Origin: an uncultured Porphyromonadaceae bacterium | GTDB lineage: Bacteria > Bacteroidota > Bacteroidia > Bacteroidales > Muribaculaceae | Assembly (NCBI GenBank): GCA_947175645.1 | Contig: CAMWNP010000007.1 | Location: forward strand, 40,042-104,041 | Reading direction: 5' to 3' | DNA length: 64,000 bases | Shown: positions 1 to 64,000 of the stretch, piece by piece | How the letters are laid out: each line of letters opens with the position of its first letter | How positions within the stretch are numbered: position 1 is the stretch's first letter | Program-made: the position numbers and the translations under genes | Notes under the pieces: model-generated | What the model saw: the letters and a program-made list of their open reading frames with translations, nothing else | Databases searched by the model: none | Told to the model about the DNA's origin: nothing

Positions 1-2
1 TG

Positions 3-800
3 ATAACGATAGCATCAATATTCCTGGGCGTGGGGGCCGGCGTATGCTTCGGCTACAACTCCCTTGCCATTAACATTGTTGGCATGCTGCTTCTGATCTG
101 GGCAAACTCGTTCGACAGCGCCGACGGACAACTTGCACGCATGACCAAGCAATACTCACGCCTTGGCCGCATCCTTGACGGGGTCTCAGGCGACTTCTGG
201 TTCGCCGCCATCTACATAGCCATCTGTATCCGCGAGAACCAGACGTCAGTAATTTTCTCATCACACCCCTGGCTTATATGGCTCATAGCGGTTGTCACCG
301 GCATCTGTCATGCCAAACAGGCAGCCATGGCCGATTATTACCGTCAGTTCCACCTCTATTTCCTTAAAGGTGAGGCCGGCAGCGAACTCGAGAACTCGGC
401 CGAACTCAAACAGAAACTCAGGCAGATCAGTTGGAAAAAGGACTTTTTCAGGAAACTGGCGCTTACAACCTATACAAACTACACTGTCCAGCAGGAGGCC
501 ACAGCCCCGGCTATGCAGGCTTTGCGGCGCGAACTCGCACTGAGATTCCCCTCGGGAGTTATTCCGCAAAGTTTCCGCGATGCATTCCGGAAAGCATCGC
601 TTCCCCTGATGAAGTACACCAACATACTCTCATTCAACTGGCGGACCATAGCCCTGTTCACGGCACTTTTCCTGAAGATGCCATGGCTTTACTTCGCTTT
701 CGAACTTGTGGTGCTCAACGGCCTGCTCCTGTACATGATAGTACGCCACGAACGTATTTGCCGCAACTTCACCATAGACCTTAAAGATGGAAAATATTAA
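3..800 (+). CDS. CDP-alcohol phosphatidyltransferase (5' partial), probable phosphatidylinositol-phosphate synthase
   Basis: The frame is already open at base 3, so the true start lies before the window. A GTG at 30 is only an internal candidate. The protein carries the family signature D-G-x2-A-R-x8-G-x3-D-x3-D in the segment beginning SADGQLARM and ending LDGVSGDFW, which binds CDP-diacylglycerol and metal. Hydrophobic segments precede and follow it, as expected for an inner-membrane enzyme. The 3' end overlaps the next gene by 14 bases, so the two are translated together. The myo-inositol-phosphate synthase two genes on points to inositol phosphate as the acceptor, as in the inositol lipid cluster described in Bacteroides thetaiotaomicron. 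The family assignment is firm. The substrate is inferred from context only. Confidence 0.8.
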   Translation: MTIASIFLGVGAGVCFGYNSLAINIVGMLLLIWANSFDSADGQLARMTKQYSRLGRILDGVSGDFWFAAIYIAICIRENQTSVIFSSHPWLIWLIAVVTGICHAKQAAMADYYRQFHLYFLKGEAGSELENSAELKQKLRQISWKKDFFRKLALTTYTNYTVQQEATAPAMQALRRELALRFPSGVIPQSFRDAFRKASLPLMKYTNILSFNWRTIALFTALFLKMPWLYFAFELVVLNGLLLYMIVRHERICRNFTIDLKDGKY

Positions 801-1500
801 AGGTATAATCTTTGACTACGGAGGCACCATTGACAGTTTCGGTCACCACTGGAGCCACATCATTGAAGAAGGGTATCGCACGGCAGGCATAATCCTTGAC
901 AACGGGCTGTTCCGCGACGCATACGTCCACGCCGAGCGCGCCCTGGCAAAAGAAAGAATAATCCTCCCCACCGATAACTTCCTTATGCTAATGCGCAAGA
1001 AGGTGAGGATAGAACTGCAGTGGCTCCAGGATAACGGACATATTACCGCAGAAACAGCATCCGGTAACGCATGCGAGACCATAGCACGTTATTGCTACGA
1101 CTATGCCGCACGCTCCGTCAACGCCGCGCGTCCGGTGCTTGAAAAACTGTCGGCCCGCTACCCCATGATGCTTGTCAGCAATTTCTACGGAAATGTGGAG
1201 GAAGTGCTGCGCGACTTCAATTTGCGGCAATTCTTCAAAGGAATAATTGAAAGCGCCGTGGTTGGAGTCCGCAAACCTGACCCCGCAATATTCATGCTCG
1301 GGGTTGTTGCCCTGGGGCTGAAACCCGATGAAGTACTCGTTGTCGGCGACAGCCTTAGAAAAGATATCCGGCCCGCCCGTTCCATAGGTTGTCACACAGC
1401 CTGGATAAAAGGGCGCGGATGGACCTCCGATGAAGATGCCGCCACAGACCCCGCACAGATATCGGGGCTGTCCGCCCTACTGGAAATGCTGCAAGCATAA
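787..1500 (+). CDS. HAD-superfamily hydrolase with variant motif I
   Basis: A 237-residue HAD-like hydrolase. Motif I reads FDYGGTID, with nucleophile Asp10 but Gly12 where phosphatases normally have a second Asp as general acid/base. Motif II is the Ser of MLVSNFYG, motif III the Lys of VRKPDP, and motif IV GDSLRKD. A helical cap domain lies between motif I and motif II. The start overlaps the phosphatidyltransferase gene by 14 bases, and the inositol-phosphate synthase gene follows after a promoter-like gap. The context makes it a candidate for dephosphorylating an inositol phosphate lipid or soluble inositol phosphate. The missing Asp argues for care, because the same change occurs in HAD members that are not classical phosphatases. 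Confidence 0.75.
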   Translation: MENIKGIIFDYGGTIDSFGHHWSHIIEEGYRTAGIILDNGLFRDAYVHAERALAKERIILPTDNFLMLMRKKVRIELQWLQDNGHITAETASGNACETIARYCYDYAARSVNAARPVLEKLSARYPMMLVSNFYGNVEEVLRDFNLRQFFKGIIESAVVGVRKPDPAIFMLGVVALGLKPDEVLVVGDSLRKDIRPARSIGCHTAWIKGRGWTSDEDAATDPAQISGLSALLEMLQA

Positions 1501-1556
1501 TTTGCATAGTTTCACACTTTAGAATCATTTTCCGCATAATTTAAAGTCTGTTTTGA

Positions 1557-1564
1557 TAATTTTG
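1557..1564 (+). promoter_or_regulatory. Candidate -7 element for inositol-phosphate synthase
   Basis: TAATTTTG matches the Bacteroidetes -7 consensus TAnnTTTG. It lies in an AT-rich gap about 148 bases before the start at 1712. No clean TTTG is present 19-21 bases upstream, so the call is moderate. It suggests that the synthase can be transcribed separately from the two genes before it. Confidence 0.4.
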
Positions 1565-1711
1565 CAAATATTTACCAAAAGAATATATAAATAAATATTT
1601 TTTAACTTTTCTATAGGTTAAAGAATAAAAAACAATATGTACTTTTACACGCTCAAATCAAAACAAGCAATAGAAAAAGAATATAAAACCAATTAAATAT
1701 TACAGAAAATC

Positions 1712-3013
1712 ATGAGTAATGTAAAGAAAGCCGAAGGTAAACTCGGCGTAATGGTCGTGGGTCTCGGTGCCGTGACATCAACTTTCATGACCGGTGTACT
1801 TATGGCTCGCAAAGGCCTTGCAAAACCTGTTGGTTCAATGACCCAGTACGATAAAATCCGTGTTGGCGAAGGTGAAAACAAAAAATATCTCAAATATAAC
1901 GAAATAGTTCCTATCGCTGACCTCAACGACATAGTGTTCGGCGCATGGGACGTTTATCCCGCTAACGCCTACGAATCTGCAATCAACGCTGAAGTTCTCA
2001 AAGAAAAAGATATCAACCCCGTAAAAGAAGAACTCGAGGCAATCAAACCCCTCAAGGCTGCTTTCGACAAAAACTATGCCGCACGTCTTGACGGCGACAA
2101 CGTGAAACAGTGCAAGGACCGCTGGGACATGGCACAGCAGATCCGCGAGGATATCCGCAAGTTCAAAGAAGAAAACGGTTGCGACCGCATCGTTGTTCTC
2201 TGGGCTGCTTCCACTGAAGTATACGTTCCCGTTGATGAAAAAATCCACGGTTCAATAGAGGCTCTCGAGGCAGCAATGAAGGCTGACGACAAAGAACACA
2301 TCGCTCCCTCAATGTGCTACGCTTACGCAGCCCTCAAGGAAGGTGCTCCCTTCATCATGGGTGCCCCCAACACCACCGTTGACATCCCCGCAATGTGGCA
2401 ACTCGCCGAAGAAACCAAAATGCCCATCGCCGGCAAGGACTTCAAAACCGGTCAGACCCTTGTTAAATCAGGTTTCGCACCCATCATCGGAACCCGTTGC
2501 CTCGGTCTGTCAGGCTGGTTCTCAACCAACATCCTCGGTAACCGCGACGGTCTCGTTCTTGACGAACCCGCCAACTTCCGCACAAAAGAAGTCAGCAAAC
2601 TTTCCACTCTGGAATCAATCCTCGTTCCAGAAGAACAGCCCGACCTCTACACTGACTACTACCACAAAGTACGTATCAACTATTATCCTCCCCGCAACGA
2701 CAACAAAGAAGGCTGGGACAACATCGACATCTTCGGTTGGATGGGCTATCCCATGCAGATCAAGATCAACTTCCTCTGCCGCGACTCAATCCTCGCCGCA
2801 CCCCTCTGCCTTGACCTCGTGCTTCTGAGTGACCTCGCCGCACGTTCAGGCCGCTACGGAATCCAGCGTTTCCTTTCATTCTTCCTCAAGAGCCCCATGC
2901 ATGACTACACTAAGGGTGAGGTTCCCGTAAACCACCTCTTCCAGCAGTATGTAATGCTCAAGAACGCTATCCGCGAAATGGGTGGTTACAAAGCAGACGA
3001 ACTTATCGACTGA
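1712..3013 (+). CDS. myo-inositol-1(3)-phosphate synthase
   Basis: A 433-residue member of the inositol-3-phosphate synthase family, which converts glucose 6-phosphate to inositol 3-phosphate using bound NAD. The N-terminal Rossmann glycine motif is VVGLGAVTS (Gly17, Gly19). The conserved core includes the blocks NTTVDIP, GKDFKTGQT and GWFSTNILGNRDG, typical of the catalytic lysine and substrate loop region. Length is in the range of prokaryotic enzymes. It is preceded by a CDP-alcohol phosphatidyltransferase and a HAD hydrolase, which fits synthesis of phosphatidylinositol and possibly inositol sphingolipids, as reported for gut Bacteroidetes. A strong hairpin terminator follows 26 bases after the stop. 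Confidence 0.93.
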   Translation: MSNVKKAEGKLGVMVVGLGAVTSTFMTGVLMARKGLAKPVGSMTQYDKIRVGEGENKKYLKYNEIVPIADLNDIVFGAWDVYPANAYESAINAEVLKEKDINPVKEELEAIKPLKAAFDKNYAARLDGDNVKQCKDRWDMAQQIREDIRKFKEENGCDRIVVLWAASTEVYVPVDEKIHGSIEALEAAMKADDKEHIAPSMCYAYAALKEGAPFIMGAPNTTVDIPAMWQLAEETKMPIAGKDFKTGQTLVKSGFAPIIGTRCLGLSGWFSTNILGNRDGLVLDEPANFRTKEVSKLSTLESILVPEEQPDLYTDYYHKVRINYYPPRNDNKEGWDNIDIFGWMGYPMQIKINFLCRDSILAAPLCLDLVLLSDLAARSGRYGIQRFLSFFLKSPMHDYTKGEVPVNHLFQQYVMLKNAIREMGGYKADELID

Positions 3014-3039
3014 TATAACACCTGACATAAAACAAACCG

Positions 3040-3075
3040 GAGGACCTGCCGCAGAGGCAGGTCCTCTATTTTTTT
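3040..3075 (+). terminator. Rho-independent terminator after inositol-phosphate synthase
   Basis: A perfect 11-bp stem (3040-3050 with 3056-3066), a five-base loop and a T tract from 3069. It ends the inositol lipid operon. Confidence 0.9.
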
Positions 3076-3114
3076 ATTCATTTTCACGTTATATTTTTTT
3101 ATAAGAAGATAACC

Positions 3115-3144
3115 GTTGAAAACCAAAAAAAATGACTAATTTTG
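3115..3144 (+). promoter_or_regulatory. Promoter upstream of recJ
   Basis: A TTG at 3116-3118, an 18-base gap, then TAATTTTG at 3137-3144, matching the Bacteroidetes housekeeping promoter. The predicted start of transcription near 3150 would give recJ an unusually long leader of about 265 bases. Confidence 0.6.
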
Positions 3145-3149
3145 CAAGT

Positions 3150-3416
3150 TGATAACCTAACATTAACTCAGGCTGATTCTGTCTCTCCTGCCAACCGGAA
3201 AGCCTTAAATCGGTTATCTGTTGATATGCAGCCTGTTACACAGGCTTAAAAGATATATTTCACTGATGCCGCAATGGTGATTCAAACTCCGTTGAGACAT
3301 CCTGATTCAGCGTATGCCTCCGCGTGGGCCGAGCGCTGAGACATCCACTCTCTCCCCGTCGCTTCCTCCATGAAAGAGGTGGCGGCTGCCCCACAGATAA
3401 TAAAAAAACGACATAA
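3150..3416 (+). ncRNA. Candidate structured leader or small RNA upstream of recJ
   Basis: A gene-free stretch between the promoter and recJ that looks able to fold. The stem TGTCTC (near 3180) can pair with GAGACA (near 3295), closed further by GCTGA with TCAGC. Inside are a hairpin AACCG/CGGTT and a perfect 7-bp hairpin AGCCTGT/ACAGGCT. The motif TGAGACATCC occurs twice (near 3294 and 3338). No known riboswitch, 6S, RNase P or SRP signature was recognised, and no terminator separates it from recJ. It may be a leader regulator or an independent small RNA. Confidence 0.35.
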
Positions 3417-5141
3417 ATGATAAGTAAATGGAATTACTTACCCCTGACATCCGACGAACAAAAAGCGCAGACGGCTTTGGCAACGAAGTACGCCTCATGT
3501 CCGCCCATAAGTGAATTGCTGGTGGAGCGCGGTATCACGACAGTGGAGGAAGCGGAAAAATTTTTCCGTCCGTCGCTGCGTGACCTGCACGACCCGTTCC
3601 TTATGCCCGACATGGACAAGGCGGTTGCGCGCCTTAACCGGGCCATGGGGTCAAAGGAAAAAATCATGGTATTCGGAGACTATGATGTGGACGGCACCAC
3701 AGCCGTGGCACTGGTCTACAAATACCTGCGAATTTTTTATTCAAACGTGGAATTCTACATTCCCACACGCGATGACGAGGGGTACGGAGTATCGTTCCGG
3801 GCCATTGATGAATTTGCCGAACAGGATGTGAAACTGGTCATTATCCTTGACTGCGGCATCAAGGCTAACGGTGAGGTTGAGTATGCCAAGAGCAAAGGTA
3901 TAGATTTCATCATCTGCGACCATCATGTCCCTGACAGCGAACTCCCCAATGCCACTGCAATCCTCAATCCCAAACTTGAGGACAGCACATATCCCTGCCG
4001 TCACCTCTCGGGGTGCGGTGTAGGCTACAAATTCATGCAGGCCTTTGCCATGAGTAACGGCATTCCCACCACCGAACTCGAGGGTATGCTTGATCTTGTT
4101 GCCGTGAGCATTGCGGCTGACATAGTGCCTATGGTCGACGAAAACCGCATCATGACATTCCACGGTCTGAAACGCCTGAACACCAACCCCAATCTGGGAC
4201 TGCGCGCAATAATAAAGATCTGCCAGTTGTCAGGAAAAGAGATTACCGTGAGCGACCTGATTTTCAAAATCGGTCCCCGGATAAACGCATCAGGCAGAAT
4301 GCAGTGTGGCAGCGAGGCCGTGGAACTCCTTGTGGCTCGTGACTTCAGCGAAGCACTGGCCAAGGCGCGTGCCATCGACCAATACAACAAGGACCGCAAG
4401 GAACTCGACAAGCGGATTACGGAGGAAGCCAACGCCATTCTTGAGGCCCGCGGCGACAAACTCCAGGAACAGAAGTCCATAGTGATCTACAACAAGGACT
4501 GGCACAAGGGAATCATAGGAATTGTGGCATCACGCATAACCGAACTCTACTACAAGCCCTCGGTGGTACTGACCCTGTCAGACGGACTCGCCACAGGCTC
4601 GTCACGCTCGGTGCAGGGCTTCGATGTCTACAAGGCCGTGGAATCAGCACGTGACCTGCTGGAAAATTTCGGCGGACACACCTATGCCGTGGGGCTTTCG
4701 CTCAAAGAGGAGAATATTCCGGAATTCAAGCGCCGCTTCGAGGAATATGTAGCCGCAAATATCCTGCCGTCGCAACTCTATCCGCAACTCGACATAGATG
4801 CCTACATCAACTTCGCCGACATCACTCCGGAGTTCATCTCACTCCTGCGCCGGTTCAACCCCTACGGTCCGGGCAACACCAAGCCGGTGTTCTGCACCCG
4901 CAACGTAATTGACTTCGGCACAAGCAAACTGGTGGGCCGCAACATGGAACATATCAAACTGGAACTGGTCGACGACACCTCCGGAAAAGTGTTCAACGGA
5001 ATAGCCTTCAACAAAGGGGAACTGTTCGAGCATATCCACTCGCAGAAGCCTTTTGACATCTGCTATACCATTGAGGACAACCGCCGGCATGGCGGCAGCG
5101 GCGCCATCCAGTTGCTGGTCAAAGAGATAAATGTTCACTGA
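3417..5141 (+). CDS. recJ: Single-stranded-DNA-specific exonuclease RecJ
   Basis: A 574-residue DHH-family 5'-3' exonuclease for recombination and mismatch repair. Motif I is FGDYDVDGT, motif II ILDCGIK, and motif III Asp168-His169-His170 in ICDHH. The HLSGCGVGYKF block follows, then the DHHA1 domain with GSSRSVQGFD and the GGH of NFGGHTYAVG, which bind metal and DNA. The C-terminal third is the OB-like RecJ domain. Its end overlaps recQ by 11 bases, giving a translationally coupled recJ-recQ pair. These two enzymes act together in the RecF-type pathway. Confidence 0.95.
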   Translation: MISKWNYLPLTSDEQKAQTALATKYASCPPISELLVERGITTVEEAEKFFRPSLRDLHDPFLMPDMDKAVARLNRAMGSKEKIMVFGDYDVDGTTAVALVYKYLRIFYSNVEFYIPTRDDEGYGVSFRAIDEFAEQDVKLVIILDCGIKANGEVEYAKSKGIDFIICDHHVPDSELPNATAILNPKLEDSTYPCRHLSGCGVGYKFMQAFAMSNGIPTTELEGMLDLVAVSIAADIVPMVDENRIMTFHGLKRLNTNPNLGLRAIIKICQLSGKEITVSDLIFKIGPRINASGRMQCGSEAVELLVARDFSEALAKARAIDQYNKDRKELDKRITEEANAILEARGDKLQEQKSIVIYNKDWHKGIIGIVASRITELYYKPSVVLTLSDGLATGSSRSVQGFDVYKAVESARDLLENFGGHTYAVGLSLKEENIPEFKRRFEEYVAANILPSQLYPQLDIDAYINFADITPEFISLLRRFNPYGPGNTKPVFCTRNVIDFGTSKLVGRNMEHIKLELVDDTSGKVFNGIAFNKGELFEHIHSQKPFDICYTIEDNRRHGGSGAIQLLVKEINVH

Positions 5142-7062
5142 GGCTGACATACTGGCCACGCTTCAGAACCGATGGGGCTACCCCTCGTTCCGCGCTCCTC
5201 AGCAACAGATCATCCTCAGCGTTCTGGCCGGAAACGACACCCTGGGACTGATGCCTACGGGTGGCGGAAAATCAATCACGTTCCAGGTGCCGGCAGTGAT
5301 GCTTCCGGGACTGACCATTGTGGTCACACCTCTGATATCCTTGATGAAGGATCAGGTGGACAACCTCAACTCACGCGGAATAAAGGCCCTGTGTCTGCAC
5401 TCCGGGCTCTCCCGCCGCGAACAGCGGTATGCCGTTGAAAAGTGTCTCTACGGCAAGGTAAAACTCCTTTATGTGTCACCGGAACGTCTGCAATCACCAA
5501 CGTTCCGCGACACCCTGCGTGACTTTGACGTAAGTCTCATTGTGGTTGACGAAGCCCACTGCATCTCGCAGTGGGGCTATGACTTCCGACCCGCATACCT
5601 CGAGATAGCCCACCTGAGGGAACTGTTTCCCCAGGCACCCGTGCTGGCGCTTACAGCATCCGCAACCCCTGAGGTTGCATCTGACATAGAACGTGTGCTT
5701 CGCTTCCGACCGGGCAAACAGCGGTTCTCGCTCAGTTTCGCACGCAAGAACATATCCTATCTGGTACGGTACACGGAAAACAAGATGGGGCTGCTCCTGA
5801 AAATCCTGAATTCCTTCGGAGGCTCGGCCATTGTGTACGTAAGGTCGCGCAAACGCTGTAAACTTATCGCCGATGAACTCGCTGCCGACGGCATATCAGC
5901 GAATTTCTATCATGCCGGGCTCTCTCCTCAGGAAAAAAATGAGCGTCAGAACAATTGGAAGACCGGCGAGACACGTGTGATCGTGGCCACGAACGCCTTC
6001 GGCATGGGTATCGACAAGCCGGACGTAAGGATTGTGGTTCATGTTGACCTCCCGCCGTCGATAGAGGAGTACTATCAGGAGACAGGCCGTGCCGGGCGTG
6101 ACGGCAAGGAGTCGCTCGCCGTGGCTCTTGTGGCCCGCAACGACAAAGGGCTGCTCAAGCGCCGGCTTAACGACGCGTTTCCCCCGCGTGACTATATCCG
6201 CGACATTTACCACCGGGTGTGCGTAAGCCTTGACGTTGCCATCGGCGAGGGATATGAGCAGGTCTATGAATTCGATTTCGAGAAATTCTGTATGAAGCAG
6301 CGGCTTCAGCCCGCCCCGGCCATGAGTGCCCTGAATCTGCTCACCCGCGCGGGCTATCTGGAATATGTCACCGAGTATGACACCCGTTCACGCATAATGA
6401 TGCTGATGAACCGTGAGGAACTCTATGCCCTCACTCTTCCTCCACGCGCCGCACGCCTGTTCGATCTGATTCTGCGCACATCCACAGGAATCTTTGCCGA
6501 TTACGAGTATATCTCAGAATCCACGCTCGCCTCATCGCTGCGTGTAACACAGGAAGAAGTTTATGAGGATATGCTTCTCCTATCCAGGATGCACGTGCTG
6601 CATTATGTTCCCCGGCGGACAACCCCTTACATCTACTTCACAACGGCACGTGAAGAACAGCACGACATACTCATTCCCACCGCCATCTACGAAACCATGA
6701 AACAGAAGATGGAGAACCGCTCCGAAGCCGTCCGCCGCTACTTCTGGGAGATGAACGGATGCCGTGTCAACCGCATGCTCGCCTACTTCGGCGAACACTC
6801 GGCTGAGCCATGCGGTAAGTGTGACATCTGCCGTGACGCGGCTAAGCACAAGTGCGAACCGGCGCCCATTACCGCCGAACAGGCTCTCCCCGTAGTTGAG
6901 AAACTCCTGCAGGAAAGAGACGAACTGACAATAAAAGATTTCTTAGCCACACTGCCTCGTTTGACCCGGACCCAAACCGATTCCGCTATTGAAGCGCTCC
7001 GTCAACTCGCCGACAGCGGAGCAATCCTCCTTGACGGCTACAAAATTAAGGCGGCACAATAA
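5131..7062 (+). CDS. recQ: ATP-dependent DNA helicase RecQ
   Basis: A 643-residue superfamily 2 helicase unwinding DNA 3'-5'. The Walker A motif PTGGGKS is at residues 43-49, DEAH at 140-143 followed by the RecQ aromatic loop (CISQWGYDFRP), and motif VI is in QETGRAGRDG. Then come the RecQ zinc-binding region, with cysteines at NGC and CGKCDIC, and a winged helix. The final 60 residues do not resemble a classic HRDC domain. The start overlaps recJ by 11 bases. No hairpin terminator was seen directly downstream. Confidence 0.94.
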   Translation: MFTEADILATLQNRWGYPSFRAPQQQIILSVLAGNDTLGLMPTGGGKSITFQVPAVMLPGLTIVVTPLISLMKDQVDNLNSRGIKALCLHSGLSRREQRYAVEKCLYGKVKLLYVSPERLQSPTFRDTLRDFDVSLIVVDEAHCISQWGYDFRPAYLEIAHLRELFPQAPVLALTASATPEVASDIERVLRFRPGKQRFSLSFARKNISYLVRYTENKMGLLLKILNSFGGSAIVYVRSRKRCKLIADELAADGISANFYHAGLSPQEKNERQNNWKTGETRVIVATNAFGMGIDKPDVRIVVHVDLPPSIEEYYQETGRAGRDGKESLAVALVARNDKGLLKRRLNDAFPPRDYIRDIYHRVCVSLDVAIGEGYEQVYEFDFEKFCMKQRLQPAPAMSALNLLTRAGYLEYVTEYDTRSRIMMLMNREELYALTLPPRAARLFDLILRTSTGIFADYEYISESTLASSLRVTQEEVYEDMLLLSRMHVLHYVPRRTTPYIYFTTAREEQHDILIPTAIYETMKQKMENRSEAVRRYFWEMNGCRVNRMLAYFGEHSAEPCGKCDICRDAAKHKCEPAPITAEQALPVVEKLLQERDELTIKDFLATLPRLTRTQTDSAIEALRQLADSGAILLDGYKIKAAQ

Positions 7063-9004
<1,942 letters not shown>

Positions 9005-9021
9005 GCAGAAGAAGAAACGAT

Positions 9022-9063
9022 AAAGAAAGGGTCCGGAAAGCCAAACTTCCGGACCCTTTCTTT
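9022..9063. terminator. Bidirectional terminator between guaB and miaB
   Basis: A perfect 17-bp stem (9022-9038 with 9047-9063) whose A- and T-rich ends allow termination from both sides. It separates the convergent guaB and miaB genes. Confidence 0.9.
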
Positions 9064-9105
9064 ATAAATCTTATAAATCTTATAATTCTTATAAACCTTA
9101 TAATT
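9061..9105. repeat. Five 9-bp tandem repeats at the miaB 3' end
   Basis: Five near-identical 9-base units, four of them starting CTTATAA, run in tandem. The last unit includes the miaB stop codon (9098-9100). Units vary only in the last two or three bases. It is probably a slippage-prone microsatellite. Confidence 0.6.
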
Positions 9106-10453
9106 CACCCACCAGCGACCCAATAAGAGTGGCTGACGAAGCCTCCTCGATGCGCACGCGTACCGTCTGACCGACGGCTACATTGCCACGTGGAAACACC
9201 ACACTCTTGTTCTGCGGGGTGCGACCAACCATCTGCTCGTTACTACGTTTGGCGACACCTTCCACAAGCACGTCAAACGTTTTGCCTATGTCACGTCGGT
9301 TCGATTCCAGCGAGAGTTGGTTCTGGAGCGCAATCATTCGGTTCAGGCGTTCGATCTTCACCTCCTCGGGGACATTGTCACCCATGGTGCGTGCGGCCAG
9401 AGTGCCCGGACGTTCAGAGTATTTGAACATGAAAGCATTGTCAAATCCAACCTCGCGCATCAGTGACAGAGTCTGGTTGAAATCCTCCTCCGATTCATTG
9501 TAGAAACCGGTGAACATGTCAGTTGTTATGGCGCAGTCAGGAATGGACCGGCGTATGGCGGCTATACGGTCAAGATACCACTCGCGGGTGTACTTGCGGT
9601 TCATGTCGTGTAGCACACTGTTGCTTCCTGACTGTACCGGCAGGTGAATGTGATTGCAGATATTGTCATAGCGGGCAATTGTAGCAATGATTTCATCGCT
9701 CATATCCTTCGGGTGGGATGTGGTGAATCGCACCCTCATGTCAGGCGCGGCCTCGGCTACCATGGCAAGAAGGTCGGCGAAGCGCACCGTATTCCCGGTT
9801 TTAGGATCTGTGTGGCAATAGGAGTTCACGTTCTGTCCCAGCAGTGTCACTTCCTTGAAACCTCGCTGCCGCAGGTCGGCCAGTTCTGCAAGTATACTGT
9901 GTGCCTCGCGGCTGCGTTCACGTCCGCGTGTGTAAGGGACAATGCAGTAGGAGCAGAAGTTGTTACATCCGCGCATTATGCTTATGAAGCCGCTGACACG
10001 ATTGTTTCCCAGTCGGCGCGGCAACACGTCACGATAAGTTTCCGTGGTGCTCAATTCCACGTTGATCGCGCGGTTTCCCGCCTCGGCCTCCGCAAAAAGA
10101 TTCGGCAGATCAAGGTAGGAATCAGGGCCCGCCACAACGTCCACACCCTGATCCATAAGAGACTCCCTTACACGTTCGGCCATGCAACCTATGACACCCA
10201 CAATCAGACGGTGGTCACGGCGTTTGCGCCTGAGAGAACCCAGATAAGCCAGGCGGCTCAGTATTTTCTGTTCGGCATTGTCACGTATGGAACAAGTGTT
10301 GAGAAGAATAGCATCAGCCTCCGAGATATCATCCGTAGGCTCATAGCCGGCGACACCCATAACGGAAGCCACCACTTCGGAATCAGCCACATTCATCTGA
10401 CATCCGTAAGTTTCAATATATAACAGGCGAGCATCGCCCTCTTTTCCTTTCAT
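9098..10453 (-). CDS. miaB: tRNA-2-methylthio-N6-dimethylallyladenosine synthase
   Basis: A 451-residue radical-SAM methylthiotransferase that converts i6A37 to ms2i6A37 in tRNAs reading U-starting codons. The N-terminal UPF0004 domain starts YIETYGCQMN and supplies the first [4Fe-4S] cysteines. The radical SAM cluster motif CxxxCxxC is in GCNNFCSYC (around residues 163-170), followed by PYTRGRERSR. A TRAM domain closes the protein. The N-terminal domain and the overall length match MiaB rather than RimO. It is transcribed towards guaB and ends beyond their shared terminator. Confidence 0.95.
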   Translation of the reverse strand: MKGKEGDARLLYIETYGCQMNVADSEVVASVMGVAGYEPTDDISEADAILLNTCSIRDNAEQKILSRLAYLGSLRRKRRDHRLIVGVIGCMAERVRESLMDQGVDVVAGPDSYLDLPNLFAEAEAGNRAINVELSTTETYRDVLPRRLGNNRVSGFISIMRGCNNFCSYCIVPYTRGRERSREAHSILAELADLRQRGFKEVTLLGQNVNSYCHTDPKTGNTVRFADLLAMVAEAAPDMRVRFTTSHPKDMSDEIIATIARYDNICNHIHLPVQSGSNSVLHDMNRKYTREWYLDRIAAIRRSIPDCAITTDMFTGFYNESEEDFNQTLSLMREVGFDNAFMFKYSERPGTLAARTMGDNVPEEVKIERLNRMIALQNQLSLESNRRDIGKTFDVLVEGVAKRSNEQMVGRTPQNKSVVFPRGNVAVGQTVRVRIEEASSATLIGSLVGEL

Positions 10454-10475
10454 AAATTGAAATTTCTAAAAACTC

Positions 10476-10506
10476 TTTGAAAAACAAAGTTTATTTTATA
10501 TTTTTG
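10476..10506 (+). promoter_or_regulatory. Promoter of the CoA-transferase gene
   Basis: TTTG at 10476-10479, exactly 19 bases, then TATTTTTG at 10499-10506: a consensus Bacteroidetes promoter. Transcription should start near 10513, giving a leader of about 50 bases before the ATG at 10562. Confidence 0.8.
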
Positions 10507-10508
10507 TA

Positions 10509-10539
10509 CAAAATTACGAAAACCATCTTTTTATCACAA
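10509..10539 (-). promoter_or_regulatory. Promoter of miaB
   Basis: On the minus strand, TTG (10539-10537), 20 bases, then TAATTTTG (10516-10509). The predicted start near 10502 lies about 50 bases before the miaB ATG. It faces the promoter of the neighbouring gene, and the two would overlap at their transcription start sites. Confidence 0.6.
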
Positions 10540-10561
10540 GAAAAACTAATAGTAAAATTAC

Positions 10562-12055
10562 ATGGCGCTTAATTTTATCACAGCCGAAGAGGCTGCACAG
10601 ATGATTAAACACAATGATACCTTCGGACTCTCAGGATTCACCGCGCCCGGCACTCCCAAGGCTATCATAGAAGAAGTTGCCAAACGTGCGGAAAAAGAGC
10701 ACGAAGCGGGTAACGAGTTCAAAATCAACGTATTCACAGGTGCTTCAACAAACGATCACGTAGACGGTATACTTGCCCGCACAAACACTATGGGCCGTCG
10801 CGCGCCATACCAGAATACACCTGACCTGCGCAAACGAATCAACTCACATGACGCTCACTACAATGACCGTCACCTCTCAGAAATGGCACAGGAAGTACGC
10901 TACGGTTTCTACGGAGATATCGATTATGCCATCATTGAAGCAGCCGACATAACCCCTGACGGTGAAATCCTGCTTGGAACCGGTGTCGGTAATGTCCCCA
11001 CATACGCCCACAAAGCGAAAAAAATCTTCATTGAACTTAATGAAGCCCTCCCCAAGACCCTTTACGGTATGCACGACATCTATTTGCCGCAGGATCCTCC
11101 TTACCGTCGTGAAATACCCATTTATACCCCCAGCGACCGCATCGGCTCCCCCACCCTGAAAATCGACATGGATAAAGTGATAGGGGTTGTCAAGACCAAT
11201 TCACTCGACGGAGTTAAACCGTTCACCGAACCAGATGAAGTTTCAAAGCAGATAGGCTCGAACGTTGTGAACTTCCTGCTCAGCGAATACCGTCGCGGAC
11301 GTCTACCCAAAGAGTTCCTCCCCCTGCAGTCAGGAGTAGGCAACGTGGCAAACGCTGTCCTCTATGACCTTGGAGAAAGTACCGAACTCCCCAAGTTCCG
11401 CATGTACACTGAGGTTATCCAGGATGCCGTCCTCGAACTGATGAAGAAAGAGAAATGTATTTTCGCCAGCACCTGTTCAATGACGTTCTCCGATGACACC
11501 GAACGCGAACTGTTCAGCAACCTCGACTTCTTCCATGACAAGATTCTGATGCGTCCGGCCGAAATTTCCAACAATCCGGAAGTAATCCGCCGACTGGGAG
11601 TCATTGCCATGAACACTGCCCTTGAAGCAGATATATTCGGTGGCGTGAACTCAACTCACGTTCTCGGTACAAGAATGATGAACGGTATCGGCGGCTCAGG
11701 TGATTTCACCCGTAATGCCTACATTTCAATCTTCTCATGCCCCAGCGTGACAAAAGGTGGTCTGATAAGCAACATCGTACCCATGGTTGCACACGCTGAC
11801 CACTCGGAACACTCCGTGGATATTCTTGTAACAGACCAGGGTGTAGCAGATCTTCGTGGCAAAGATCCCGTTCAGCGTGCTGAAGAAATCATCACAAACT
11901 GCGCCCATCCCCTCTACAAGGAACTCCTCTGGGATTACCTCAAAATGGGCAAAGGTGGACAAACACCCCACTCTCTTGCCGCCGCATTCGCTTTCCACAC
12001 TGCTTTTGCGGAACATGGCGACATGCAGAAAGCCGACTACTCAAAATACTGCTGA
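10562..12055 (+). CDS. Acetyl-CoA hydrolase/transferase family protein, probable succinyl-CoA:acetate/propionate CoA-transferase
   Basis: A 497-residue class I CoA-transferase with both halves of the acetyl-CoA hydrolase/transferase family. The likely catalytic glutamate is Glu284 in MYTEVIQDA, which would form the glutamyl-CoA thioester. The glycine-rich CoA-binding blocks QSGVGNVANAV and NGIGGSGDFTRNA flank it. The length matches succinate CoA-transferases of the Cat1/ScpC type. In Bacteroidales this enzyme recycles CoA between succinate, acetate and propionate in fermentation. Exact acyl specificity cannot be read from the sequence. It has its own consensus promoter and ends at a strong hairpin. 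Confidence 0.88.
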   Translation: MALNFITAEEAAQMIKHNDTFGLSGFTAPGTPKAIIEEVAKRAEKEHEAGNEFKINVFTGASTNDHVDGILARTNTMGRRAPYQNTPDLRKRINSHDAHYNDRHLSEMAQEVRYGFYGDIDYAIIEAADITPDGEILLGTGVGNVPTYAHKAKKIFIELNEALPKTLYGMHDIYLPQDPPYRREIPIYTPSDRIGSPTLKIDMDKVIGVVKTNSLDGVKPFTEPDEVSKQIGSNVVNFLLSEYRRGRLPKEFLPLQSGVGNVANAVLYDLGESTELPKFRMYTEVIQDAVLELMKKEKCIFASTCSMTFSDDTERELFSNLDFFHDKILMRPAEISNNPEVIRRLGVIAMNTALEADIFGGVNSTHVLGTRMMNGIGGSGDFTRNAYISIFSCPSVTKGGLISNIVPMVAHADHSEHSVDILVTDQGVADLRGKDPVQRAEEIITNCAHPLYKELLWDYLKMGKGGQTPHSLAAAFAFHTAFAEHGDMQKADYSKYC

Positions 12056-12077
12056 TCAGCATATTGCCTATAGTCAC

Positions 12078-12117
12078 AAGAGGCTGTGTCAAAACGAAAA
12101 TTTTGGCACAGCCTCTT
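12078..12117. terminator. Terminator hairpin with shared repeat core, copy 1
   Basis: A 17-bp stem (12078-12094 with 12101-12117, one G-U pair) around the loop cgaaaa. It lies between convergent genes and can serve both. The core GTCAAAACGAAAATTTT is repeated exactly in a second hairpin at 48221-48263. Confidence 0.8.
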
Positions 12118-12163
12118 AAGTTGTGTTAGGATAGGTCAGATGTTACGGACTCCCTGACATTTG

Positions 12164-13567
12164 TCACTTTATGCGGATGGAGGGGTTAATCAGACCTACT
12201 TTTTCCGTTGCTCGGGTAAGCGAAGTATAAAGCCATCGGTAAAGTTCTTTGGAGGTATAAGCCTCAGGAGGGATGTAGCCCATGTCAACAAACACGTTTT
12301 TCCACTGACCGCCCTGGGCTTTATGACACGTCACGCAGTAGGCATATTTCACCTGAAGGGCATTGAAGTAGGGATCCTCTTTCAAAGCCTTCATACGTGC
12401 GCTTTTAGGCGAGTATTCGTTGAAACGGTCAGGGTCGTAGAACACCCTGCGTCCGAGCCGGTCCACCTTGTCGCGGGGAAGTCCGGGAGTGTCAGATGTG
12501 AGTGAGTCAAGGACAATTTTCAGGTCAAGTTCCGCGTCACGGTCAGGGAAACGGAGGGTGACGTCAGCAAAGCGTATCCCCTCCAACTCCTCCGTTCCAT
12601 AAATGCGGACAACCTCGGCGATATCGCCGTTAGCGATGAAATCCACGGCTTTTGTCTTTGCACTCCAGAAGTAATTGTTCTTGGCTATCATCAACAGGTC
12701 GCCGCGGCAAAGTATTTCCTCATAATCGAGAATACGTGACCGGATGGCAAGATTAAAATCTGTTGCACGCCTGTTGGAGCGGGTAATAAGTATGGTGTCA
12801 GCGACTCCGTTGGCTGAGTAGGCTGATGAAATAATATCGTCAAGTTCCGCCGGATCAACGGCTGTAATATCCCTGAAAGGTGTCAGCACCAGTTCAGGCA
12901 CGGGCAATTCCTCCAACTGCATCATGCGGCGGAGCAATGTTGCGTTATATAGAATTCCGGAGTTACGCGCCTGACGGACGGTCTCGGTCATAGTGACACG
13001 GGTCACTCTTAGCCCCATGGATTTCAGGACTGCGGGATTCATGGCCGGTGATTCTTCCGAACCCACGGGTGGCAACTGGGCGGTGTCGCCTAACAGTATG
13101 AGGCGGCATCCTTCTCCGGTGTAGACATATTGTATCAGATCACGCAGAATGTCCGCGCCTCCGTCTTTGCCGTCACCTATCATGGAGGCTTCATCTACAA
13201 CGAAGAGTGTGTTTCTGTGGTTGTTATGGTTTACAGCGGGAACTGAGGATTCACCATCGGCTGCCCGGTAAATTTTCCTGTGAATGGTGAACGCGCTGTG
13301 GCGGGCAAAGCCACTGAACACTTTGGCTGCACGTCCGGTTGGGGCGAGCAGGACTGACGGCACACCCACCTGTCCGAGAGTCTTTATCAGCCCTCCCATC
13401 ACCGATGTCTTTCCCGTACCGGCATATCCGTTCAGAATGAAAACGGCATTCGACGGGGATGTCGGGGCGCAAAAACGAGCCAGGGCAGCGATAAGTTGTA
13501 TCTGCTGCCCGGTTGGCTCGAATGGTAGATTATCAGATATGCGGACTGCAAATTCAAGTGCGTCCAT
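12164..13567 (-). CDS. RecD-like superfamily 1 DNA helicase
   Basis: A 467-residue ATP-dependent helicase related to RecD2/Pif1. Walker A GYAGTGKT is at residues 47-54, Walker B in LFVVDEASMIGDG, and the sensor in LLGDTAQLPPVG. The C-terminal UvrD_C_2-type block contains TCHKAQGGQW and the motif VI region LYTSLTRATEKV. It lacks the long N-terminal domain of full-length RecD2. The start follows cysS by 28 bases on the same strand, so it probably ends the operon. The role is likely in DNA repair or replication restart. The protein partner is unknown. Confidence 0.85.
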   Translation of the reverse strand: MDALEFAVRISDNLPFEPTGQQIQLIAALARFCAPTSPSNAVFILNGYAGTGKTSVMGGLIKTLGQVGVPSVLLAPTGRAAKVFSGFARHSAFTIHRKIYRAADGESSVPAVNHNNHRNTLFVVDEASMIGDGKDGGADILRDLIQYVYTGEGCRLILLGDTAQLPPVGSEESPAMNPAVLKSMGLRVTRVTMTETVRQARNSGILYNATLLRRMMQLEELPVPELVLTPFRDITAVDPAELDDIISSAYSANGVADTILITRSNRRATDFNLAIRSRILDYEEILCRGDLLMIAKNNYFWSAKTKAVDFIANGDIAEVVRIYGTEELEGIRFADVTLRFPDRDAELDLKIVLDSLTSDTPGLPRDKVDRLGRRVFYDPDRFNEYSPKSARMKALKEDPYFNALQVKYAYCVTCHKAQGGQWKNVFVDMGYIPPEAYTSKELYRWLYTSLTRATEKVGLINPSIRIK

Positions 13568-13595
13568 CAGAGTCAGTGTTTTATCAGACGTTCAC

Positions 13596-15092
13596 TCATT
13601 TGAGTGACCATTCAAATCCGTCCTTTGTGTCCTTGATATTGAACCCTATTTCCGTCAGACGGTTGCGAATAAGGTCACTGGTGGCCCAGTCTTTCTTTGC
13701 TTTTGCTTCGGAACGGATGTTGAGCAGCAGGTCTACGGCATCTTCAAAAGGCTTGAGTTCTGCCGTTGAATCCCCGGCAAGAATATCGGACCGCATACCC
13801 AGGATGTCAAAGAGGAAAGTATTGAACAACATGTTCAGTTTTTCAATGTCGGCTGACGTTGCCGTTGCCTTGCCGTCGTTAACCATGTTTATCAGACGGC
13901 ATGCATCGAACAGATGGGCTATGACAATGGGGGTGTTCATATCGTCATCCAGTGCCTCGTAGCACTTGGCTTCAAGTGCATTCACCTCGTCAGAGACCGT
14001 GGAAACATCAGATGCCTTGAGGTCCTTGAGGCGGCGATATCCTTCCATCATTCGGTTGTACGCTTTTTCAGATGCCTGCAGGGCTTCATTGCTGAAGTCA
14101 ACCGTACTCCTGTACTGGGCCTGGAGAATGAAGAAGCGTATGGTCATGGGTGAATAGGCCTTATCCAGCAAAGGATGGTTGCCGGTGAAAAACTCATCAA
14201 GAGTGATGAAGTTGCCGAGCGATTTACCCATTTTCTGACCGTTGATGGTTATCATGTTGTTGTGCATCCAGTAGTGGACGGTGGGATGACCGTTGTGTGC
14301 TACGGATTGCGCTATCTCACACTCATGGTGCGGGAACTTGAGGTCCATGCCTCCTCCGTGGATGTCGAACTGCTCGCCCAGATATTTCTCACCCATGGTG
14401 GAACATTCCAGATGCCAACCGGGGAACCCTTCGCTCCAGGGTGAGGGCCAGTGCATGATATGTTCCGGCGCCGCTTTCTTCCACAGCGCGAAGTCGGCGG
14501 GATGACGCTTCTCGCTCTGTCCGTCGAGTTGACGTGTCTCGCTGAGAAGTTCGTCGATATTGCGGCCTGAGAGTATCCCGTAATGATGGTCAGCGTTATA
14601 TTTCGGCACATCGAAATAAACCGAGCCTTCGCTTTCGTAGGCGTATCCGGCATCGATGATTTTCTTGATATACTCGATCTGTTCGATGATGTGGCCCGAA
14701 GCATGGGGTTCGATTGATGGAGGAAGGACATTGAGTTTGTCCATCGCTGCATGGTAGCGGTTGAGATAATACTGCACCACTTCCATAGGCTCCAGTTGCT
14801 CTATGCGTGCTTTCTTTGCTATCTTGTCCTCACCCTCGTCAGCATCATGTTCCAGATGACCCACGTCAGTGATATTCCGCACGTAACGCACCTTGTAGCC
14901 TAAATGGCGCAGGTAGCGGTAGAGTACGTCGAATGTGATGGCCGGGCGGGCATGCCCCAGGTGTCCGTCACCGTATACCGTGGGACCGCAGACATACATG
15001 CCCACTGATCCCGGATGTACGGGCTTGAAGAACTCCTTGAGGCGTGTCAGGGAATTATAAATTGTAAAACTGTTGGGCTTTATTCCTTCCAT
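13596..15092 (-). CDS. cysS: Cysteinyl-tRNA synthetase
   Basis: A 498-residue class I aminoacyl-tRNA synthetase charging tRNA-Cys. The HIGH motif is HLGH (about residue 40) in [12 protein letters not shown], and the KMSKS motif is KMGKS (about residues 285-290). The zinc-site residues that select cysteine include the Cys of MYVCGPTVY, the Cys of LECSTMG and the His-His-Glu-Cys of [10 protein letters not shown]. The C-terminal helical DALR-like domain is complete. A gap of only 14 bases separates it from the DUF3467 gene upstream, and the helicase gene follows, so it lies in the middle of an operon. Confidence 0.96.
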
Positions 15093-15106
15093 TGGATAAA
15101 GTTAAG

Positions 15107-15418
15107 TTATGCCATGAATGGATTGGGGATATCGTTTCCGTTGTTACCGCCGTTTTTGGGCGTCTTGTGGGTGATTTCACCGAAAGTCTGCTCATATTTC
15201 GCAATGTTGTCACGCAGCGCGAACAGCAGGTTCTTGGCATTCTCGGGATTCATGATAATGCGGCTCTGGACACGTGCCTGGGGCATGTTGGGTGCAACGG
15301 CAATGAAGTCAATGAAGAATTCGCCGGCGGTGTGTGAGAGAACTGCGAGGTTAGCATAATGTCCGCCTGCCACTTCAGGAGTAAGTTCAATCTTTATTTC
15401 GTTTTTTTTCTGTTCCAT
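15107..15418 (-). CDS. DUF3467 domain protein
   Basis: A 103-residue soluble protein matching the DUF3467 family: an N-terminal segment rich in Lys and Glu, then a single domain with GGHYANLAVLSHTAGEF and the conserved RIIMNPENAKNLLFAL block. The tail is rich in Asn and Gly and probably disordered. No function is established for the family. It often stands next to housekeeping genes in Bacteroidetes. Here it directly precedes cysS. Confidence 0.8.
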   Translation of the reverse strand: MEQKKNEIKIELTPEVAGGHYANLAVLSHTAGEFFIDFIAVAPNMPQARVQSRIIMNPENAKNLLFALRDNIAKYEQTFGEITHKTPKNGGNNGNDIPNPFMA

Positions 15419-15431
15419 AGTTGTAAGTATT

Positions 15432-16109
15432 TTATTCGTTTAACATATTCAAAGTTACTACATTTTCTTTGAGATTGGAGTTATTAAGGCAAATTTTAAC
15501 ACCTTTCCAATCTTTTTTTTCGTTTATCTGATCAAGGCTGAATGCTACAATGTAACTCTTCATATAGGATTTATCGGCAGATTCAGGCATATCCTGTATC
15601 AGCCGGAACTCCGGTACGGATTCTCCGGCGGTTTCCGGGTTGAGTAGAAGCATCAGACGGCGATCATTGGCCGGATAAGGTAATTCCATCCTGAAAATCA
15701 CACGGTTGCAGAAACTCCATGCGCTGATCAGGTAGACCGGGGTGTCACTGTATCCGGCTATCTCCTCCGGAACGGCCACTGAGGCTTCAAGGTTGGGAAC
15801 GGCATAACACCCCAGCAGATCGATGTCGGCGGAGGTATAGGGTTCGGCGGGTGTGGTGTAACGGATCAGGCAGCATTTGCCCGGCTCGGCATCATCTCCG
15901 GACAACACCTTTCCCGTCTTCAGGAAGGCCACTTTGTCACTGCCCGGAAGTGACACCGCAAAGGTGGTTGACTGAGATGTAATCTCATCTATCACAACAA
16001 TATCCTGCAGAACCGCTTCGTCAGAAGCAGGGCCGTCATCAGTACATGCCGCCAAGGTGAATGTCAGCACAACCGCAAGAATTATTTTCATCAGTTTTTT
16101 CATAGACAA
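15432..16109 (-). CDS. Lipoprotein, NigD-like
   Basis: A 225-residue protein with a lipoprotein signal peptide ending in LAAC (lipidated Cys22), which directs it to the cell envelope. The remainder is beta-rich, with a short OB-like first half (cleft residues in CCLIRYT) and a second half resembling the C-terminal domain of NigD-like proteins of Bacteroidetes. Its start lies 3 bases after the stop of the lolD-like gene, so the two are co-transcribed. The family assignment is moderate and the molecular function unknown. Confidence 0.55.
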   Translation of the reverse strand: MSMKKLMKIILAVVLTFTLAACTDDGPASDEAVLQDIVVIDEITSQSTTFAVSLPGSDKVAFLKTGKVLSGDDAEPGKCCLIRYTTPAEPYTSADIDLLGCYAVPNLEASVAVPEEIAGYSDTPVYLISAWSFCNRVIFRMELPYPANDRRLMLLLNPETAGESVPEFRLIQDMPESADKSYMKSYIVAFSLDQINEKKDWKGVKICLNNSNLKENVVTLNMLNE

Positions 16110-16112
16110 TTA

Positions 16113-16763
16113 TCATACAATCCGGCCGTCAATCATCTGTATCACCCTGTCCGTGTCGGCAGCAAGATTCTCATCATGTGTGACAATAACGAAGGTTGCC
16201 CCCATATCACGGCGCAGATCAAAGAAAAGACGGTGAAGTTCGCGCCGGTTGGCCGAGTCAAGACTTCCTGATGGCTCATCGGCAAGAATCACCTGAGGAC
16301 GGTTAATAAGCGCACGTGCCACGGCTCCCCTCTGACATTCGCCGCCGGAAAGTTCGCCGGGCTTATGATCCATGCGGTGTTCCAGTCCAAGATACTTTAT
16401 CAGCGGACGCGCCATTGCGAAAGCCTCCTTACTCCCGGCTCCCGCAATCAGAGCGGGCATTGCCACATTCTCCAGAAGCGTAAATTCTGGCAGCAACTGA
16501 TGGAATTGAAACACGAACCCTATGTTGCTGTTTCTGAATCCGGCGAGTCGGTTGTTGCCGAGCGCGAACACATCGGTGTCGCCATACATCACTTTGCCTG
16601 ATGTGGGACGGTCAAGTGTGCCGAGAATCTGAAGCAGTGTGGTTTTACCTGCGCCGGAGGGCCCTACCACGGCCACAATCTCACCTTTGTCAATAGTGAT
16701 GTCGATTCCGCGTAACACCTCAAGTGAGTCAAAACTCTTCCTTATATCTTTTCCGGTTATCAT
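16113..16763 (-). CDS. ABC transporter ATP-binding protein, LolD type
   Basis: A 216-residue ATPase with Walker [10 protein letters not shown]-loop [14 protein letters not shown], signature LSGGECQR, Walker [13 protein letters not shown] and switch His in VTHDE. The [11 protein letters not shown] run is characteristic of LolD, which powers release of lipoproteins from the inner membrane, with FtsE/MacB relatives as alternatives. The ATG at 16763 ([11 protein letters not shown]) is chosen because a consensus promoter overlaps the upstream in-frame extension. No permease (LolC/E) is adjacent. A lipoprotein gene follows directly. Confidence 0.85.
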
Positions 16764-16771
16764 ACGTTTCA

Positions 16772-16803
16772 CAAAGATAATACTTTTTTGTGCCTTCTCC
16801 AAA
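16772..16803 (-). promoter_or_regulatory. Promoter of the lolD-like gene
   Basis: Minus-strand TTTG (16803-16800), 20 bases, TATCTTTG (16779-16772). Transcription would begin near 16765, only one or two bases before the ATG at 16763, so the mRNA may be almost leaderless. Confidence 0.7.
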
Positions 16804-16816
16804 AAAAGAAATAGCA

Positions 16817-18049
16817 CTATGGCTCAAATTCATCAGGAACTAACTCTTTGATGTCCATTAGTAACCACTGTGGTATGTCAACGATTCTTATACCTTCGTA
16901 GTCAGTATCCTCGTTTCGGGTTCGCGCAAGTAGCAATTTGGGATAAGCATCACGTATCTGCAACAATGGCTCCACCTCACGTTTGAAGGTCTTTTCTTCT
17001 GAAATATCATCGCTTACCTGAATGTAGATTTTCTCCCCTCCTTTCATCGCAACGAAGTCTATCTCCTTTTGGTATAGTTTGCCTACATAGACCTCATATC
17101 CGCGCCGTAGCAATTCAATGAACACAATATTTTCCAGCATCCGTCCCCAGTCCATGTTACGTTTACCAAGTTCGGCAAAACGGATCCCGGTATCTGCAAG
17201 ATAGTATTTGTTCAATGTTTGCAAGTAGGTTTTCCCCTTTACGTCATAACGCTTAGCCTCATAGAACACAAAAGCGTTGCATAAATAATTGATATAATTA
17301 CCAACCGTCATGTGATTGGTCAATGTTCCATCATTAGAGAGCGCATTGCTAATATTTCTTGATGAGGATATATTGCTGATATTATCCATGAGATAGTGGC
17401 CTACGCGCTTCATGACAGTAGGATTACCCAATTGGTATTTCTCCACGAGGTCACGAATAAGTATTGTTCCGTATACCTCCCGAATATATTTATCCCTATC
17501 GGCTGTCCTTGAATAAGGATATGCCCCTGCCAGACCACCAATTTGAATATAATCAGTAAAAGCCTCTTGAATTTTGCTATCTGCTATCTCAAAGTATGTA
17601 CAATATTCCTTAAAACTGAATGGAAAAACATGTATCTCGATATGGCGACCAGTAAACAATGTGGCAAGATCACTGCTCAAAAGAAAAGCATTGGAGCCTG
17701 TAAGATATATATCATATTTTTCTTCAGAATGCAGACTGTTTATGGCAAGTTCAAATCCTTCACATAACTGCACCTCATCAATCATCAGATAATTATTAGC
17801 ACCATCAATATACCGATTCACCACATACTCATTAAGAGCATGATATTCTTTTAGTTTTTCAAAACGAAGTTTTGTAAGGTCGATTTCTATGACATTTGCA
17901 GTAGAATCAATCTCACGGATATGGTTGGCAAAAGCATTCATTAGTTTTGATTTTCCCGAGCGTCTGATACCGGTTACAATCTTTATATCGGGAGTATTTA
18001 TCACTCCCGATAATTGCCTGAGGTAGTGCGGTCTGCTGATTAACTTCAT
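16817..18049 (-). CDS. AAA ATPase with DUF4143 domain
   Basis: A 410-residue protein of the ATP-binding / DUF4143 family. The N-terminal AAA_14 domain has Walker [12 protein letters not shown] and Walker B in [14 protein letters not shown]. The [10 protein letters not shown] block follows as sensor region. The C-terminal part is the DUF4143 nuclease-like fold ([18 protein letters not shown]). Many copies are scattered through Bacteroidales genomes with no known substrate. Some are suspected of roles in stress or mobile-element defence. The start [10 protein letters not shown] is preferred because a -7 element lies about 50 bases upstream, inside the longer frame. Confidence 0.85.
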
Positions 18050-18097
18050 CTTATTATGCTTTACAAACTGAAAAAAATTTACTTTTGGAAAACGATG

Positions 18098-18105
18098 CAA
18101 AGTTA
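18098..18105 (-). promoter_or_regulatory. -7 element of the DUF4143 ATPase gene
   Basis: Minus-strand TAACTTTG matches TAnnTTTG and predicts a start near 18091, about 42 bases before the ATG at 18049. No clear -33 TTTG was found. Confidence 0.45.
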
Positions 18106-18181
18106 CGAAAACTTCATTGATTTGAGGAATAATTCGATTAAAATCCTGACTTATGGTTTATATCCGACCACTATCTTGGCG

Positions 18182-18219
18182 AAAAAAAATGAGGATGCGA
18201 AACCAATTCGCATCCTCAT
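18182..18219 (-). terminator. Terminator of pckA
   Basis: A perfect 13-bp stem (18189-18201 with 18207-18219) with a five-base loop, followed on the minus strand by a run of eight T (18189-18182). Confidence 0.88.
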
Positions 18220-18242
18220 GATATAAAGGTTAACTAAGATTA

Positions 18243-19841
18243 TCAGAGTTGGGGACCTGCCGCTACGAGAGCCTTACCTGCTTCGTTGTTTTCAAATTTC
18301 TTGAAGTTAGCGATGAACATTTCAGCGAGTTTGTCTGCTTTCTTAGTCCATTCTGCGGGATCAGCGTAAGTGTCGCGGGGATCAAGAATTTTGGGATCTA
18401 CTCCGGGGAGTTCGGTGGGAACTGTGAAATCGAAGATAGGAATCTGTTTGGTGGGAGCAGTGAGGATGGCACCTGACAGGATGGCGTCGATGATACCACG
18501 GGTGTCACGGATAGAGATACGTTTGCCTGTACCGTTCCAGCCGGTGTTAACGAGGTATGCTTTAGCACCGCTCTTTTCCATTTTCTTAACGAGTTCTTCA
18601 GCATATTTTGTGGGGTGCAGTGAAAGGAACGCTGCGCCGAAGCATGCTGAGAATGTGGGAGTAGGTTCGGTGATACCGCGTTCTGTACCTGCGAGTTTGC
18701 TGGTGAAGCCTGAGAGGAAGTAGTATTTGGTCTGCTCGGGAGTCAGGATTGAAACGGGAGGAAGTACACCGAATGCGTCGGCTGACAGGAAGATAACGTT
18801 CTTAGCAGCGGGGCCGTGGCTTCCGGGAGCGATCTTGTCGATGTGGTCGATGGGGTAAGATACGCGGGTGTTTTCAGTCACGCTCTTGTCAGCGAAATCG
18901 ATTTTGCCGTTTTCGTCAACTGTAACGTTTTCAAGAAGTGCGTCACGACGGATAGCACGGTAGATATCGGGTTCGCTTTCTTTGTCAAGGTTGATTACCT
19001 TAGCGTAGCAACCTCCTTCGAAGTTGAACACGCCGTTGTCGTCCCAGCCGTGTTCGTCGTCACCGATGAGCAGACGTTTGGGGTCAGTTGAAAGGGTAGT
19101 TTTACCGGTACCTGACAGACCGAAGAAGATAGCGGTGTTTTCGCCGTTGAGGTCGGTGTTGGCAGAGCAGTGCATTGAAGCCATGCCTTTGAGGGGGAGG
19201 TAGTAGTTCATGATAGAGAACATACCTTTCTTCATTTCACCACCGTACCAGGTGTTGATGATCAACTGCATGCGTTCAGTGAGGTTGAAAGCCACGCAAG
19301 TTTCAGAGTTGATGCCGAGTTCTTTCCAGTTTTCAACTTTTGCTTTGGAAGCGTTCATAACCACGAAGTCAGGCTTGAAGTTCTTCAGTTCTTCTTCAGT
19401 GGGGCGAACGAACATATTCTTAACGAAGTGAGCCTGCCAAGCCACTTCCATGATGAAGCGAACAGCCAGACGTGTGTCGGGGTTGGTACCGCAGAAAGCG
19501 TCAACCACGTAAAGAGTCTTGTCAGAGAGTTCCTTGTCAGCGATAGCCTTGAGGGCGTCCCATGTTGCGGGAGTGATGGGCTTGTTGTCGTTTTTGTATT
19601 CTTCAGAAGTCCACCAGATAGTGTTAGCAGAGGTGTCATCCTTTACGAAAAATTTATCCTTGGGAGAACGTCCGGTGTAGATACCGGTCATCACGTTGAC
19701 AGCGCCGAGTTCAGTGTCCTGACCTTTTTCATAGCCGGTGAGCGCTGAGTCAAGTTCTGCCTTGTTGAGTTCTTCCCATGAGGGATTGTAGATCACCTTT
19801 GAGCCGGTGATGCCATACTGTGTTAAGTCAATGTTGCTCAT
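18243..19841 (-). CDS. pckA: Phosphoenolpyruvate carboxykinase (ATP)
   Basis: A 532-residue ATP-dependent PEP carboxykinase. The kinase-1a P-loop is in [13 protein letters not shown] (about residue 240), followed by the metal-binding kinase-2 block [11 protein letters not shown]. Earlier motifs include [10 protein letters not shown]. In Bacteroidales it works mainly in the carboxylating direction, fixing CO2 onto PEP to make oxaloacetate and ATP for succinate and propionate fermentation. It thereby links to the CoA-transferase at 10562. The ATG at 19841 is chosen because the upstream extension runs into the promoter. Confidence 0.96.
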
Positions 19842-19913
19842 TTTTTCGTAATGATTTAATTGAGTTATAGAAGAGTTATTTATTATTTTCTGTCTTATAA
19901 ATTTTTTCAACTG

Positions 19914-19921
19914 CAAAGTTA
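19914..19921 (-). promoter_or_regulatory. -7 element of pckA
   Basis: Minus-strand TAACTTTG matching TAnnTTTG, about 73 bases before the pckA ATG. A TTG 22 bases further upstream (19946-19944) could be the -33 element. Confidence 0.5.
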
Positions 19922-20111
19922 CAAATTTTTATACGATATAAAGCAATTAAATAAGGAAATTTTTCCCTATTAATTATTTTTTGCATTTTCATCCCGTAGA
20001 TTGCGGGTAAAATTTCAGTAATTGAAACCTAAATTTATTGCATAATGTTCTAAGACGGATTAATAAATAAGGCTAAAAATGATTTAGGCGAGTCAAAAAA
20101 ATGGGGAAATA

Positions 20112-20142
20112 TTGCAAAATCGAAAAAAACTTCTTAACTTTG
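20112..20142 (+). promoter_or_regulatory. Promoter of tRNA-Gln
   Basis: TTG at 20112-20114, 20 bases, then TAACTTTG at 20135-20142. Transcription would start near 20149, 25 bases before the mature tRNA. Confidence 0.65.
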
Positions 20143-20173
20143 CAACGCTTTAGGGAAACCTGGGCGCAAGGAT

Positions 20174-20244
20174 TGTCTTATGGTGTAATGGTAGCACTGC
20201 AGTTTTTGGTTCTGCCTGTCTTGGTTCGAATCCAGGTAAGACAA
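20174..20244 (+). tRNA. tRNA-Gln (anticodon TTG)
   Basis: The acceptor arms TGTCTTA and TAAGACA pair perfectly. The T arm CTTGG/CCAGG encloses TTCGAAT, and the anticodon loop TTTTGGT reads TTG. The gene is 71 bases without encoded CCA. Its 3' end faces the end of the left polysaccharide operon. Confidence 0.93.
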
Positions 20245-20247
20245 CAC

Positions 20248-20286
20248 AAAGAAAGAGGTCACATTCATCGTGTGACCTCTTTCTTT
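20248..20286. terminator. Bidirectional terminator between tRNA-Gln and the left polysaccharide operon
   Basis: A perfect 16-bp stem (20248-20263 with 20271-20286), loop of seven bases, with A- and T-rich ends on both sides. It can end both the tRNA transcript and the converging capsule transcript. Confidence 0.88.
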
Positions 20287-20303
20287 ATGTTATGTGTTTA
20301 CTC

Positions 20304-21071
20304 TTATCTTCTGTACTTGAAATAGGATATTACCGCCCAGCAGCCCAGATAATAGACAGCGGGGATGAATCCGATTTTCTCTACTTTTCTCAACACATTC
20401 CACTGCGGCTTGATAACTTTCTTTTTGTTTCCGGTGACGGAAGATTTTCTCATGCGGTAATCCACCAGGATTTCCGGATTTCCGTAGCCATAGTCTATAT
20501 CCTTGAACATCGTCAGCCAGTAGACATAGTCATCGCGCATGCTGCCGAGGTTTTCATTGAAGAAAATCTTCGGGGTTTTCTGAGTGTCGTAGATGGCTGT
20601 TGAAGGGAAAATAGGACATGTTTTCAGCAATGACTTGTAGTTGACTTTCTCCGGCACGATGAACGGGCGAAGCAGTTCCTCCTTTGAGTTTTCATCAATA
20701 CGTTTGTAGGAAGAGAACACCAGGGGTGCGTTTTTCTCCTTCATGAATTTCATCTGCTTCTCAAGGAAATCGGGGTGCCAGATGTCGTCCGAGTCCAGGA
20801 AGGCGATATAACGTCCCCGAGCCTTATGCAAGGCTATATTACGTGCGCCTGACGAACCGCGGTTTTCTTTGCTTTCCACGAGAATGACCCTGGGATCGGA
20901 GGTGTATTTCTTCACCTCCGCTATACCTGCGCCATTGTCAGGCGAGCAATCGTCGACGATAATCATCTCCCAGTATTTGTAACCTTGGGCGAGAACGCTC
21001 TCAATGGTTTCTCCAACGAAAGCCGCACCCTTGTACATGGGAGTTATTATTGATACTAATTCTTTTTCCAT
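20304..21071 (-). CDS. Family 2 glycosyltransferase
   Basis: A 255-residue GT-A glycosyltransferase. The N-terminal nucleotide-sugar fold starts VSIITPMYKGAAFV, with IIVDDCSPDNG and the metal-binding FLDSDDIWHP. The blocks ENRGSSGARN and YWLTMF follow. A short hydrophobic C-terminal segment (about residues 235-250) may touch the membrane. It is the last gene of the left capsule operon, after the acyltransferase, and a terminator follows directly. The sugar transferred cannot be deduced. Confidence 0.85.
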   Translation of the reverse strand: MEKELVSIITPMYKGAAFVGETIESVLAQGYKYWEMIIVDDCSPDNGAGIAEVKKYTSDPRVILVESKENRGSSGARNIALHKARGRYIAFLDSDDIWHPDFLEKQMKFMKEKNAPLVFSSYKRIDENSKEELLRPFIVPEKVNYKSLLKTCPIFPSTAIYDTQKTPKIFFNENLGSMRDDYVYWLTMFKDIDYGYGNPEILVDYRMRKSSVTGNKKKVIKPQWNVLRKVEKIGFIPAVYYLGCWAVISYFKYRR

Positions 21072-21080
21072 GTTGAAAAT

Positions 21081-22088
21081 CTATATTCCTATTAATTTGA
21101 AAATATCTTTGAACCGCGGACTCCGCTCCTTGAGTTTCATTGCAATCACCCCAATAATTACAGGCACTGCCAATCCCACGACAAACGACGCCACGGAAAG
21201 CAGATACTGGTTTACGGACGGGAAAATATGCGATATGGGACCGCGAAGAAGCATCTGGGGAAAATATGAGAGAAGGAAGACTGTGTAACTGAAGGCTGAA
21301 AATCTGACCACGGTGTCGCTGCATTTATCCTCCAGCAGCAGTGAAAGGACAAGGCTGAAACATATTCCTGACAATGCCGCCATGTATTTGCTGAACATCA
21401 GGGACACCGACGCTGCAAGAGACAGTACTCCAATCACAACCCAATACTTTCTGAGGAACCTGTCAACAGCCGTCTTGTAGTCACAATAGATTATACCCGT
21501 CAGAAAGTAACTCGCATAATAGACTGCGTTACTGACCTGCATAAATTTTATTTTTGGCAGAAATACACTCAGTGTTGCCATACCTATGACCGCCAGAAAC
21601 ATGAAGATCAAATACCATCCCCCAATTATTTTACTGATTTTTAGATACTTATACATCAGAAACAGCACCGCAAAAATCACAAACAACGTTGGGAGGAACC
21701 ACATGAAACCCATCGGGTTAAAGAATGTGGAATCGAGAAACGAGCCCCAATCCAGCGTGACCGGATTCTGCATCATTGCCGGATCGGACATCCGGCTCTT
21801 GATAACAAAGATGACAGTGTTTATGAATAAAAAAGGTATCATAAGCCGTATCGCCTTTTTCTTCACAAAGGAAAGAAACGTTGTGTTCCTCAACTTTTCC
21901 ACAGGCAGCGTATAACAGAACAGAAATCCGGAGATAAAGAAGAATAGGGGCATGTGGAAACTGTAAACCCACTTGTAAATCCAGAGAGCCTTGAAGTCAT
22001 CCGTGATGTCAGAGTGTCCTATAACCACCAGAATAGTGGCGAACACGGTCAGAAGGACTATCTGCCTGTTTCTTGATTTTCCCTTCAC
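21081..22088 (-). CDS. Acyltransferase 3 family membrane protein
   Basis: A 335-residue integral membrane protein of the acyltransferase 3 family, with about ten hydrophobic segments. The family motifs are the early His in VVIGHSD and the FHMPLFFFISGFLF helix. Such enzymes O-acetylate cell-surface sugars. The start is a GTG overlapping the glf stop codon by four bases (GTGA), so translation is coupled. It probably decorates the polysaccharide of this operon. Confidence 0.8.
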   Translation of the reverse strand: MKGKSRNRQIVLLTVFATILVVIGHSDITDDFKALWIYKWVYSFHMPLFFFISGFLFCYTLPVEKLRNTTFLSFVKKKAIRLMIPFLFINTVIFVIKSRMSDPAMMQNPVTLDWGSFLDSTFFNPMGFMWFLPTLFVIFAVLFLMYKYLKISKIIGGWYLIFMFLAVIGMATLSVFLPKIKFMQVSNAVYYASYFLTGIIYCDYKTAVDRFLRKYWVVIGVLSLAASVSLMFSKYMAALSGICFSLVLSLLLEDKCSDTVVRFSAFSYTVFLLSYFPQMLLRGPISHIFPSVNQYLLSVASFVVGLAVPVIIGVIAMKLKERSPRFKDIFKLIGI

Positions 22089-23221
22089 AGCAACTGTTTA
22101 ACCTTCTTCAATGCCTCGGATATAACCTGGTGCATATCGTAATAGCGATATTCGGCAAGTCGTCCGCAGAAAATGACATTCTCCTCGCGGTCGGCAAGTT
22201 CCTTATACTTGGCATAAAGCGCACTGTTTCGTTCATCGTTAACGGGATAATACGGTTCATCGCCCGGATTCCATTCCTTTGAATACTCACGCGAAATGAC
22301 AGTCACGGGGTTTGCGTACACCTCATTTCCGAACGCCTCAAAATGCTTGTGTTCGATGATTCGTGTGAACGGAGTTTCGGAGTCAGTGTAATTGATCACC
22401 GCATTACCCTGATAGTTAGGCATATCATGGGTTTCGGTTTCAAAACTTACTGTTCGATACTGCAGATGACCGAAGCGATAATCATAGAAGCGGTCGATTT
22501 CACCGGTATAGATTATCTTGTCGGCCAGTTTGTGCAACTCTTCACGATGTTCAAAATAGTCGGTGTTGAGTTTCACCTCCACCCCCTTGAGCATGTTTTC
22601 AATCAGGAGAGTGTAACCGCCTACGGGAATACCCTGAAATGAATCGTTGAAGTAATTATTATCGAAAGTCAGGCGCACCGGTAGACGACGTATGATGAAT
22701 GCAGGCAGATCAGTGCATTTTCGACCCCACTGCTTTTCAGTGTAATGCTTAATCAGTTTTTCATATATATCCTTACCGATGAGCGTCAGAGCCTGCTCCT
22801 CCAGGTTTCTGGGTTCCTCCACCCCTTCGGCATGCATACGCTCCAGGGCATCCTTGCGCTGCTCGTCGATCTTACGTTGCGCCTCGTCGGGAGTTTTCAC
22901 GCCCCACATCTGATAGAACGTGTTCATGTTGAACGGCAGGTTATAGAGTTTGCCGTCGGGGGCCTGCGCCACCGGACAGTTGGTGTAGCGGTTGAACCCA
23001 ACGAAGGAGTTCACGTAGTCCCATATCTGCTTGTCCGAGGTATGAAAAATATGCGCGCCATATTTATGGACATTAATGCCACTGATATTTTCAGTGTAAA
23101 CATTACCGCCAACCTGAGGGCGTTTGTCAATGACCAGACACTTAAAACCTGCTTTTGTAAGTTCATGAGCAGTTGTGGCACCGGCCAGGCCGGCACCGAC
23201 AATCAGATAGTCGTACTTCAT
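22085..23221 (-). CDS. glf: UDP-galactopyranose mutase
   Basis: A 378-residue flavoenzyme interconverting UDP-galactopyranose and UDP-galactofuranose. The FAD-binding Rossmann motif is IVGAGLAGATTAHEL. The blocks GGNVYTENISGINVHKYGAH and the C-terminal FCGRLAEYRYYDMHQVI are hallmarks of the family. The length is normal. It indicates that the left polysaccharide contains galactofuranose. It lies 6 bases after the neighbouring glycosyltransferase gene, a likely galactofuranosyltransferase. Confidence 0.96.
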   Translation of the reverse strand: MKYDYLIVGAGLAGATTAHELTKAGFKCLVIDKRPQVGGNVYTENISGINVHKYGAHIFHTSDKQIWDYVNSFVGFNRYTNCPVAQAPDGKLYNLPFNMNTFYQMWGVKTPDEAQRKIDEQRKDALERMHAEGVEEPRNLEEQALTLIGKDIYEKLIKHYTEKQWGRKCTDLPAFIIRRLPVRLTFDNNYFNDSFQGIPVGGYTLLIENMLKGVEVKLNTDYFEHREELHKLADKIIYTGEIDRFYDYRFGHLQYRTVSFETETHDMPNYQGNAVINYTDSETPFTRIIEHKHFEAFGNEVYANPVTVISREYSKEWNPGDEPYYPVNDERNSALYAKYKELADREENVIFCGRLAEYRYYDMHQVISEALKKVKQLL

Positions 23222-23227
23222 ATTGAA

Positions 23228-24193
23228 TTATTTTAGATATTTCTTATGGCGATCAAATTTCTCCCTCAACCCGTCAAAAAACGATGCGAGGAACAATCTG
23301 TAGTTTTTTAAATCAAACCGGCGGGTAATAAGGAAGAGCCATGTGTAAGCGGCAAAAGTCTTGCACAGGCTCAGATACCTGTGATTGGTTTTATTTATGT
23401 ATGCCCAGTTGCGAATCAGACAGACGAATCGTAAAGGAGATTCGACAAAAGGCACATCGACCAGACCGAAGAAAGCCTTTACCGTAGGAGCCTTATTTAC
23501 CGGATGATAAAATTCCGCATCAAGGATTGTTACGGGATTGAACCCGGCTTTCAGGCAACGGTAGTAGTGTTCATAATCATCACCCCAGATGAACAGTTTA
23601 GGATTGATATAACCGACTTTGTCAACGATTTTGTTGGAAAGAAGCGACCCGTTGAAAGGGAAAATGAACGGCATCAACTCGCCCCACTCCGTTCGGAGTT
23701 CATCGACGTTTATCGTTTTCACGCCATCCTTTTTTCGGGTGGCCCATGAAAGATTTTCGTGGTTATCAATGTCAATGCTCAGCGGCATCACATAATCATA
23801 TTTGTCAATATAGGGAAGTTGCCGTTTCAGGCAGTCCTTTGAGGGGTACCCGTCATCATCCATCAGCCAGAATCCATCGAACCGACCTGCTTCATGGGCC
23901 AGTTTCAGCCCTTGATGAAAACCACCGGCACCACCCTGATTGGATGAGAGCCTGTAATATCTGATTTTCATCTTATCTGTCGAAACATCCGTAAGCGTCT
24001 CCACGGAAGATGGGACAGATCCTATCGCCGATTCCTGAAACAGATAGTCCCGTGTTCCGTCAGTCGACGCATTATCAATGATGAAGAGTTCATCAGGCTT
24101 ATATGTCTGATTGATGACTGCATCAATACAGCGTTTCAGAAGTTCCTTGCGATTGAAGGTGACAATAACAGCACAAATTTTCTTGTTATCCAT
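23228..24193 (-). CDS. Family 2 glycosyltransferase, possible galactofuranosyltransferase
   Basis: A 321-residue GT2 enzyme. Motifs are VIVTFNRKELL, FIIDNASTDGT, the acidic metal site in FWLMDDDGYP, and later FIWGDDYEHYYR, a pattern seen in GlfT/WbbO-like transferases. The ATG at 24193 (MDNKKICAVIV) is chosen over an upstream in-frame codon. It overlaps the polymerase gene by 8 bases. Glf lies 6 bases downstream. The galactofuranose role is inferred from both the motif and this neighbour. Confidence 0.7.
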   Translation of the reverse strand: MDNKKICAVIVTFNRKELLKRCIDAVINQTYKPDELFIIDNASTDGTRDYLFQESAIGSVPSSVETLTDVSTDKMKIRYYRLSSNQGGAGGFHQGLKLAHEAGRFDGFWLMDDDGYPSKDCLKRQLPYIDKYDYVMPLSIDIDNHENLSWATRKKDGVKTINVDELRTEWGELMPFIFPFNGSLLSNKIVDKVGYINPKLFIWGDDYEHYYRCLKAGFNPVTILDAEFYHPVNKAPTVKAFFGLVDVPFVESPLRFVCLIRNWAYINKTNHRYLSLCKTFAAYTWLFLITRRFDLKNYRLFLASFFDGLREKFDRHKKYLK

Positions 24194-25385
24194 TAATAGA
24201 CTGTGAGATTGTTGGGGGATTATGAATTCTTCCGGCATGGAGTTTAAACCGTCTACGCTGACCGAAAATATTGAACATGCAGAACAGCCATAGCCAGAAA
24301 CTACCTTCCTGAATGTAACTGCCCGAAATCAAGTAGCGGCTTATCAGCACACAGCAGAGATATATGGTAATTATGGGATGTTCGTATCTGAAAATTCCAA
24401 CATAAATCATGTAGCCGAACCACAACAGTACGCATATTCCGGGGATGATGCCGAACTGCATCAGTATCTCAAGGAAAATATTATGCGGGTAAACGCCGGT
24501 TATGAGGGCTCTATCGCCGAACAATCCCGGAATTTCCAGATTCATTTTTCCCAGTTGGTGTATACATTGGTCGACAAGCATGTCACGCTCGCCGCCATCC
24601 GACAATTCTCCGGCAATGGCCTTTGCTACGAATCGGGAATCCTTCAACGCATCAACCGTGCTCAGATACATTAATATATTGTCGAAGAATACGGTAATCG
24701 CCAGTGCTATGATTCCAAAAATGACAAGGATATAGATCTTTGCCACAGACTTGGCATTGAGGTATTCAAAGGCCAGAATGAACAGAACAAGGAACATCGT
24801 GGTAGCCCTCGCACCGTAAAGAATCATGCATGACGCGTCCACCAGGAACAGGGCAAACCAGATGATTGACTTCTGTTTCCTGAATGTAATATACATCGAG
24901 GTGGTGAAAGGGAGCATACAATATGAGAACTCCATGTAGTTAAACCAATCCTCGTAGTTATTCTTTTCGGAAAAGAATACGATATACGATCCGACCAACA
25001 CACTCCCTATAGCGCACGGCTTAATGGCATCAAACAGATTTTCCCAGTGTTTGATATGCCTGACGACGAATGCGCATATCGGCAGATAGAACGTCATCAC
25101 GAATATCATCACAATCGATGTGTAATACTCCGTGGTTGACGGAAACAGCATCAGATTCAGCGTCAGGAACGAGTACACGCCTACCAACACCACTATATCC
25201 CGGACCGTAATCTGCTTGCGTATCAGAAAGAGTGCGCAGCCAAGAAATCCGAAATAGGTCAACGCCGTCACCTCCGAGTTCGGACCGTTATGAAACACGG
25301 TGAAACCCAGAATGAGAAGCGGGATGAAAAGGGTAATTGAGAAAATTCTGAGATTTAATTTCTCAAGAGAAAGCATACTCAGCAT
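24186..25385 (-). CDS. Wzy-like polysaccharide polymerase (O-antigen ligase family)
   Basis: A 399-residue membrane protein with about ten to twelve hydrophobic segments and a larger hydrophilic loop (about residues 250-310) containing the conserved YPHNIFLEILMQFG block. This pattern is typical of Wzy polymerases and O-antigen ligases. No other polymerase candidate occurs in the left operon, so it most likely joins repeat units in the periplasm. Sequence conservation in the family is low, so the name rests on topology and context. Confidence 0.72.
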   Translation of the reverse strand: MLSMLSLEKLNLRIFSITLFIPLLILGFTVFHNGPNSEVTALTYFGFLGCALFLIRKQITVRDIVVLVGVYSFLTLNLMLFPSTTEYYTSIVMIFVMTFYLPICAFVVRHIKHWENLFDAIKPCAIGSVLVGSYIVFFSEKNNYEDWFNYMEFSYCMLPFTTSMYITFRKQKSIIWFALFLVDASCMILYGARATTMFLVLFILAFEYLNAKSVAKIYILVIFGIIALAITVFFDNILMYLSTVDALKDSRFVAKAIAGELSDGGERDMLVDQCIHQLGKMNLEIPGLFGDRALITGVYPHNIFLEILMQFGIIPGICVLLWFGYMIYVGIFRYEHPIITIYLCCVLISRYLISGSYIQEGSFWLWLFCMFNIFGQRRRFKLHAGRIHNPPTISQSING

Positions 25386-25425
25386 ACTCGAAAAAGTATT
25401 CCTGAATGGCAGTTTATTTATATAA

Positions 25426-26580
25426 TTAATCTATAAAACTGTTTGTTATCCTTTCACATGCTTTGCCATCGCCATAAGGATTAACCGCCTTTGACATAGC
25501 CTCATAATATTTTTCATCATCCAGCAGGCGCGACACCTCGGTCACAATCCTGTCATAGTCTGTTCCGACAAGTTTAACCGTTCCGGCTTCCAGTGCCTCG
25601 GGACGTTCGGTGGTGTCACGCATCACCAGCACCGGTTTGCCCAATCCGGGGGCTTCTTCCTGTATACCTCCGCTGTCAGTAAGCACTATATTTGATTTTT
25701 CCATCAGATATACGAATGACAGATACTCCAGAGGTTCAATAAAGAACATATTGCCTAATCCGGAGAGGTCCTCACCGAATACCTCATGAATGGGTTTGCG
25801 GACATTGGGATTCAGGTGCATGGGATAAACGAAATCCACATCGGGATATTTCTCTGTCAGGGCTTTGATTGCCTTACACATGGAAATGAATCCGTCACCG
25901 AAGTTTTCACGACGATGGCCGGTGATGAGCACCAGTTTCTTTCCATCGCTAAGACGGTCAACATCATATCCTGCTTTCTTCAATTCTTCATTGAGTTGGG
26001 AATCAAGTTCCTTATTGTTCTTTATCTTGTCGACGACCATATAAAGAGCGTCAATGACGGTATTGCCCGTGACGGTAATCTTTTCCGCGTCAACATCCTC
26101 ACGCAGAAGGTTCTCGCGGCTCAGAGGAGTTGGTGCGAAGTCGTATGTTGCGATGCGTCCTGTTATCTGGCGGTTCATCTCCTCGGGCCAGGGAGAATAG
26201 ATATTGTGTGTGCGTAGTCCGGCTTCCACATGCCCCACGGGAATCTGCTGATAGAATGCAGCCAGGGCAGCGGCGGTGGATGTCGTTGTGTCGCCATGCA
26301 CGAGCACCACGTCGGGATGAGCCTGCGAAAGGACATCTCTCATGCCGGTAAGCACTCGTGCAGTGACATCATACAGGTCCTGCCCCTGTTTCATAATATT
26401 CAGGTCGTAGTCCGGCTTGATTTCAAATAGTTCAAGAACCTGATCGAGCATCTGACGGTGCTGTCCGGTCACACATACTATTGTTTCAAATTCGTCCTCA
26501 TGTTTCTGAAATTCCTTTACTAAAGGAGCCATTTTAATCGCCTCGGGACGAGTTCCGAAAACGAGCATTATTTTTTTCAT
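25426..26580 (-). CDS. wecB: UDP-N-acetylglucosamine 2-epimerase (non-hydrolysing)
   Basis: A 384-residue GT-B fold epimerase converting UDP-GlcNAc to UDP-ManNAc. Motifs are LVFGTRPEAIKMAPL, VCVTGQHRQML, VHGDTTTS, HVEAGLRT, TGHRRENFG and TDSGGIQEEAPGLGKP, all typical. The length is standard. It is the only source of UDP-ManNAc in the window. The 11-G tract lies about 53 bases before its start. No UDP-ManNAc dehydrogenase (WecC) was found: both dehydrogenases in the window are of the Ugd type. Confidence 0.95.
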   Translation of the reverse strand: MKKIMLVFGTRPEAIKMAPLVKEFQKHEDEFETIVCVTGQHRQMLDQVLELFEIKPDYDLNIMKQGQDLYDVTARVLTGMRDVLSQAHPDVVLVHGDTTTSTAAALAAFYQQIPVGHVEAGLRTHNIYSPWPEEMNRQITGRIATYDFAPTPLSRENLLREDVDAEKITVTGNTVIDALYMVVDKIKNNKELDSQLNEELKKAGYDVDRLSDGKKLVLITGHRRENFGDGFISMCKAIKALTEKYPDVDFVYPMHLNPNVRKPIHEVFGEDLSGLGNMFFIEPLEYLSFVYLMEKSNIVLTDSGGIQEEAPGLGKPVLVMRDTTERPEALEAGTVKLVGTDYDRIVTEVSRLLDDEKYYEAMSKAVNPYGDGKACERITNSFID

Positions 26581-26632
26581 AAAATATACTTAGAATAATT
26601 TATACCTTTATCAAGTTATCCGGACTTATATC

Positions 26633-26643
26633 GGGGGGGGGGG
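26633..26643. repeat. Poly-G tract of 11 bases
   Basis: Eleven consecutive G on the plus strand (C on the transcribed message), between the stop of the flippase gene (26650) and the wecB start (26580). Long homopolymers are prone to slippage. Here length changes would alter only the untranslated gap. Confidence 0.8.
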
Positions 26644-26649
26644 ATATGC

Positions 26650-28005
26650 CTAACTCTGGTGCTTAAGGAGATACTTCAGATATGCGTACTGATAAATGCC
26701 ATGAATGAAATATGCTATCATTATGGCGAGGGCCAGTCCGGTAGCGCCATACCCTTTTTTTATAAATAGGAACGCGAAGGATAAAACCAGGATGGACCAG
26801 ATGAGATTGCATACAAATCCTGCCCACATTTTTCCCTGACTTGCAATGGCTTGTCCGACTACCGTGGCAAACGACGCGAACACGGCCGAACCACATAGGA
26901 TAATCAGCGGGGCGGGCCTGTCGAATCCCTTACCCCACAGACTCAGTATAGGGTTGGCAAGCACACTGAGAATCAAACCTATACAGAATGTTATTCCAAC
27001 ATTAATCAAAATGTTGTATTTCAATATTTTATTATAAGCGTCACCGTCTTTTGATCCATATTTTACGCTTGTCAGAATCGGCAGCAGGATTGTAGAGAGG
27101 GTCATCGGTATGAACAGTACCATGGTTTTAATCTGGTCGGCAACATTATATATCGCCACTTCCCCGAAACTCGTTTCTCTGACAAGATAAGTCCGGCTTA
27201 ACCATAAAGCCAGTAACACAAGCACATTACACAGCGCTGCCGGAATACCGAAAACCCATATCACCTCAATCTCATCCTTATTGACTTCTTTGAGTTTGAA
27301 GGAGACACGATTTCCGAAATGCTTCTTAATATAGTAGTGATTGATTATAGTGAGAACAATGTAGCCTCCTGCGCTTCCGATTATTGCTCCGTTTATCCCC
27401 CACTTCATTGCCATCAGAGCGATAGATACAGTTTCAACTATACTTGATATCAGAGTGTTCTGGGCAATATGACGAAAATCCTCAAAGCCGGTCAGCGTTC
27501 CCGCCTGGGCTGCATTCAATGTACAGAAAAACAGCAGTATGGCCCCATAATTCAGACTTGATGCCAGCGAGGGGTCATCCAACTGTGAGGTTGCTATCCA
27601 TGACGAGGTGAGGGCAATCAGCCCGATAGTCGCCAGACCGAATATCACGGAGAAGAGCGTCGAGACAACATAAATATTGTATGCTTTCTGCAGATTGGAT
27701 TCCCTGAACTGCGATATATACTTCGTTGTCAACGATCCAACACCTACCGATGCCAGAGTAAAAAACAGGAAAATGGTGGTGCGGATTGTGCTGTATGCTC
27801 CATATTCCGTTCTTCCCAATATGTGTGCCACAATGATAGAACTCAGCAGAAGCACAGCCTTGCTCATCACATTGCCCGACAGACTCCAGAAACTCCCCGA
27901 AGCAATTCTTGAGCCTATGGGAGAATTGGCCACACGTTGAACAAGATGATTGCGCATGCATCGGTCAACTACCTTTTTCTTCAAGTTCTTATCCATTGGC
28001 GACAT
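26650..28005 (-). CDS. Polysaccharide flippase (Wzx, MATE/PST type)
   Basis: A 451-residue membrane protein with about twelve to fourteen hydrophobic helices, starting with GSFWSLSGNVMSKAVLLL, typical of the polysaccharide biosynthesis flippase family that moves undecaprenyl-linked repeat units across the inner membrane. The start is set at the ATG at 28005. A TTG at 28008 and an ATG at 27996 are alternatives. It lies immediately after the beta-helix protein gene and pairs functionally with the Wzy-like gene at 24186. Confidence 0.86.
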   Translation of the reverse strand: MSPMDKNLKKKVVDRCMRNHLVQRVANSPIGSRIASGSFWSLSGNVMSKAVLLLSSIIVAHILGRTEYGAYSTIRTTIFLFFTLASVGVGSLTTKYISQFRESNLQKAYNIYVVSTLFSVIFGLATIGLIALTSSWIATSQLDDPSLASSLNYGAILLFFCTLNAAQAGTLTGFEDFRHIAQNTLISSIVETVSIALMAMKWGINGAIIGSAGGYIVLTIINHYYIKKHFGNRVSFKLKEVNKDEIEVIWVFGIPAALCNVLVLLALWLSRTYLVRETSFGEVAIYNVADQIKTMVLFIPMTLSTILLPILTSVKYGSKDGDAYNKILKYNILINVGITFCIGLILSVLANPILSLWGKGFDRPAPLIILCGSAVFASFATVVGQAIASQGKMWAGFVCNLIWSILVLSFAFLFIKKGYGATGLALAIMIAYFIHGIYQYAYLKYLLKHQS

Positions 28006-28008
28006 CAA

Positions 28009-29073
28009 TCATCTGATTGTGTACTTTTCATAATTTTTTGAGGTCAGCCTCCGAGGATCGGTGATGACGAGGTTTCTGAAACATCCGGCACCTTTCGCCG
28101 ATCCCTCTTTTTCTTCAAGTACAATATTCTGCCTGACAGCGTTGTTTTGAGTCAGCCCCATTTTGAAATTTGTCACGATTGAGTCAAATGGACCGACCGA
28201 CTGGAAACATACATGTTTGTCTCCGCGGTTAGAATACCAATAGGAGAAGCAATCATTATAAATGCTGACACCGGACTCTATTCTGAATCCTGTTGCGTAT
28301 TGGTCACTGTAACAGAAATCATACCAGTTGTTGCCATATTTGTCAACGAAAGCAGTGCCGGTGGCATAGAGCGATTCATCCGCGCTTCCGTACAGCGGAT
28401 GAACATTTCGCAGGATATTCGAGCCGGAACTGATATGTACGCCGGTCTGCATGCGGTAGATACGGACATTCGTTACCGTATTGTCATGACCCTCCAAGAC
28501 TATTCCAACGGAATTTTCTTCCATATTGCCGGTAATGTTAACATCCAGTATATCACAATCTGATGAACCTCCGTTGAGCCCTTTCTTCACATGAATTCCT
28601 ACCTGCGCACTTTTAATGGCGACATCCTTTATCAGGGTCTCTCTTCCGCAATCAACAGAAATTCCTTTAGCCAGATTCCTGCAATCAATTATCCCGCCTG
28701 ACAGATAATAGTTACTGCCGGGTATAAGAATTGTATTATACGGATCCTTTCTACCCAGACAAATCAGGGCACTTTCATTTTTCCATCCATCTACGGGCCG
28801 GATGACAGCATAGTTCGACAGTTCCAGACAAACACTTTTATAGGGATTGGCAGGGGTCAGTATAGGAGATGAAATATTATAAACTCCATCGGGGAAATAT
28901 ATCACCCGGTTGGGGTTTTCATCAATCGCACGCTGGATTTCCTTTATCACATCACCATTTTGATCTGTGATATAGTCCATTACATTCACCGGAGAAATAT
29001 TTCTGCCACTTACCTCATCGAGCAGGAAAGTGAAAAAGAAACACAATATAATTATTATACCCCGGCGGTTCAT
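28009..29073 (-). CDS. Secreted parallel beta-helix protein (pectate-lyase-like fold)
   Basis: A 354-residue protein with an N-terminal hydrophobic signal (GIIIILCFFFTFLL), so exported. It then shows the start of a pectate_lyase_3-like right-handed beta-helix: a segment of the form AIDENPNRVIYFPDGVY, followed by repeated short strands (GIIDCRN, GISVDCG, VGIHVKK, VGIVLEGHDN, TGVHISSGSN). No catalytic residues could be assigned with confidence. Inside a capsule operon, it may cleave or modify the polymer in the periplasm. The start is the second ATG (29073), since the first (29082) is only three codons earlier. Confidence 0.65.
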   Translation of the reverse strand: MNRRGIIIILCFFFTFLLDEVSGRNISPVNVMDYITDQNGDVIKEIQRAIDENPNRVIYFPDGVYNISSPILTPANPYKSVCLELSNYAVIRPVDGWKNESALICLGRKDPYNTILIPGSNYYLSGGIIDCRNLAKGISVDCGRETLIKDVAIKSAQVGIHVKKGLNGGSSDCDILDVNITGNMEENSVGIVLEGHDNTVTNVRIYRMQTGVHISSGSNILRNVHPLYGSADESLYATGTAFVDKYGNNWYDFCYSDQYATGFRIESGVSIYNDCFSYWYSNRGDKHVCFQSVGPFDSIVTNFKMGLTQNNAVRQNIVLEEKEGSAKGAGCFRNLVITDPRRLTSKNYEKYTIR

Positions 29074-29097
29074 GCTATGCAATCATCAATCATTTCA

Positions 29098-30213
29098 TCA
29101 ACCATGCTGACGTGCAACGAATTCTTCAAGCACAAGTTTCCATCTCGACATCCACTTTTCCTTGGAAAAGCACTCGCGGACAATGTCGTAGCCATTCTGA
29201 GCCAGTCTCTTTCGTAACTCCGGTTTTTCAACCAGTTCACACAGGCTCCGGTAGATGCTGTCTTCATCGGGGTTGACTATCAAGCCGTTGTAATCATTGA
29301 ACACAATATCGGTCATACCCCCTACATTGGTGCAGAGAACGGCACACTGAGCCGCCATTGCCTCAAGCAGCGAAAGTGATGTTCCTTCCGAACCCAGCGT
29401 GGGAACCACGGCAATATCCTTGTTTTTATGCACCTCCATTGAGTCATCACTTGCGTAAGTGATGAATTTCACCGCCGGATTGCCATTGAACTGTTCTGTC
29501 AACCATTCCTTATCGGGTCCCTCGCCGGCAAAAGTAATCTCCAGATTGTCAAACTCCTCGAGGAGTCGTTTTACAGCCTTGGCAAAAATCCTTGTGCCTC
29601 GGTAATAGAAGAACCTGCGGGCGAAGATAATCCTGATTTTTCCGTCATCAGGTTTTTGTATCACGGGTGCTATTTCCGTGAAGTTGGGAATATTCAGCAA
29701 TCTCACGCGTGGTTTCTCGACCATCGCCCTGTACCAGTTGATGAAGTTGCTGTCCACACAAACAAGCAACGATGCTTTTTCAACTCTGTTTACAATCAGG
29801 CATCCCCGGTAGAATTTCTTCAGCATAAAAAATATGCGGTTCCGGTCAACGGGGATATCCCATGTTATTCCATGCTGAATTGCAATGAACGGGATTCCGT
29901 CGGTCGAGCATATATAATCATCACTGCCGAACAGGAGAATGTCGTTCTTACGGTCAAAGTTCCTCACACATTCATTGAACAGTGTGCGTCCTATTTTTGA
30001 CCCACGGGTGGCATTTGTCATCACTCCGGTAACATTAACCTTGCCGACACTCTTTTTGAAAGGAACTTTACTGCACTGGTAAATATTCACTTCATAGCCC
30101 ATCCCTACAAGGAGATCGGACAGATTGTGCAGATAGGTCTGGATTCCGCCCAACGACATTTTTTCACCATCGGGGGTCAGATAATTGACATAAAGAAAAT
30201 GTGCTTTTTTCAT
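29098..30213 (-). CDS. Family 4 glycosyltransferase
   Basis: A 371-residue GT-B glycosyltransferase. The N-terminal acceptor domain begins with a GGIQTYLHNL block. The C-terminal donor domain has RIIFARRFFYYRGTRIFAKA and the nucleotide-sugar-binding EX7E motif in EGTSLSLLEAMAAQCAVLCT. The retaining GT4 family covers many sugars, so the donor cannot be named. It is flanked by other transferases in the left operon. Confidence 0.85.
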   Translation of the reverse strand: MKKAHFLYVNYLTPDGEKMSLGGIQTYLHNLSDLLVGMGYEVNIYQCSKVPFKKSVGKVNVTGVMTNATRGSKIGRTLFNECVRNFDRKNDILLFGSDDYICSTDGIPFIAIQHGITWDIPVDRNRIFFMLKKFYRGCLIVNRVEKASLLVCVDSNFINWYRAMVEKPRVRLLNIPNFTEIAPVIQKPDDGKIRIIFARRFFYYRGTRIFAKAVKRLLEEFDNLEITFAGEGPDKEWLTEQFNGNPAVKFITYASDDSMEVHKNKDIAVVPTLGSEGTSLSLLEAMAAQCAVLCTNVGGMTDIVFNDYNGLIVNPDEDSIYRSLCELVEKPELRKRLAQNGYDIVRECFSKEKWMSRWKLVLEEFVARQHG

Positions 30214-30239
30214 TCTTCGCTGATTATGAGGATATCTGA

Positions 30240-31184
30240 TTATCTCTTTAAGTTCATCCTTTTTGCCAAGGCTACGATTTTGTTCCTTACGATATGTTTG
30301 ACAGTATTCAATGCTATTTCCGATGAGGAGAATCCGTTATCACGCAATATTTGGCGACCTTTGCCGTATGTGGTCTTGTTCTCGAACAACGATCTTGCCA
30401 TCTGCGGCCACAGAAAGTTTATCACATATTTTCGCGGTATGCCATGTTCCTTGAAGAATCGGTGTGCTTCGGCGAAAACGGCAATTCTTTCTATCTTTTT
30501 ACTTTCGCTGAGTGTTCTGGAAACAGACCCTCCGCGGGTTGTGATGGTGCAGAGTGCATTTGGGGTGGATGTGATCTTACCGGCGTGATAGCCTACCAAG
30601 TAGGAGTATTTCGTATCATTGTGAATCGATGTTTCCGAGAACCTGATTTTATTATCCTCAATCAGTTTCCGGCGTACGATTTTGCACCACGGCTCGCCAA
30701 ACGTGAAACGCAGACGCATTTCGGCCTCCGGGGTTTGTTTCTGATGACCATGTATGTAGCCGTTTAAAGTGTCCGCTCTGTCGCTCGTTGTGTAATAATC
30801 GGAGTCGACACTATTGGCGGCACAATATACTATATCTACATCATCCGCAACCGTTTTCAGATCATCTACAATGGCATTGAACTTCGGCGTAACGTAATCG
30901 TCGGCATCAATGAAAGTGATCCATTCACCCTTTGCATGGGACAGACCGAGATTTCGTGCCGCTCCCCCACCTTTTGCGCTTTCGGTGTGATACAGTTCAA
31001 TTCCCTTTGACTGAATACGTGACACTTCTTTTTCCGGAAGCATACCCTCATCGCTGCAATCATCAACGACAATAAACTGGAGATCACTCCTTGAAGGTAT
31101 AGAATCAAGACATCGGTTAAGAAGATCGGGAATATTCCTGTGCGGAATAATGACTGTCAGTAATATCTCTTTTAAAGAATTCAT
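30240..31184 (-). CDS. Family 2 glycosyltransferase
   Basis: A 314-residue GT-A enzyme: VIIPHRNIPDLLNRCLDSI, FIVVDDCSDEG and the metal-binding TFIDADDYVTP, with the block GAARNLGLSHAKGEW between them. The C-terminal third is helical and lysine-rich. It starts 13 bases after the acetyltransferase stop, so the pair is co-translated. The acceptor and donor are unknown. Confidence 0.85.
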   Translation of the reverse strand: MNSLKEILLTVIIPHRNIPDLLNRCLDSIPSRSDLQFIVVDDCSDEGMLPEKEVSRIQSKGIELYHTESAKGGGAARNLGLSHAKGEWITFIDADDYVTPKFNAIVDDLKTVADDVDIVYCAANSVDSDYYTTSDRADTLNGYIHGHQKQTPEAEMRLRFTFGEPWCKIVRRKLIEDNKIRFSETSIHNDTKYSYLVGYHAGKITSTPNALCTITTRGGSVSRTLSESKKIERIAVFAEAHRFFKEHGIPRKYVINFLWPQMARSLFENKTTYGKGRQILRDNGFSSSEIALNTVKHIVRNKIVALAKRMNLKR

Positions 31185-31197
31185 TAAATCTGTGGCA

Positions 31198-31860
31198 CTA
31201 TATCCTTGATTTACACCAGTTTACCCCCCCCCTCAATATTTTGGCGGGATTTCCGGCCACTATACTTCCCTGAGGAATGGTTTTTCCACTGACCACCGAC
31301 ATTGTCCCTACTATACTGTTGTCGCCTACCGTGCTTCCTTTTAACACGTTAGCACCGTTACCGATCCACACATGACGACCTATTTCTACACTTCTGCCGG
31401 GATTGATGCGTTCGCCTGCCTCATCTAATACAGAGTGGGAGTCAGAAGTTCGTAGGACCACATCTGCCGAAAACAGGCAGTCTTCACCTATATTTATAGC
31501 CGTGTTCTTATCGCTACATGTAAAAAAACATCCCCGGAAATCACCATTATCTCCGATTATAACCGAGTTGTTTTCATCTTCTATTCTTATCCAACCCCAT
31601 TCGTTCCACACTGTGCCGTTTCCTATTTTCAGTGTATGACCGTCACCCGTAATAGAAATTCTGACATTATTCAGTTTAACATCTCTCCCTATTTCAATGA
31701 GGTTTCCGGTCCCTTTCACATCAATAGTGCAATTAATCAATCGTCCCGAGCAACTGAATCTGTTGCCGTTGCGATTAAGTAAATAATTCCATTTGAATCG
31801 CAGGAAAGATTTATATAGAATCAGCCCGAAGCCTTTCTTGATCAGTTCTACTTCCCTCAT
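31198..31860 (-). CDS. Left-handed beta-helix acyltransferase
   Basis: A 220-residue member of the hexapeptide-repeat (LbH) acyltransferases. The many [LIV]-G-x4 turns are visible from IEIGRDVKL onward, and the active-site region VEIGRHVWIGNGANVLKG is followed by the C-terminal GSIVAGNPAKIL. It probably acetylates a sugar of the left polysaccharide. The ATG at 31860 is chosen over the TTG at 31902. A run of nine G (minus strand) lies in the last codons, so slippage would change only the short tail. Confidence 0.8.
   Translation of the reverse strand: MREVELIKKGFGLILYKSFLRFKWNYLLNRNGNRFSCSGRLINCTIDVKGTGNLIEIGRDVKLNNVRISITGDGHTLKIGNGTVWNEWGWIRIEDENNSVIIGDNGDFRGCFFTCSDKNTAINIGEDCLFSADVVLRTSDSHSVLDEAGERINPGRSVEIGRHVWIGNGANVLKGSTVGDNSIVGTMSVVSGKTIPQGSIVAGNPAKILRGGVNWCKSRI
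31224..31232. repeat. Nine-base C tract inside the acyltransferase 3' end
   Basis: Nine consecutive C on the plus strand, read as G in the gene. Losing one base creates an immediate stop after LRGG. Gaining one alters the last residues. Confidence 0.75.
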
Positions 31861-31898
31861 CACAAAAAAATTTACTACTGAACCTTGACGGAAAGATG

Positions 31899-33185
31899 TC
31901 AATCCTGATGGAAGATATCGCGGGTGTAGATTTTCTCCGAAACATCCACCAGGTCTTCGCTGGTGCGGTTTGCGAGGATGGCATTGGAGAGGCGCTTGAA
32001 TTCATCAAGGTCATTGACTATGCGCGACCCGAAGAAGGTGGTGCCGTCTTCGAGGGTCGGTTCATAGATGATTACGGTGGCTCCTTTGGCTTTTATTCGT
32101 TTCATAACTCCTTGAATGGAGGAGTGACGGAAGTTGTCGGAGTTGGACTTCATTGTCAGACGGTATACGCCGATTGTCACCGGTGCTTCTGGGGTCCAGC
32201 AGGCCAGTTTGAGCACCTGGTCGGCTATAAAATCCTTACGTGTGCGGTTGCTCTCCACTATCGCACTCATCATGTTTTGCGGCACGTCGGCATAGTTGGC
32301 AAGCAACTGTTTGGAATCCTTGGGCAGACAGTAGCCGCCGTAGCCGAATGATGGATTGTTGTAGTGTGTGCCGATGCGCGGATCAAGCCCTATACCCTCT
32401 ATTATGGCACGTGAATCGAGTCCTTTCACCTCGGCGTAGGTGTCGAGTTCGTTGAAGTAACTGACGCGAAGTGCCAGATAGGTATTGGCGAAAAGTTTTA
32501 CCGCTTCGGCTTCCTTGATTCCCATGAACAACGTGGGGATGTCGGATTTCAGTGCTCCTTGCTTGAGAAGATCGGCGAAGATGTGTGCCTGACGGTCAAG
32601 ATATTCAATATCCGTGACGGAGAGAATGGCCTCGTTTTCCTGCTCAAAGTCTGGTTTCCTGACAATTTTGGGTACCCCGGCTATGATGCGGCTGGGATAA
32701 AGGTTGTCATACAAAGCCTTGCTCTCACGCAGAAATTCGGGGAAGAAAAGCAGGTTGAACCGCTTCACCCCTTTGAGTGCATATTTGAGATAGAGGCTGC
32801 GGCAGTATCCTACGGGGATGGTTGATTTTATGACCATCACAGCCTCAGGATTTACGCTGAGAACCAGGTCAATGACATCCTCAATGCTGTGGGTGTCGAA
32901 GTAATTCTTGACCGGGTCATAGTTGGTCGGGGCGGCAATGACTACAAAGTCGGCGTCGCGGTAGGCCGCGGCTCCGTCAAGGGTTGCCGTCAGGTCAAGG
33001 GGCTTCTCGGCGAGATACTTTTCGATGTAATCATCCTGGATGGGTGAACGGTGATTGTTGATAAGATCCACCTTTTCGGGGATCACATCCACGGCTGTCA
33101 CCCGGTTGTGCTGTGCGAGCAGGGTAGCGATGCTCAGCCCTACATAGCCTGTGCCGGCTACTGCAATGTTGTACTTCTCTTTCAT
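31899..33185 (-). CDS. ugd: UDP-glucose 6-dehydrogenase, left copy
   Basis: A 428-residue NAD-dependent dehydrogenase making UDP-glucuronate. The N-terminal Rossmann motif is [18 protein letters not shown], and the catalytic cysteine is in [12 protein letters not shown]. The C-terminal UDP-binding domain ends with KVIYEP-like and YTRDIF blocks. The sequence follows the E. coli Ugd type throughout, not WecC. It is the first biosynthetic gene after upxY in the left operon. A second copy (46882) ends the right operon. The proteins are very alike, but the DNA differs at many silent sites. Confidence 0.93.
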
Positions 33186-33233
33186 CTCAGAGAGTTTTCA
33201 AATATATTGTTTCAATGAATATCCCGCGGCATA

Positions 33234-33776
33234 TCACTCCAGAGTCTGCAGCAGGTCAGGGTGGATGAAGGGGAGCATGACCATGCATATCCCTTCGATT
33301 TTCACAACCACATGGCGGTTTTTGCGCACCCGCTGCACATAGCCTTCGTAGCCTTCGAACTCTCCGCCGATGACTCTGACACGCTGGTCCACTCGGAAGT
33401 CATCCTTGCGGAATATCTCGCAGCGCGTGCGGTCTGTGGCGGTCAGCAGACGGAGCAGTTCTATACTGCTTTCGGGTATGGGGCGGATCCGGTTTTCCTT
33501 CGGGTAGCGGTAGATCCAGAACGGAACGTTCTGTTCCGGTGACTTGCGTCCGCGCGTTTCCATATCAAGGATGTTGCTACGGGTGGTCTTGAGGAAGAGT
33601 ACGTGGGGGATGACCGCGCGGTCACGTGGCTTACCGCCTTCTCTCTGAACGGATTCCAGGGGGAAGAACAGGTCTTCACAGAAAGGCGCGAGCAACTGTG
33701 CTGCACGGAAGTCCTGCTTTGTCCGGATGGCGAACCATTCGGATGAAGGTTGATTGTTGTCGGCGGGTTCGTTCAT
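33234..33776 (-). CDS. UpxY-family transcription antiterminator, left operon
   Basis: A 180-residue NusG-like protein with an NGN domain beginning WFAIRTKQDFRAAQLL and a C-terminal KOW region around VRVIGGEFEGYEGYV. In Bacteroides, UpxY proteins load at the 5' leader of their own capsule operon and prevent premature termination. The ATG at 33776 (MNEPADNN) is chosen. Upstream in-frame codons lie in the leader. It is first in the left operon, with no UpxZ gene next to it. Its 3' part is nearly identical to the right-hand copy (34252). Confidence 0.9.
   Translation of the reverse strand: MNEPADNNQPSSEWFAIRTKQDFRAAQLLAPFCEDLFFPLESVQREGGKPRDRAVIPHVLFLKTTRSNILDMETRGRKSPEQNVPFWIYRYPKENRIRPIPESSIELLRLLTATDRTRCEIFRKDDFRVDQRVRVIGGEFEGYEGYVQRVRKNRHVVVKIEGICMVMLPFIHPDLLQTLE
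33246..33424. repeat. Outer inverted repeat, left arm (upxY 3' part)
   Basis: A 179-base segment inside the left upxY that matches 34601-34779 in inverted orientation with 6 mismatches. The 5' parts of the two genes are much less alike, so the 3' parts appear to have been homogenised by gene conversion or duplicated recently. Confidence 0.85.
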
Positions 33777-33857
33777 CTTCGCATGTATACAATTTCGTTC
33801 TGCGGAGCATGGATATGTGACCATCCTCCACATTTTTCCTCAACCGTCCGTCTTTCC

Positions 33858-33917
33858 TCAGGTCCGGATCTGCCGGATTAGCCTATACAGGTGCTTTCCA
33901 AGTGGTTGGGCTTCCAT
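33858..33917 (-). CDS. Candidate leader peptide, left operon (19 codons)
   Basis: A short frame starting inside the 53-bp inverted repeat and ending before upxY: ATG at 33917, TGA at 33860-33858. An AGGAG lies two bases before the ATG, closer than usual. The right operon has a frame with the same first 12 residues, fixed by the repeat, and a similar continuation past it (RLIRQI versus RLVREI). It would be translated at the start of the capsule leader RNA. It is real only if tests show translation. Confidence 0.3.
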   Translation of the reverse strand: MEAQPLGKHLYRLIRQIRT

Positions 33918-33932
33918 AACTCCTGTTAAGAG
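33880..33932. repeat. Inner inverted repeat, left arm (53 bp, perfect)
   Basis: An exact reverse complement of 34107-34159. The match decays outside, with about 12 of the next 17 bases alike. The pair encloses 174 bases carrying a promoter, as expected for an invertible DNA element. Confidence 0.95.
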
Positions 33933-34106
33933 ATATGGATTGCTTTGCAAAGATACGAAATATATTTTAAATATGTGGTTCAACGGGGTATTATTTTTTT
34001 GTACTGCCATGCAGTGCGGTGTCAATGTGGGTGTGATGTTTAAAAACAGCGGGTTATGCATCAATATATCATACTGTAAATCAGGGTAATAAAGGGTTTT
34101 CAATGA
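33933..34106. other. Putative invertible promoter segment between two capsule operons
   Basis: 174 AT-rich bases between perfect 53-bp inverted repeats, with no gene and a single consensus -7 element (minus strand, 33948-33955). In this orientation the promoter drives the left operon and the right operon has none. Inversion would place the same element at 34084-34091 on the plus strand, pointing right. Capsule promoters of Bacteroides fragilis invert through Mpi-type recombinases by the same logic, but each locus there has its own switch. Confidence 0.85.
33948..33955 (-). promoter_or_regulatory. -7 element of the capsule switch promoter
   Basis: Minus-strand TATCTTTG, a consensus -7 element, with transcription predicted to start near 33941, about 9 bases inside the repeat. 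The best upstream TTG (33983-33981) is 25 bases away, longer than the usual 19-21, so the promoter may be weak or need an activator. A palindrome CTTTGCAAAG (33943-33952) overlaps it. Confidence 0.6.
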
Positions 34107-34159
34107 CTCTTAACAGGAGTTATGGAAGCCCAACCACTTGGAAAGCACCTGTATAGGCT
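34107..34159. repeat. Inner inverted repeat, right arm (53 bp, perfect)
   Basis: The exact reverse complement of 33880-33932. Both arms read outward identically, so either operon's leader RNA would begin with the same sequence. Confidence 0.95.
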
Positions 34160-34193
34160 CGTCCGGGAGATTCCGCGAAACATCTTTGCGTGA
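34122..34193 (+). CDS. Candidate leader peptide, right operon (23 codons)
   Basis: The mirror of the left leader frame: ATG at 34122 inside the right repeat arm, TGA at 34191-34193, 58 bases before upxY. The first 12 residues are identical to the left one because they lie in the repeat. The next residues are LVREIPRNIFA. Translation is unproven. Confidence 0.3.
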   Translation: MEAQPLGKHLYRLVREIPRNIFA

Positions 34194-34251
34194 CGGTTGT
34201 GAGGGTTACGTGACGCTGTTGCGTAATAGTGGTACTTATACCAAAAACAGC

Positions 34252-34791
34252 ATGACGGAAGAAGCAGAAAATAAAGCAGATACACACTGGTATGCCATCC
34301 GCACCCGCAGAGAATTCCGCGCCGTGGAGCAGTTCAATCCGCTCTGCGAGGAAGTGTTTCTTCCCACGGAAACCATCATCACCGAGGGGCGCAGGCGGCG
34401 TGAGCGTGCAGTCATTCCCCACGTGTTGTTCGTGAAATCATCAATGAGCAGAATTCTGGAACTGGAGCAGAAAAGCAAGGAACATCCTGAGCAAACCGTT
34501 CCTTTCTGGGTCTACCGTTATCCAAATGACAGGCGCATCCAGCAAATCCCGCAGTCAAGCATCGACCTGTTGCGCCTCCTGACAGCCCCGGACTGCTCCC
34601 GCTGCGAGATATTCCGCAAGGATGACTTCCGTGTGGACCAGCGAGTCAGAGTCATCGGCGGACGATTCGAAGGCTACGAAGGCTATGTGCAGCGAGTGCG
34701 CAAAAACCGCCATGTGGTTGTGAAAATCGAAGGGATATGCATGGTCATGCTCCCCTTCATCCACCCTGACCTGCTGCAGCAGATTGAATAG
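34252..34791 (+). CDS. UpxY-family transcription antiterminator, right operon
   Basis: A 179-residue NusG-like antiterminator. The NGN domain begins WYAIRTRREFRAVEQF and the KOW region VRVIGGRFEGYEGYV, as in the left copy. The last 60 residues are almost identical between the two, while the N-terminal halves differ, which fits N-terminal specificity for the operon's own leader. The ATG at 34252 (MTEEAENK) is chosen over an upstream in-frame ATG in the repeat-flanking leader. No UpxZ gene follows. The first biosynthetic gene starts 32 bases later. Confidence 0.9.
   Translation: MTEEAENKADTHWYAIRTRREFRAVEQFNPLCEEVFLPTETIITEGRRRRERAVIPHVLFVKSSMSRILELEQKSKEHPEQTVPFWVYRYPNDRRIQQIPQSSIDLLRLLTAPDCSRCEIFRKDDFRVDQRVRVIGGRFEGYEGYVQRVRKNRHVVVKIEGICMVMLPFIHPDLLQQIE
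34601..34779. repeat. Outer inverted repeat, right arm (upxY 3' part)
   Basis: The partner of 33246-33424, 173 of 179 bases matching in inverted orientation. Both arms lie in coding sequence in the same frame, so recombination between them would keep both genes open. Confidence 0.85.
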
Positions 34792-34823
34792 TCAGCCTTC
34801 TTTTCATCACTTTCAATTAATAG

Positions 34824-35666
34824 ATGTCATCCCGACTATCAGGACTTTTTGATAGAATACGAGCCAACGGTGCAATGATAGACTACCGTTTTGGCATAGG
34901 GCGTCTTGAGCGTCTATTTTTCTCGAAATGGCTCAATCCGTTTGCCACCGCATGGTTCAACTTCCGCAGTTTCTCCTTTTATCAGGCCATATGTTTCCCT
35001 GTGTATGTCTATGGCAGACCGCGCATGTTCGCTCTCTCCGGACGGATGAGAGTGGAAGGGAAGGTTTGCCCCGGCATGATAAAGTTCAACGCTGACGCAT
35101 ACGGTGCGCCATCAAACATGAATTCACAGTCCGAAATCATAAATCTGGGTGAAATAATCTTCAAAGGCGGCGGATTCATAGGCACGGGCAACAAGATAAA
35201 ACTGGCGCAGCGTGCGGTGCTGGTGCTGGGCAATAAGTTCAGAATCACGGACCGATGCAACATTTCATGCGAAAAGCGGATTGAAATTGGCGACGAAAGT
35301 TGGGTTATCCATAACAGTCAGGTCATGGACACGAATTTCCATTTTGTGGCAGATCTGGAACGCATGAGTGTGGCTCCGCGCTCGAAGCCTGTAAAAATAG
35401 GGCGGCACTGCTGGGTGAGCAACACCGCCATCGTAATGGGTGGCACCGTCATGCCTGACTATTCCATCCTCGGAAGCCTGAGCATGATAAACAAGGATTA
35501 TTCCGAATGTGAGGAGGGCACATTTTTCGCCGGTGTTCCGGCTCAGCCAAAGCGCAACCGCCTGTGCAGAATTGACAATCCGGCGATAGAAAACGCCGTC
35601 TGGACTCACTTCGCCAACCACACCGGAGATTTCCCTCTTGACGGTTTCTCCATACGCGACCTCTAA
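34824..35666 (+). CDS. Left-handed beta-helix acyltransferase
   Basis: A 280-residue protein with a basic N-terminal region and a hexapeptide-repeat domain from about residue 100, including GTGNKIKLAQ, IEIGDESWVIHNSQV and the active-site-like VKIGRHCWVSNTAIVMGG, with a C-terminal extension after FAGVPAQP. It probably acetylates a sugar in the right polysaccharide. It starts 32 bases after upxY and is followed by the flippase gene after 8 bases. Confidence 0.75.
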   Translation: MSSRLSGLFDRIRANGAMIDYRFGIGRLERLFFSKWLNPFATAWFNFRSFSFYQAICFPVYVYGRPRMFALSGRMRVEGKVCPGMIKFNADAYGAPSNMNSQSEIINLGEIIFKGGGFIGTGNKIKLAQRAVLVLGNKFRITDRCNISCEKRIEIGDESWVIHNSQVMDTNFHFVADLERMSVAPRSKPVKIGRHCWVSNTAIVMGGTVMPDYSILGSLSMINKDYSECEEGTFFAGVPAQPKRNRLCRIDNPAIENAVWTHFANHTGDFPLDGFSIRDL

Positions 35667-35674
35667 CTCAATTT

Positions 35675-37198
35675 ATGACCGATAGTTCCGACAATAAACG
35701 GATTGCCAAGAACACGCTGTTTCTCTACGTGAGGATGCTGGTTGTTATGTTCGTGACATTCTTCACCTCTCGCGTTATACTTGAAGCATTAGGTGTTGAC
35801 GGCTACGGTGTGTACTCGCTTGTGGGCGGCCTGGCATTCTCTTTCGGATTCTTCTCTTCCTCACTTTCCAACGCCACACAACGCTATCTGAGTTTTGCAC
35901 ATGGCAAGAACGGTATCGAGGAGGTCAGGACAATATTTAATGCTACGGCAGTCATTTATCTCCTTCTCGGAGGCCTCACGCTGACGGTCGGCTGCCTGAT
36001 AGGACCCTTCCTCATTTCCAGGATAACCATACCGGAGTCAATGGTCACTCCTGCCTACTGGGTCTACTACTGCTGCATCGTTTCGCTGACCGTCACTCTG
36101 ACGGCTACGATGTTCGACTCCGTGCTGATAGCGCGTGAAAACATGAAGGTCTATGCCTATCTGAGCATCTTCGACGTGTTTGGAAAACTCGCCATAGCCT
36201 ACATGATTTTCCTGACCGCTCCCGGCATGAAACTGATTATCTACGCCATCGACCTGATGGTGTTGACCTTCATTGTGAAAGGCGTCATGATATTTTTCTG
36301 CATCACACGCTATCCGGAATGTAGGATAAAACTCCACTGGGACAAGGCCAACATAAAGGAACTTCTGGGATTTATAGGATGGAACGGAGTGGGCACCGCC
36401 GTCTACGCCGTGAACGACCAGGGTGTGAACCTGTTGCTGAACATCTTCTTCGGGCCGGTGGTCAATGCCGCGCGCGGTGTGGCTTATCAGGTGAACACCG
36501 CCATCACCCACTTCTCACAGAACTTCCTGCTTGCCATATCGCCGCAGATGATGAAATCCTACGCCCGGCAGGAGATGACGAAGTTCATGCAACTGTTTGT
36601 CTACAGTGGCAAATTCTCATTCGCCATGCTATGGGTGCTGTTCCTGCCCGTGATTATGAGGCGGCACTACATTCTTCATCTTTGGCTTAAGGATGTTCCG
36701 GATTATACCGGTCAGTTTCTCGTGTGGATAATCGTCTACAGTCTGGTCAACGCCTACAACTACCCCTCATGGTTTGCCATTCAGGCCGTGGGGCGTCTCA
36801 GAAAATTCACCCTTATCACCAACACCATATTCCTGCTTATTGTGCCTGTTTCATGGGTAATACTCAAGGTTGATCCTGACCCTGTCATAGTTTTTCAGGT
36901 GATGGCGGCCGACCGTCTGCTGATAAACATAGTGGCGCTTTTCATTCTCCGGGGATATTACAGTTTCTCCATACCCACGTATATCCGACAGTCCGTGCTA
37001 CCCAACATGCTTCTGGTGCTGCTCACCGTTTTCCTGGCCTTGTTCATCAACAGCCTCATCCCCCAGTCATTCATAGGATTCATCCTCAACTCCCTTCTGC
37101 TTTGCATCATCTGTTGCGGCGCAGTATGGCTGATAGTGCTTTCAAAACAGGAACGTGGCAAAATCTCCTCGATGATACGGGCAAAACTTCACATCTGA
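35675..37198 (+). CDS. Polysaccharide flippase (Wzx), right operon
   Basis: A 507-residue membrane protein with about fourteen hydrophobic helices, of the polysaccharide transport family. It starts with NTLFLYVRMLVVMFVTFFTS and the family block EALGVDGYGVYSLVGG. It is not closely similar to the left-operon flippase, fitting a different repeat unit. It would flip undecaprenyl-linked units to the periplasm for the polymerase at 38335. Confidence 0.87.
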   Translation: MTDSSDNKRIAKNTLFLYVRMLVVMFVTFFTSRVILEALGVDGYGVYSLVGGLAFSFGFFSSSLSNATQRYLSFAHGKNGIEEVRTIFNATAVIYLLLGGLTLTVGCLIGPFLISRITIPESMVTPAYWVYYCCIVSLTVTLTATMFDSVLIARENMKVYAYLSIFDVFGKLAIAYMIFLTAPGMKLIIYAIDLMVLTFIVKGVMIFFCITRYPECRIKLHWDKANIKELLGFIGWNGVGTAVYAVNDQGVNLLLNIFFGPVVNAARGVAYQVNTAITHFSQNFLLAISPQMMKSYARQEMTKFMQLFVYSGKFSFAMLWVLFLPVIMRRHYILHLWLKDVPDYTGQFLVWIIVYSLVNAYNYPSWFAIQAVGRLRKFTLITNTIFLLIVPVSWVILKVDPDPVIVFQVMAADRLLINIVALFILRGYYSFSIPTYIRQSVLPNMLLVLLTVFLALFINSLIPQSFIGFILNSLLLCIICCGAVWLIVLSKQERGKISSMIRAKLHI

Positions 37199-37219
37199 CA
37201 TGATTTAACTCCGGGCGGC

Positions 37220-38338
37220 ATGAAAATTCTCATTCAGGTTCATTCATTGACGGGAGGCGGAGCGGAACGGGTTGCCGCATCCTGGGCCAACGGACTATCG
37301 GCGCTGGGACATCAGATGACGGTAATGACCAATCTGAAACTTCCGCGCACCTATGCCACATCGCCTGAAGTCAGACTGGTTCAGCGTGACATCTGCTCAG
37401 TCAACAAAGGGTCAGTATTTGAGAAACTGAAAGCCGGTGTACTCAACCCGGTCAAAGCATTTCTGCAACTGCGCCGATATCTGCGTCACGAACGCCCCGA
37501 CGTGGTTATTAACGTTCTTTATCTGAACCAGTACGCGCTCCTTCTCGCCCGACTGCTGTCCGGCGTAAAAGTTCCGGTGATCATGACTGACCATAACTCT
37601 TATGAAAGGCCCCCCGGCCACGGATTCAAGTGGCGGCAATGGAAAAACAAGTTTATCGACAATCGCCTTTTTGACAGAGTGACAGTCCTCACCGGGCGCG
37701 ACAAAAAGATACTGTCGGAAAAAGGATTCACGAATGTTGACGTTCTTTATAACCCCCTCTTCCTGACACCGGTAGAATCCATTCCTCCTAAGGAGAACAT
37801 CATCCTTGCCTGCGGCAGACTTGACTCCTGGCAGGTGAAAGGGTTTGACGTACTGATGAAAGCATGGAGCATTGTAGGTCCCGAACACCCCGATTGGAAA
37901 CTGAGGGTGGTGGGTGCCGGGAAACCTGACACGATTGAATTTCTGAAAGGACTCGCCGGGGAAGGCACAGACAACCTGGAATTTGCACCATACACGCCAG
38001 ATATTGTAAACGAATATCGCCGGGCATCAATCTTCGCACTCTCCTCACGCTATGAGGGCTGGGGACTGGTGATGGTCGAAGCCATGAGTCAGGGGTGCGC
38101 GGTTGTGGCATGTGACTACCTCGGCAGACAACGCGAGGCCATAACCGATGGAATCAACGGACTGATCTGCGAGCCTGACAATGTTAACGCCCTCGCCGAG
38201 ACACTGGACAGAATGATATCTGACACCACCCTAAGGGAGCGAATCCAAAGTTGCTCACCCGAATCTGTCAGACAGTACACTCAGGACAAAACCGCCACCG
38301 GGTTAGAAAAAATCATAAACACCGTTTCCGGTAAATGA
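37220..38338 (+). CDS. Family 4 glycosyltransferase
   Basis: A 372-residue GT-B retaining glycosyltransferase. The N-terminal VHSLTGGGAERVAASW block is typical, and the donor-binding domain has LACGRLDSWQVKGFDVLM and an EX7E motif in SRYEGWGLVMVEAMSQGCAV. The close match to GT4 enzymes acting on GalNAc or Gal is only suggestive. Its stop overlaps the start of the next gene by four bases (ATGA). Confidence 0.86.
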   Translation: MKILIQVHSLTGGGAERVAASWANGLSALGHQMTVMTNLKLPRTYATSPEVRLVQRDICSVNKGSVFEKLKAGVLNPVKAFLQLRRYLRHERPDVVINVLYLNQYALLLARLLSGVKVPVIMTDHNSYERPPGHGFKWRQWKNKFIDNRLFDRVTVLTGRDKKILSEKGFTNVDVLYNPLFLTPVESIPPKENIILACGRLDSWQVKGFDVLMKAWSIVGPEHPDWKLRVVGAGKPDTIEFLKGLAGEGTDNLEFAPYTPDIVNEYRRASIFALSSRYEGWGLVMVEAMSQGCAVVACDYLGRQREAITDGINGLICEPDNVNALAETLDRMISDTTLRERIQSCSPESVRQYTQDKTATGLEKIINTVSGK

Positions 38339-39453
38339 TTGATAAAGTAAGCACACCTCATATTGACTACAGCCGGAAAATGAACCGTTGGTACATTTTC
38401 TCTTCCTACCGTGAACTGCTGGTTATGTTCGCTTACGTCGTCGCATGCATCTCTTATTATATAAGTTGGTATCAGCCTTCTCTGGAATCCACATTACGTT
38501 ATGTGATGGGGTTTGCCTTGCTTGCATCAATCAAATGGACCGGTTGGGACTATTCAAAAGTTGCCCTTATCCTTTTCCTGCTTGTTTCATTGGTTGCCCG
38601 GCGACTTCTGGTAGTATGGATTATTTTCGCCCTTGTCTACCAGATCGATTACTTGAGAATTCCAATTCGCAGGCTTGCAAAGACAGGTGCGGTAATCCTC
38701 CTGATACTGATATTCATTCAACTTGAAATGGTTATGCTGGATATCGTTCAGAACAACGAGTGGTCAGTTCTGAAAGTGAAGCGGATAATCCATGACTGCG
38801 GCACCGGGAATCCGAATCGTGCCGGTCAGATCATACTTTTCTTCCTCCTCAACCTCTATATTCTGTTTAAGGATAACCGCAGGATCACATATATCATAGC
38901 AAGTCTGGCGATTTCCTCTCTGATATATTACTACACCGGCTCACGAACAGGATTAATGGGGATAATCATAGTGTTGTTCACCGCCTTCGCCTGCTGGAAC
39001 GGAATGATCCGCAACTGGATGAGATGGCCCCTGGCAATAATACCTTTGTTCTTCTTTGCCTCAACCTTCTATATGGCGCTAAACATGGAAGACAGTGGTG
39101 ACGTCAACGAGGCTACCAGCGGACGACTCTACTACATAGTGACTCTGACTAAAGAATACACCCCTCACGAATGGCTTGTCGGCGCACCGCGTGAAATAGA
39201 TGAACCGCTTGACTCCACATATCTTGACATTATAACTAAAGGTGGCATACTTCTGGCAACGTTCCTATCCCTTACGTTCGCAGCCTCCATCATCAGATTT
39301 TTCAAGGTCACAATTCCATATCTCCCTTTTATTCTGGCGCTTATGGCAACGGGATTGACTGAAACCTACTTCACATCCCCTAATTCAGTTTCCATAATCC
39401 TTTGGGTTCTTATACTGCAGTCTATCTCCAAGTATAAGCCTGTTCTGAAATGA
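38335..39453 (+). CDS. Wzy-like polysaccharide polymerase
   Basis: A 372-residue membrane protein with about ten hydrophobic segments and a hydrophilic loop around SRTGLMG and the later DSTYLDIITKGGILL block, which resembles the conserved loop of O-antigen polymerases. It is the only polymerase candidate in the right operon and pairs with the flippase at 35675. Sequence similarity in the family is weak, so the call rests on topology and position. Confidence 0.7.
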   Translation: MIDKVSTPHIDYSRKMNRWYIFSSYRELLVMFAYVVACISYYISWYQPSLESTLRYVMGFALLASIKWTGWDYSKVALILFLLVSLVARRLLVVWIIFALVYQIDYLRIPIRRLAKTGAVILLILIFIQLEMVMLDIVQNNEWSVLKVKRIIHDCGTGNPNRAGQIILFFLLNLYILFKDNRRITYIIASLAISSLIYYYTGSRTGLMGIIIVLFTAFACWNGMIRNWMRWPLAIIPLFFFASTFYMALNMEDSGDVNEATSGRLYYIVTLTKEYTPHEWLVGAPREIDEPLDSTYLDIITKGGILLATFLSLTFAASIIRFFKVTIPYLPFILALMATGLTETYFTSPNSVSIILWVLILQSISKYKPVLK

Positions 39454-39477
39454 CTATTTCTCCAAAATCTAAAAAAC

Positions 39478-40167
39478 ATGAGCATAAAAGACAGATTTCC
39501 CCGCTTACTTAAATCTTACCGTAAACTGCGCGATCAGATACTTTATCTCCGCAGATCAAAATTCCTTCCGCAGATCAACAGGATGATCGGTCCGGATGTG
39601 TCGATAATATGCTCCAACTGCTTCGCCGGCAGGATACTCCAGGATTTATGCAGACAATACAACACCCCTACTGTCGGGTTAGTATTCTGGGCTCCTGACT
39701 ATATTGAATTTCTATCAAATCTCGAACATTATCTCAAGGCTGAAATCATTTTCACCGATAAATCGAAATATCCGGAAGGTGATGAGGCCAGAAACTCATG
39801 GCATCACTGGTATCCCATAGGACTGCTTGACGGAAAGGTGGAAATACATTTCCTGCACTATTACTCGGAGAAAGAAGCCGCTGAGAAATGGCACCGCAGG
39901 GCCGCACGCGTCAATCTTGACAACCTGTTCATCATTGGAATGGACCAGAACCTTGCCACTGAAAAAGAAATAAAAGCATTTGATCGACTTCCGTTCAAAA
40001 ACAAAATCTATTTCTCACGCTACACCACCAACTGCGACTCAAACGTGTACATGCCCGAATTCGCAAATGAAAAAGATGGTATAGGCGACCCTTATAAAAA
40101 CGGGCATCTGTTCTACAAACATCTGGTCCGGCACTTCAACCCGTATAACATTGGAGCAATCAACTGA
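39478..40167 (+). CDS. DUF1919 family protein
   Basis: A 229-residue soluble protein with the DUF1919 core: ICSNCFAGRILQDLC, then VGLVFWAPDYIEFLSN, and a second half with SWHHWYPIG and NKIYFSRY. Members occur in polysaccharide loci and are thought to act in sugar transfer or modification, but the reaction is not known. Its stop ends one base before the next start codon, so the two are translated in sequence. Confidence 0.7.
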   Translation: MSIKDRFPRLLKSYRKLRDQILYLRRSKFLPQINRMIGPDVSIICSNCFAGRILQDLCRQYNTPTVGLVFWAPDYIEFLSNLEHYLKAEIIFTDKSKYPEGDEARNSWHHWYPIGLLDGKVEIHFLHYYSEKEAAEKWHRRAARVNLDNLFIIGMDQNLATEKEIKAFDRLPFKNKIYFSRYTTNCDSNVYMPEFANEKDGIGDPYKNGHLFYKHLVRHFNPYNIGAIN

Positions 40168-40168
40168 C

Positions 40169-41260
40169 ATGAGAACACAAACCCGCGGTAAACGTGCTCT
40201 GATATTTATCCAGAACGGGCTGGGGGGTGCCGAACGCATTCAGATTGAAATATCAAAGATGCTGATTGCCGACGGCTGGCAGATAAAGTTCTGCATGATA
40301 AGTTTCAACTCTAAGGAAAACAAAATCAAGCAGTTCTACCCTGAAAACGTGATGAGTTCAGAAATAATTGCCACCTCGCAATTCGGACTCCTTAAAGATA
40401 TCTTCAAACAGATAAAGGAATATCAACCAACTGTTGTTTTCGCCTCCGCAATGCATCTGAATCAGCGCATTCTGCTTGTTTCCATCCTTTTCCCGAAGAT
40501 AAAATTCATAATGCGGAACGAGAATTATCTCTACACCCTCCCCAAATGGAAGTGTCGCACATTAGGACTTACCTACCGTCTTGCCGATAAAATCATAGTA
40601 CAGACTGAGGAGATGGAAAACGAAGTCGTTAATTTAGGAATAAAGAACGACAAAGTCATAACGCTGCATAATCCGGTGAACGAGAAGGAGATACATGCCA
40701 AAGCCGCAGCTCCGTCACCCTTCCCTGAAGATGGGAAAATCAGATTTGTAGCCGTTGGTCGTTTCGCTCCACAGAAAGGGTTTGACATTCTTGTCGATGC
40801 ATTCAGAATCGTAGCCTCGATTGTTCCCGATGCGGAACTCTATATTGTCGGTGACACCTTTTACGGCAACGGAGCAGTCCTTAAAACAGTCCGGGATAAA
40901 GCCGGAGAGTATAACCTCACTGACCGCATATTCCTCCCCGGATTCAAGAGCAACCCCTACCCCTACATGCGTCATGCCGACGTATTTGTTCTGTCATCAC
41001 GCTATGAAGGTCTTCCAAACACTCTGATAGAGGCTCTCTTCCTCGGCACTCCCGCCGCTACAACAACCTGCATACCAATCATTTCCAGAATCATCACCGA
41101 TGGTAAAAACGGGTACACCGCAACATCAGGCAACGCGGAAGAACTTGCAAAAGCCATGATTGAAGCGGCTAAACTGAAAACCATAACCAATAATTACAAA
41201 CCTGCCTCAAACGAGGAATTCATAGAACAGTTCAACCGGCTGATCTCCCAAAAACATTAG
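40169..41260 (+). CDS. Family 4 glycosyltransferase
   Basis: A 363-residue GT-B glycosyltransferase: FIQNGLGGAERIQIEI at the start, VAVGRFAPQKGFDILVDAF in the donor domain, and EX7E in SRYEGLPNTLIEALFLGTP. The ATG at 40169 is chosen since it directly follows the preceding stop. A longer in-frame codon at 40151 overlaps that gene. It probably adds one residue to the right repeat unit. Confidence 0.85.
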   Translation: MRTQTRGKRALIFIQNGLGGAERIQIEISKMLIADGWQIKFCMISFNSKENKIKQFYPENVMSSEIIATSQFGLLKDIFKQIKEYQPTVVFASAMHLNQRILLVSILFPKIKFIMRNENYLYTLPKWKCRTLGLTYRLADKIIVQTEEMENEVVNLGIKNDKVITLHNPVNEKEIHAKAAAPSPFPEDGKIRFVAVGRFAPQKGFDILVDAFRIVASIVPDAELYIVGDTFYGNGAVLKTVRDKAGEYNLTDRIFLPGFKSNPYPYMRHADVFVLSSRYEGLPNTLIEALFLGTPAATTTCIPIISRIITDGKNGYTATSGNAEELAKAMIEAAKLKTITNNYKPASNEEFIEQFNRLISQKH

Positions 41261-41263
41261 AAC

Positions 41264-42265
41264 ATGCGTAAAAGAGTTGTTCAAATCAACACTCAACTAC
41301 ATAAGGTGACCGGCATCCAACATGTGATGCTCGACATTCATGAAGCACTGAAAGATGATTTTGAAACCCGTATTGCCGGTACGTTACCTTACGAAAAGGT
41401 AAATCCCGACCTCGGGATAAATCGAAAAGAATATTTCAGACTCATTAATCCCCTCTCTCTCAGGAACTCAGTGGTAATAATCCATGAACGGCGGCTGCTT
41501 CCACTGATGAGGATTCTTGAAATGATTCCGGGATTGGGAATAAAATGTGTGTATGTCCATCATAGTGAGATGCACGTCAACCGTACCCTTTCATTTTTCC
41601 CGAAAAATATAGTTGCAATTTCTGACGCAGGCATAAAAAACCTGACTGACTATTTTAAGGTTTCGCCCGATAAAATTACCAAAATTCATAACTGTGTCCG
41701 TGAACTCGAGCCATACGTGCCCCCTGTGAAGCCCGGGAGCGGGGAGATCACCATTCTCTACCCTGCACGAATCAACTCAGGGAAACAGCAGATTGAAATC
41801 ATACGGCATCTCAGAGGTAAACTTGACAAACGGGTGAGAATTCTGTTTGCAGGTACCGGTCCGCAACACTCTGAACTCTCCGAACTATGCAAAAACGACA
41901 GTCAGTTTGTTGCACTCGGATTCCGCAACGACATAGAAAAACTGATGCGCAAGACGGACTATGTGATGCTGTTCTCACAATTCGAGGGATTACCCATCTC
42001 ACTTATCGAGGCTGGTAAAAACGGCATACCGGCCATCTGCAACCATGTGGGTGGGATATGCGAGATTGTGGAGGATGGTGTCAACGGCTTTGTCGCAAAC
42101 GACTGGGACTCGATGCTCGTCCTGCTCAACTCCCTCCCCTCGGTTACTCCTGAACAGTGGAGAAAGATGGGAGATGAAGGGCGCAGGCTCTATGAAGAAC
42201 GGTTCACCTTTGAACGCTTTAAACAGCAATATATAAATCTCGTAGAAAAAATTTCCAATGCCTGA
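41264..42265 (+). CDS. Family 4 glycosyltransferase
   Basis: A 333-residue GT4-type enzyme. The donor domain reads ITILYPARINSGKQQIEII and ends with the EX7E-like SQFEGLPISLIEAGKNG. The N-terminal domain is shorter than in the two other GT4 enzymes of this operon. It overlaps the iron-sulfur protein gene by 8 bases. The sugar is unknown. Confidence 0.82.
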   Translation: MRKRVVQINTQLHKVTGIQHVMLDIHEALKDDFETRIAGTLPYEKVNPDLGINRKEYFRLINPLSLRNSVVIIHERRLLPLMRILEMIPGLGIKCVYVHHSEMHVNRTLSFFPKNIVAISDAGIKNLTDYFKVSPDKITKIHNCVRELEPYVPPVKPGSGEITILYPARINSGKQQIEIIRHLRGKLDKRVRILFAGTGPQHSELSELCKNDSQFVALGFRNDIEKLMRKTDYVMLFSQFEGLPISLIEAGKNGIPAICNHVGGICEIVEDGVNGFVANDWDSMLVLLNSLPSVTPEQWRKMGDEGRRLYEERFTFERFKQQYINLVEKISNA

Positions 42266-43451
42266 ACTTGCCACACCGCAAACATGCACCGGATGTGCAG
42301 CCTGCGACAACATCTGTCCTCATAGCGCCATAACGATAAAATCTGACAGTGAAGGTTTTCTGATGCCGGTGGTCAGTCCTGACAAATGCGTGGAGTGTAA
42401 ACTTTGTGAGAAAGCCTGCCCTATTGTCAACGGTAAGGATCTGAAACATAAGCATAAAGACTATGTCTATGCTTTCTGGGACAACGCCACACGCACTAAA
42501 AGCAGTTCCGGAGGTGCATTCTCTGCCGTAGCCCGGCAGATAATTGACCGCGGAGGAGTTGTTTACGGTGCCGCATGGCTTGACAATCTTCAACTCTGCC
42601 ACATCAGATGCACTGACCATCAGTCACTTGCCGCATTCCGTGGCTCCAAATATCTGCAAAGCGCCATAGGTGACACATTCCGTCAGGTACGCTCTGACCT
42701 GCGTGAGGGTCGCATGGTTCTCTTCACGGGAACACCATGTCAGGTAGCCGGGCTTCGTTCTTTCCTTTTCAAACCGTTTGAAAATCTGGTCACCATCGAC
42801 ATTGTGTGTCATGGAGTACCCTCAAACGTGCTCTTTGGCAACTATATTGCAAAACTGAAGGAATCCGGAAGCCGATACCGCGATATCACCGGCTTTCAGT
42901 TCCGCAATCTCACGCGCTGGGGCTTTGCACTTGCCGCAATCACAAAAAACCATAAGCGTATTCCGGTTACCGGAGTTGACAACCTCTACATGGAGGCTTT
43001 CAACAAAGCATCCACCTTCCGCAAAAGTTGCTATGAGTGCAGGTTCAACGGCACGACACGTGTGGGCGACATAACCATTGCCGACTTCTGGGGTCTCGGT
43101 CGCCAGGGAACCCCTTTCAACCATGATGTCTCGGAAGGTGTATCGCTGGTAATGGCCAACACCCCCGGGGGTGAGGAACTTATCCTCGGCGCCAAGGACT
43201 GCTTCATTGAGAAACGCAGTTTGGAGGAAGCCATCAAATTCAACCATAATCTGGTGGGGTCATCACGTAGACCCGCCAACCGCGACGGGGTGATAGAGAG
43301 TTTCAATAATCCTGATTTATCACTGAAAGAAATCAACGGCAGGTTCCACATAACGCCCTCCGGAGCATCTGCCACCCTAAAGAATCTCCTTATCCGATCA
43401 GGTCTGTTCTGGACCGCTAAAAGCATACTGAACAAACTGCGAAAACTATGA
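42258..43451 (+). CDS. Coenzyme F420 hydrogenase/dehydrogenase beta-subunit family protein with two 4Fe-4S clusters
   Basis: A 397-residue protein with two ferredoxin-type cluster motifs near the N terminus (CTGCAACDNICP and CVECKLCEKACP). An FrhB-like N-terminal domain and C-terminal domain follow (SSGGAFSAVARQI, FTGTPCQVAGLRSFL, YECRFNGTTRVGDITIADFWG). Such proteins are frequent in Bacteroidales capsule loci, next to pyruvyl transferases, but their reaction there is not established. It overlaps both neighbours by a few bases, so it is firmly part of the operon. Confidence 0.85.
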   Translation: MPELATPQTCTGCAACDNICPHSAITIKSDSEGFLMPVVSPDKCVECKLCEKACPIVNGKDLKHKHKDYVYAFWDNATRTKSSSGGAFSAVARQIIDRGGVVYGAAWLDNLQLCHIRCTDHQSLAAFRGSKYLQSAIGDTFRQVRSDLREGRMVLFTGTPCQVAGLRSFLFKPFENLVTIDIVCHGVPSNVLFGNYIAKLKESGSRYRDITGFQFRNLTRWGFALAAITKNHKRIPVTGVDNLYMEAFNKASTFRKSCYECRFNGTTRVGDITIADFWGLGRQGTPFNHDVSEGVSLVMANTPGGEELILGAKDCFIEKRSLEEAIKFNHNLVGSSRRPANRDGVIESFNNPDLSLKEINGRFHITPSGASATLKNLLIRSGLFWTAKSILNKLRKL

Positions 43452-44536
43452 GAACCGGAATACTATCAATGCAGCAGATAACCAACTACGGTTCTTTCCT
43501 GCAAGCCTACGGACTGAAATCCATTCTTCAGAATATGGGTCACGATGTGGAATTCATAAACATTGTGCCGGGACGCCAACTTCCACAGTATCGTATCAGC
43601 AGACTTCACAAAATCAAATTGCTTCTCAACCGTCTGAAGGTAAAGCACCCCTTGCGGCAACTCAGGTATACCGTTAATCTCCATAAGCGCTTCAACAAGG
43701 AATTCAAGCCGGAACTGGGAGTCCGTGCGGGTAATAGTGACGGAAAATTTGATTGTGTGGTGATAGGTAGCGACGAGGTATTTAACATCGCTCAGAAAAC
43801 CTGGTTCGGCTTTTCCACTCAACTTTTCGGTGAAGGGCTGAACGCTGACCGGGTGATCAGTTATGCGGGATGCTTCGGTGCTACAACAACGGAAATTCTG
43901 AAGGAAACCGGCATTGATGAGGAAGTTTCGGCCCTGCTGAAAAAGATGGACGCTATATCGGTCCGTGATGAGAACAGCATGAAGGTGGTCAGGGACCTCA
44001 CAGGCAGCGATCCGGTCCTAAACGTGGACCCCGTCATTGCCTACGACTTTGAAAAGGAGATCCGCCTTCCCGAAACAACTGAAGATTATCTGCTGGTCTA
44101 CACCTACCCGGGCAGAATGAGAGACCAGGCGGAAATCAAGGCAATTTCTTCGTTCGCAAGAGAAAAAGGACTGAAAATATTAGCCATAGCCAACTATTTC
44201 GACTGGGTTGATGAGGTGGTCACCCCACACCCCTTCGAGGTGCTGGGATATTTCAAAAAAGCACGATATGTTGTCACTGACACATTCCATGGCGCGGTTA
44301 TGTCAATCAAATATAACCGTCAGTTCGCCGTACTTGTCAGGCAAATGAACAGTAACAAACTTTCATTTCTGTTGAAGCAATTCGGTCTGTCTGACCGGAT
44401 TGTAGGCTCTCTTTCGCAACTTCCGGTCATTCTGGAAACACCCATCGACTTTGCTCCAATAAACAAACTCATTGAAAATGAACGCCAAAGAACAGGCAGG
44501 TATCTTGAACTATGGTGCCCCGCTGACCCAAAATAA
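43448..44536 (+). CDS. Polysaccharide pyruvyl transferase family protein
   Basis: A 362-residue member of the PS_pyruv_trans family, which transfers pyruvate from PEP to form ketals on sugars, giving the polymer negative charge. The N-terminal block is SMQQITNYGSFLQAYGLK, with CVVIGSDEVFNI, VISYAGCFGA and the C-terminal VTDTFHGAVMS. It overlaps the iron-sulfur gene by four bases and the WecG-like gene by about 59 bases. Confidence 0.87.
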   Translation: MRTGILSMQQITNYGSFLQAYGLKSILQNMGHDVEFINIVPGRQLPQYRISRLHKIKLLLNRLKVKHPLRQLRYTVNLHKRFNKEFKPELGVRAGNSDGKFDCVVIGSDEVFNIAQKTWFGFSTQLFGEGLNADRVISYAGCFGATTTEILKETGIDEEVSALLKKMDAISVRDENSMKVVRDLTGSDPVLNVDPVIAYDFEKEIRLPETTEDYLLVYTYPGRMRDQAEIKAISSFAREKGLKILAIANYFDWVDEVVTPHPFEVLGYFKKARYVVTDTFHGAVMSIKYNRQFAVLVRQMNSNKLSFLLKQFGLSDRIVGSLSQLPVILETPIDFAPINKLIENERQRTGRYLELWCPADPK

Positions 44537-45260
44537 ACTGTCGGCAAAGAGATTTGTTGACAAGATTTCCAAAACGGCCGGTCAGTATCCTGATGACATA
44601 TTCAGTACTCCGGGGAAAATTTACACCTGTGTTAATCCATATTCCTACCATTTAGTGCGCAATAACCCCGAACTTTACCGGCAGATGGACGGACTGTTTG
44701 TCGACGGGTTCACCATGTGCCTGTGGATCAAACTGTTATGGAACAGAAAAATTCCGCGGTTGAGTTTCGACATGTCAGGAATGGCGGTTGATCTTTTCAA
44801 CCTCCTCAATGACAATACTTCTGAAAAGTCAATCTACTTTTTAGGAACCAAACAGGAGATTCTTGAGCAAACCGTTTCTCAGATCCGCAACTCTTACCCC
44901 GGAATTAACGTGAAAGGATATAGAAACGGCTATTTCAATTCAGCCGAAGAACGGGCTGACGCTATTCAAAAAATTGTTGACCTCAACCCTCACTATACCA
45001 TAATCGGGCTCGGCTCACCTATGCAGGAGCAGTTCGCCCTTGATCTGAGAAAGGCCGGATATAAAGGGATAGCCTTCACCTGCGGAGGTTTCCTCCATCA
45101 GACATCTTCACGCATAAACTACTATCCTAAGTGGATTAACAAACTGAATCTGAGGGCTTTCTACAGGCTGTATAAAGAAAAGGGGATGGCCGCGCGACTC
45201 TGGCAGGTTTTAGTGTGCTTCCCCGCCTATTTCATTTACGACTCTCTCAAAACCCGTTAA
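44478..45260 (+). CDS. WecG/TagA/CpsF family glycosyltransferase
   Basis: A 260-residue GT26-type enzyme. The family blocks are GLFVDGFTMCLW, IYFLGTKQEILEQ, IIGLGSPMQEQF and FTCGGFLHQTSSR. TagA-type members add ManNAc to GlcNAc-PP-lipid and WecG adds ManNAcA. The start overlaps the preceding gene by 59 bases in another frame, long for this operon. A TTG two codons earlier is an alternative. No lipid-sugar initiating transferase is seen nearby. If it uses UDP-ManNAc, the only epimerase for that sugar in the window is wecB in the opposite operon. Confidence 0.85.
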   Translation: MNAKEQAGILNYGAPLTQNKLSAKRFVDKISKTAGQYPDDIFSTPGKIYTCVNPYSYHLVRNNPELYRQMDGLFVDGFTMCLWIKLLWNRKIPRLSFDMSGMAVDLFNLLNDNTSEKSIYFLGTKQEILEQTVSQIRNSYPGINVKGYRNGYFNSAEERADAIQKIVDLNPHYTIIGLGSPMQEQFALDLRKAGYKGIAFTCGGFLHQTSSRINYYPKWINKLNLRAFYRLYKEKGMAARLWQVLVCFPAYFIYDSLKTR

Positions 45261-45266
45261 ACAATT

Positions 45267-46334
45267 ATGAAAATATTAGTCACCGGCGCTGCCGGATTCA
45301 TTGGCTCCGCCACTGTTGAACGGCTTGCCTATAACGGTCACTCCATTGTTGGACTTGACAATATAAACGACTACTATGAACAAAGCCTGAAACTTGCCCG
45401 TCTGGACCGATGCGGCATCAATGTGACCGATAATCCCGAGGCTTTCCCGTGGTACAAATTTTTCACCTCCTCCCTGTGGGATGGGCGTTACCGTTTCATA
45501 CGCATGAATCTGGAGGACACCAAAGCCATGGCTATGCTCTTTGCCAACGAAGAGTTTGATGCCGTGATAAACCTCGGTGCCCAGGCCGGTGTACGTTATT
45601 CAATAACCAATCCTCACGCCTACATTGAAAGTAACGTCGACGGCTTCATAAACATTCTTGAAGGGTGCAGAAACAACAAGGTGAAACATCTGGTCTACGC
45701 CTCTTCATCAAGCGTATACGGACTGAACGGCCAGGTTCCGTTCTCGGAGCATCATGGCATAGCGCACCCCGTGAGCCTCTACGCCGCTACCAAAAAGAGC
45801 AACGAACTGATGGCTCATGCCTATTCCAAACTTTACAATCTCCCCACCACAGGGCTCCGTTTCTTCACCGTCTACGGACCGTGGGGACGTCCTGACATGT
45901 CACCCTTCCTGTTCATAGACGCCATTTTGCATGACCGCCCCATAAAGGTGTTCAACAACGGTGACATGCTCCGCGACTTCACATATATCGATGATATTGT
46001 GGAAGGTATTGTCAGAATAGCGGAAGTGATTCCGCAGGGTAATCCGGAGTGGGATGAAACTGACCCTGATCCCGCAACATCTCCCGCTCCTTACAGAATT
46101 TACAACATTGGTAATCAGCACCCCACCCGACTGATGGACTACATCCAATGTATTGAAAACGCAACAGGAAAAAAGGCTGCCAAGGATTTCCTACCCATGC
46201 AGCCCGGCGATGTCTATCAGACTTATGCCGATTCTTCCGCTTTGGCCGAGGCTACCGGCTTCAAACCCGACACTCCGCTCCAGACCGGAATTGACACCAC
46301 CGTGGAATGGTTTAAAAACTACTATAATATATGA
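45267..46334 (+). CDS. UDP-glucuronate 4-epimerase family protein
   Basis: A 355-residue short-chain dehydrogenase-type epimerase. The Rossmann motif is VTGAAGFIGSATVERL, the catalytic Tyr-x3-Lys is in SLYAATKKSNE, and the Ser block is YASSSSVYG. The arrangement DNINDYYEQSLK and the length match UDP-glucuronate 4-epimerases, which make UDP-galacturonate. The ugd gene two genes later provides the substrate. A relative acting on UDP-GlcNAc or another sugar is possible. It overlaps the next gene by four bases. Confidence 0.85.
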   Translation: MKILVTGAAGFIGSATVERLAYNGHSIVGLDNINDYYEQSLKLARLDRCGINVTDNPEAFPWYKFFTSSLWDGRYRFIRMNLEDTKAMAMLFANEEFDAVINLGAQAGVRYSITNPHAYIESNVDGFINILEGCRNNKVKHLVYASSSSVYGLNGQVPFSEHHGIAHPVSLYAATKKSNELMAHAYSKLYNLPTTGLRFFTVYGPWGRPDMSPFLFIDAILHDRPIKVFNNGDMLRDFTYIDDIVEGIVRIAEVIPQGNPEWDETDPDPATSPAPYRIYNIGNQHPTRLMDYIQCIENATGKKAAKDFLPMQPGDVYQTYADSSALAEATGFKPDTPLQTGIDTTVEWFKNYYNI

Positions 46335-46861
46335 ACCCTCTGAAGATTGTCAGAACTCTATGTAAGCGTCTGCGCGCCGTCTCTCAGTCTCCGGCTGCCT
46401 ACGCCCGCTCAATTGGGGTGAAGATCGGCAAAAATTGCCTAATCGCCACCCGCAACTGGTCGACGGAGCCTTATCTGATTGAGATTGGCGATAACTGTCA
46501 GATTACCAAAAACGTATGGTTCCACACCCACGGAGGTGCACACGCCGCACGCCGGATCGACCCTACGTTTGACGTGTTCGGCAAGATAAAAGTGGAGGAC
46601 TATGCCTACATAGGTGCCAACTCGCAGATTATGCCCGGAGTGACAATAGGCGAAGGGGCTATGATAAGTGCCGGCTCAATAGTGACCAGGTCAGTTCCCC
46701 CGGGCGAAGTGTGGGGAGGAGTGCCTGCACGCTTCATCTGCACTGTGGAGGATTATTATCAGCGCAACAAAAAATTCAATCTCTCCACCAAAGGTCTGAC
46801 CCCGGAGCAGAAACGACAGGTGCTTCTGAGTACTCCTGACGAACTTTTCATCAAAAAATAA
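46331..46861 (+). CDS. Left-handed beta-helix acyltransferase
   Basis: A 176-residue hexapeptide-repeat protein. Repeats run from [20 protein letters not shown] through [17 protein letters not shown] to [21 protein letters not shown]. It is like small serine- or sugar-O-acetyltransferases and probably acetylates a sugar of the right polysaccharide. Its start overlaps the epimerase stop (ATGA). The terminal 20 residues are charged. Confidence 0.78.
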
Positions 46862-46881
46862 AAAGTAAAAAAACAGACTAT

Positions 46882-48198
46882 ATGAACAAATATAATATTG
46901 CCGTTGCCGGCACAGGCTACGTCGGGTTGTCAATAGCCACACTCCTGGCCCAGCATAACCATGTCACGGCCGTTGATGTCATTCCCGAAAAGGTTGATAT
47001 GATCAACAGCAGGAAGTCACCCATTCAGGATGACTACATTGAAAAATATCTTGCCGAAAAGGAACTTGACCTCACCGCCACTCTTGACGGGGCGGCAGCC
47101 TACTCAAGCGCTGATTTCGTAGTCATTGCCGCTCCAACCAACTATGACCCCCACAACAATTATTTTGACACTCATCATATCGAGGATGTCATTGACCTGG
47201 TTCTCTCGGTCAATCCATCGGCTGTTATGATTATTAAGTCTACCATTCCCGTGGGCTACTGCCGCTCGCTCTATCTGAAGTATGCCCACAAAGGAGTCAA
47301 AAAGTTCAATCTACTCTTTTTCCCGGAATTCCTCAGGGAATCAAAAGCATTGTATGACAATCTTTTCCCTTCAAGAATAATTGCGGGCATTCCCAAGATA
47401 ATCGAAAAGCCGGACCCTGAATTCAAAGAAGAGAACGATGCTATCCTTTCCGTAACGGATATTCCCCGGATGGTGGAAGCCGCCCGCATTTTTGTCTCAC
47501 TTCTGAAGCAGGGAGCCGAAAAAAAGGATATTCCCACTCTTTATATGGGCATGAAAGAGGCTGAGGCGGTCAAACTCTTCGCAAACACCTATCTGGCGCT
47601 CCGTGTCAGTTACTTCAACGAACTCGACACCTATGCCGAAGTCAAGGGTCTGGACTCTCAGGCCATAATTGAAGGTGTAGGGCTTGACCCACGCATAGGT
47701 ACCCATTACAACAACCCCTCGTTCGGTTACGGTGGATACTGCCTCCCTAAAGACACCAAGCAACTTCTCGCAAACTATGCCGACGTTCCTCAGAACATGA
47801 TGAGTGCGATAGTGGAAAGTAACCGCACACGCAAAGATTTCATAGCCGATCAGGTGCTGAAAATGGCCGGATACTATGAAGCCAACAGCGCCTACTCGTC
47901 AGCCCTTGAAAATGACTGTGTGATAGGCGTTTATCGACTCACAATGAAATCCAACTCCGACAATTTCCGGCAGTCATCCATTCAAGGTGTGATGAAACGC
48001 ATCAAAGCCAAAGGGGCACGCGTAATCATTTACGAGCCCACTCTTGAGGACGGCACCACCTTCTTCGGCTCGGTGGTGGTCAACGACATTGAAAAGTTCA
48101 AGAGCCTGAGCCATGCAGTCATCGCCAACCGATATGATGCTATTCTGGACGATATAAAACAGAAGGTTTACACACGCGACATTTTCCGCCGCGACTGA
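46882..48198 (+). CDS. ugd: UDP-glucose 6-dehydrogenase, right copy
   Basis: A 438-residue enzyme of the same type as the left ugd, with [18 protein letters not shown] and catalytic Cys287 in [12 protein letters not shown]. It differs by a roughly ten-residue insertion (around residues 332-341, [10 protein letters not shown]) and small changes. It supplies UDP-glucuronate for the epimerase at 45267. It is last in the right operon, 20 bases after the acyltransferase, and a repeat-type hairpin follows. Confidence 0.93.
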
Positions 48199-48220
48199 CA
48201 AACAGATTCTTTTTTTCTCA

Positions 48221-48263
48221 TAAGAGGGTATGTCAAAACGAAAATTTTTGACGTACCCTCTTA
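48221..48263 (+). terminator. Terminator hairpin with shared repeat core, copy 2
   Basis: An 18-bp stem (48221-48238 with 48246-48263, one G-U pair) ends the right capsule operon. Its inner core and loop match the hairpin at 12078-12117, while the outer arms differ in compensating ways. Confidence 0.75.
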
Positions 48264-48474
48264 ACTTTTGTCAGGATAATCAGATGTAACACATTGACTA
48301 TCAGACTAAAAGGCGCATGCTTTAGTAAATGAACGAAGCCGCTTCCGAAAGCACCAACTCTGATGGTTTATTAAGAAACATCCGTTTTTTCGGCCTGGTT
48401 CTAATCTTTTCCGTGGGTTAGCGCGTTATAATTTAAAACACACACATCTTCTGACACTTTTATAACTTTTATTT

Positions 48475-50181
48475 ATGGAATGGTTTGTTGAAACCCTGCG
48501 GACATACCCGTCGCTCGCCATATTCCTGACAATAGGTATTGGCTTTTACATTGGAAAACTTAAATTCAAGTCTTTTTCGCTTGGTACGGTCACATCCGTG
48601 CTCCTCGTGGGGGTTCTGGTGGGTCAACTTGACATTGCCATTCCCGGACCGGTGAAATCAGTGTTTTTCCTTCTGTTTCTCTTTGCCATTGGATATAGCG
48701 TAGGACCTCAGTTTTTCAATTCGCTCCGTGGCTCCGGTCTGAAACAGGTATTGTTCGCGGTGGTTGTCTGTGCGATTGTTCTTGCAGTGACCTACGTGAC
48801 CGCTCTTCTGTTTCATTACGGACCCGGCGAGGCAGCAGGTCTGTTCTCCGGCGCACAGACCATTTCAGCCGTTATTGGAGTAAGTTCCGACACTATCCAG
48901 ACCCTCGGCGCTTCGGCTGCCGACAAGAAGGCGTGGGTTGACATAATCCCCGTCTGCTACGCCGTCACCTACATCTTCGGAACCATTGGTTCGGCATATA
49001 TCCTCGGAGTTATCGGACCGTGGATGTTGGGTGGAATGAAAAAGGTCAAGCAGCAGACTGCCGAACTGGCGGCTCAGATGAATCAGAGTGACATAACCAA
49101 CGACCCGGCTTTCATAAACGCCAACCGTCCCATGGTTTTCCGTGCTTATAAAGTAGAGGATCCCAAGTTCGGCGAAAGCCGCACAGTGGCGGAAATTGAA
49201 AAATATATGGCCGATCAGGGACGAAGGATTTTCGTGGAGCGGATTCGTCAGGACAACGGAACCATTGTCGAACCTGCACCTGATGTGGTTGTCAAACCCG
49301 GTTATACGGTGGTGCTTTCCGGCCGACGTGAATTCATCATTGAGGATGAAGGCTGGATAGGAACAGAGGTGGACGACGCTCAGTTGCTCTCCTTCCCGGT
49401 TGAGAAGGTTGACGTGTTGCTGACATCAAAAAATTTGAAACGTGGCACCACGGTAGAATCGCTCCGCAGTCAGAAATTCATGTATGGTGTGGTCATTACC
49501 CGTATTCAGCGTGGCGGCGTGGAGATTCCGGTATTTGCCAAAACGGAACTTCATCCGGGCGATACGGTAACCTTGAACGGCATAGCAAAGGATGTTGACC
49601 GTGCCGCTCCCATGCTGGGGCATGTCGACAAGCCTACCAACGTCACTGACATGATTTTCGTAGGACTCGGCATATTCATCGGCGGACTCATCGGCGCCAT
49701 AACCATACATCTCGGAGGTATACCCATCAGTCTCAGCACCAGTGGAGGCGCACTTATCGCCGGACTCGTGTTAGGATGGCTCCGCACGAAGAACCCCACC
49801 TACGGGCATATTCCACAGGCCTCCGTATGGCTGCTAAATAACCTGGGGCTGAACCTGTTCATAGCCGTCATTGGAATAACCTCCGGACCGTCGTTCATCA
49901 GCGGACTGAAGGAAGTGGGTCCCGGTTTGTTCCTCGCTGGTATAATCGCCACTACCCTTCCCCTTCTGATTTCAGTTTTCATTGGAGCCAAACTGTTCAA
50001 GTTCCATCCAGCAATCAATCTGGGATGTGTGGCCGGCTCACGAACCACCACAGCCGCTCTCGGGGCAATAGAAGAGAGTCTCGACAGTCCTCTCCCCGCC
50101 ATGGGCTATACCGTAACTTACGCCGTTGGAAACACTCTTCTGATCTTGTGGGGCGTGGTGATAGTCCTGCTGATGGCATAG
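48475..50181 (+). CDS. aspT: Aspartate:alanine antiporter (AspT family)
   Basis: A 568-residue transporter of the AAE family. Two membrane halves (about residues 1-190 and 390-568) flank two TrkA_C (RCK_C) domains (about 205-380). It exchanges aspartate in for alanine out across the inner membrane. The aspartate 4-decarboxylase gene follows after 35 bases, and together the pair forms the aspTD system, generating proton motive force and CO2. Only a weak promoter could be seen in the 210 bases upstream. Confidence 0.9.
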   Translation: MEWFVETLRTYPSLAIFLTIGIGFYIGKLKFKSFSLGTVTSVLLVGVLVGQLDIAIPGPVKSVFFLLFLFAIGYSVGPQFFNSLRGSGLKQVLFAVVVCAIVLAVTYVTALLFHYGPGEAAGLFSGAQTISAVIGVSSDTIQTLGASAADKKAWVDIIPVCYAVTYIFGTIGSAYILGVIGPWMLGGMKKVKQQTAELAAQMNQSDITNDPAFINANRPMVFRAYKVEDPKFGESRTVAEIEKYMADQGRRIFVERIRQDNGTIVEPAPDVVVKPGYTVVLSGRREFIIEDEGWIGTEVDDAQLLSFPVEKVDVLLTSKNLKRGTTVESLRSQKFMYGVVITRIQRGGVEIPVFAKTELHPGDTVTLNGIAKDVDRAAPMLGHVDKPTNVTDMIFVGLGIFIGGLIGAITIHLGGIPISLSTSGGALIAGLVLGWLRTKNPTYGHIPQASVWLLNNLGLNLFIAVIGITSGPSFISGLKEVGPGLFLAGIIATTLPLLISVFIGAKLFKFHPAINLGCVAGSRTTTAALGAIEESLDSPLPAMGYTVTYAVGNTLLILWGVVIVLLMA

Positions 50182-50216
50182 AATTAAACGAATAATAACC
50201 TAAAACCAAAATATTT

Positions 50217-51869
50217 ATGGCTGACACTACTGACATAACCTCCCGAAACGTGGAGAGTGAAAAAGTGGAGAAACGTCTTTCATCCCTTTCCCCATTTGAA
50301 CTGAAAAACGAACTTATCAAACTTGCCGAGGCCAAGGCCCGCCACAGCACCGCAACATATCTGAACGCCGGCCGCGGTAACCCCAACTGGGTTGCAACCG
50401 CTCCACGCGAAGCATTCTTCATGCTCGGACAATGGGCAATGACCGAATGTCGCCGCGAAGGTGATGATCCTGTCGGTGTAGCCGGTACCCCTAACCCTGA
50501 TGGTATAGGCGCACGGCTCGAACAATATCTGAAGGACCACGCTTCTGAACCGGGAGCCGCTCTGATCAAGGGCACTCTTGACTACCTCACCTCTCGAGGC
50601 TACGATGCCGACGAGATAGCCTACGAATGGGCCGACGGCGTCATCGGCGACCAGTATCCCACCCCTGACCGTATTCTGAAATACACTGAAATCTTAGCGC
50701 AGGATTATCTGGCGCAGGAGATGGGTGACCACTACAAAGGAGACCTGAAATTCGACATCTTTGCAACTGAAGGTGGAACAGCCGCCATGTGCTACATCTT
50801 TGACTCGCTTCAGGAAAACCACCTTCTGGAGAAGGGTGACACCATTGCCCTGATGACACCTATCTTCACCCCTTACATTGAAATTCCGGAACTTGACCGT
50901 TTCCGTTTCAATGTCATCAACGTCAGTGCGAACGCGCTTGAGCAGAACGGATATCACGACTGGCAGTATCCCGATTCCGAGATTGAGAAACTGCGTGACC
51001 CCAAGGTGAAACTGGTATGCCTTGTCAATCCCTCCAATCCCCCATCCTACACGCTGAGTCAGCACACCATCGATCTGCTCAAGGATGTAGTCCGCAACAG
51101 CAACCCCAATCTGATGATTGTAACCGATGACGTCTACGGCACCTTCGTGCAGAACTTCCATTCATTGATGTACGAACTGCCGGAGAACACCATCAACGTC
51201 TATTCATTCTCAAAATATTTCGGAGCCACAGGATGGCGTCTGGCCACGGTTGCTGTGGCACAGAACAACATTTTCGATAGGTTGATAGCCGAACTGCCGG
51301 AAGCCAAGAAAGCCGATCTTAACCGTCGTTACGGAACACTCTCGCTTGACCCCGCGTCAATAAAATTCATTGACCGCATGGTTGCCGACAGCCGGTTAGT
51401 GGCCCTGAACCACACCGCAGGTCTGTCCACACCTCAGCAGATTCAGATGTCATTGATGGCAGCCATGTGTCTGCTTGACACCGACGACAAGTACAAGACC
51501 TTCATGCAGAACATCATCCATGGACGTCTCAGCGCATTGTGGGAAACCACCGGATTCACCCTCCAGCCTGATCCGTTGCGCGCCGGTTACTATTCCGAAA
51601 TCGACATCATGGTTTGGGCACGCAAGTTCTACGGCGACGACTTCGCGCGCTATCTGAAAGAGAACTACGTTCCTATCGACTTCGTCATCAAACTTGCCAA
51701 CCGCACCGCCGTAGTACTGCTTAACGGTGACGGGTTCGACGGTCCGGCCTGGTCAATCCGCGCATCACTGGCCAACCTTGAGAAAAAAGACTATCTCAAG
51801 ATAGGAACCGCCATACGAAAGATTCTTGATGAATATCATGCCGAATATCTGGCCGGAACAAAGAAATAA
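50217..51869 (+). CDS. aspD: Bifunctional aspartate aminotransferase / aspartate 4-decarboxylase
   Basis: A 550-residue PLP enzyme of the large aspartate 4-decarboxylase type, about 100 residues longer than standard aspartate aminotransferases. The PLP lysine is Lys333 in YSFSKYFGATGWRLA, and the nearby Arg of this block binds the substrate carboxylate. The conserved blocks NPSNPPSYTLS and TDDVYGTF follow the family. The N-terminal extension (ELKNELIKLAE, LNAGRGNPNW) is typical. It converts aspartate to alanine and CO2 and works with the antiporter encoded directly upstream. Confidence 0.92.
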   Translation: MADTTDITSRNVESEKVEKRLSSLSPFELKNELIKLAEAKARHSTATYLNAGRGNPNWVATAPREAFFMLGQWAMTECRREGDDPVGVAGTPNPDGIGARLEQYLKDHASEPGAALIKGTLDYLTSRGYDADEIAYEWADGVIGDQYPTPDRILKYTEILAQDYLAQEMGDHYKGDLKFDIFATEGGTAAMCYIFDSLQENHLLEKGDTIALMTPIFTPYIEIPELDRFRFNVINVSANALEQNGYHDWQYPDSEIEKLRDPKVKLVCLVNPSNPPSYTLSQHTIDLLKDVVRNSNPNLMIVTDDVYGTFVQNFHSLMYELPENTINVYSFSKYFGATGWRLATVAVAQNNIFDRLIAELPEAKKADLNRRYGTLSLDPASIKFIDRMVADSRLVALNHTAGLSTPQQIQMSLMAAMCLLDTDDKYKTFMQNIIHGRLSALWETTGFTLQPDPLRAGYYSEIDIMVWARKFYGDDFARYLKENYVPIDFVIKLANRTAVVLLNGDGFDGPAWSIRASLANLEKKDYLKIGTAIRKILDEYHAEYLAGTKK

Positions 51870-51903
51870 ACCGGTCGGAAATGTCCCGGTCTTCTGAACG
51901 ACA

Positions 51904-51935
51904 AAAAAAGGCTCCCGGAATCGGGAGCCTTTTTT
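51904..51935. terminator. Bidirectional terminator between aspD and the Sus-like operon
   Basis: A 14-bp stem (51904-51917 with 51922-51935) around the loop gaat, with A and T runs on either side. It separates convergent operons. Confidence 0.9.
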
Positions 51936-51954
51936 AATTGACTGTATATCAGAG

Positions 51955-53421
51955 TTATTTCTTAACTACAGTTGCAGTGTAGGGAACCTGGAAGAGGTCG
52001 AGAGTAACCACATAAGTACCTGATTCTTCACACTTGATGTTGTCGCCGCCGCCAACGAGGTTGTTGAGGTCACCACCGAGGTTGATGTCCCAACCGTCGT
52101 TCATGCGGAACTTCCATTCGTCACCTGCTGACATTTCAACTTCGCCGGTCCAGGTGGTGAAGGTAGCGTCAGGAGTGAGCGCGAGTGATGCACTCCAGCC
52201 GTTGAAACCACCGATAACACCGACGGTGTTGATCTGGGTCAGTTTCAGGTCGCGGGTCGGGTAGTTGAGTTGTACGTAGTAGATGGCTGCGGGGTTACCT
52301 GCGGGCAACTGGATGTTTGCAGAACCTTCAGCCTTACCTTTACCAACGTAGAAGTTACCTTCTTCGTTGAGTTCCCAGGTTATACCATCGTCAGAACCGA
52401 AGTCGCCGTCCCATGCGGGGTTGGGGCTGAACTTGAAGTCACCGTTGAGATAAATGAAACCATAATAGTTTTCATAATCGTCAGTGAACAGAGTCTGGCA
52501 GTTTGAACCGAAGCCCCAGCCGTTGGAGTTACCGGGAGTCCAGAAGTTTTCGATTGCCTGGAAGTAGTTGTAGGTAAGAGCCTCCATGTTCACGGTGAAG
52601 AGAACCGCACCGGTGATGAAGTTGATACCGGCATATTCGCTGTTGGCAACAAGCGCGCCTTCTTCGTTGTAAACTTCTTCTTCTGAAGTACCGTAAGTGA
52701 GTGCTGAGAAGTCACCGGCAGTCACGGTTGACTGGGGAACGATCTTCCAGTACATACCGTCGCCTACCATTTCTTCAGTGAAGGTGGTTGCGAGTGAGAA
52801 GATAGGATCATCATACTGGCTGGAAGTAGAGTGACCCATCTTGATGCAGTTGTCGGCAGACCAAGTCTCGCCATCGTTAGAATAAGCGAGGTAGTATGCT
52901 TCTTCGATAACCTGAGAGGGGGTCAAGGGGATGATGGTGATTTCGAAAGGACCGTAATAGTCGTTTTCGCCACCCAGACGTGCTTTCATCTTATCCTTCA
53001 CGGCGTATGCGGCGAAGCGACCGAAAGCAGAACCCTGTTTGGGATCCTTGGTAACCGCAGCCGAGTAAGCGCCCTGAAGTGCATCGGGAGAAATCAGCAC
53101 GGCATCGTTTTCTACAGTTGTTTGAGCAGTTGCAACCTTTGAGAAAGAGTTGTCAGAAGAAAGTTCCAGAACAAGTTCCAGAGTGTAGTCTTCAGGGAAG
53201 TCAGTGAGTGCTACGGTACCCAGAACAGCGTTTTCGCCCTCAGAGTTGATGAGATCCAGGTTGTAGGTAGCCTGAGCACTGGTGAAGGCCAGACCGTTAG
53301 CCTCAAAAATTGCCTGCTGGGGGTTTGACTGTGCCGGGGGATTGGGTTCTTCGTAGTTATCGCAAGCGATGAATGCGAAGGACATCATGGCAGTCAGACC
53401 ATATAATGCAAATTTTTTCAT
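51955..53421 (-). CDS. SusF/SusE-like outer membrane lipoprotein
   Basis: A 488-residue lipoprotein with signal ending FIAC (lipidated Cys20), so anchored in the outer membrane, probably facing outward. The N-terminal part has the SusE/SusF beta-sandwich (LTDFPEDYTLELVLEL). Later domains resemble carbohydrate-binding modules, ending with GVIGGFNGWS and TWTGEVEMSAGDEWKF. It would bind the glycan taken up by the SusC/D pair. It is the last gene of the operon, before a strong terminator. The ligand is unknown. Confidence 0.78.
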   Translation of the reverse strand: MKKFALYGLTAMMSFAFIACDNYEEPNPPAQSNPQQAIFEANGLAFTSAQATYNLDLINSEGENAVLGTVALTDFPEDYTLELVLELSSDNSFSKVATAQTTVENDAVLISPDALQGAYSAAVTKDPKQGSAFGRFAAYAVKDKMKARLGGENDYYGPFEITIIPLTPSQVIEEAYYLAYSNDGETWSADNCIKMGHSTSSQYDDPIFSLATTFTEEMVGDGMYWKIVPQSTVTAGDFSALTYGTSEEEVYNEEGALVANSEYAGINFITGAVLFTVNMEALTYNYFQAIENFWTPGNSNGWGFGSNCQTLFTDDYENYYGFIYLNGDFKFSPNPAWDGDFGSDDGITWELNEEGNFYVGKGKAEGSANIQLPAGNPAAIYYVQLNYPTRDLKLTQINTVGVIGGFNGWSASLALTPDATFTTWTGEVEMSAGDEWKFRMNDGWDINLGGDLNNLVGGGDNIKCEESGTYVVTLDLFQVPYTATVVKK

Positions 53422-53497
53422 CTGTGTTTTGATTGTTTATTTAATTTCCCGGCGGCGGTGACCGGTGGAGGACTCCACCGCCGGAAATAATGTTAAC

Positions 53498-54766
53498 TTA
53501 TTCGTGGAAATTGAAGGTGACGTTCTTGGTGTTGGTGTCAACTGAAATGTCCAGTGTACCGGCAGCGTCGAAGTTGAACTGCCAACTGCCCTTACCGCTT
53601 ACGTAAGTACCGGCGTATGCACCGTTGGTCATTGAGCAGGCAATTGGTGCGTCTTCAGCCTGGGAACCGATTGAAGCACCTCCATCCCAACCTGTGAGTT
53701 CAGTGTAGAAACGGAAGGTGGCCTCACCTGCTTCAACAGGGAATGAACCGGTGTAGACACCTGAGTCAGAGTTATCGGCAAGACGCCAGTCTTTGTATGC
53801 ATCGGCATTATCTTCTTCGGGTCCCATCCATCCGCTGATTGAACCAACCAGGTAGATGTATTTTGAAACGGTAACTGAATGAGCGCCTTCCTGAATGGTC
53901 ACGAACATGTTGCTTGCATCGCTCATGTCAACGGTGATGGTCATTTCGCCACCTTCCCAGTTGGGGAAGTTGAATGAACCTTTACCTTTGACAAGTGCGC
54001 TTGAGAACGAGCCGTCAACCATCTCAAAATCAGTTGCATTGTCGGCTTCCTGATAACCGAGTGAAGCACCTCCGTCCCAACCGGTAAGTTCGGTGTAGAA
54101 ACGGAACATTGCCTTGCCGGCAGGAATATTGAACACGCCTGAGTAAACTTTTGAACCGATAGCGTTGTCAGGTTCGAAAAGACGCCAGCCTGCAAGTGCA
54201 TCGGCATTGCCTGCATCCGGACCGGTCCAGCCGCCGCAGTCACCGATCAGGTAGATGAATCCTGCAACGGGGATTGCGAAGTAAGGCTTGATGGCTTTGT
54301 AAGAAACAACATTAGAAACGATAGCGGAACCTTCAACCCCGTTGAGTTGTGCGGTGGCACGGAAGAATACTTCCATAGGCTCGGGATTACCACCCCATTT
54401 TTCATCGTATGTTTCCTGAGAAGTAACACCGGCAAGTTCGCAGATACCTGTTGCGATTGCTTCCTGGCGGATAGAGATCTGAGATTTGGTGGGAGCGATG
54501 TTCTCAAGGTCATACACCTCTGCGAAATCCGCGGTGAGTGACATTTGAGCGGCATACTGAGTAACGGCAGAGTAGCCGTAGTCAGGCTGTGAGCAGGTGA
54601 GTTCCAGTGTCTGACCTTCAGTGAGGGCAATGTACTGGTTCTGCATAGCCGGTGTGTTAAGCACGAATGTGGTAGGTGCTTTGTAAACGGGGTCGCGGTC
54701 CTCGGAGCAAGATGAGAAGCCGAGGGCTACGGCGGCCATCGCCAATATTATTGATAATTTTTTCAT
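53498..54766 (-). CDS. SusE-like outer membrane lipoprotein with two binding-module repeats
   Basis: A 422-residue lipoprotein, lipidated at Cys20 (GFSSC). The SusE N-terminal domain (about residues 25-160, with LTEGQTLELTCSQPDYG) is followed by two tandem modules (about 165-295 and 305-420), each starting with FIYLIG or YIYLVG plus a WxGP block and carrying FRFYTELTGWDGGAS. The high similarity between the modules points to a recent internal duplication. Aromatic residues in WDGGAS suggest sugar stacking. It lies between SusD and the SusF-like gene. Confidence 0.8.
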   Translation of the reverse strand: MKKLSIILAMAAVALGFSSCSEDRDPVYKAPTTFVLNTPAMQNQYIALTEGQTLELTCSQPDYGYSAVTQYAAQMSLTADFAEVYDLENIAPTKSQISIRQEAIATGICELAGVTSQETYDEKWGGNPEPMEVFFRATAQLNGVEGSAIVSNVVSYKAIKPYFAIPVAGFIYLIGDCGGWTGPDAGNADALAGWRLFEPDNAIGSKVYSGVFNIPAGKAMFRFYTELTGWDGGASLGYQEADNATDFEMVDGSFSSALVKGKGSFNFPNWEGGEMTITVDMSDASNMFVTIQEGAHSVTVSKYIYLVGSISGWMGPEEDNADAYKDWRLADNSDSGVYTGSFPVEAGEATFRFYTELTGWDGGASIGSQAEDAPIACSMTNGAYAGTYVSGKGSWQFNFDAAGTLDISVDTNTKNVTFNFHE

Positions 54767-54787
54767 TTTGTCTTCAGAAGGTTGGAA

Positions 54788-56515
54788 TTAGAAATTAGGA
54801 TTCTGAACATAACCGTTACGCTCACAAACCACGTTGGGGAGAGGATAAACCACGAAACGATCGGGGAAGTCACGGCCGTTCTTAACGTTATACTTCCAGT
54901 TCCAGGTGTAGCCTGAAATCCATTTTCCGTAGCGGATAAGGTCAGTACGACGGGTACATTCGGTGTAGAGTTCGCGCTGACGTTCGTTCTGGAGTTCAAC
55001 GAGGTTGATCTGTGAGTATGCAGGCATTTCTGCACGTTCGCGGATGTAGTTGACATATTTCAGAGCGGTTGCCTGGTCGCCTGCGCCGTGGAGGGCTGCT
55101 TCAGCGGCTGAGAGGTAGATTTCAGCCAGACGGATCATACCGTAGTCGATGCCGAGGGGATCGACAGCCTGAGGCTGGTCACCTTCGGGATAACCGCTTT
55201 CGCCGATGTTCCAGTTGGAGAATTTGACAGCGAGGAAGCCGTTGTCACCCCAGTGAGCCTGGTCAAACACGTCGTTGTTGATGTTGAAGCCATCAGCAGC
55301 GGTTTTCCAGTATCTTGTACGGAGGTCGGCTGATTCAGAGTAGTCAGCGTTCCAGTCGAACACTTCTACGAACTGACGGCGTGCTGACATACACTTCCAG
55401 CCGTTACCTGAGTTATATTCGCTCTGGTTGCAGTGGAATGTAGCGTTATCAGTTGAGTTACCGATCCATGCGTTACACATGAAACCACCGTTGGCATAAG
55501 CCTTCAGACCGTATTCACCGGTGATAGCAAGAGATTCCTGGGGAATAACCCAGATGATTTCGTTTGCGTTGCCGCCTCTTGAGATGGTGAACTCTTTGTT
55601 GTTGTAACCGAAGTTCTGGTGGTAAGCCTTGCAAAGACCGGTAGCATTGCCGTCAGATGCGACGAAACCATTGGTTGCCAGACGGTCGATGACAGCCTGA
55701 GCGTGGTCGAAACATTCTTTCCAGCGTGGGGTGCCGGTGTAAACCTCGGCATTGAGGTAGTATTTTACAAGGAGTGACTCGGCAACGTCAAGACCTACGT
55801 AACCGTAAGGAGGACGGTTCTGAGGATCGTTTGACTTGTACCATGCAACGATTTCTTCAAGCATTGCGGTTACTTCGTTGAACACCATGCGGCGGCCTTC
55901 GGCGAAGTCAGTGCTCAACTGGGGAGGAACAGAACCGATAGTCACGCTTCCGTCAGCCCAGGGCACATTGCCGTATGCGTCGATCAGATAATAATAAGCA
56001 CCTGCCTTGAGGATATTTGCCTGGCGGCAGAATTCCTCGAAAAGTTGCTGTTCTTCATCAGTGGTGATGCCGTATTCGGTCTGCTGGAACTGGTTTGCGA
56101 GTGAAACGAGCACCATCAGACGTGAGTACACACCCATAACCACCTGGTCGTCAGCAGAAATCAGACCATACTGGAAAGTTGAGGGGATTGCGTCACCTGA
56201 GGGAAGCCAGTTTGCTTCGTCAGAAGGGATTTCCTGAAGGTTGAACACGGCGCGCTGGAAGGTAGACATACTACCGTCCATTGATGCCAGGATATTTGAT
56301 CCGTTGTCGTCCGTACCGTAACCGTAGGTGCAGAACTGCATATAGACGTCAGCGATGGATTTCTGCATGTAACCCTTGGGATCAGAGGGGAACAAACCCG
56401 GGGTGATGTCGTTGGGGCTGGTGGGAGTAAGATCAAGGTCACCGGTGCACGCACTGAAGGTGAATGCAGACGCTGCCACTCCCAGAGAAATGAATAATTT
56501 ATTTATTGTTTTCAT
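54788..56515 (-). CDS. SusD/RagB-family nutrient-binding lipoprotein
   Basis: A 575-residue lipoprotein, lipidated at Cys23 (FSAC), of the RagB/SusD family. The helical TPR scaffold is visible from QEIPSDEANWL and LKAGAYYYLIDAYGNVPWAD. The C-terminal SusD domain contains LAEIYLSAAEAALH and LQNERQRELYTECTRRTDLIRYGKW. It forms the lid over the SusC barrel and delivers glycan to it. The start is 21 bases after the susC stop. The substrate is not evident. Confidence 0.92.
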   Translation of the reverse strand: MKTINKLFISLGVAASAFTFSACTGDLDLTPTSPNDITPGLFPSDPKGYMQKSIADVYMQFCTYGYGTDDNGSNILASMDGSMSTFQRAVFNLQEIPSDEANWLPSGDAIPSTFQYGLISADDQVVMGVYSRLMVLVSLANQFQQTEYGITTDEEQQLFEEFCRQANILKAGAYYYLIDAYGNVPWADGSVTIGSVPPQLSTDFAEGRRMVFNEVTAMLEEIVAWYKSNDPQNRPPYGYVGLDVAESLLVKYYLNAEVYTGTPRWKECFDHAQAVIDRLATNGFVASDGNATGLCKAYHQNFGYNNKEFTISRGGNANEIIWVIPQESLAITGEYGLKAYANGGFMCNAWIGNSTDNATFHCNQSEYNSGNGWKCMSARRQFVEVFDWNADYSESADLRTRYWKTAADGFNINNDVFDQAHWGDNGFLAVKFSNWNIGESGYPEGDQPQAVDPLGIDYGMIRLAEIYLSAAEAALHGAGDQATALKYVNYIRERAEMPAYSQINLVELQNERQRELYTECTRRTDLIRYGKWISGYTWNWKYNVKNGRDFPDRFVVYPLPNVVCERNGYVQNPNF

Positions 56516-56536
56516 TTATCAAAGTCCTTAAATTGA

Positions 56537-59500
56537 TTAGAAAGTGGCTACCAGACCGAGTGTGAAGGTAACGGGACGGGGATAAACGTTGTCGTCACGT
56601 CCGTCGAACACCTCGGGATCGATACCTTTGTATTTGGTGATTACGAAAGGATTCTGAACGGCGCCGAAGAGGCGGAGACGGAGATCCTTCTGGAAGAGTT
56701 TGTCCCAGGTGTAACCTGCGGTGATGTTGTCGCAGCGGAGGAATGAAGCGTTTTCAATCCAGTAGTCGCTGAGCACGAATGCCTGGTTTTCAGCATTGTT
56801 GAAGAGGAATTCGTCACGCATGAGGTTCTTCAGACCGTAAGCGTCAACAGTTGCGAGGTTGGTGCGGGTACGGCGGGGTGCGTTGTAAACGTAGTTGCCG
56901 AGGTTTGCACGGAGGGAGATACCGAAGTCCCAGTTCTTGTAGTTGAACTGGTTGTTCCATGAGATGGTAACTTTGGGTTCGGGTGAGTGGTAGAGGATCA
57001 GGTCCTCAGCGTTGATTTCACCGTCAGCGTTCTGATCGACATACTGTCCTGCGATGGGGTTGCCGGCTTCGTCGTAAACCTGCTGGTAAACGCGATAGGT
57101 GTAAGCAGCCTCACCTTCGATGAACCACTGGAGGTCACCGCCGATACCGCCGCCGGGAACGCCACGACCTGCTGCGGGCATGGGAACGCCGGCGTTGAGG
57201 TCAGTGATCTTGTTGCGGTTCCATGCAACGTTTGCTGAAGATGTCCAGTTGAAGTTCTTGGTTACTACAGGACGTGCGACGATGCTGAATTCAAGACCGG
57301 TGTTGCGGAGTGAACCGATGTTGGTGGTCACGTAGTCAGAAGTCTGGAGACCTTTTGCAGGAGTAGAGGCAAGAAGGTCGCGGGTGTTACGCAGATACCA
57401 GTCGAGGCTTGCAGTGATGCGGTTATTGAGGAATGCGAAGTCCATACCAATGTTCCAGGTAGTGGTTGTTTCCCATTTGATGTTCGCATCGTAAGCGGTG
57501 GGGTAGATGGGGTTCACCCAAGTGCCGTTGTAACCGGGATACATGAAGTTTCCGTTTGAAGAAATCACGTAAACAGGCATGTAGGGGAAGTAAGAGCCGA
57601 TATCCTGCTGACCGGTTTCACCCCATCCGAGGCGAAGTTTCCATTCGTCAAGAACATCTGATTCTTTCAGAGCGCCCATGTTTGAGATCTTCCAGCCGAG
57701 TGCCACAGCGGGGAAGAGACCCCAGCGGGTATCCTTAGAGAAGCGTGAAGATGCGTCGTCACGGAGAGTAACGGTCAGAAGGTAAGTGTTGTCGAACTGA
57801 TAGTTCAAACGGCCGTAGAATGAGAGCAACTGGTTGGGAGCGGCCCAGCGGGTGATGTCACCCCACTGTTCACCGATGTGGTTCTCGCTGCTCTGGGTCA
57901 TATAGTAAGTTCCGTCTCCGTAGTTGGTGAAGGGAGCCTGACCATTCTCACCGACGTAGCCGAGAGAGTGAACATAGTTGGCGTTGTGACCGAAGTAAGA
58001 GAAGCGCTGCCATGAGTAACCTGCAACAACATCGAAGTTTGACTTGATAGTCTCAACATCCTTGCGGTAGTTGAAGTAGAACTCGAGCATGGTGTTGCGC
58101 TGCAGTTCATACCACTTGTAGAGAGAAGCGGCACCTGCTGCACCTTTACCTTCGAGCATTGAGTTGTTCCATGCCTGAACAGAGTTGGCTGCTGTCACTG
58201 AGTTACAGGTGTTTTCTGAAACCTGGTAACCGAGATCGAGGTGAGCGTGAAGGTCAGGGAGGAAGTGGAATGCGTAGTCGATATTCAGGCTACCGGTTGA
58301 TGACCATGTTTTGTTGTGTGAGTCAACATCGTTGAGCAACTGAAGGGGGTTGGTTGCACCGTTACGGTCAAACACACCGCCGGGGGTGTAGTTGTAGTAG
58401 CCGTTGTAGAGATAGAGGCCTGTACCGCCACCCATTGCAATGTTGGTGTAGACGGGTTTGGTGGGGTCAGCAGAAACTGCACCGCCGATTGAACCCTGGT
58501 CAGCATTGCCGGTCTTACCGTAAGTACCGTTAACTTTGGCAGTTACAGAAAGTTTACCGTTGAAGAATTTGGGTGAGAGTGTGAAACCTGCGGTTACACG
58601 CTGCATTGAAGAAGTCTTGAGGATACCGTTGTTGTCAGTGTAGCCTACATTGACACGGTAGGGGAGCCATCCGGCCTGACCGCCTACTGCCAGTGAGTAG
58701 TCCTGAGAGAATGATGTGCGGAGCACTTCTTTTTGCCAGTCAGTGTTGTAGATCTTGCCGTCGTAGCCAAGTTGTGCGATTGTTGCTTCGCTGAGGTTGT
58801 CACGTACAACCTGTGCGAATTCGTCGCCGCTCATCATGTTGAGTTTCTTGCGGGCGGTGTTAACTGAGAAGTTAGCAGCGAAAGAAACCTGAGGACGACC
58901 GCTTGAACCTTTCTTGGTGGTCACGATGATCACACCGTTAGATGCACGTGAACCGTAGATTGCGGTTGCGGAAGCATCCTTAAGGATGGTCATTGACTCG
59001 ATTTCAGAGGGGTTAAGCATGGTGAGCGCATTCATGTTACCACCCTGTGTCTGGTCAGTCTGGGGTACACCGTCGATTACGACCAGAGGGTTGTTGTTTG
59101 CAGAAAGTGAGGAACCGCCACGGATACGGATAGTAGCACCACCTGTGGGGTTACCACCGTCAGTTGTTACAACCACACCGGGGCTTGCACCAACCAGAAG
59201 GTCCTGGGTTGAAGTGGCGATACCTGCTTCGATATCGTCCGGTTTGATTACGGCAACAGAACCGGTAGCGTCAGATTTCTTGACAACACCGTAACCGATT
59301 GCCACTACCTCGTCGAGCATCACTGAATTTTCTTTCAGAACGATGTCGATGTTGGTACGGTTGTCAACGGGTACGCGCTGAGTGTCGTAGCCCACGTAAG
59401 AAACAACAAGAACTCCGTTGGGATCAACTTCGATGCGGAAATTACCGTCGATGTCCGCTGATGTTCCCACTGATGTTCCTTCAGCCAGAATGCTTGCTCC

Positions 59501-59638
59501 TGTGAGGGGTTCTCCCTGGGAGTCAGTCACAGTACCTGTAACTGTAATCTTCTGTGCTAAAGCGGGGAAAGAAAGGCACAGCAACATTACCATTGCAAGC
59601 CAGGCTTTCCTGTTCATTTGAAAACAAATGTTCTTCAT
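56537..59638 (-). CDS. SusC/RagA-family TonB-dependent outer membrane transporter
   Basis: A 1033-residue TonB-dependent receptor of the SusC type. A signal peptide (AMVMLLCLSFPALAQ) is followed by the CarboxypepD_reg-like domain (TVTGTVTDSQGEPLTGAS), a plug with the family motif VTTKKGSSG, and the beta-barrel ending in TFTLGLVATF. A start at 59617 (MNRKAWLAM) is also possible. No sigma-factor or hybrid sensor regulator lies next to it. The operon goes on to susD, susE and susF. Confidence 0.94.
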   Translation of the reverse strand: MKNICFQMNRKAWLAMVMLLCLSFPALAQKITVTGTVTDSQGEPLTGASILAEGTSVGTSADIDGNFRIEVDPNGVLVVSYVGYDTQRVPVDNRTNIDIVLKENSVMLDEVVAIGYGVVKKSDATGSVAVIKPDDIEAGIATSTQDLLVGASPGVVVTTDGGNPTGGATIRIRGGSSLSANNNPLVVIDGVPQTDQTQGGNMNALTMLNPSEIESMTILKDASATAIYGSRASNGVIIVTTKKGSSGRPQVSFAANFSVNTARKKLNMMSGDEFAQVVRDNLSEATIAQLGYDGKIYNTDWQKEVLRTSFSQDYSLAVGGQAGWLPYRVNVGYTDNNGILKTSSMQRVTAGFTLSPKFFNGKLSVTAKVNGTYGKTGNADQGSIGGAVSADPTKPVYTNIAMGGGTGLYLYNGYYNYTPGGVFDRNGATNPLQLLNDVDSHNKTWSSTGSLNIDYAFHFLPDLHAHLDLGYQVSENTCNSVTAANSVQAWNNSMLEGKGAAGAASLYKWYELQRNTMLEFYFNYRKDVETIKSNFDVVAGYSWQRFSYFGHNANYVHSLGYVGENGQAPFTNYGDGTYYMTQSSENHIGEQWGDITRWAAPNQLLSFYGRLNYQFDNTYLLTVTLRDDASSRFSKDTRWGLFPAVALGWKISNMGALKESDVLDEWKLRLGWGETGQQDIGSYFPYMPVYVISSNGNFMYPGYNGTWVNPIYPTAYDANIKWETTTTWNIGMDFAFLNNRITASLDWYLRNTRDLLASTPAKGLQTSDYVTTNIGSLRNTGLEFSIVARPVVTKNFNWTSSANVAWNRNKITDLNAGVPMPAAGRGVPGGGIGGDLQWFIEGEAAYTYRVYQQVYDEAGNPIAGQYVDQNADGEINAEDLILYHSPEPKVTISWNNQFNYKNWDFGISLRANLGNYVYNAPRRTRTNLATVDAYGLKNLMRDEFLFNNAENQAFVLSDYWIENASFLRCDNITAGYTWDKLFQKDLRLRLFGAVQNPFVITKYKGIDPEVFDGRDDNVYPRPVTFTLGLVATF

Positions 59639-60218
59639 GCAAGAATTTTTTAATTTTACTTTTGGGTTGATTTAATATTTATTTAACTCTATTTTTCATG
59701 TCAGGTCCGGCTAAATATGCGGCTCGATATCTTTTCATGGCTTCCGGCATCCCGGAATCACGCGCACACACGGAATCATGCACCGGCAAGCGCGGAGTCT
59801 GTTTATGGTTTAGATATGGCTGATAGTTTATCCGGTATTATTTCTGTGAAACGGTTTTTCGATGCAAATATATTGATTTTCAAAGTGTTGTGATATAATC
59901 TTTAATCTCATAAAATGGCCGTCGGGCCAACCGGGGCAGACTTTGCTTGACAATGACCGCAACCGACCGTCATCATTCTGCTTTTGGTTCTACAAAGTAA
60001 GTTAAAATATTTTATATTTCATCAACTTTAGTTGTGTTAAAAATACCCACCGACAAAACTTTAACACTTTTATGTTAACAACAAATTAATTTTTAACTTT
60101 TGCAGAGGTTATGAAACATGGGGTCAGCGCTCCTCCGCACGGAATCAGAAGGATATCTTCGGCCGAAAGCCACTCTATTCGGATAACCCTACCATCTCCT
60201 TCCCCATGACTCTGAAGC
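59639..60218. other. Gene-free region upstream of the Sus-like operon
   Basis: About 580 AT-rich bases holding the susC promoter region and leader. The best element is minus-strand TATATTTG at 59872-59865, giving a leader of about 220 bases. No regulator gene and no further convincing structure were seen. Confidence 0.5.
59865..59872 (-). promoter_or_regulatory. -7 element upstream of susC
   Basis: Minus-strand TATATTTG matching TAnnTTTG, about 227 bases before the susC start. No clean -33 element was found. Confidence 0.4.
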
Positions 60219-60255
60219 AAAAAAAGGTGTGTCCGGCATCAAGTCCGGACACACC
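60219..60255 (-). terminator. Terminator of the BspA-like gene
   Basis: A perfect 11-bp stem (60226-60236 with 60245-60255) followed on the minus strand by a run of seven T (60225-60219). Confidence 0.88.
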
Positions 60256-60311
60256 CCCAATCAAGATAAAAAATTAATTTTTATCGGCTTCTTTTATATT
60301 ATATATATGTA

Positions 60312-63300
60312 TTAGCGTACAGCCACTTTTACGATCTGTTTTGCACCGTCAGCGAAGACAGCCTCAACCACGTAAACGCCGGATGCGTTGCCGAAGAGTG
60401 AGTTGCTTTCACCGGCAGCAGCCTTGAGTTCTGAAACCAGTGTGCCGTTGAGAGCGTAAACCTTGACAACACCGTTTTCTGTGAGAGTGAAGGTATCGCC
60501 TGACACTATCACGCGGTCATTTGCCACTTTGTCAGCAACGATCACGTTGACACCATCTTCTTTCTTGGAACCTTCATATTTCACGGGAACTACGCCGTAG
60601 CCTTCCACGCCGGGAACAACCATTTCAACTTTGGCTTCGGGATCACCGAGTTTGATACGCTTGATACCGCTGTGGTGGAGAGGATTAGCCTCATCATATT
60701 CTTCTGCCCATACATAACGACCGTCAGCGTTACCTGCTTTTTCTACATCATCGGGAGTAGCCGCACGGTAGCACCAGTACATGTAGTTGTGGTCCTCATC
60801 GAATGAAAGTTGTGAGATACCTACGTGTTCGTTTGTACCTGAACCCTCATATTTGACGGGAGAACCGTCAACCAGTGTAAAGAGGCTGGTGAACTGTGAG
60901 TGGTCAGCGGGGTTGGGGTTGGGAGTTTTCAGAAGTTCTGAGAATTTGGCACGATAGAGACCGCCCTTGATCAGGCTGCCGTTTGCTTCGGGACCTGAAA
61001 CGAGAGGTTCGCCTACAACCGCCTTGCCGCCGGTTTCAATGTAAACATAGATCTCATCGTTCTTTTCATCGATATTGAAAGTGGTGATGATAGGACTATA
61101 GTTACCGAGGACAACGGGATAAGTAGGTTTCACGGGGCCTTCTTTCTTGATATCTGATTCCTTGAAACGGAAGATACCGAAGCCGTTGTATTTCATACCC
61201 AGCCAGTAAAGAGGTTCGGGATTACCCTCGCCATCCTCATCCTTGGTGATGGCGAAACCACACTTGATACATCCGTAGGTCCAGTTGTCACCGTAGTAAC
61301 CGAGCCAGTTGTTTTCAAGCCAGTTCTCATAGTTGGTGGGAAGCGCGATGGCGCTTGCAGGAATTTTGCGAACCGCAACGTTACGGTCATTTACATAGAG
61401 TGTCTCACCGTAGATGTAGAGATTGAAGGGGTCAGCGTAAGCGTTGGCACCGGCATTGTCGAGAACCACTGCCTGGAAGATGTTGCCGTCAACACGTGAG
61501 ATGTAGAACAGTTTACCGTCACCTTCGCTGCCTGAAGTGGCAGAGTAGACGAACTTCTGACCTGCTGAAGAACCATAGATGCGGTTCTTGAATTCGAGCA
61601 ACTGGAAGGTGTGGGGAACACCGCCTACGTTGTAGTCATCGGTTTTACCGTCGGAGTAAACACAGTGGAGATCGCCGTCGACACCCGCATAGTACAGACC
61701 GTTTGGCATACCCATGTTCTCACCACCTGCGGCAAGGTTAGCATCACCCACAACAGTGAGGTTCTTCCAGCCGTCGGCTGCCTTGTAAGCGTCAACCAGT
61801 GAGGTGGGAACGGTAACCTTCATTGCCGACATTTCGGGAGAGAACACTCCTTCAGCCAGACCGGCGGGGTAAGTTGAAGCAACAATAATGTTCTCGATAG
61901 CGCAGTCAGCGAATGCGTCAGCCTCGATGATTGACAGGATTGTGCCCAGATTCACCTCTTTGAGTGCCTTGGTGCCGGCAAACGCTTCCTGTTTGAGGAT
62001 GGTGGGAGCCTGAACAGTCTCGAACTTGCTCACCTTAGGACAGTTCTTAACGATACCGAAAGGAATTTCCGCACCGTCAAGGATCTTCACGCTTTCAAGG
62101 TTCTCGCAGCCCTGGAGAACGTAACGGCCAATGGTGCCGCCGAGTTCATACTTTTTCAGACCGGTTTTTGAAAGAGCGTAATCACCCCATGACTTAACAG
62201 CGGGGAGTGCGATTTCAGCGAGGTTTGAAGCACCCTGGAATGCATAACTGCCGATACGGGTAGCCGTTGCATTGCTGAAAGAGGTGGCCGCATTGGCTGC
62301 AGGATACATCAGAATAGAGGTGCCGTCCTTGGTCAGAAGGGCGTTGTCAACAACAGCGTAAGCCTCGTTGGCTCCGTCAACAGTCACACTCTTGATGGCG
62401 GTACAGCCACGGAAAGCAGCCTCGCCGATAGTAGCGACTGCGGCGCCGAAAGAAACTGATGTAATCTGCTTGTTGCCACGGAAAGCCTCGGTTCCGATAT
62501 ATTTCACGTCAGCGGGGAAAACAATGTCACCTGAAAGGTCGCCGCCCGCAAACGCGTATGCACCGATGGTGGTCAGCGTAGCAGGGAAGTTTACTGTAGC
62601 AACCGGAGAATTGTAGAATGCCATCTCACCTACGGTAGTCACATCCTTGCCGAGTGTAACCTTCTTGAGTTTTGAGCAATTCTGGAATGAAGAACTGCTG
62701 ATGGAAGTCACAGCATCCGGAAGAGCGATCTCCCCGATGGCAGTGTTGGCAAACGCGTTGCTCATGATGGTGCTGACGCTTTCACCTATGTTAACCTCAG
62801 CCAGAGCAGTACAGTTTTCGAAATAATATGCGTTGACCTGAGTACATTTGCCACCAACAGTAAGTTTAGCCAGATGTTTTGAACCACGGAAAGGAACTGT
62901 GGCAGGCTGATCATTGCCGCTCATGTTACGGAGCAGAACGATTTCCTCAACGGGAGAAACCTTATCCTCGTCACCGATGATGGTCAATGTGGTGGAATTA
63001 GAATATTCAAGAGGAGTTTCACCTTCAGCGATAGTGATTTTCTTCAAAGCGGTACAGCCGGAGAACATTGAAGCACCCAATGACTCAACCTGACCGGGAA
63101 TCACTATCTCCTCAAGAGCGGTACAGCCTGAAAAGATATTACCATTCTTCATGCTCACGAGATCCTCGGGCAGACGGATGCTCTTCAGAGCGGTCATTTG
63201 CTGGAAGGCGCCACGTGGGATAGTCACACAGCCATCGGGCAGATACACACTTGTCACATCAGCGTTCTTTGAAAGAGCGGTTGCCGCAACACCCACAATA

Positions 63301-63536
63301 GTATATTCCGTCCCTTCATAGACAACAGGGTTATCGGGAAGTTTGATGTCACCTGCATAAGCGGGAACACCTGATGCCGGTTTTGCAAGAGTCAACTTAG
63401 TGGCATTAGCACCCGTACCGGTTGTGTATGACAAACCGTCAATGGTGATAGTAGCCGCAACTGACCCTAACACGGCCGCAAAGGACAGCGCTACTGCTAA
63501 CGCTCCCCTACGAAAAAGTTGAGTAGAAAATTGCAT
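60312..63536 (-). CDS. Secreted BspA-like leucine-rich repeat protein
   Basis: A 1074-residue exported protein. A signal peptide (LAVALSFAAVLGSVAA) is followed by about 570 residues of LRR_5 (BspA/Treponema type) repeats of the kind IGEAAFRGCTAIKSV. Then come about 400 residues that look like a beta-propeller or other beta-rich domain (GLYYAGVDGDLHCV, GKLFYISRVDGNIF). The last 60 residues resemble a type IX secretion sorting domain (KVYALNGTLV, ASGVYVVEAVF). LRR_5 proteins often mediate adhesion. It has its own promoter and terminator. Confidence 0.85.
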   Translation of the reverse strand: MQFSTQLFRRGALAVALSFAAVLGSVAATITIDGLSYTTGTGANATKLTLAKPASGVPAYAGDIKLPDNPVVYEGTEYTIVGVAATALSKNADVTSVYLPDGCVTIPRGAFQQMTALKSIRLPEDLVSMKNGNIFSGCTALEEIVIPGQVESLGASMFSGCTALKKITIAEGETPLEYSNSTTLTIIGDEDKVSPVEEIVLLRNMSGNDQPATVPFRGSKHLAKLTVGGKCTQVNAYYFENCTALAEVNIGESVSTIMSNAFANTAIGEIALPDAVTSISSSSFQNCSKLKKVTLGKDVTTVGEMAFYNSPVATVNFPATLTTIGAYAFAGGDLSGDIVFPADVKYIGTEAFRGNKQITSVSFGAAVATIGEAAFRGCTAIKSVTVDGANEAYAVVDNALLTKDGTSILMYPAANAATSFSNATATRIGSYAFQGASNLAEIALPAVKSWGDYALSKTGLKKYELGGTIGRYVLQGCENLESVKILDGAEIPFGIVKNCPKVSKFETVQAPTILKQEAFAGTKALKEVNLGTILSIIEADAFADCAIENIIVASTYPAGLAEGVFSPEMSAMKVTVPTSLVDAYKAADGWKNLTVVGDANLAAGGENMGMPNGLYYAGVDGDLHCVYSDGKTDDYNVGGVPHTFQLLEFKNRIYGSSAGQKFVYSATSGSEGDGKLFYISRVDGNIFQAVVLDNAGANAYADPFNLYIYGETLYVNDRNVAVRKIPASAIALPTNYENWLENNWLGYYGDNWTYGCIKCGFAITKDEDGEGNPEPLYWLGMKYNGFGIFRFKESDIKKEGPVKPTYPVVLGNYSPIITTFNIDEKNDEIYVYIETGGKAVVGEPLVSGPEANGSLIKGGLYRAKFSELLKTPNPNPADHSQFTSLFTLVDGSPVKYEGSGTNEHVGISQLSFDEDHNYMYWCYRAATPDDVEKAGNADGRYVWAEEYDEANPLHHSGIKRIKLGDPEAKVEMVVPGVEGYGVVPVKYEGSKKEDGVNVIVADKVANDRVIVSGDTFTLTENGVVKVYALNGTLVSELKAAAGESNSLFGNASGVYVVEAVFADGAKQIVKVAVR

Positions 63537-63597
63537 GTTGATATTTGATTGGTTAGTAATTATATTAGTTCAATGGTATCTTTCCGATTATAAAGTA

Positions 63598-63629
63598 CAA
63601 AAATAGACATTTTGCGGGACATGACCAAA
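63598..63629 (-). promoter_or_regulatory. Promoter of the BspA-like gene
   Basis: Minus-strand TTTG (63629-63626), 20 bases, TATTTTTG (63605-63598), giving a leader of about 55 bases. Confidence 0.7.
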
Positions 63630-63711
63630 TAAATCTCGCCCAAATAAAGTGTTAACACATATTAAAATCAGTTTTAACAACCCTTTACACTCAAAAAAAC
63701 AGAGAAAAAAA

Positions 63712-63743
63712 TTTGCAAAACAAAACAAAACACCGTAACTTTG
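63712..63743 (+). promoter_or_regulatory. Promoter of the CAT-anticodon tRNA
   Basis: TTTG at 63712-63715, 20 bases, TAACTTTG at 63736-63743. Transcription would start near 63750, 23 bases before the mature tRNA. Confidence 0.75.
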
Positions 63744-63772
63744 CACTCACAAAGTAAGCGAATCGCGCTTCA

Positions 63773-63846
63773 GGTCCTATAGCTCAGTTGGTCAGAGCAC
63801 CTGACTCATAATCAGGGAGTCCTTGGTTCAAGCCCAAGTGGGACCA
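63773..63846 (+). tRNA. tRNA with anticodon CAT (elongator Met or Ile2)
   Basis: The acceptor GGTCCTA pairs with TGGGACC, the anticodon arm CCTGA/TCAGG encloses CTCATAA (anticodon CAT), and the T arm contains TTCAAGC. The first base pair is G-C, which excludes initiator tRNA. Met and lysidine-modified Ile cannot be separated by eye. CCA is not encoded. Confidence 0.9.
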
Positions 63847-63853
63847 CTCAACG

Positions 63854-63888
63854 AAAGAGTCACAACACAAGTGGCTCTTTTTCTTTTT
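63854..63888 (+). terminator. Terminator of the CAT-anticodon tRNA
   Basis: A 10-bp stem (63854-63863 with 63871-63880, one G-U pair) runs into a T-rich tract. The sequence up to 63874 is part of the duplication described at 63939. Confidence 0.7.
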
Positions 63889-63938
63889 GGGTCAGCGGAT
63901 TTTCTTTTCAGTCCACCTGCCACGACTCTTCATAATTG

Positions 63939-64000
63939 CAGGGAGTCCTTGGTTCAAGCCCAAGTGGGACCACCCAACGAAAGAGTCACAACACAAGTGG
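63939..64000 (+). repeat. Duplicated tRNA 3' half plus terminator arm, cut by window end
   Basis: Bases 63939-64000 match 63813-63874 with one difference (C for T at 63974), a 126-base direct repeat offset. The copy holds the tRNA 3' half and the start of its terminator. The bases just before (about 63915-63938) look like a decayed anticodon arm with small insertions. It could be a degraded second tRNA or a footprint of integration at the tRNA 3' end. The repeat may continue past the window. Confidence 0.8.

Follow-up and report, generated by a model that had tools for sequence, protein, structure and literature searches.

A probable invertible promoter between two divergent capsule operons in an uncultured Muribaculaceae bacterium

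The capsule switches of Bacteroides (B. fragilis and B. intestinalis) are described, in the available text of two reports, as invertible promoters of about 180 bp that are flanked by short inverted repeats, carry a TAnnTTTG-type promoter and precede an operon whose first gene is upxY (PMC8375218, PMC3090145). In the available accounts, the Mpi-type switches occur once per operon, with the repeats GTTCGTTTAA or ARACGTTCGTN (PMC8375218), and the operons inhibit each other through UpxZ (PMC7593976, PMC7315117). For the large capsule of B. fragilis, inversion of a capsule-linked promoter by a tyrosine recombinase, Tsr19, is described (PMC3090145), and in gut Bacteroidota an enrichment of UpxY genes close to invertons is reported (PMC11892184).

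The locus analysed here lies in a 64,000-nucleotide stretch of DNA, hereafter the window. It resembles the Mpi-type switches in its short-repeat-flanked promoter of TAnnTTTG type and in having upxY as first gene, but it has one switch between two operons, another core and no Mpi-like enzyme found. By comparison with Tsr19, likened here by description, the locus also pairs a capsule-linked promoter of invertible type with a candidate tyrosine recombinase in the same genome, whereas that enzyme is encoded on another contig and the switch would serve two operons. As in the UpxY/UpxZ system, each operon opens with a gene for a UpxY-like antiterminator, but there is no upxZ-sized gap, the NF033644 scores fall below the cut-off and promoter orientation would replace UpxZ cross-inhibition. 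At sapA of Campylobacter fetus, one promoter inverts between two oppositely oriented surface-protein genes, which are single S-layer genes, on a multi-kb invertible segment. The window likewise places one promoter between two opposed surface-structure transcription units, but its units are entire capsule operons and its segment measures 174 bp. No description of a capsule promoter common to two operons was found in the open-licence literature, judged mostly by titles and abstract openings. Our preferred reading, to which we give a probability of roughly 75%, is that the 174-bp segment is an invertible promoter common to both operons and works as an A/B selector, with crossover in the core, a tyrosine recombinase encoded on contig C1 acting in trans, and a leader hairpin in the arms for UpxY.

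Anatomy of the segment and of the two operons

The switch and the operons on its two sides comprise the following features (window coordinates).

33880–33932, no strand: left 53-bp arm; putative recombination core at the inner end, most of the left-operon leader hairpin at the outer end
34107–34159, no strand: right 53-bp arm, a perfect inverted copy of the left arm
33933–34106, no strand: invertible-type segment of 174 bp, bearing the single promoter element
33948–33955, minus: -7 element TATCTTTG, leftward in the sequenced orientation
33234–33776, minus: left upxY-like gene (NF033644, 75.8 bits, full-length match)
34252–34791, plus: right upxY-like gene (NF033644, 87.8 bits, full-length match)
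20304–33185, minus: left polysaccharide operon after upxY, 12 genes (limits inferred from strand and spacing)
34824–48198, plus: right polysaccharide operon after upxY, 13 genes (limits inferred from strand and spacing)

The perfect 53-bp repeats around 174 bp that the initial annotation had noted are the longest perfect inverted run found, and as in an inverton they surround a promoter. The arm sequence has two copies in the whole draft genome (3,167,802 bases in 139 contigs), both at the window switch. A scan of both strands of 33701–34300, which covered promoters of the TAnnTTTG type, returned a sole copy, TATCTTTG at 33955–33948 on the minus strand, in agreement with the single left-pointing consensus -7 element proposed earlier. 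Taken by itself this element carries little weight, because about 25% of dinucleotide shuffles of the window spacer hold a TAnnTTTG on some strand; no -33 element was recognised in the window promoter, which we count against the selector. When the segment is inverted in silico, the first 76 nt from the -7 element are identical in the two orientations, so both leader RNAs would start alike, as the initial annotation had anticipated.

Each side leads to an upxY gene heading a polysaccharide operon, as had also been claimed, and the genes that follow (12 on the left, 13 on the right) are all on the strand of their upxY. We name the two first genes UpxY-like because both score below the curated NF033644 cut-off of 100. 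The distance from arm to ATG is 93 bp on the right and 104 bp on the left, where the start codon at 33776 is our choice and the open frame permits 33833. The genome contains these two UpxY-type genes and one weaker NF033644 match on contig C34, which is presumably NusG. The left operon encodes a UDP-glucose dehydrogenase, a hexapeptide transferase, GT2 and GT4-type glycosyltransferases, a lyase-like protein (below cut-off), a Wzx-type flippase, a WecB epimerase, a 399-aa protein with no Pfam match, GT2, UDP-galactopyranose mutase, an acyltransferase and a further GT2. The right operon encodes a hexapeptide-type protein (below cut-off), a MatE flippase, glycosyltransferases, a Wzy_C-like protein, DUF1919, an FrhB-type protein, a pyruvyl transferase, WecG, an epimerase, a hexapeptide transferase and a UDP-sugar dehydrogenase. 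Both operons thus hold a flippase-type gene together with genes for glycosyltransferases and sugar-nucleotide enzymes. The Wzy_C match on the right is a weak sign of a polymerase, at 25 bits where the cut-off is 31.7; domain search identified none on the left. A tRNA-Gln gene lies at 20174–20245, just past the far end of the left operon.

The gap between upxY and the next gene, 48 bp on the left and 32 bp on the right, has no room for the upxZ that follows upxY in UpxY/UpxZ loci. A PF06603 (UpxZ) search gave no match in this genome or in 119 genomes of the order, and the control genomes were equally silent, so the absence of UpxZ is judged solely from gene spacing. Since no upxZ fits after either upxY, exclusivity would come from promoter orientation.

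Related switches in the family

UpxY of the window type gave 46 matches in 42 of 398 genomes of the family, copy numbers being lower bounds as scoring did not extend to every initial candidate in some genomes. Among these 46 matches, the window's two form the only divergent neighbouring upxY pair; three other genomes have two matches, in each case on separate contigs. Across a sample of the order, this query matched in 3 of 247 genomes and a broader UpxY model in 147 of 247, although the window's own genes fall under the threshold of that model; no contig had two matches among the matches listed.

We examined 40 of the 44 non-window upxY loci, that is, all except those of G003 (of which a partial piece was seen), G012, G181 and G221. 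An inverted repeat with the core ATCTCT-N5-AGAGAT lies upstream of upxY in 11 of the 40, with a spacer of 144–203 bp; the switches were picked partly by this motif, so the count is partly circular, and we hold this against the selector. The spacer promoter provides a test independent of the motif-based selection: all 12 spacers (the window and 11 relatives) hold at least one TAnnTTTG, against 3.3 expected. In the relatives the promoter points toward upxY at six loci (L054, L058, L060, L061, L062 and L069) and away from it at five (L063, L064, L065, L067 and L080); the L061 spacer has three copies, one of them facing away. The far side of the element carries genes other than upxY in all 11, and the switch precedes one operon only. 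Because the relatives' elements serve one upxY and occur in both orientations across assemblies, the ancestral-looking form would be an ON/OFF switch and the window its two-sided version. The earlier expectation that each locus normally has its own ON/OFF switch thus agrees with the relatives, and the proposed search of the family for the same arrangement yielded the one-operon element and no second divergent pair. The window assembly itself represents one orientation of one genome, which counts against the selector. At L059, the region about -469 to -197 upstream of upxY contains an 11-bp inverted repeat, TGCAAAGTTAC, which amounts to two opposed -7-like elements 250 bp apart with no core-type repeat; these are possibly fixed divergent promoters.

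The relatives bear directly on an alternative in which the element inverts but a separate, fixed promoter also drives the right operon; the segment would then turn the left operon ON or OFF and only modulate the right one. That upxY stands on one side only in every relative with the element favours such an arrangement, and our promoter scan was limited to one promoter type. On the other hand, 33701–34300 contains no TAnnTTTG directed toward the right operon, and the right side has a full arm, hairpin and upxY at a spacing similar to the left, as expected if the promoter is common to both. We therefore regard a fixed right promoter as unlikely; the anatomy and the relatives together back the initial proposal of one invertible-type promoter between two upxY-headed operons.

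A covarying leader hairpin and homogenised upxY halves

The segments discussed in this section are listed below; both hairpins were training members of the covariance model, R1, that scores them.

33856–33919, minus: leader hairpin of the left operon (R1, 64.5 bits)
34120–34183, plus: leader hairpin of the right operon (R1, 57.5 bits)
33246–33539, minus: homogenised 3' (KOW) part of the left upxY, 85% identical over 294 nt to the right copy
34486–34779, plus: homogenised 3' (KOW) part of the right upxY, counterpart of the left copy

Each 53-bp arm holds, in its outer part, most of a covarying hairpin. A segment matching this outer part lies about 85–300 nt upstream of upxY in 29 of the 40 relatives, there outside repeats (a looser pattern was needed for 7 of the 29). 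In the ungapped segments, 91% of cells in the outer four pairs can pair, with 21 double changes, compared with 69% and 4.4 when the 3' halves are shuffled among sequences, and the real values were reached by 0 of 2000 shuffles; the structure was read from the same sequences, and the statistics ignore kinship. On a MAFFT alignment, 87.1% of cells pair versus 79.0% in shuffles, double-change cells number 24 versus 8.4 (0 of 500), and slid versions of the hairpin bring pairing down to 26–55%. Doubly changed pairs were less distinctive (6 versus 3.9, reached by 35 of 500 shuffles), while the other four of five measures were reached by none of the 500. RNAalifold on this alignment gave 7 pairs with a weak covariation term of -0.36, and single-sequence energy folding of the two window leaders lent the hairpin no support (z +0.83 and +0.70).

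The covariance model recovers all 29 training relatives and, in the 64-kb window, the two leader copies and nothing else. It found none in 11 more distant upxY loci, apart from one weak match (E 0.2) in L120, and none in 20 classical UpxY loci. No Rfam family exceeded threshold for the hairpin, and three sub-threshold eukaryotic RNAs were taken as chance; neither the arm pattern nor the hairpin pattern matched viral contigs. Its link to one UpxY subclade makes the hairpin a candidate element for recruiting UpxY, on the model of LoaP. LoaP, a specialised NusG paralog, has a target leader that contains a small conserved hairpin, and the available part of that report calls it unclear whether NusG paralogs other than RfaH use similar recruitment mechanisms (PMC12691694). 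The window system, known from its sequence, also pairs a protein of NusG-paralog type with a small conserved leader hairpin, but the LoaP hairpin is of UNCG type and the window hairpin is another, and the protein families differ.

The two window UpxY proteins are 68% identical, and the identity is very uneven along their length. The break falls between what we take to be the NGN and KOW domains: the NGN halves have diverged and the KOW halves are nearly identical. In a comparison of 33 proteins (those remaining after removal for length or cut frame), third codon positions of codons 1–106 agree at 0.30 between the window pair (median of other pairs 0.31), whereas codons 119–179 agree at 0.90 (median 0.38). 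In the latter range, the best agreement of either window gene with another species is 0.56, and 2 of 465 other pairs reach at least 0.90. This pattern probably reflects gene conversion between the two KOW halves. In addition, a PDB sequence search gave weak matches of the UpxY KOW region to SPT5/NusG.

The recombinase and the selector model

A tyrosine recombinase adjoins the upxY switch in L014/L054, L069 and L080. The best match of the L014 enzyme among the seven tyrosine-recombinase matches of the window genome is the following gene, whose product has Phage_int_SAM_5 and Phage_integrase domains.

G000:C1:186170-187402: candidate tyrosine recombinase (L013/L094; A3 clade), from a clade profile search and a 56% match over 411 aa to the L014 enzyme

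The query alignment of the profile search included the C1 protein itself, and the L014 match is independent of that query. This is the one A3-clade member of the genome, and it lies on a contig other than the window's, just before a DUF3575 gene. Among 60 genomes of our choosing (42 with UpxY matches, 18 without), 44 have an A3-clade enzyme: by hand count, all 12 with an upxY switch versus 32 of the 48 others, and this frequency in genomes with no upxY switch counts against the selector. A core-type inverted repeat occurs in the flanks of 15 of 30 clade recombinase loci, some flanks being cut by contig ends, and two of the 15 are upxY switches already counted. No such repeat was found in the comparison sets: 27 overlapping pieces of the window, 7 further recombinase loci of this genome and 11 distant upxY loci (L083–L093). 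The flanks of the C1 gene contain no core-type repeat and the motif there is at chance (13 versus 9.96 expected), which also counts against the selector; at the window switch the enzyme would consequently act in trans. At L061, a different tyrosine recombinase (26–28% identity to the L013/L014 enzymes) adjoins the switch. L098 (2792–3297) has two core-type inverted repeats side by side, each with a TAnnTTTG, beside one tyrosine recombinase, and in L102 (1365–1444) a 35-bp inverted repeat with a 10-bp loop abuts a core-type element beside a recombinase gene.

The window core, ATCTCT-TAACA-GGAGTT, sits at the inner end of each arm and differs from ATCTCT-N5-AGAGAT by 2 mismatches in the left arm and 4 in the right (hand count), the least perfect of the set. 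We count this degeneracy against the selector; the left-arm site is recovered with 2 mismatches, and both arms align with the relatives. A genome-wide scan allowing up to 2 mismatches found 124 sites per strand, compared with 51 for the backward motif used as control, with no paired site by eye among the matches listed. The degenerate core, an enzyme on another contig with no element nearby and the KOW halves, which suggest that conversion happens at this locus, would all suit a frozen left-operon promoter, in which the arms no longer recombine, the right operon is silent and leader gene conversion keeps the arms identical. Against this, the right operon has 14 intact open frames as assembled, a sign that it has not been silent for long, and the 5-bp centre of the core is the same in both arms, as in the relatives; on balance a frozen promoter seems quite improbable.

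The initial annotation had named an Mpi-type recombinase, a serine invertase known for B. fragilis capsule promoters in the available text of PMC8375218. This attribution did not hold up and we consider it very doubtful: PF00239 (resolvase family) has one match in the genome, a 529-aa frame located at the end of a contig, no Mpi-like small serine invertase was found, an absence that is not absolute in a draft, and the arm, compared by eye, contains neither ARACGTTCGTN nor GTTCGTTTAA. The core instead resembles elements that adjoin tyrosine recombinases, and judged from sequence that clade is the better candidate. An assembly artefact, in which two separate capsule loci with a switch each were fused at a common repeat, might be imagined for a 139-contig draft with arms of just 53 bp, yet it is the least probable of all, given that two switches need four arm copies and the assembly has two, that homogenised KOW halves and leaders indicate two genes of one lineage, and that completeness is 99.94 and contamination 0.35.

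In favour of the selector we count the unique perfect arms, the lone TAnnTTTG, the identical 76-nt start, the relatives' elements in both orientations, the presence of just two UpxY-type genes in the genome, the lack of room for upxZ and the recombinase clade beside elements. Under the selector model, the promoter would transcribe the left operon in the sequenced orientation and the right operon after inversion. Because a single promoter reads left or, inverted, right, the cell would choose between A and B and would have no state in which the promoter is off, in contrast to the relatives' ON/OFF switches. The C1 enzyme, acting in trans, would most likely catalyse crossover within the central 5 bp of the core. 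The outer part of the arm would be dispensable for crossover and would form the 5' leader common to both operons, whose hairpin may recruit or license the UpxY antiterminator that each operon encodes in its first gene. More tentatively, and at somewhat less than even odds, orientation would take the place of UpxZ cross-inhibition in a two-state selector, each arm would combine an inner recombinase site with an outer UpxY-recruiting hairpin, and gene conversion would keep the hairpin and KOW half identical while the NGN halves and operons diverge.

We thus see the locus as a variant invertible capsule promoter that probably acts as an A/B selector and that carries a leader hairpin we had not expected; this covarying hairpin makes recruitment of NusG paralogs such as UpxY directly testable. 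Comparison with the one-operon switches of relatives shows how an ON/OFF switch may turn into a selector. If the reading is true, the exclusive choice between two capsules would be encoded by DNA orientation and not by protein cross-inhibition, giving the cell surface a simple, natural form of A/B memory, with relevance to how gut bacteria escape phages and are recognised by the immune system.
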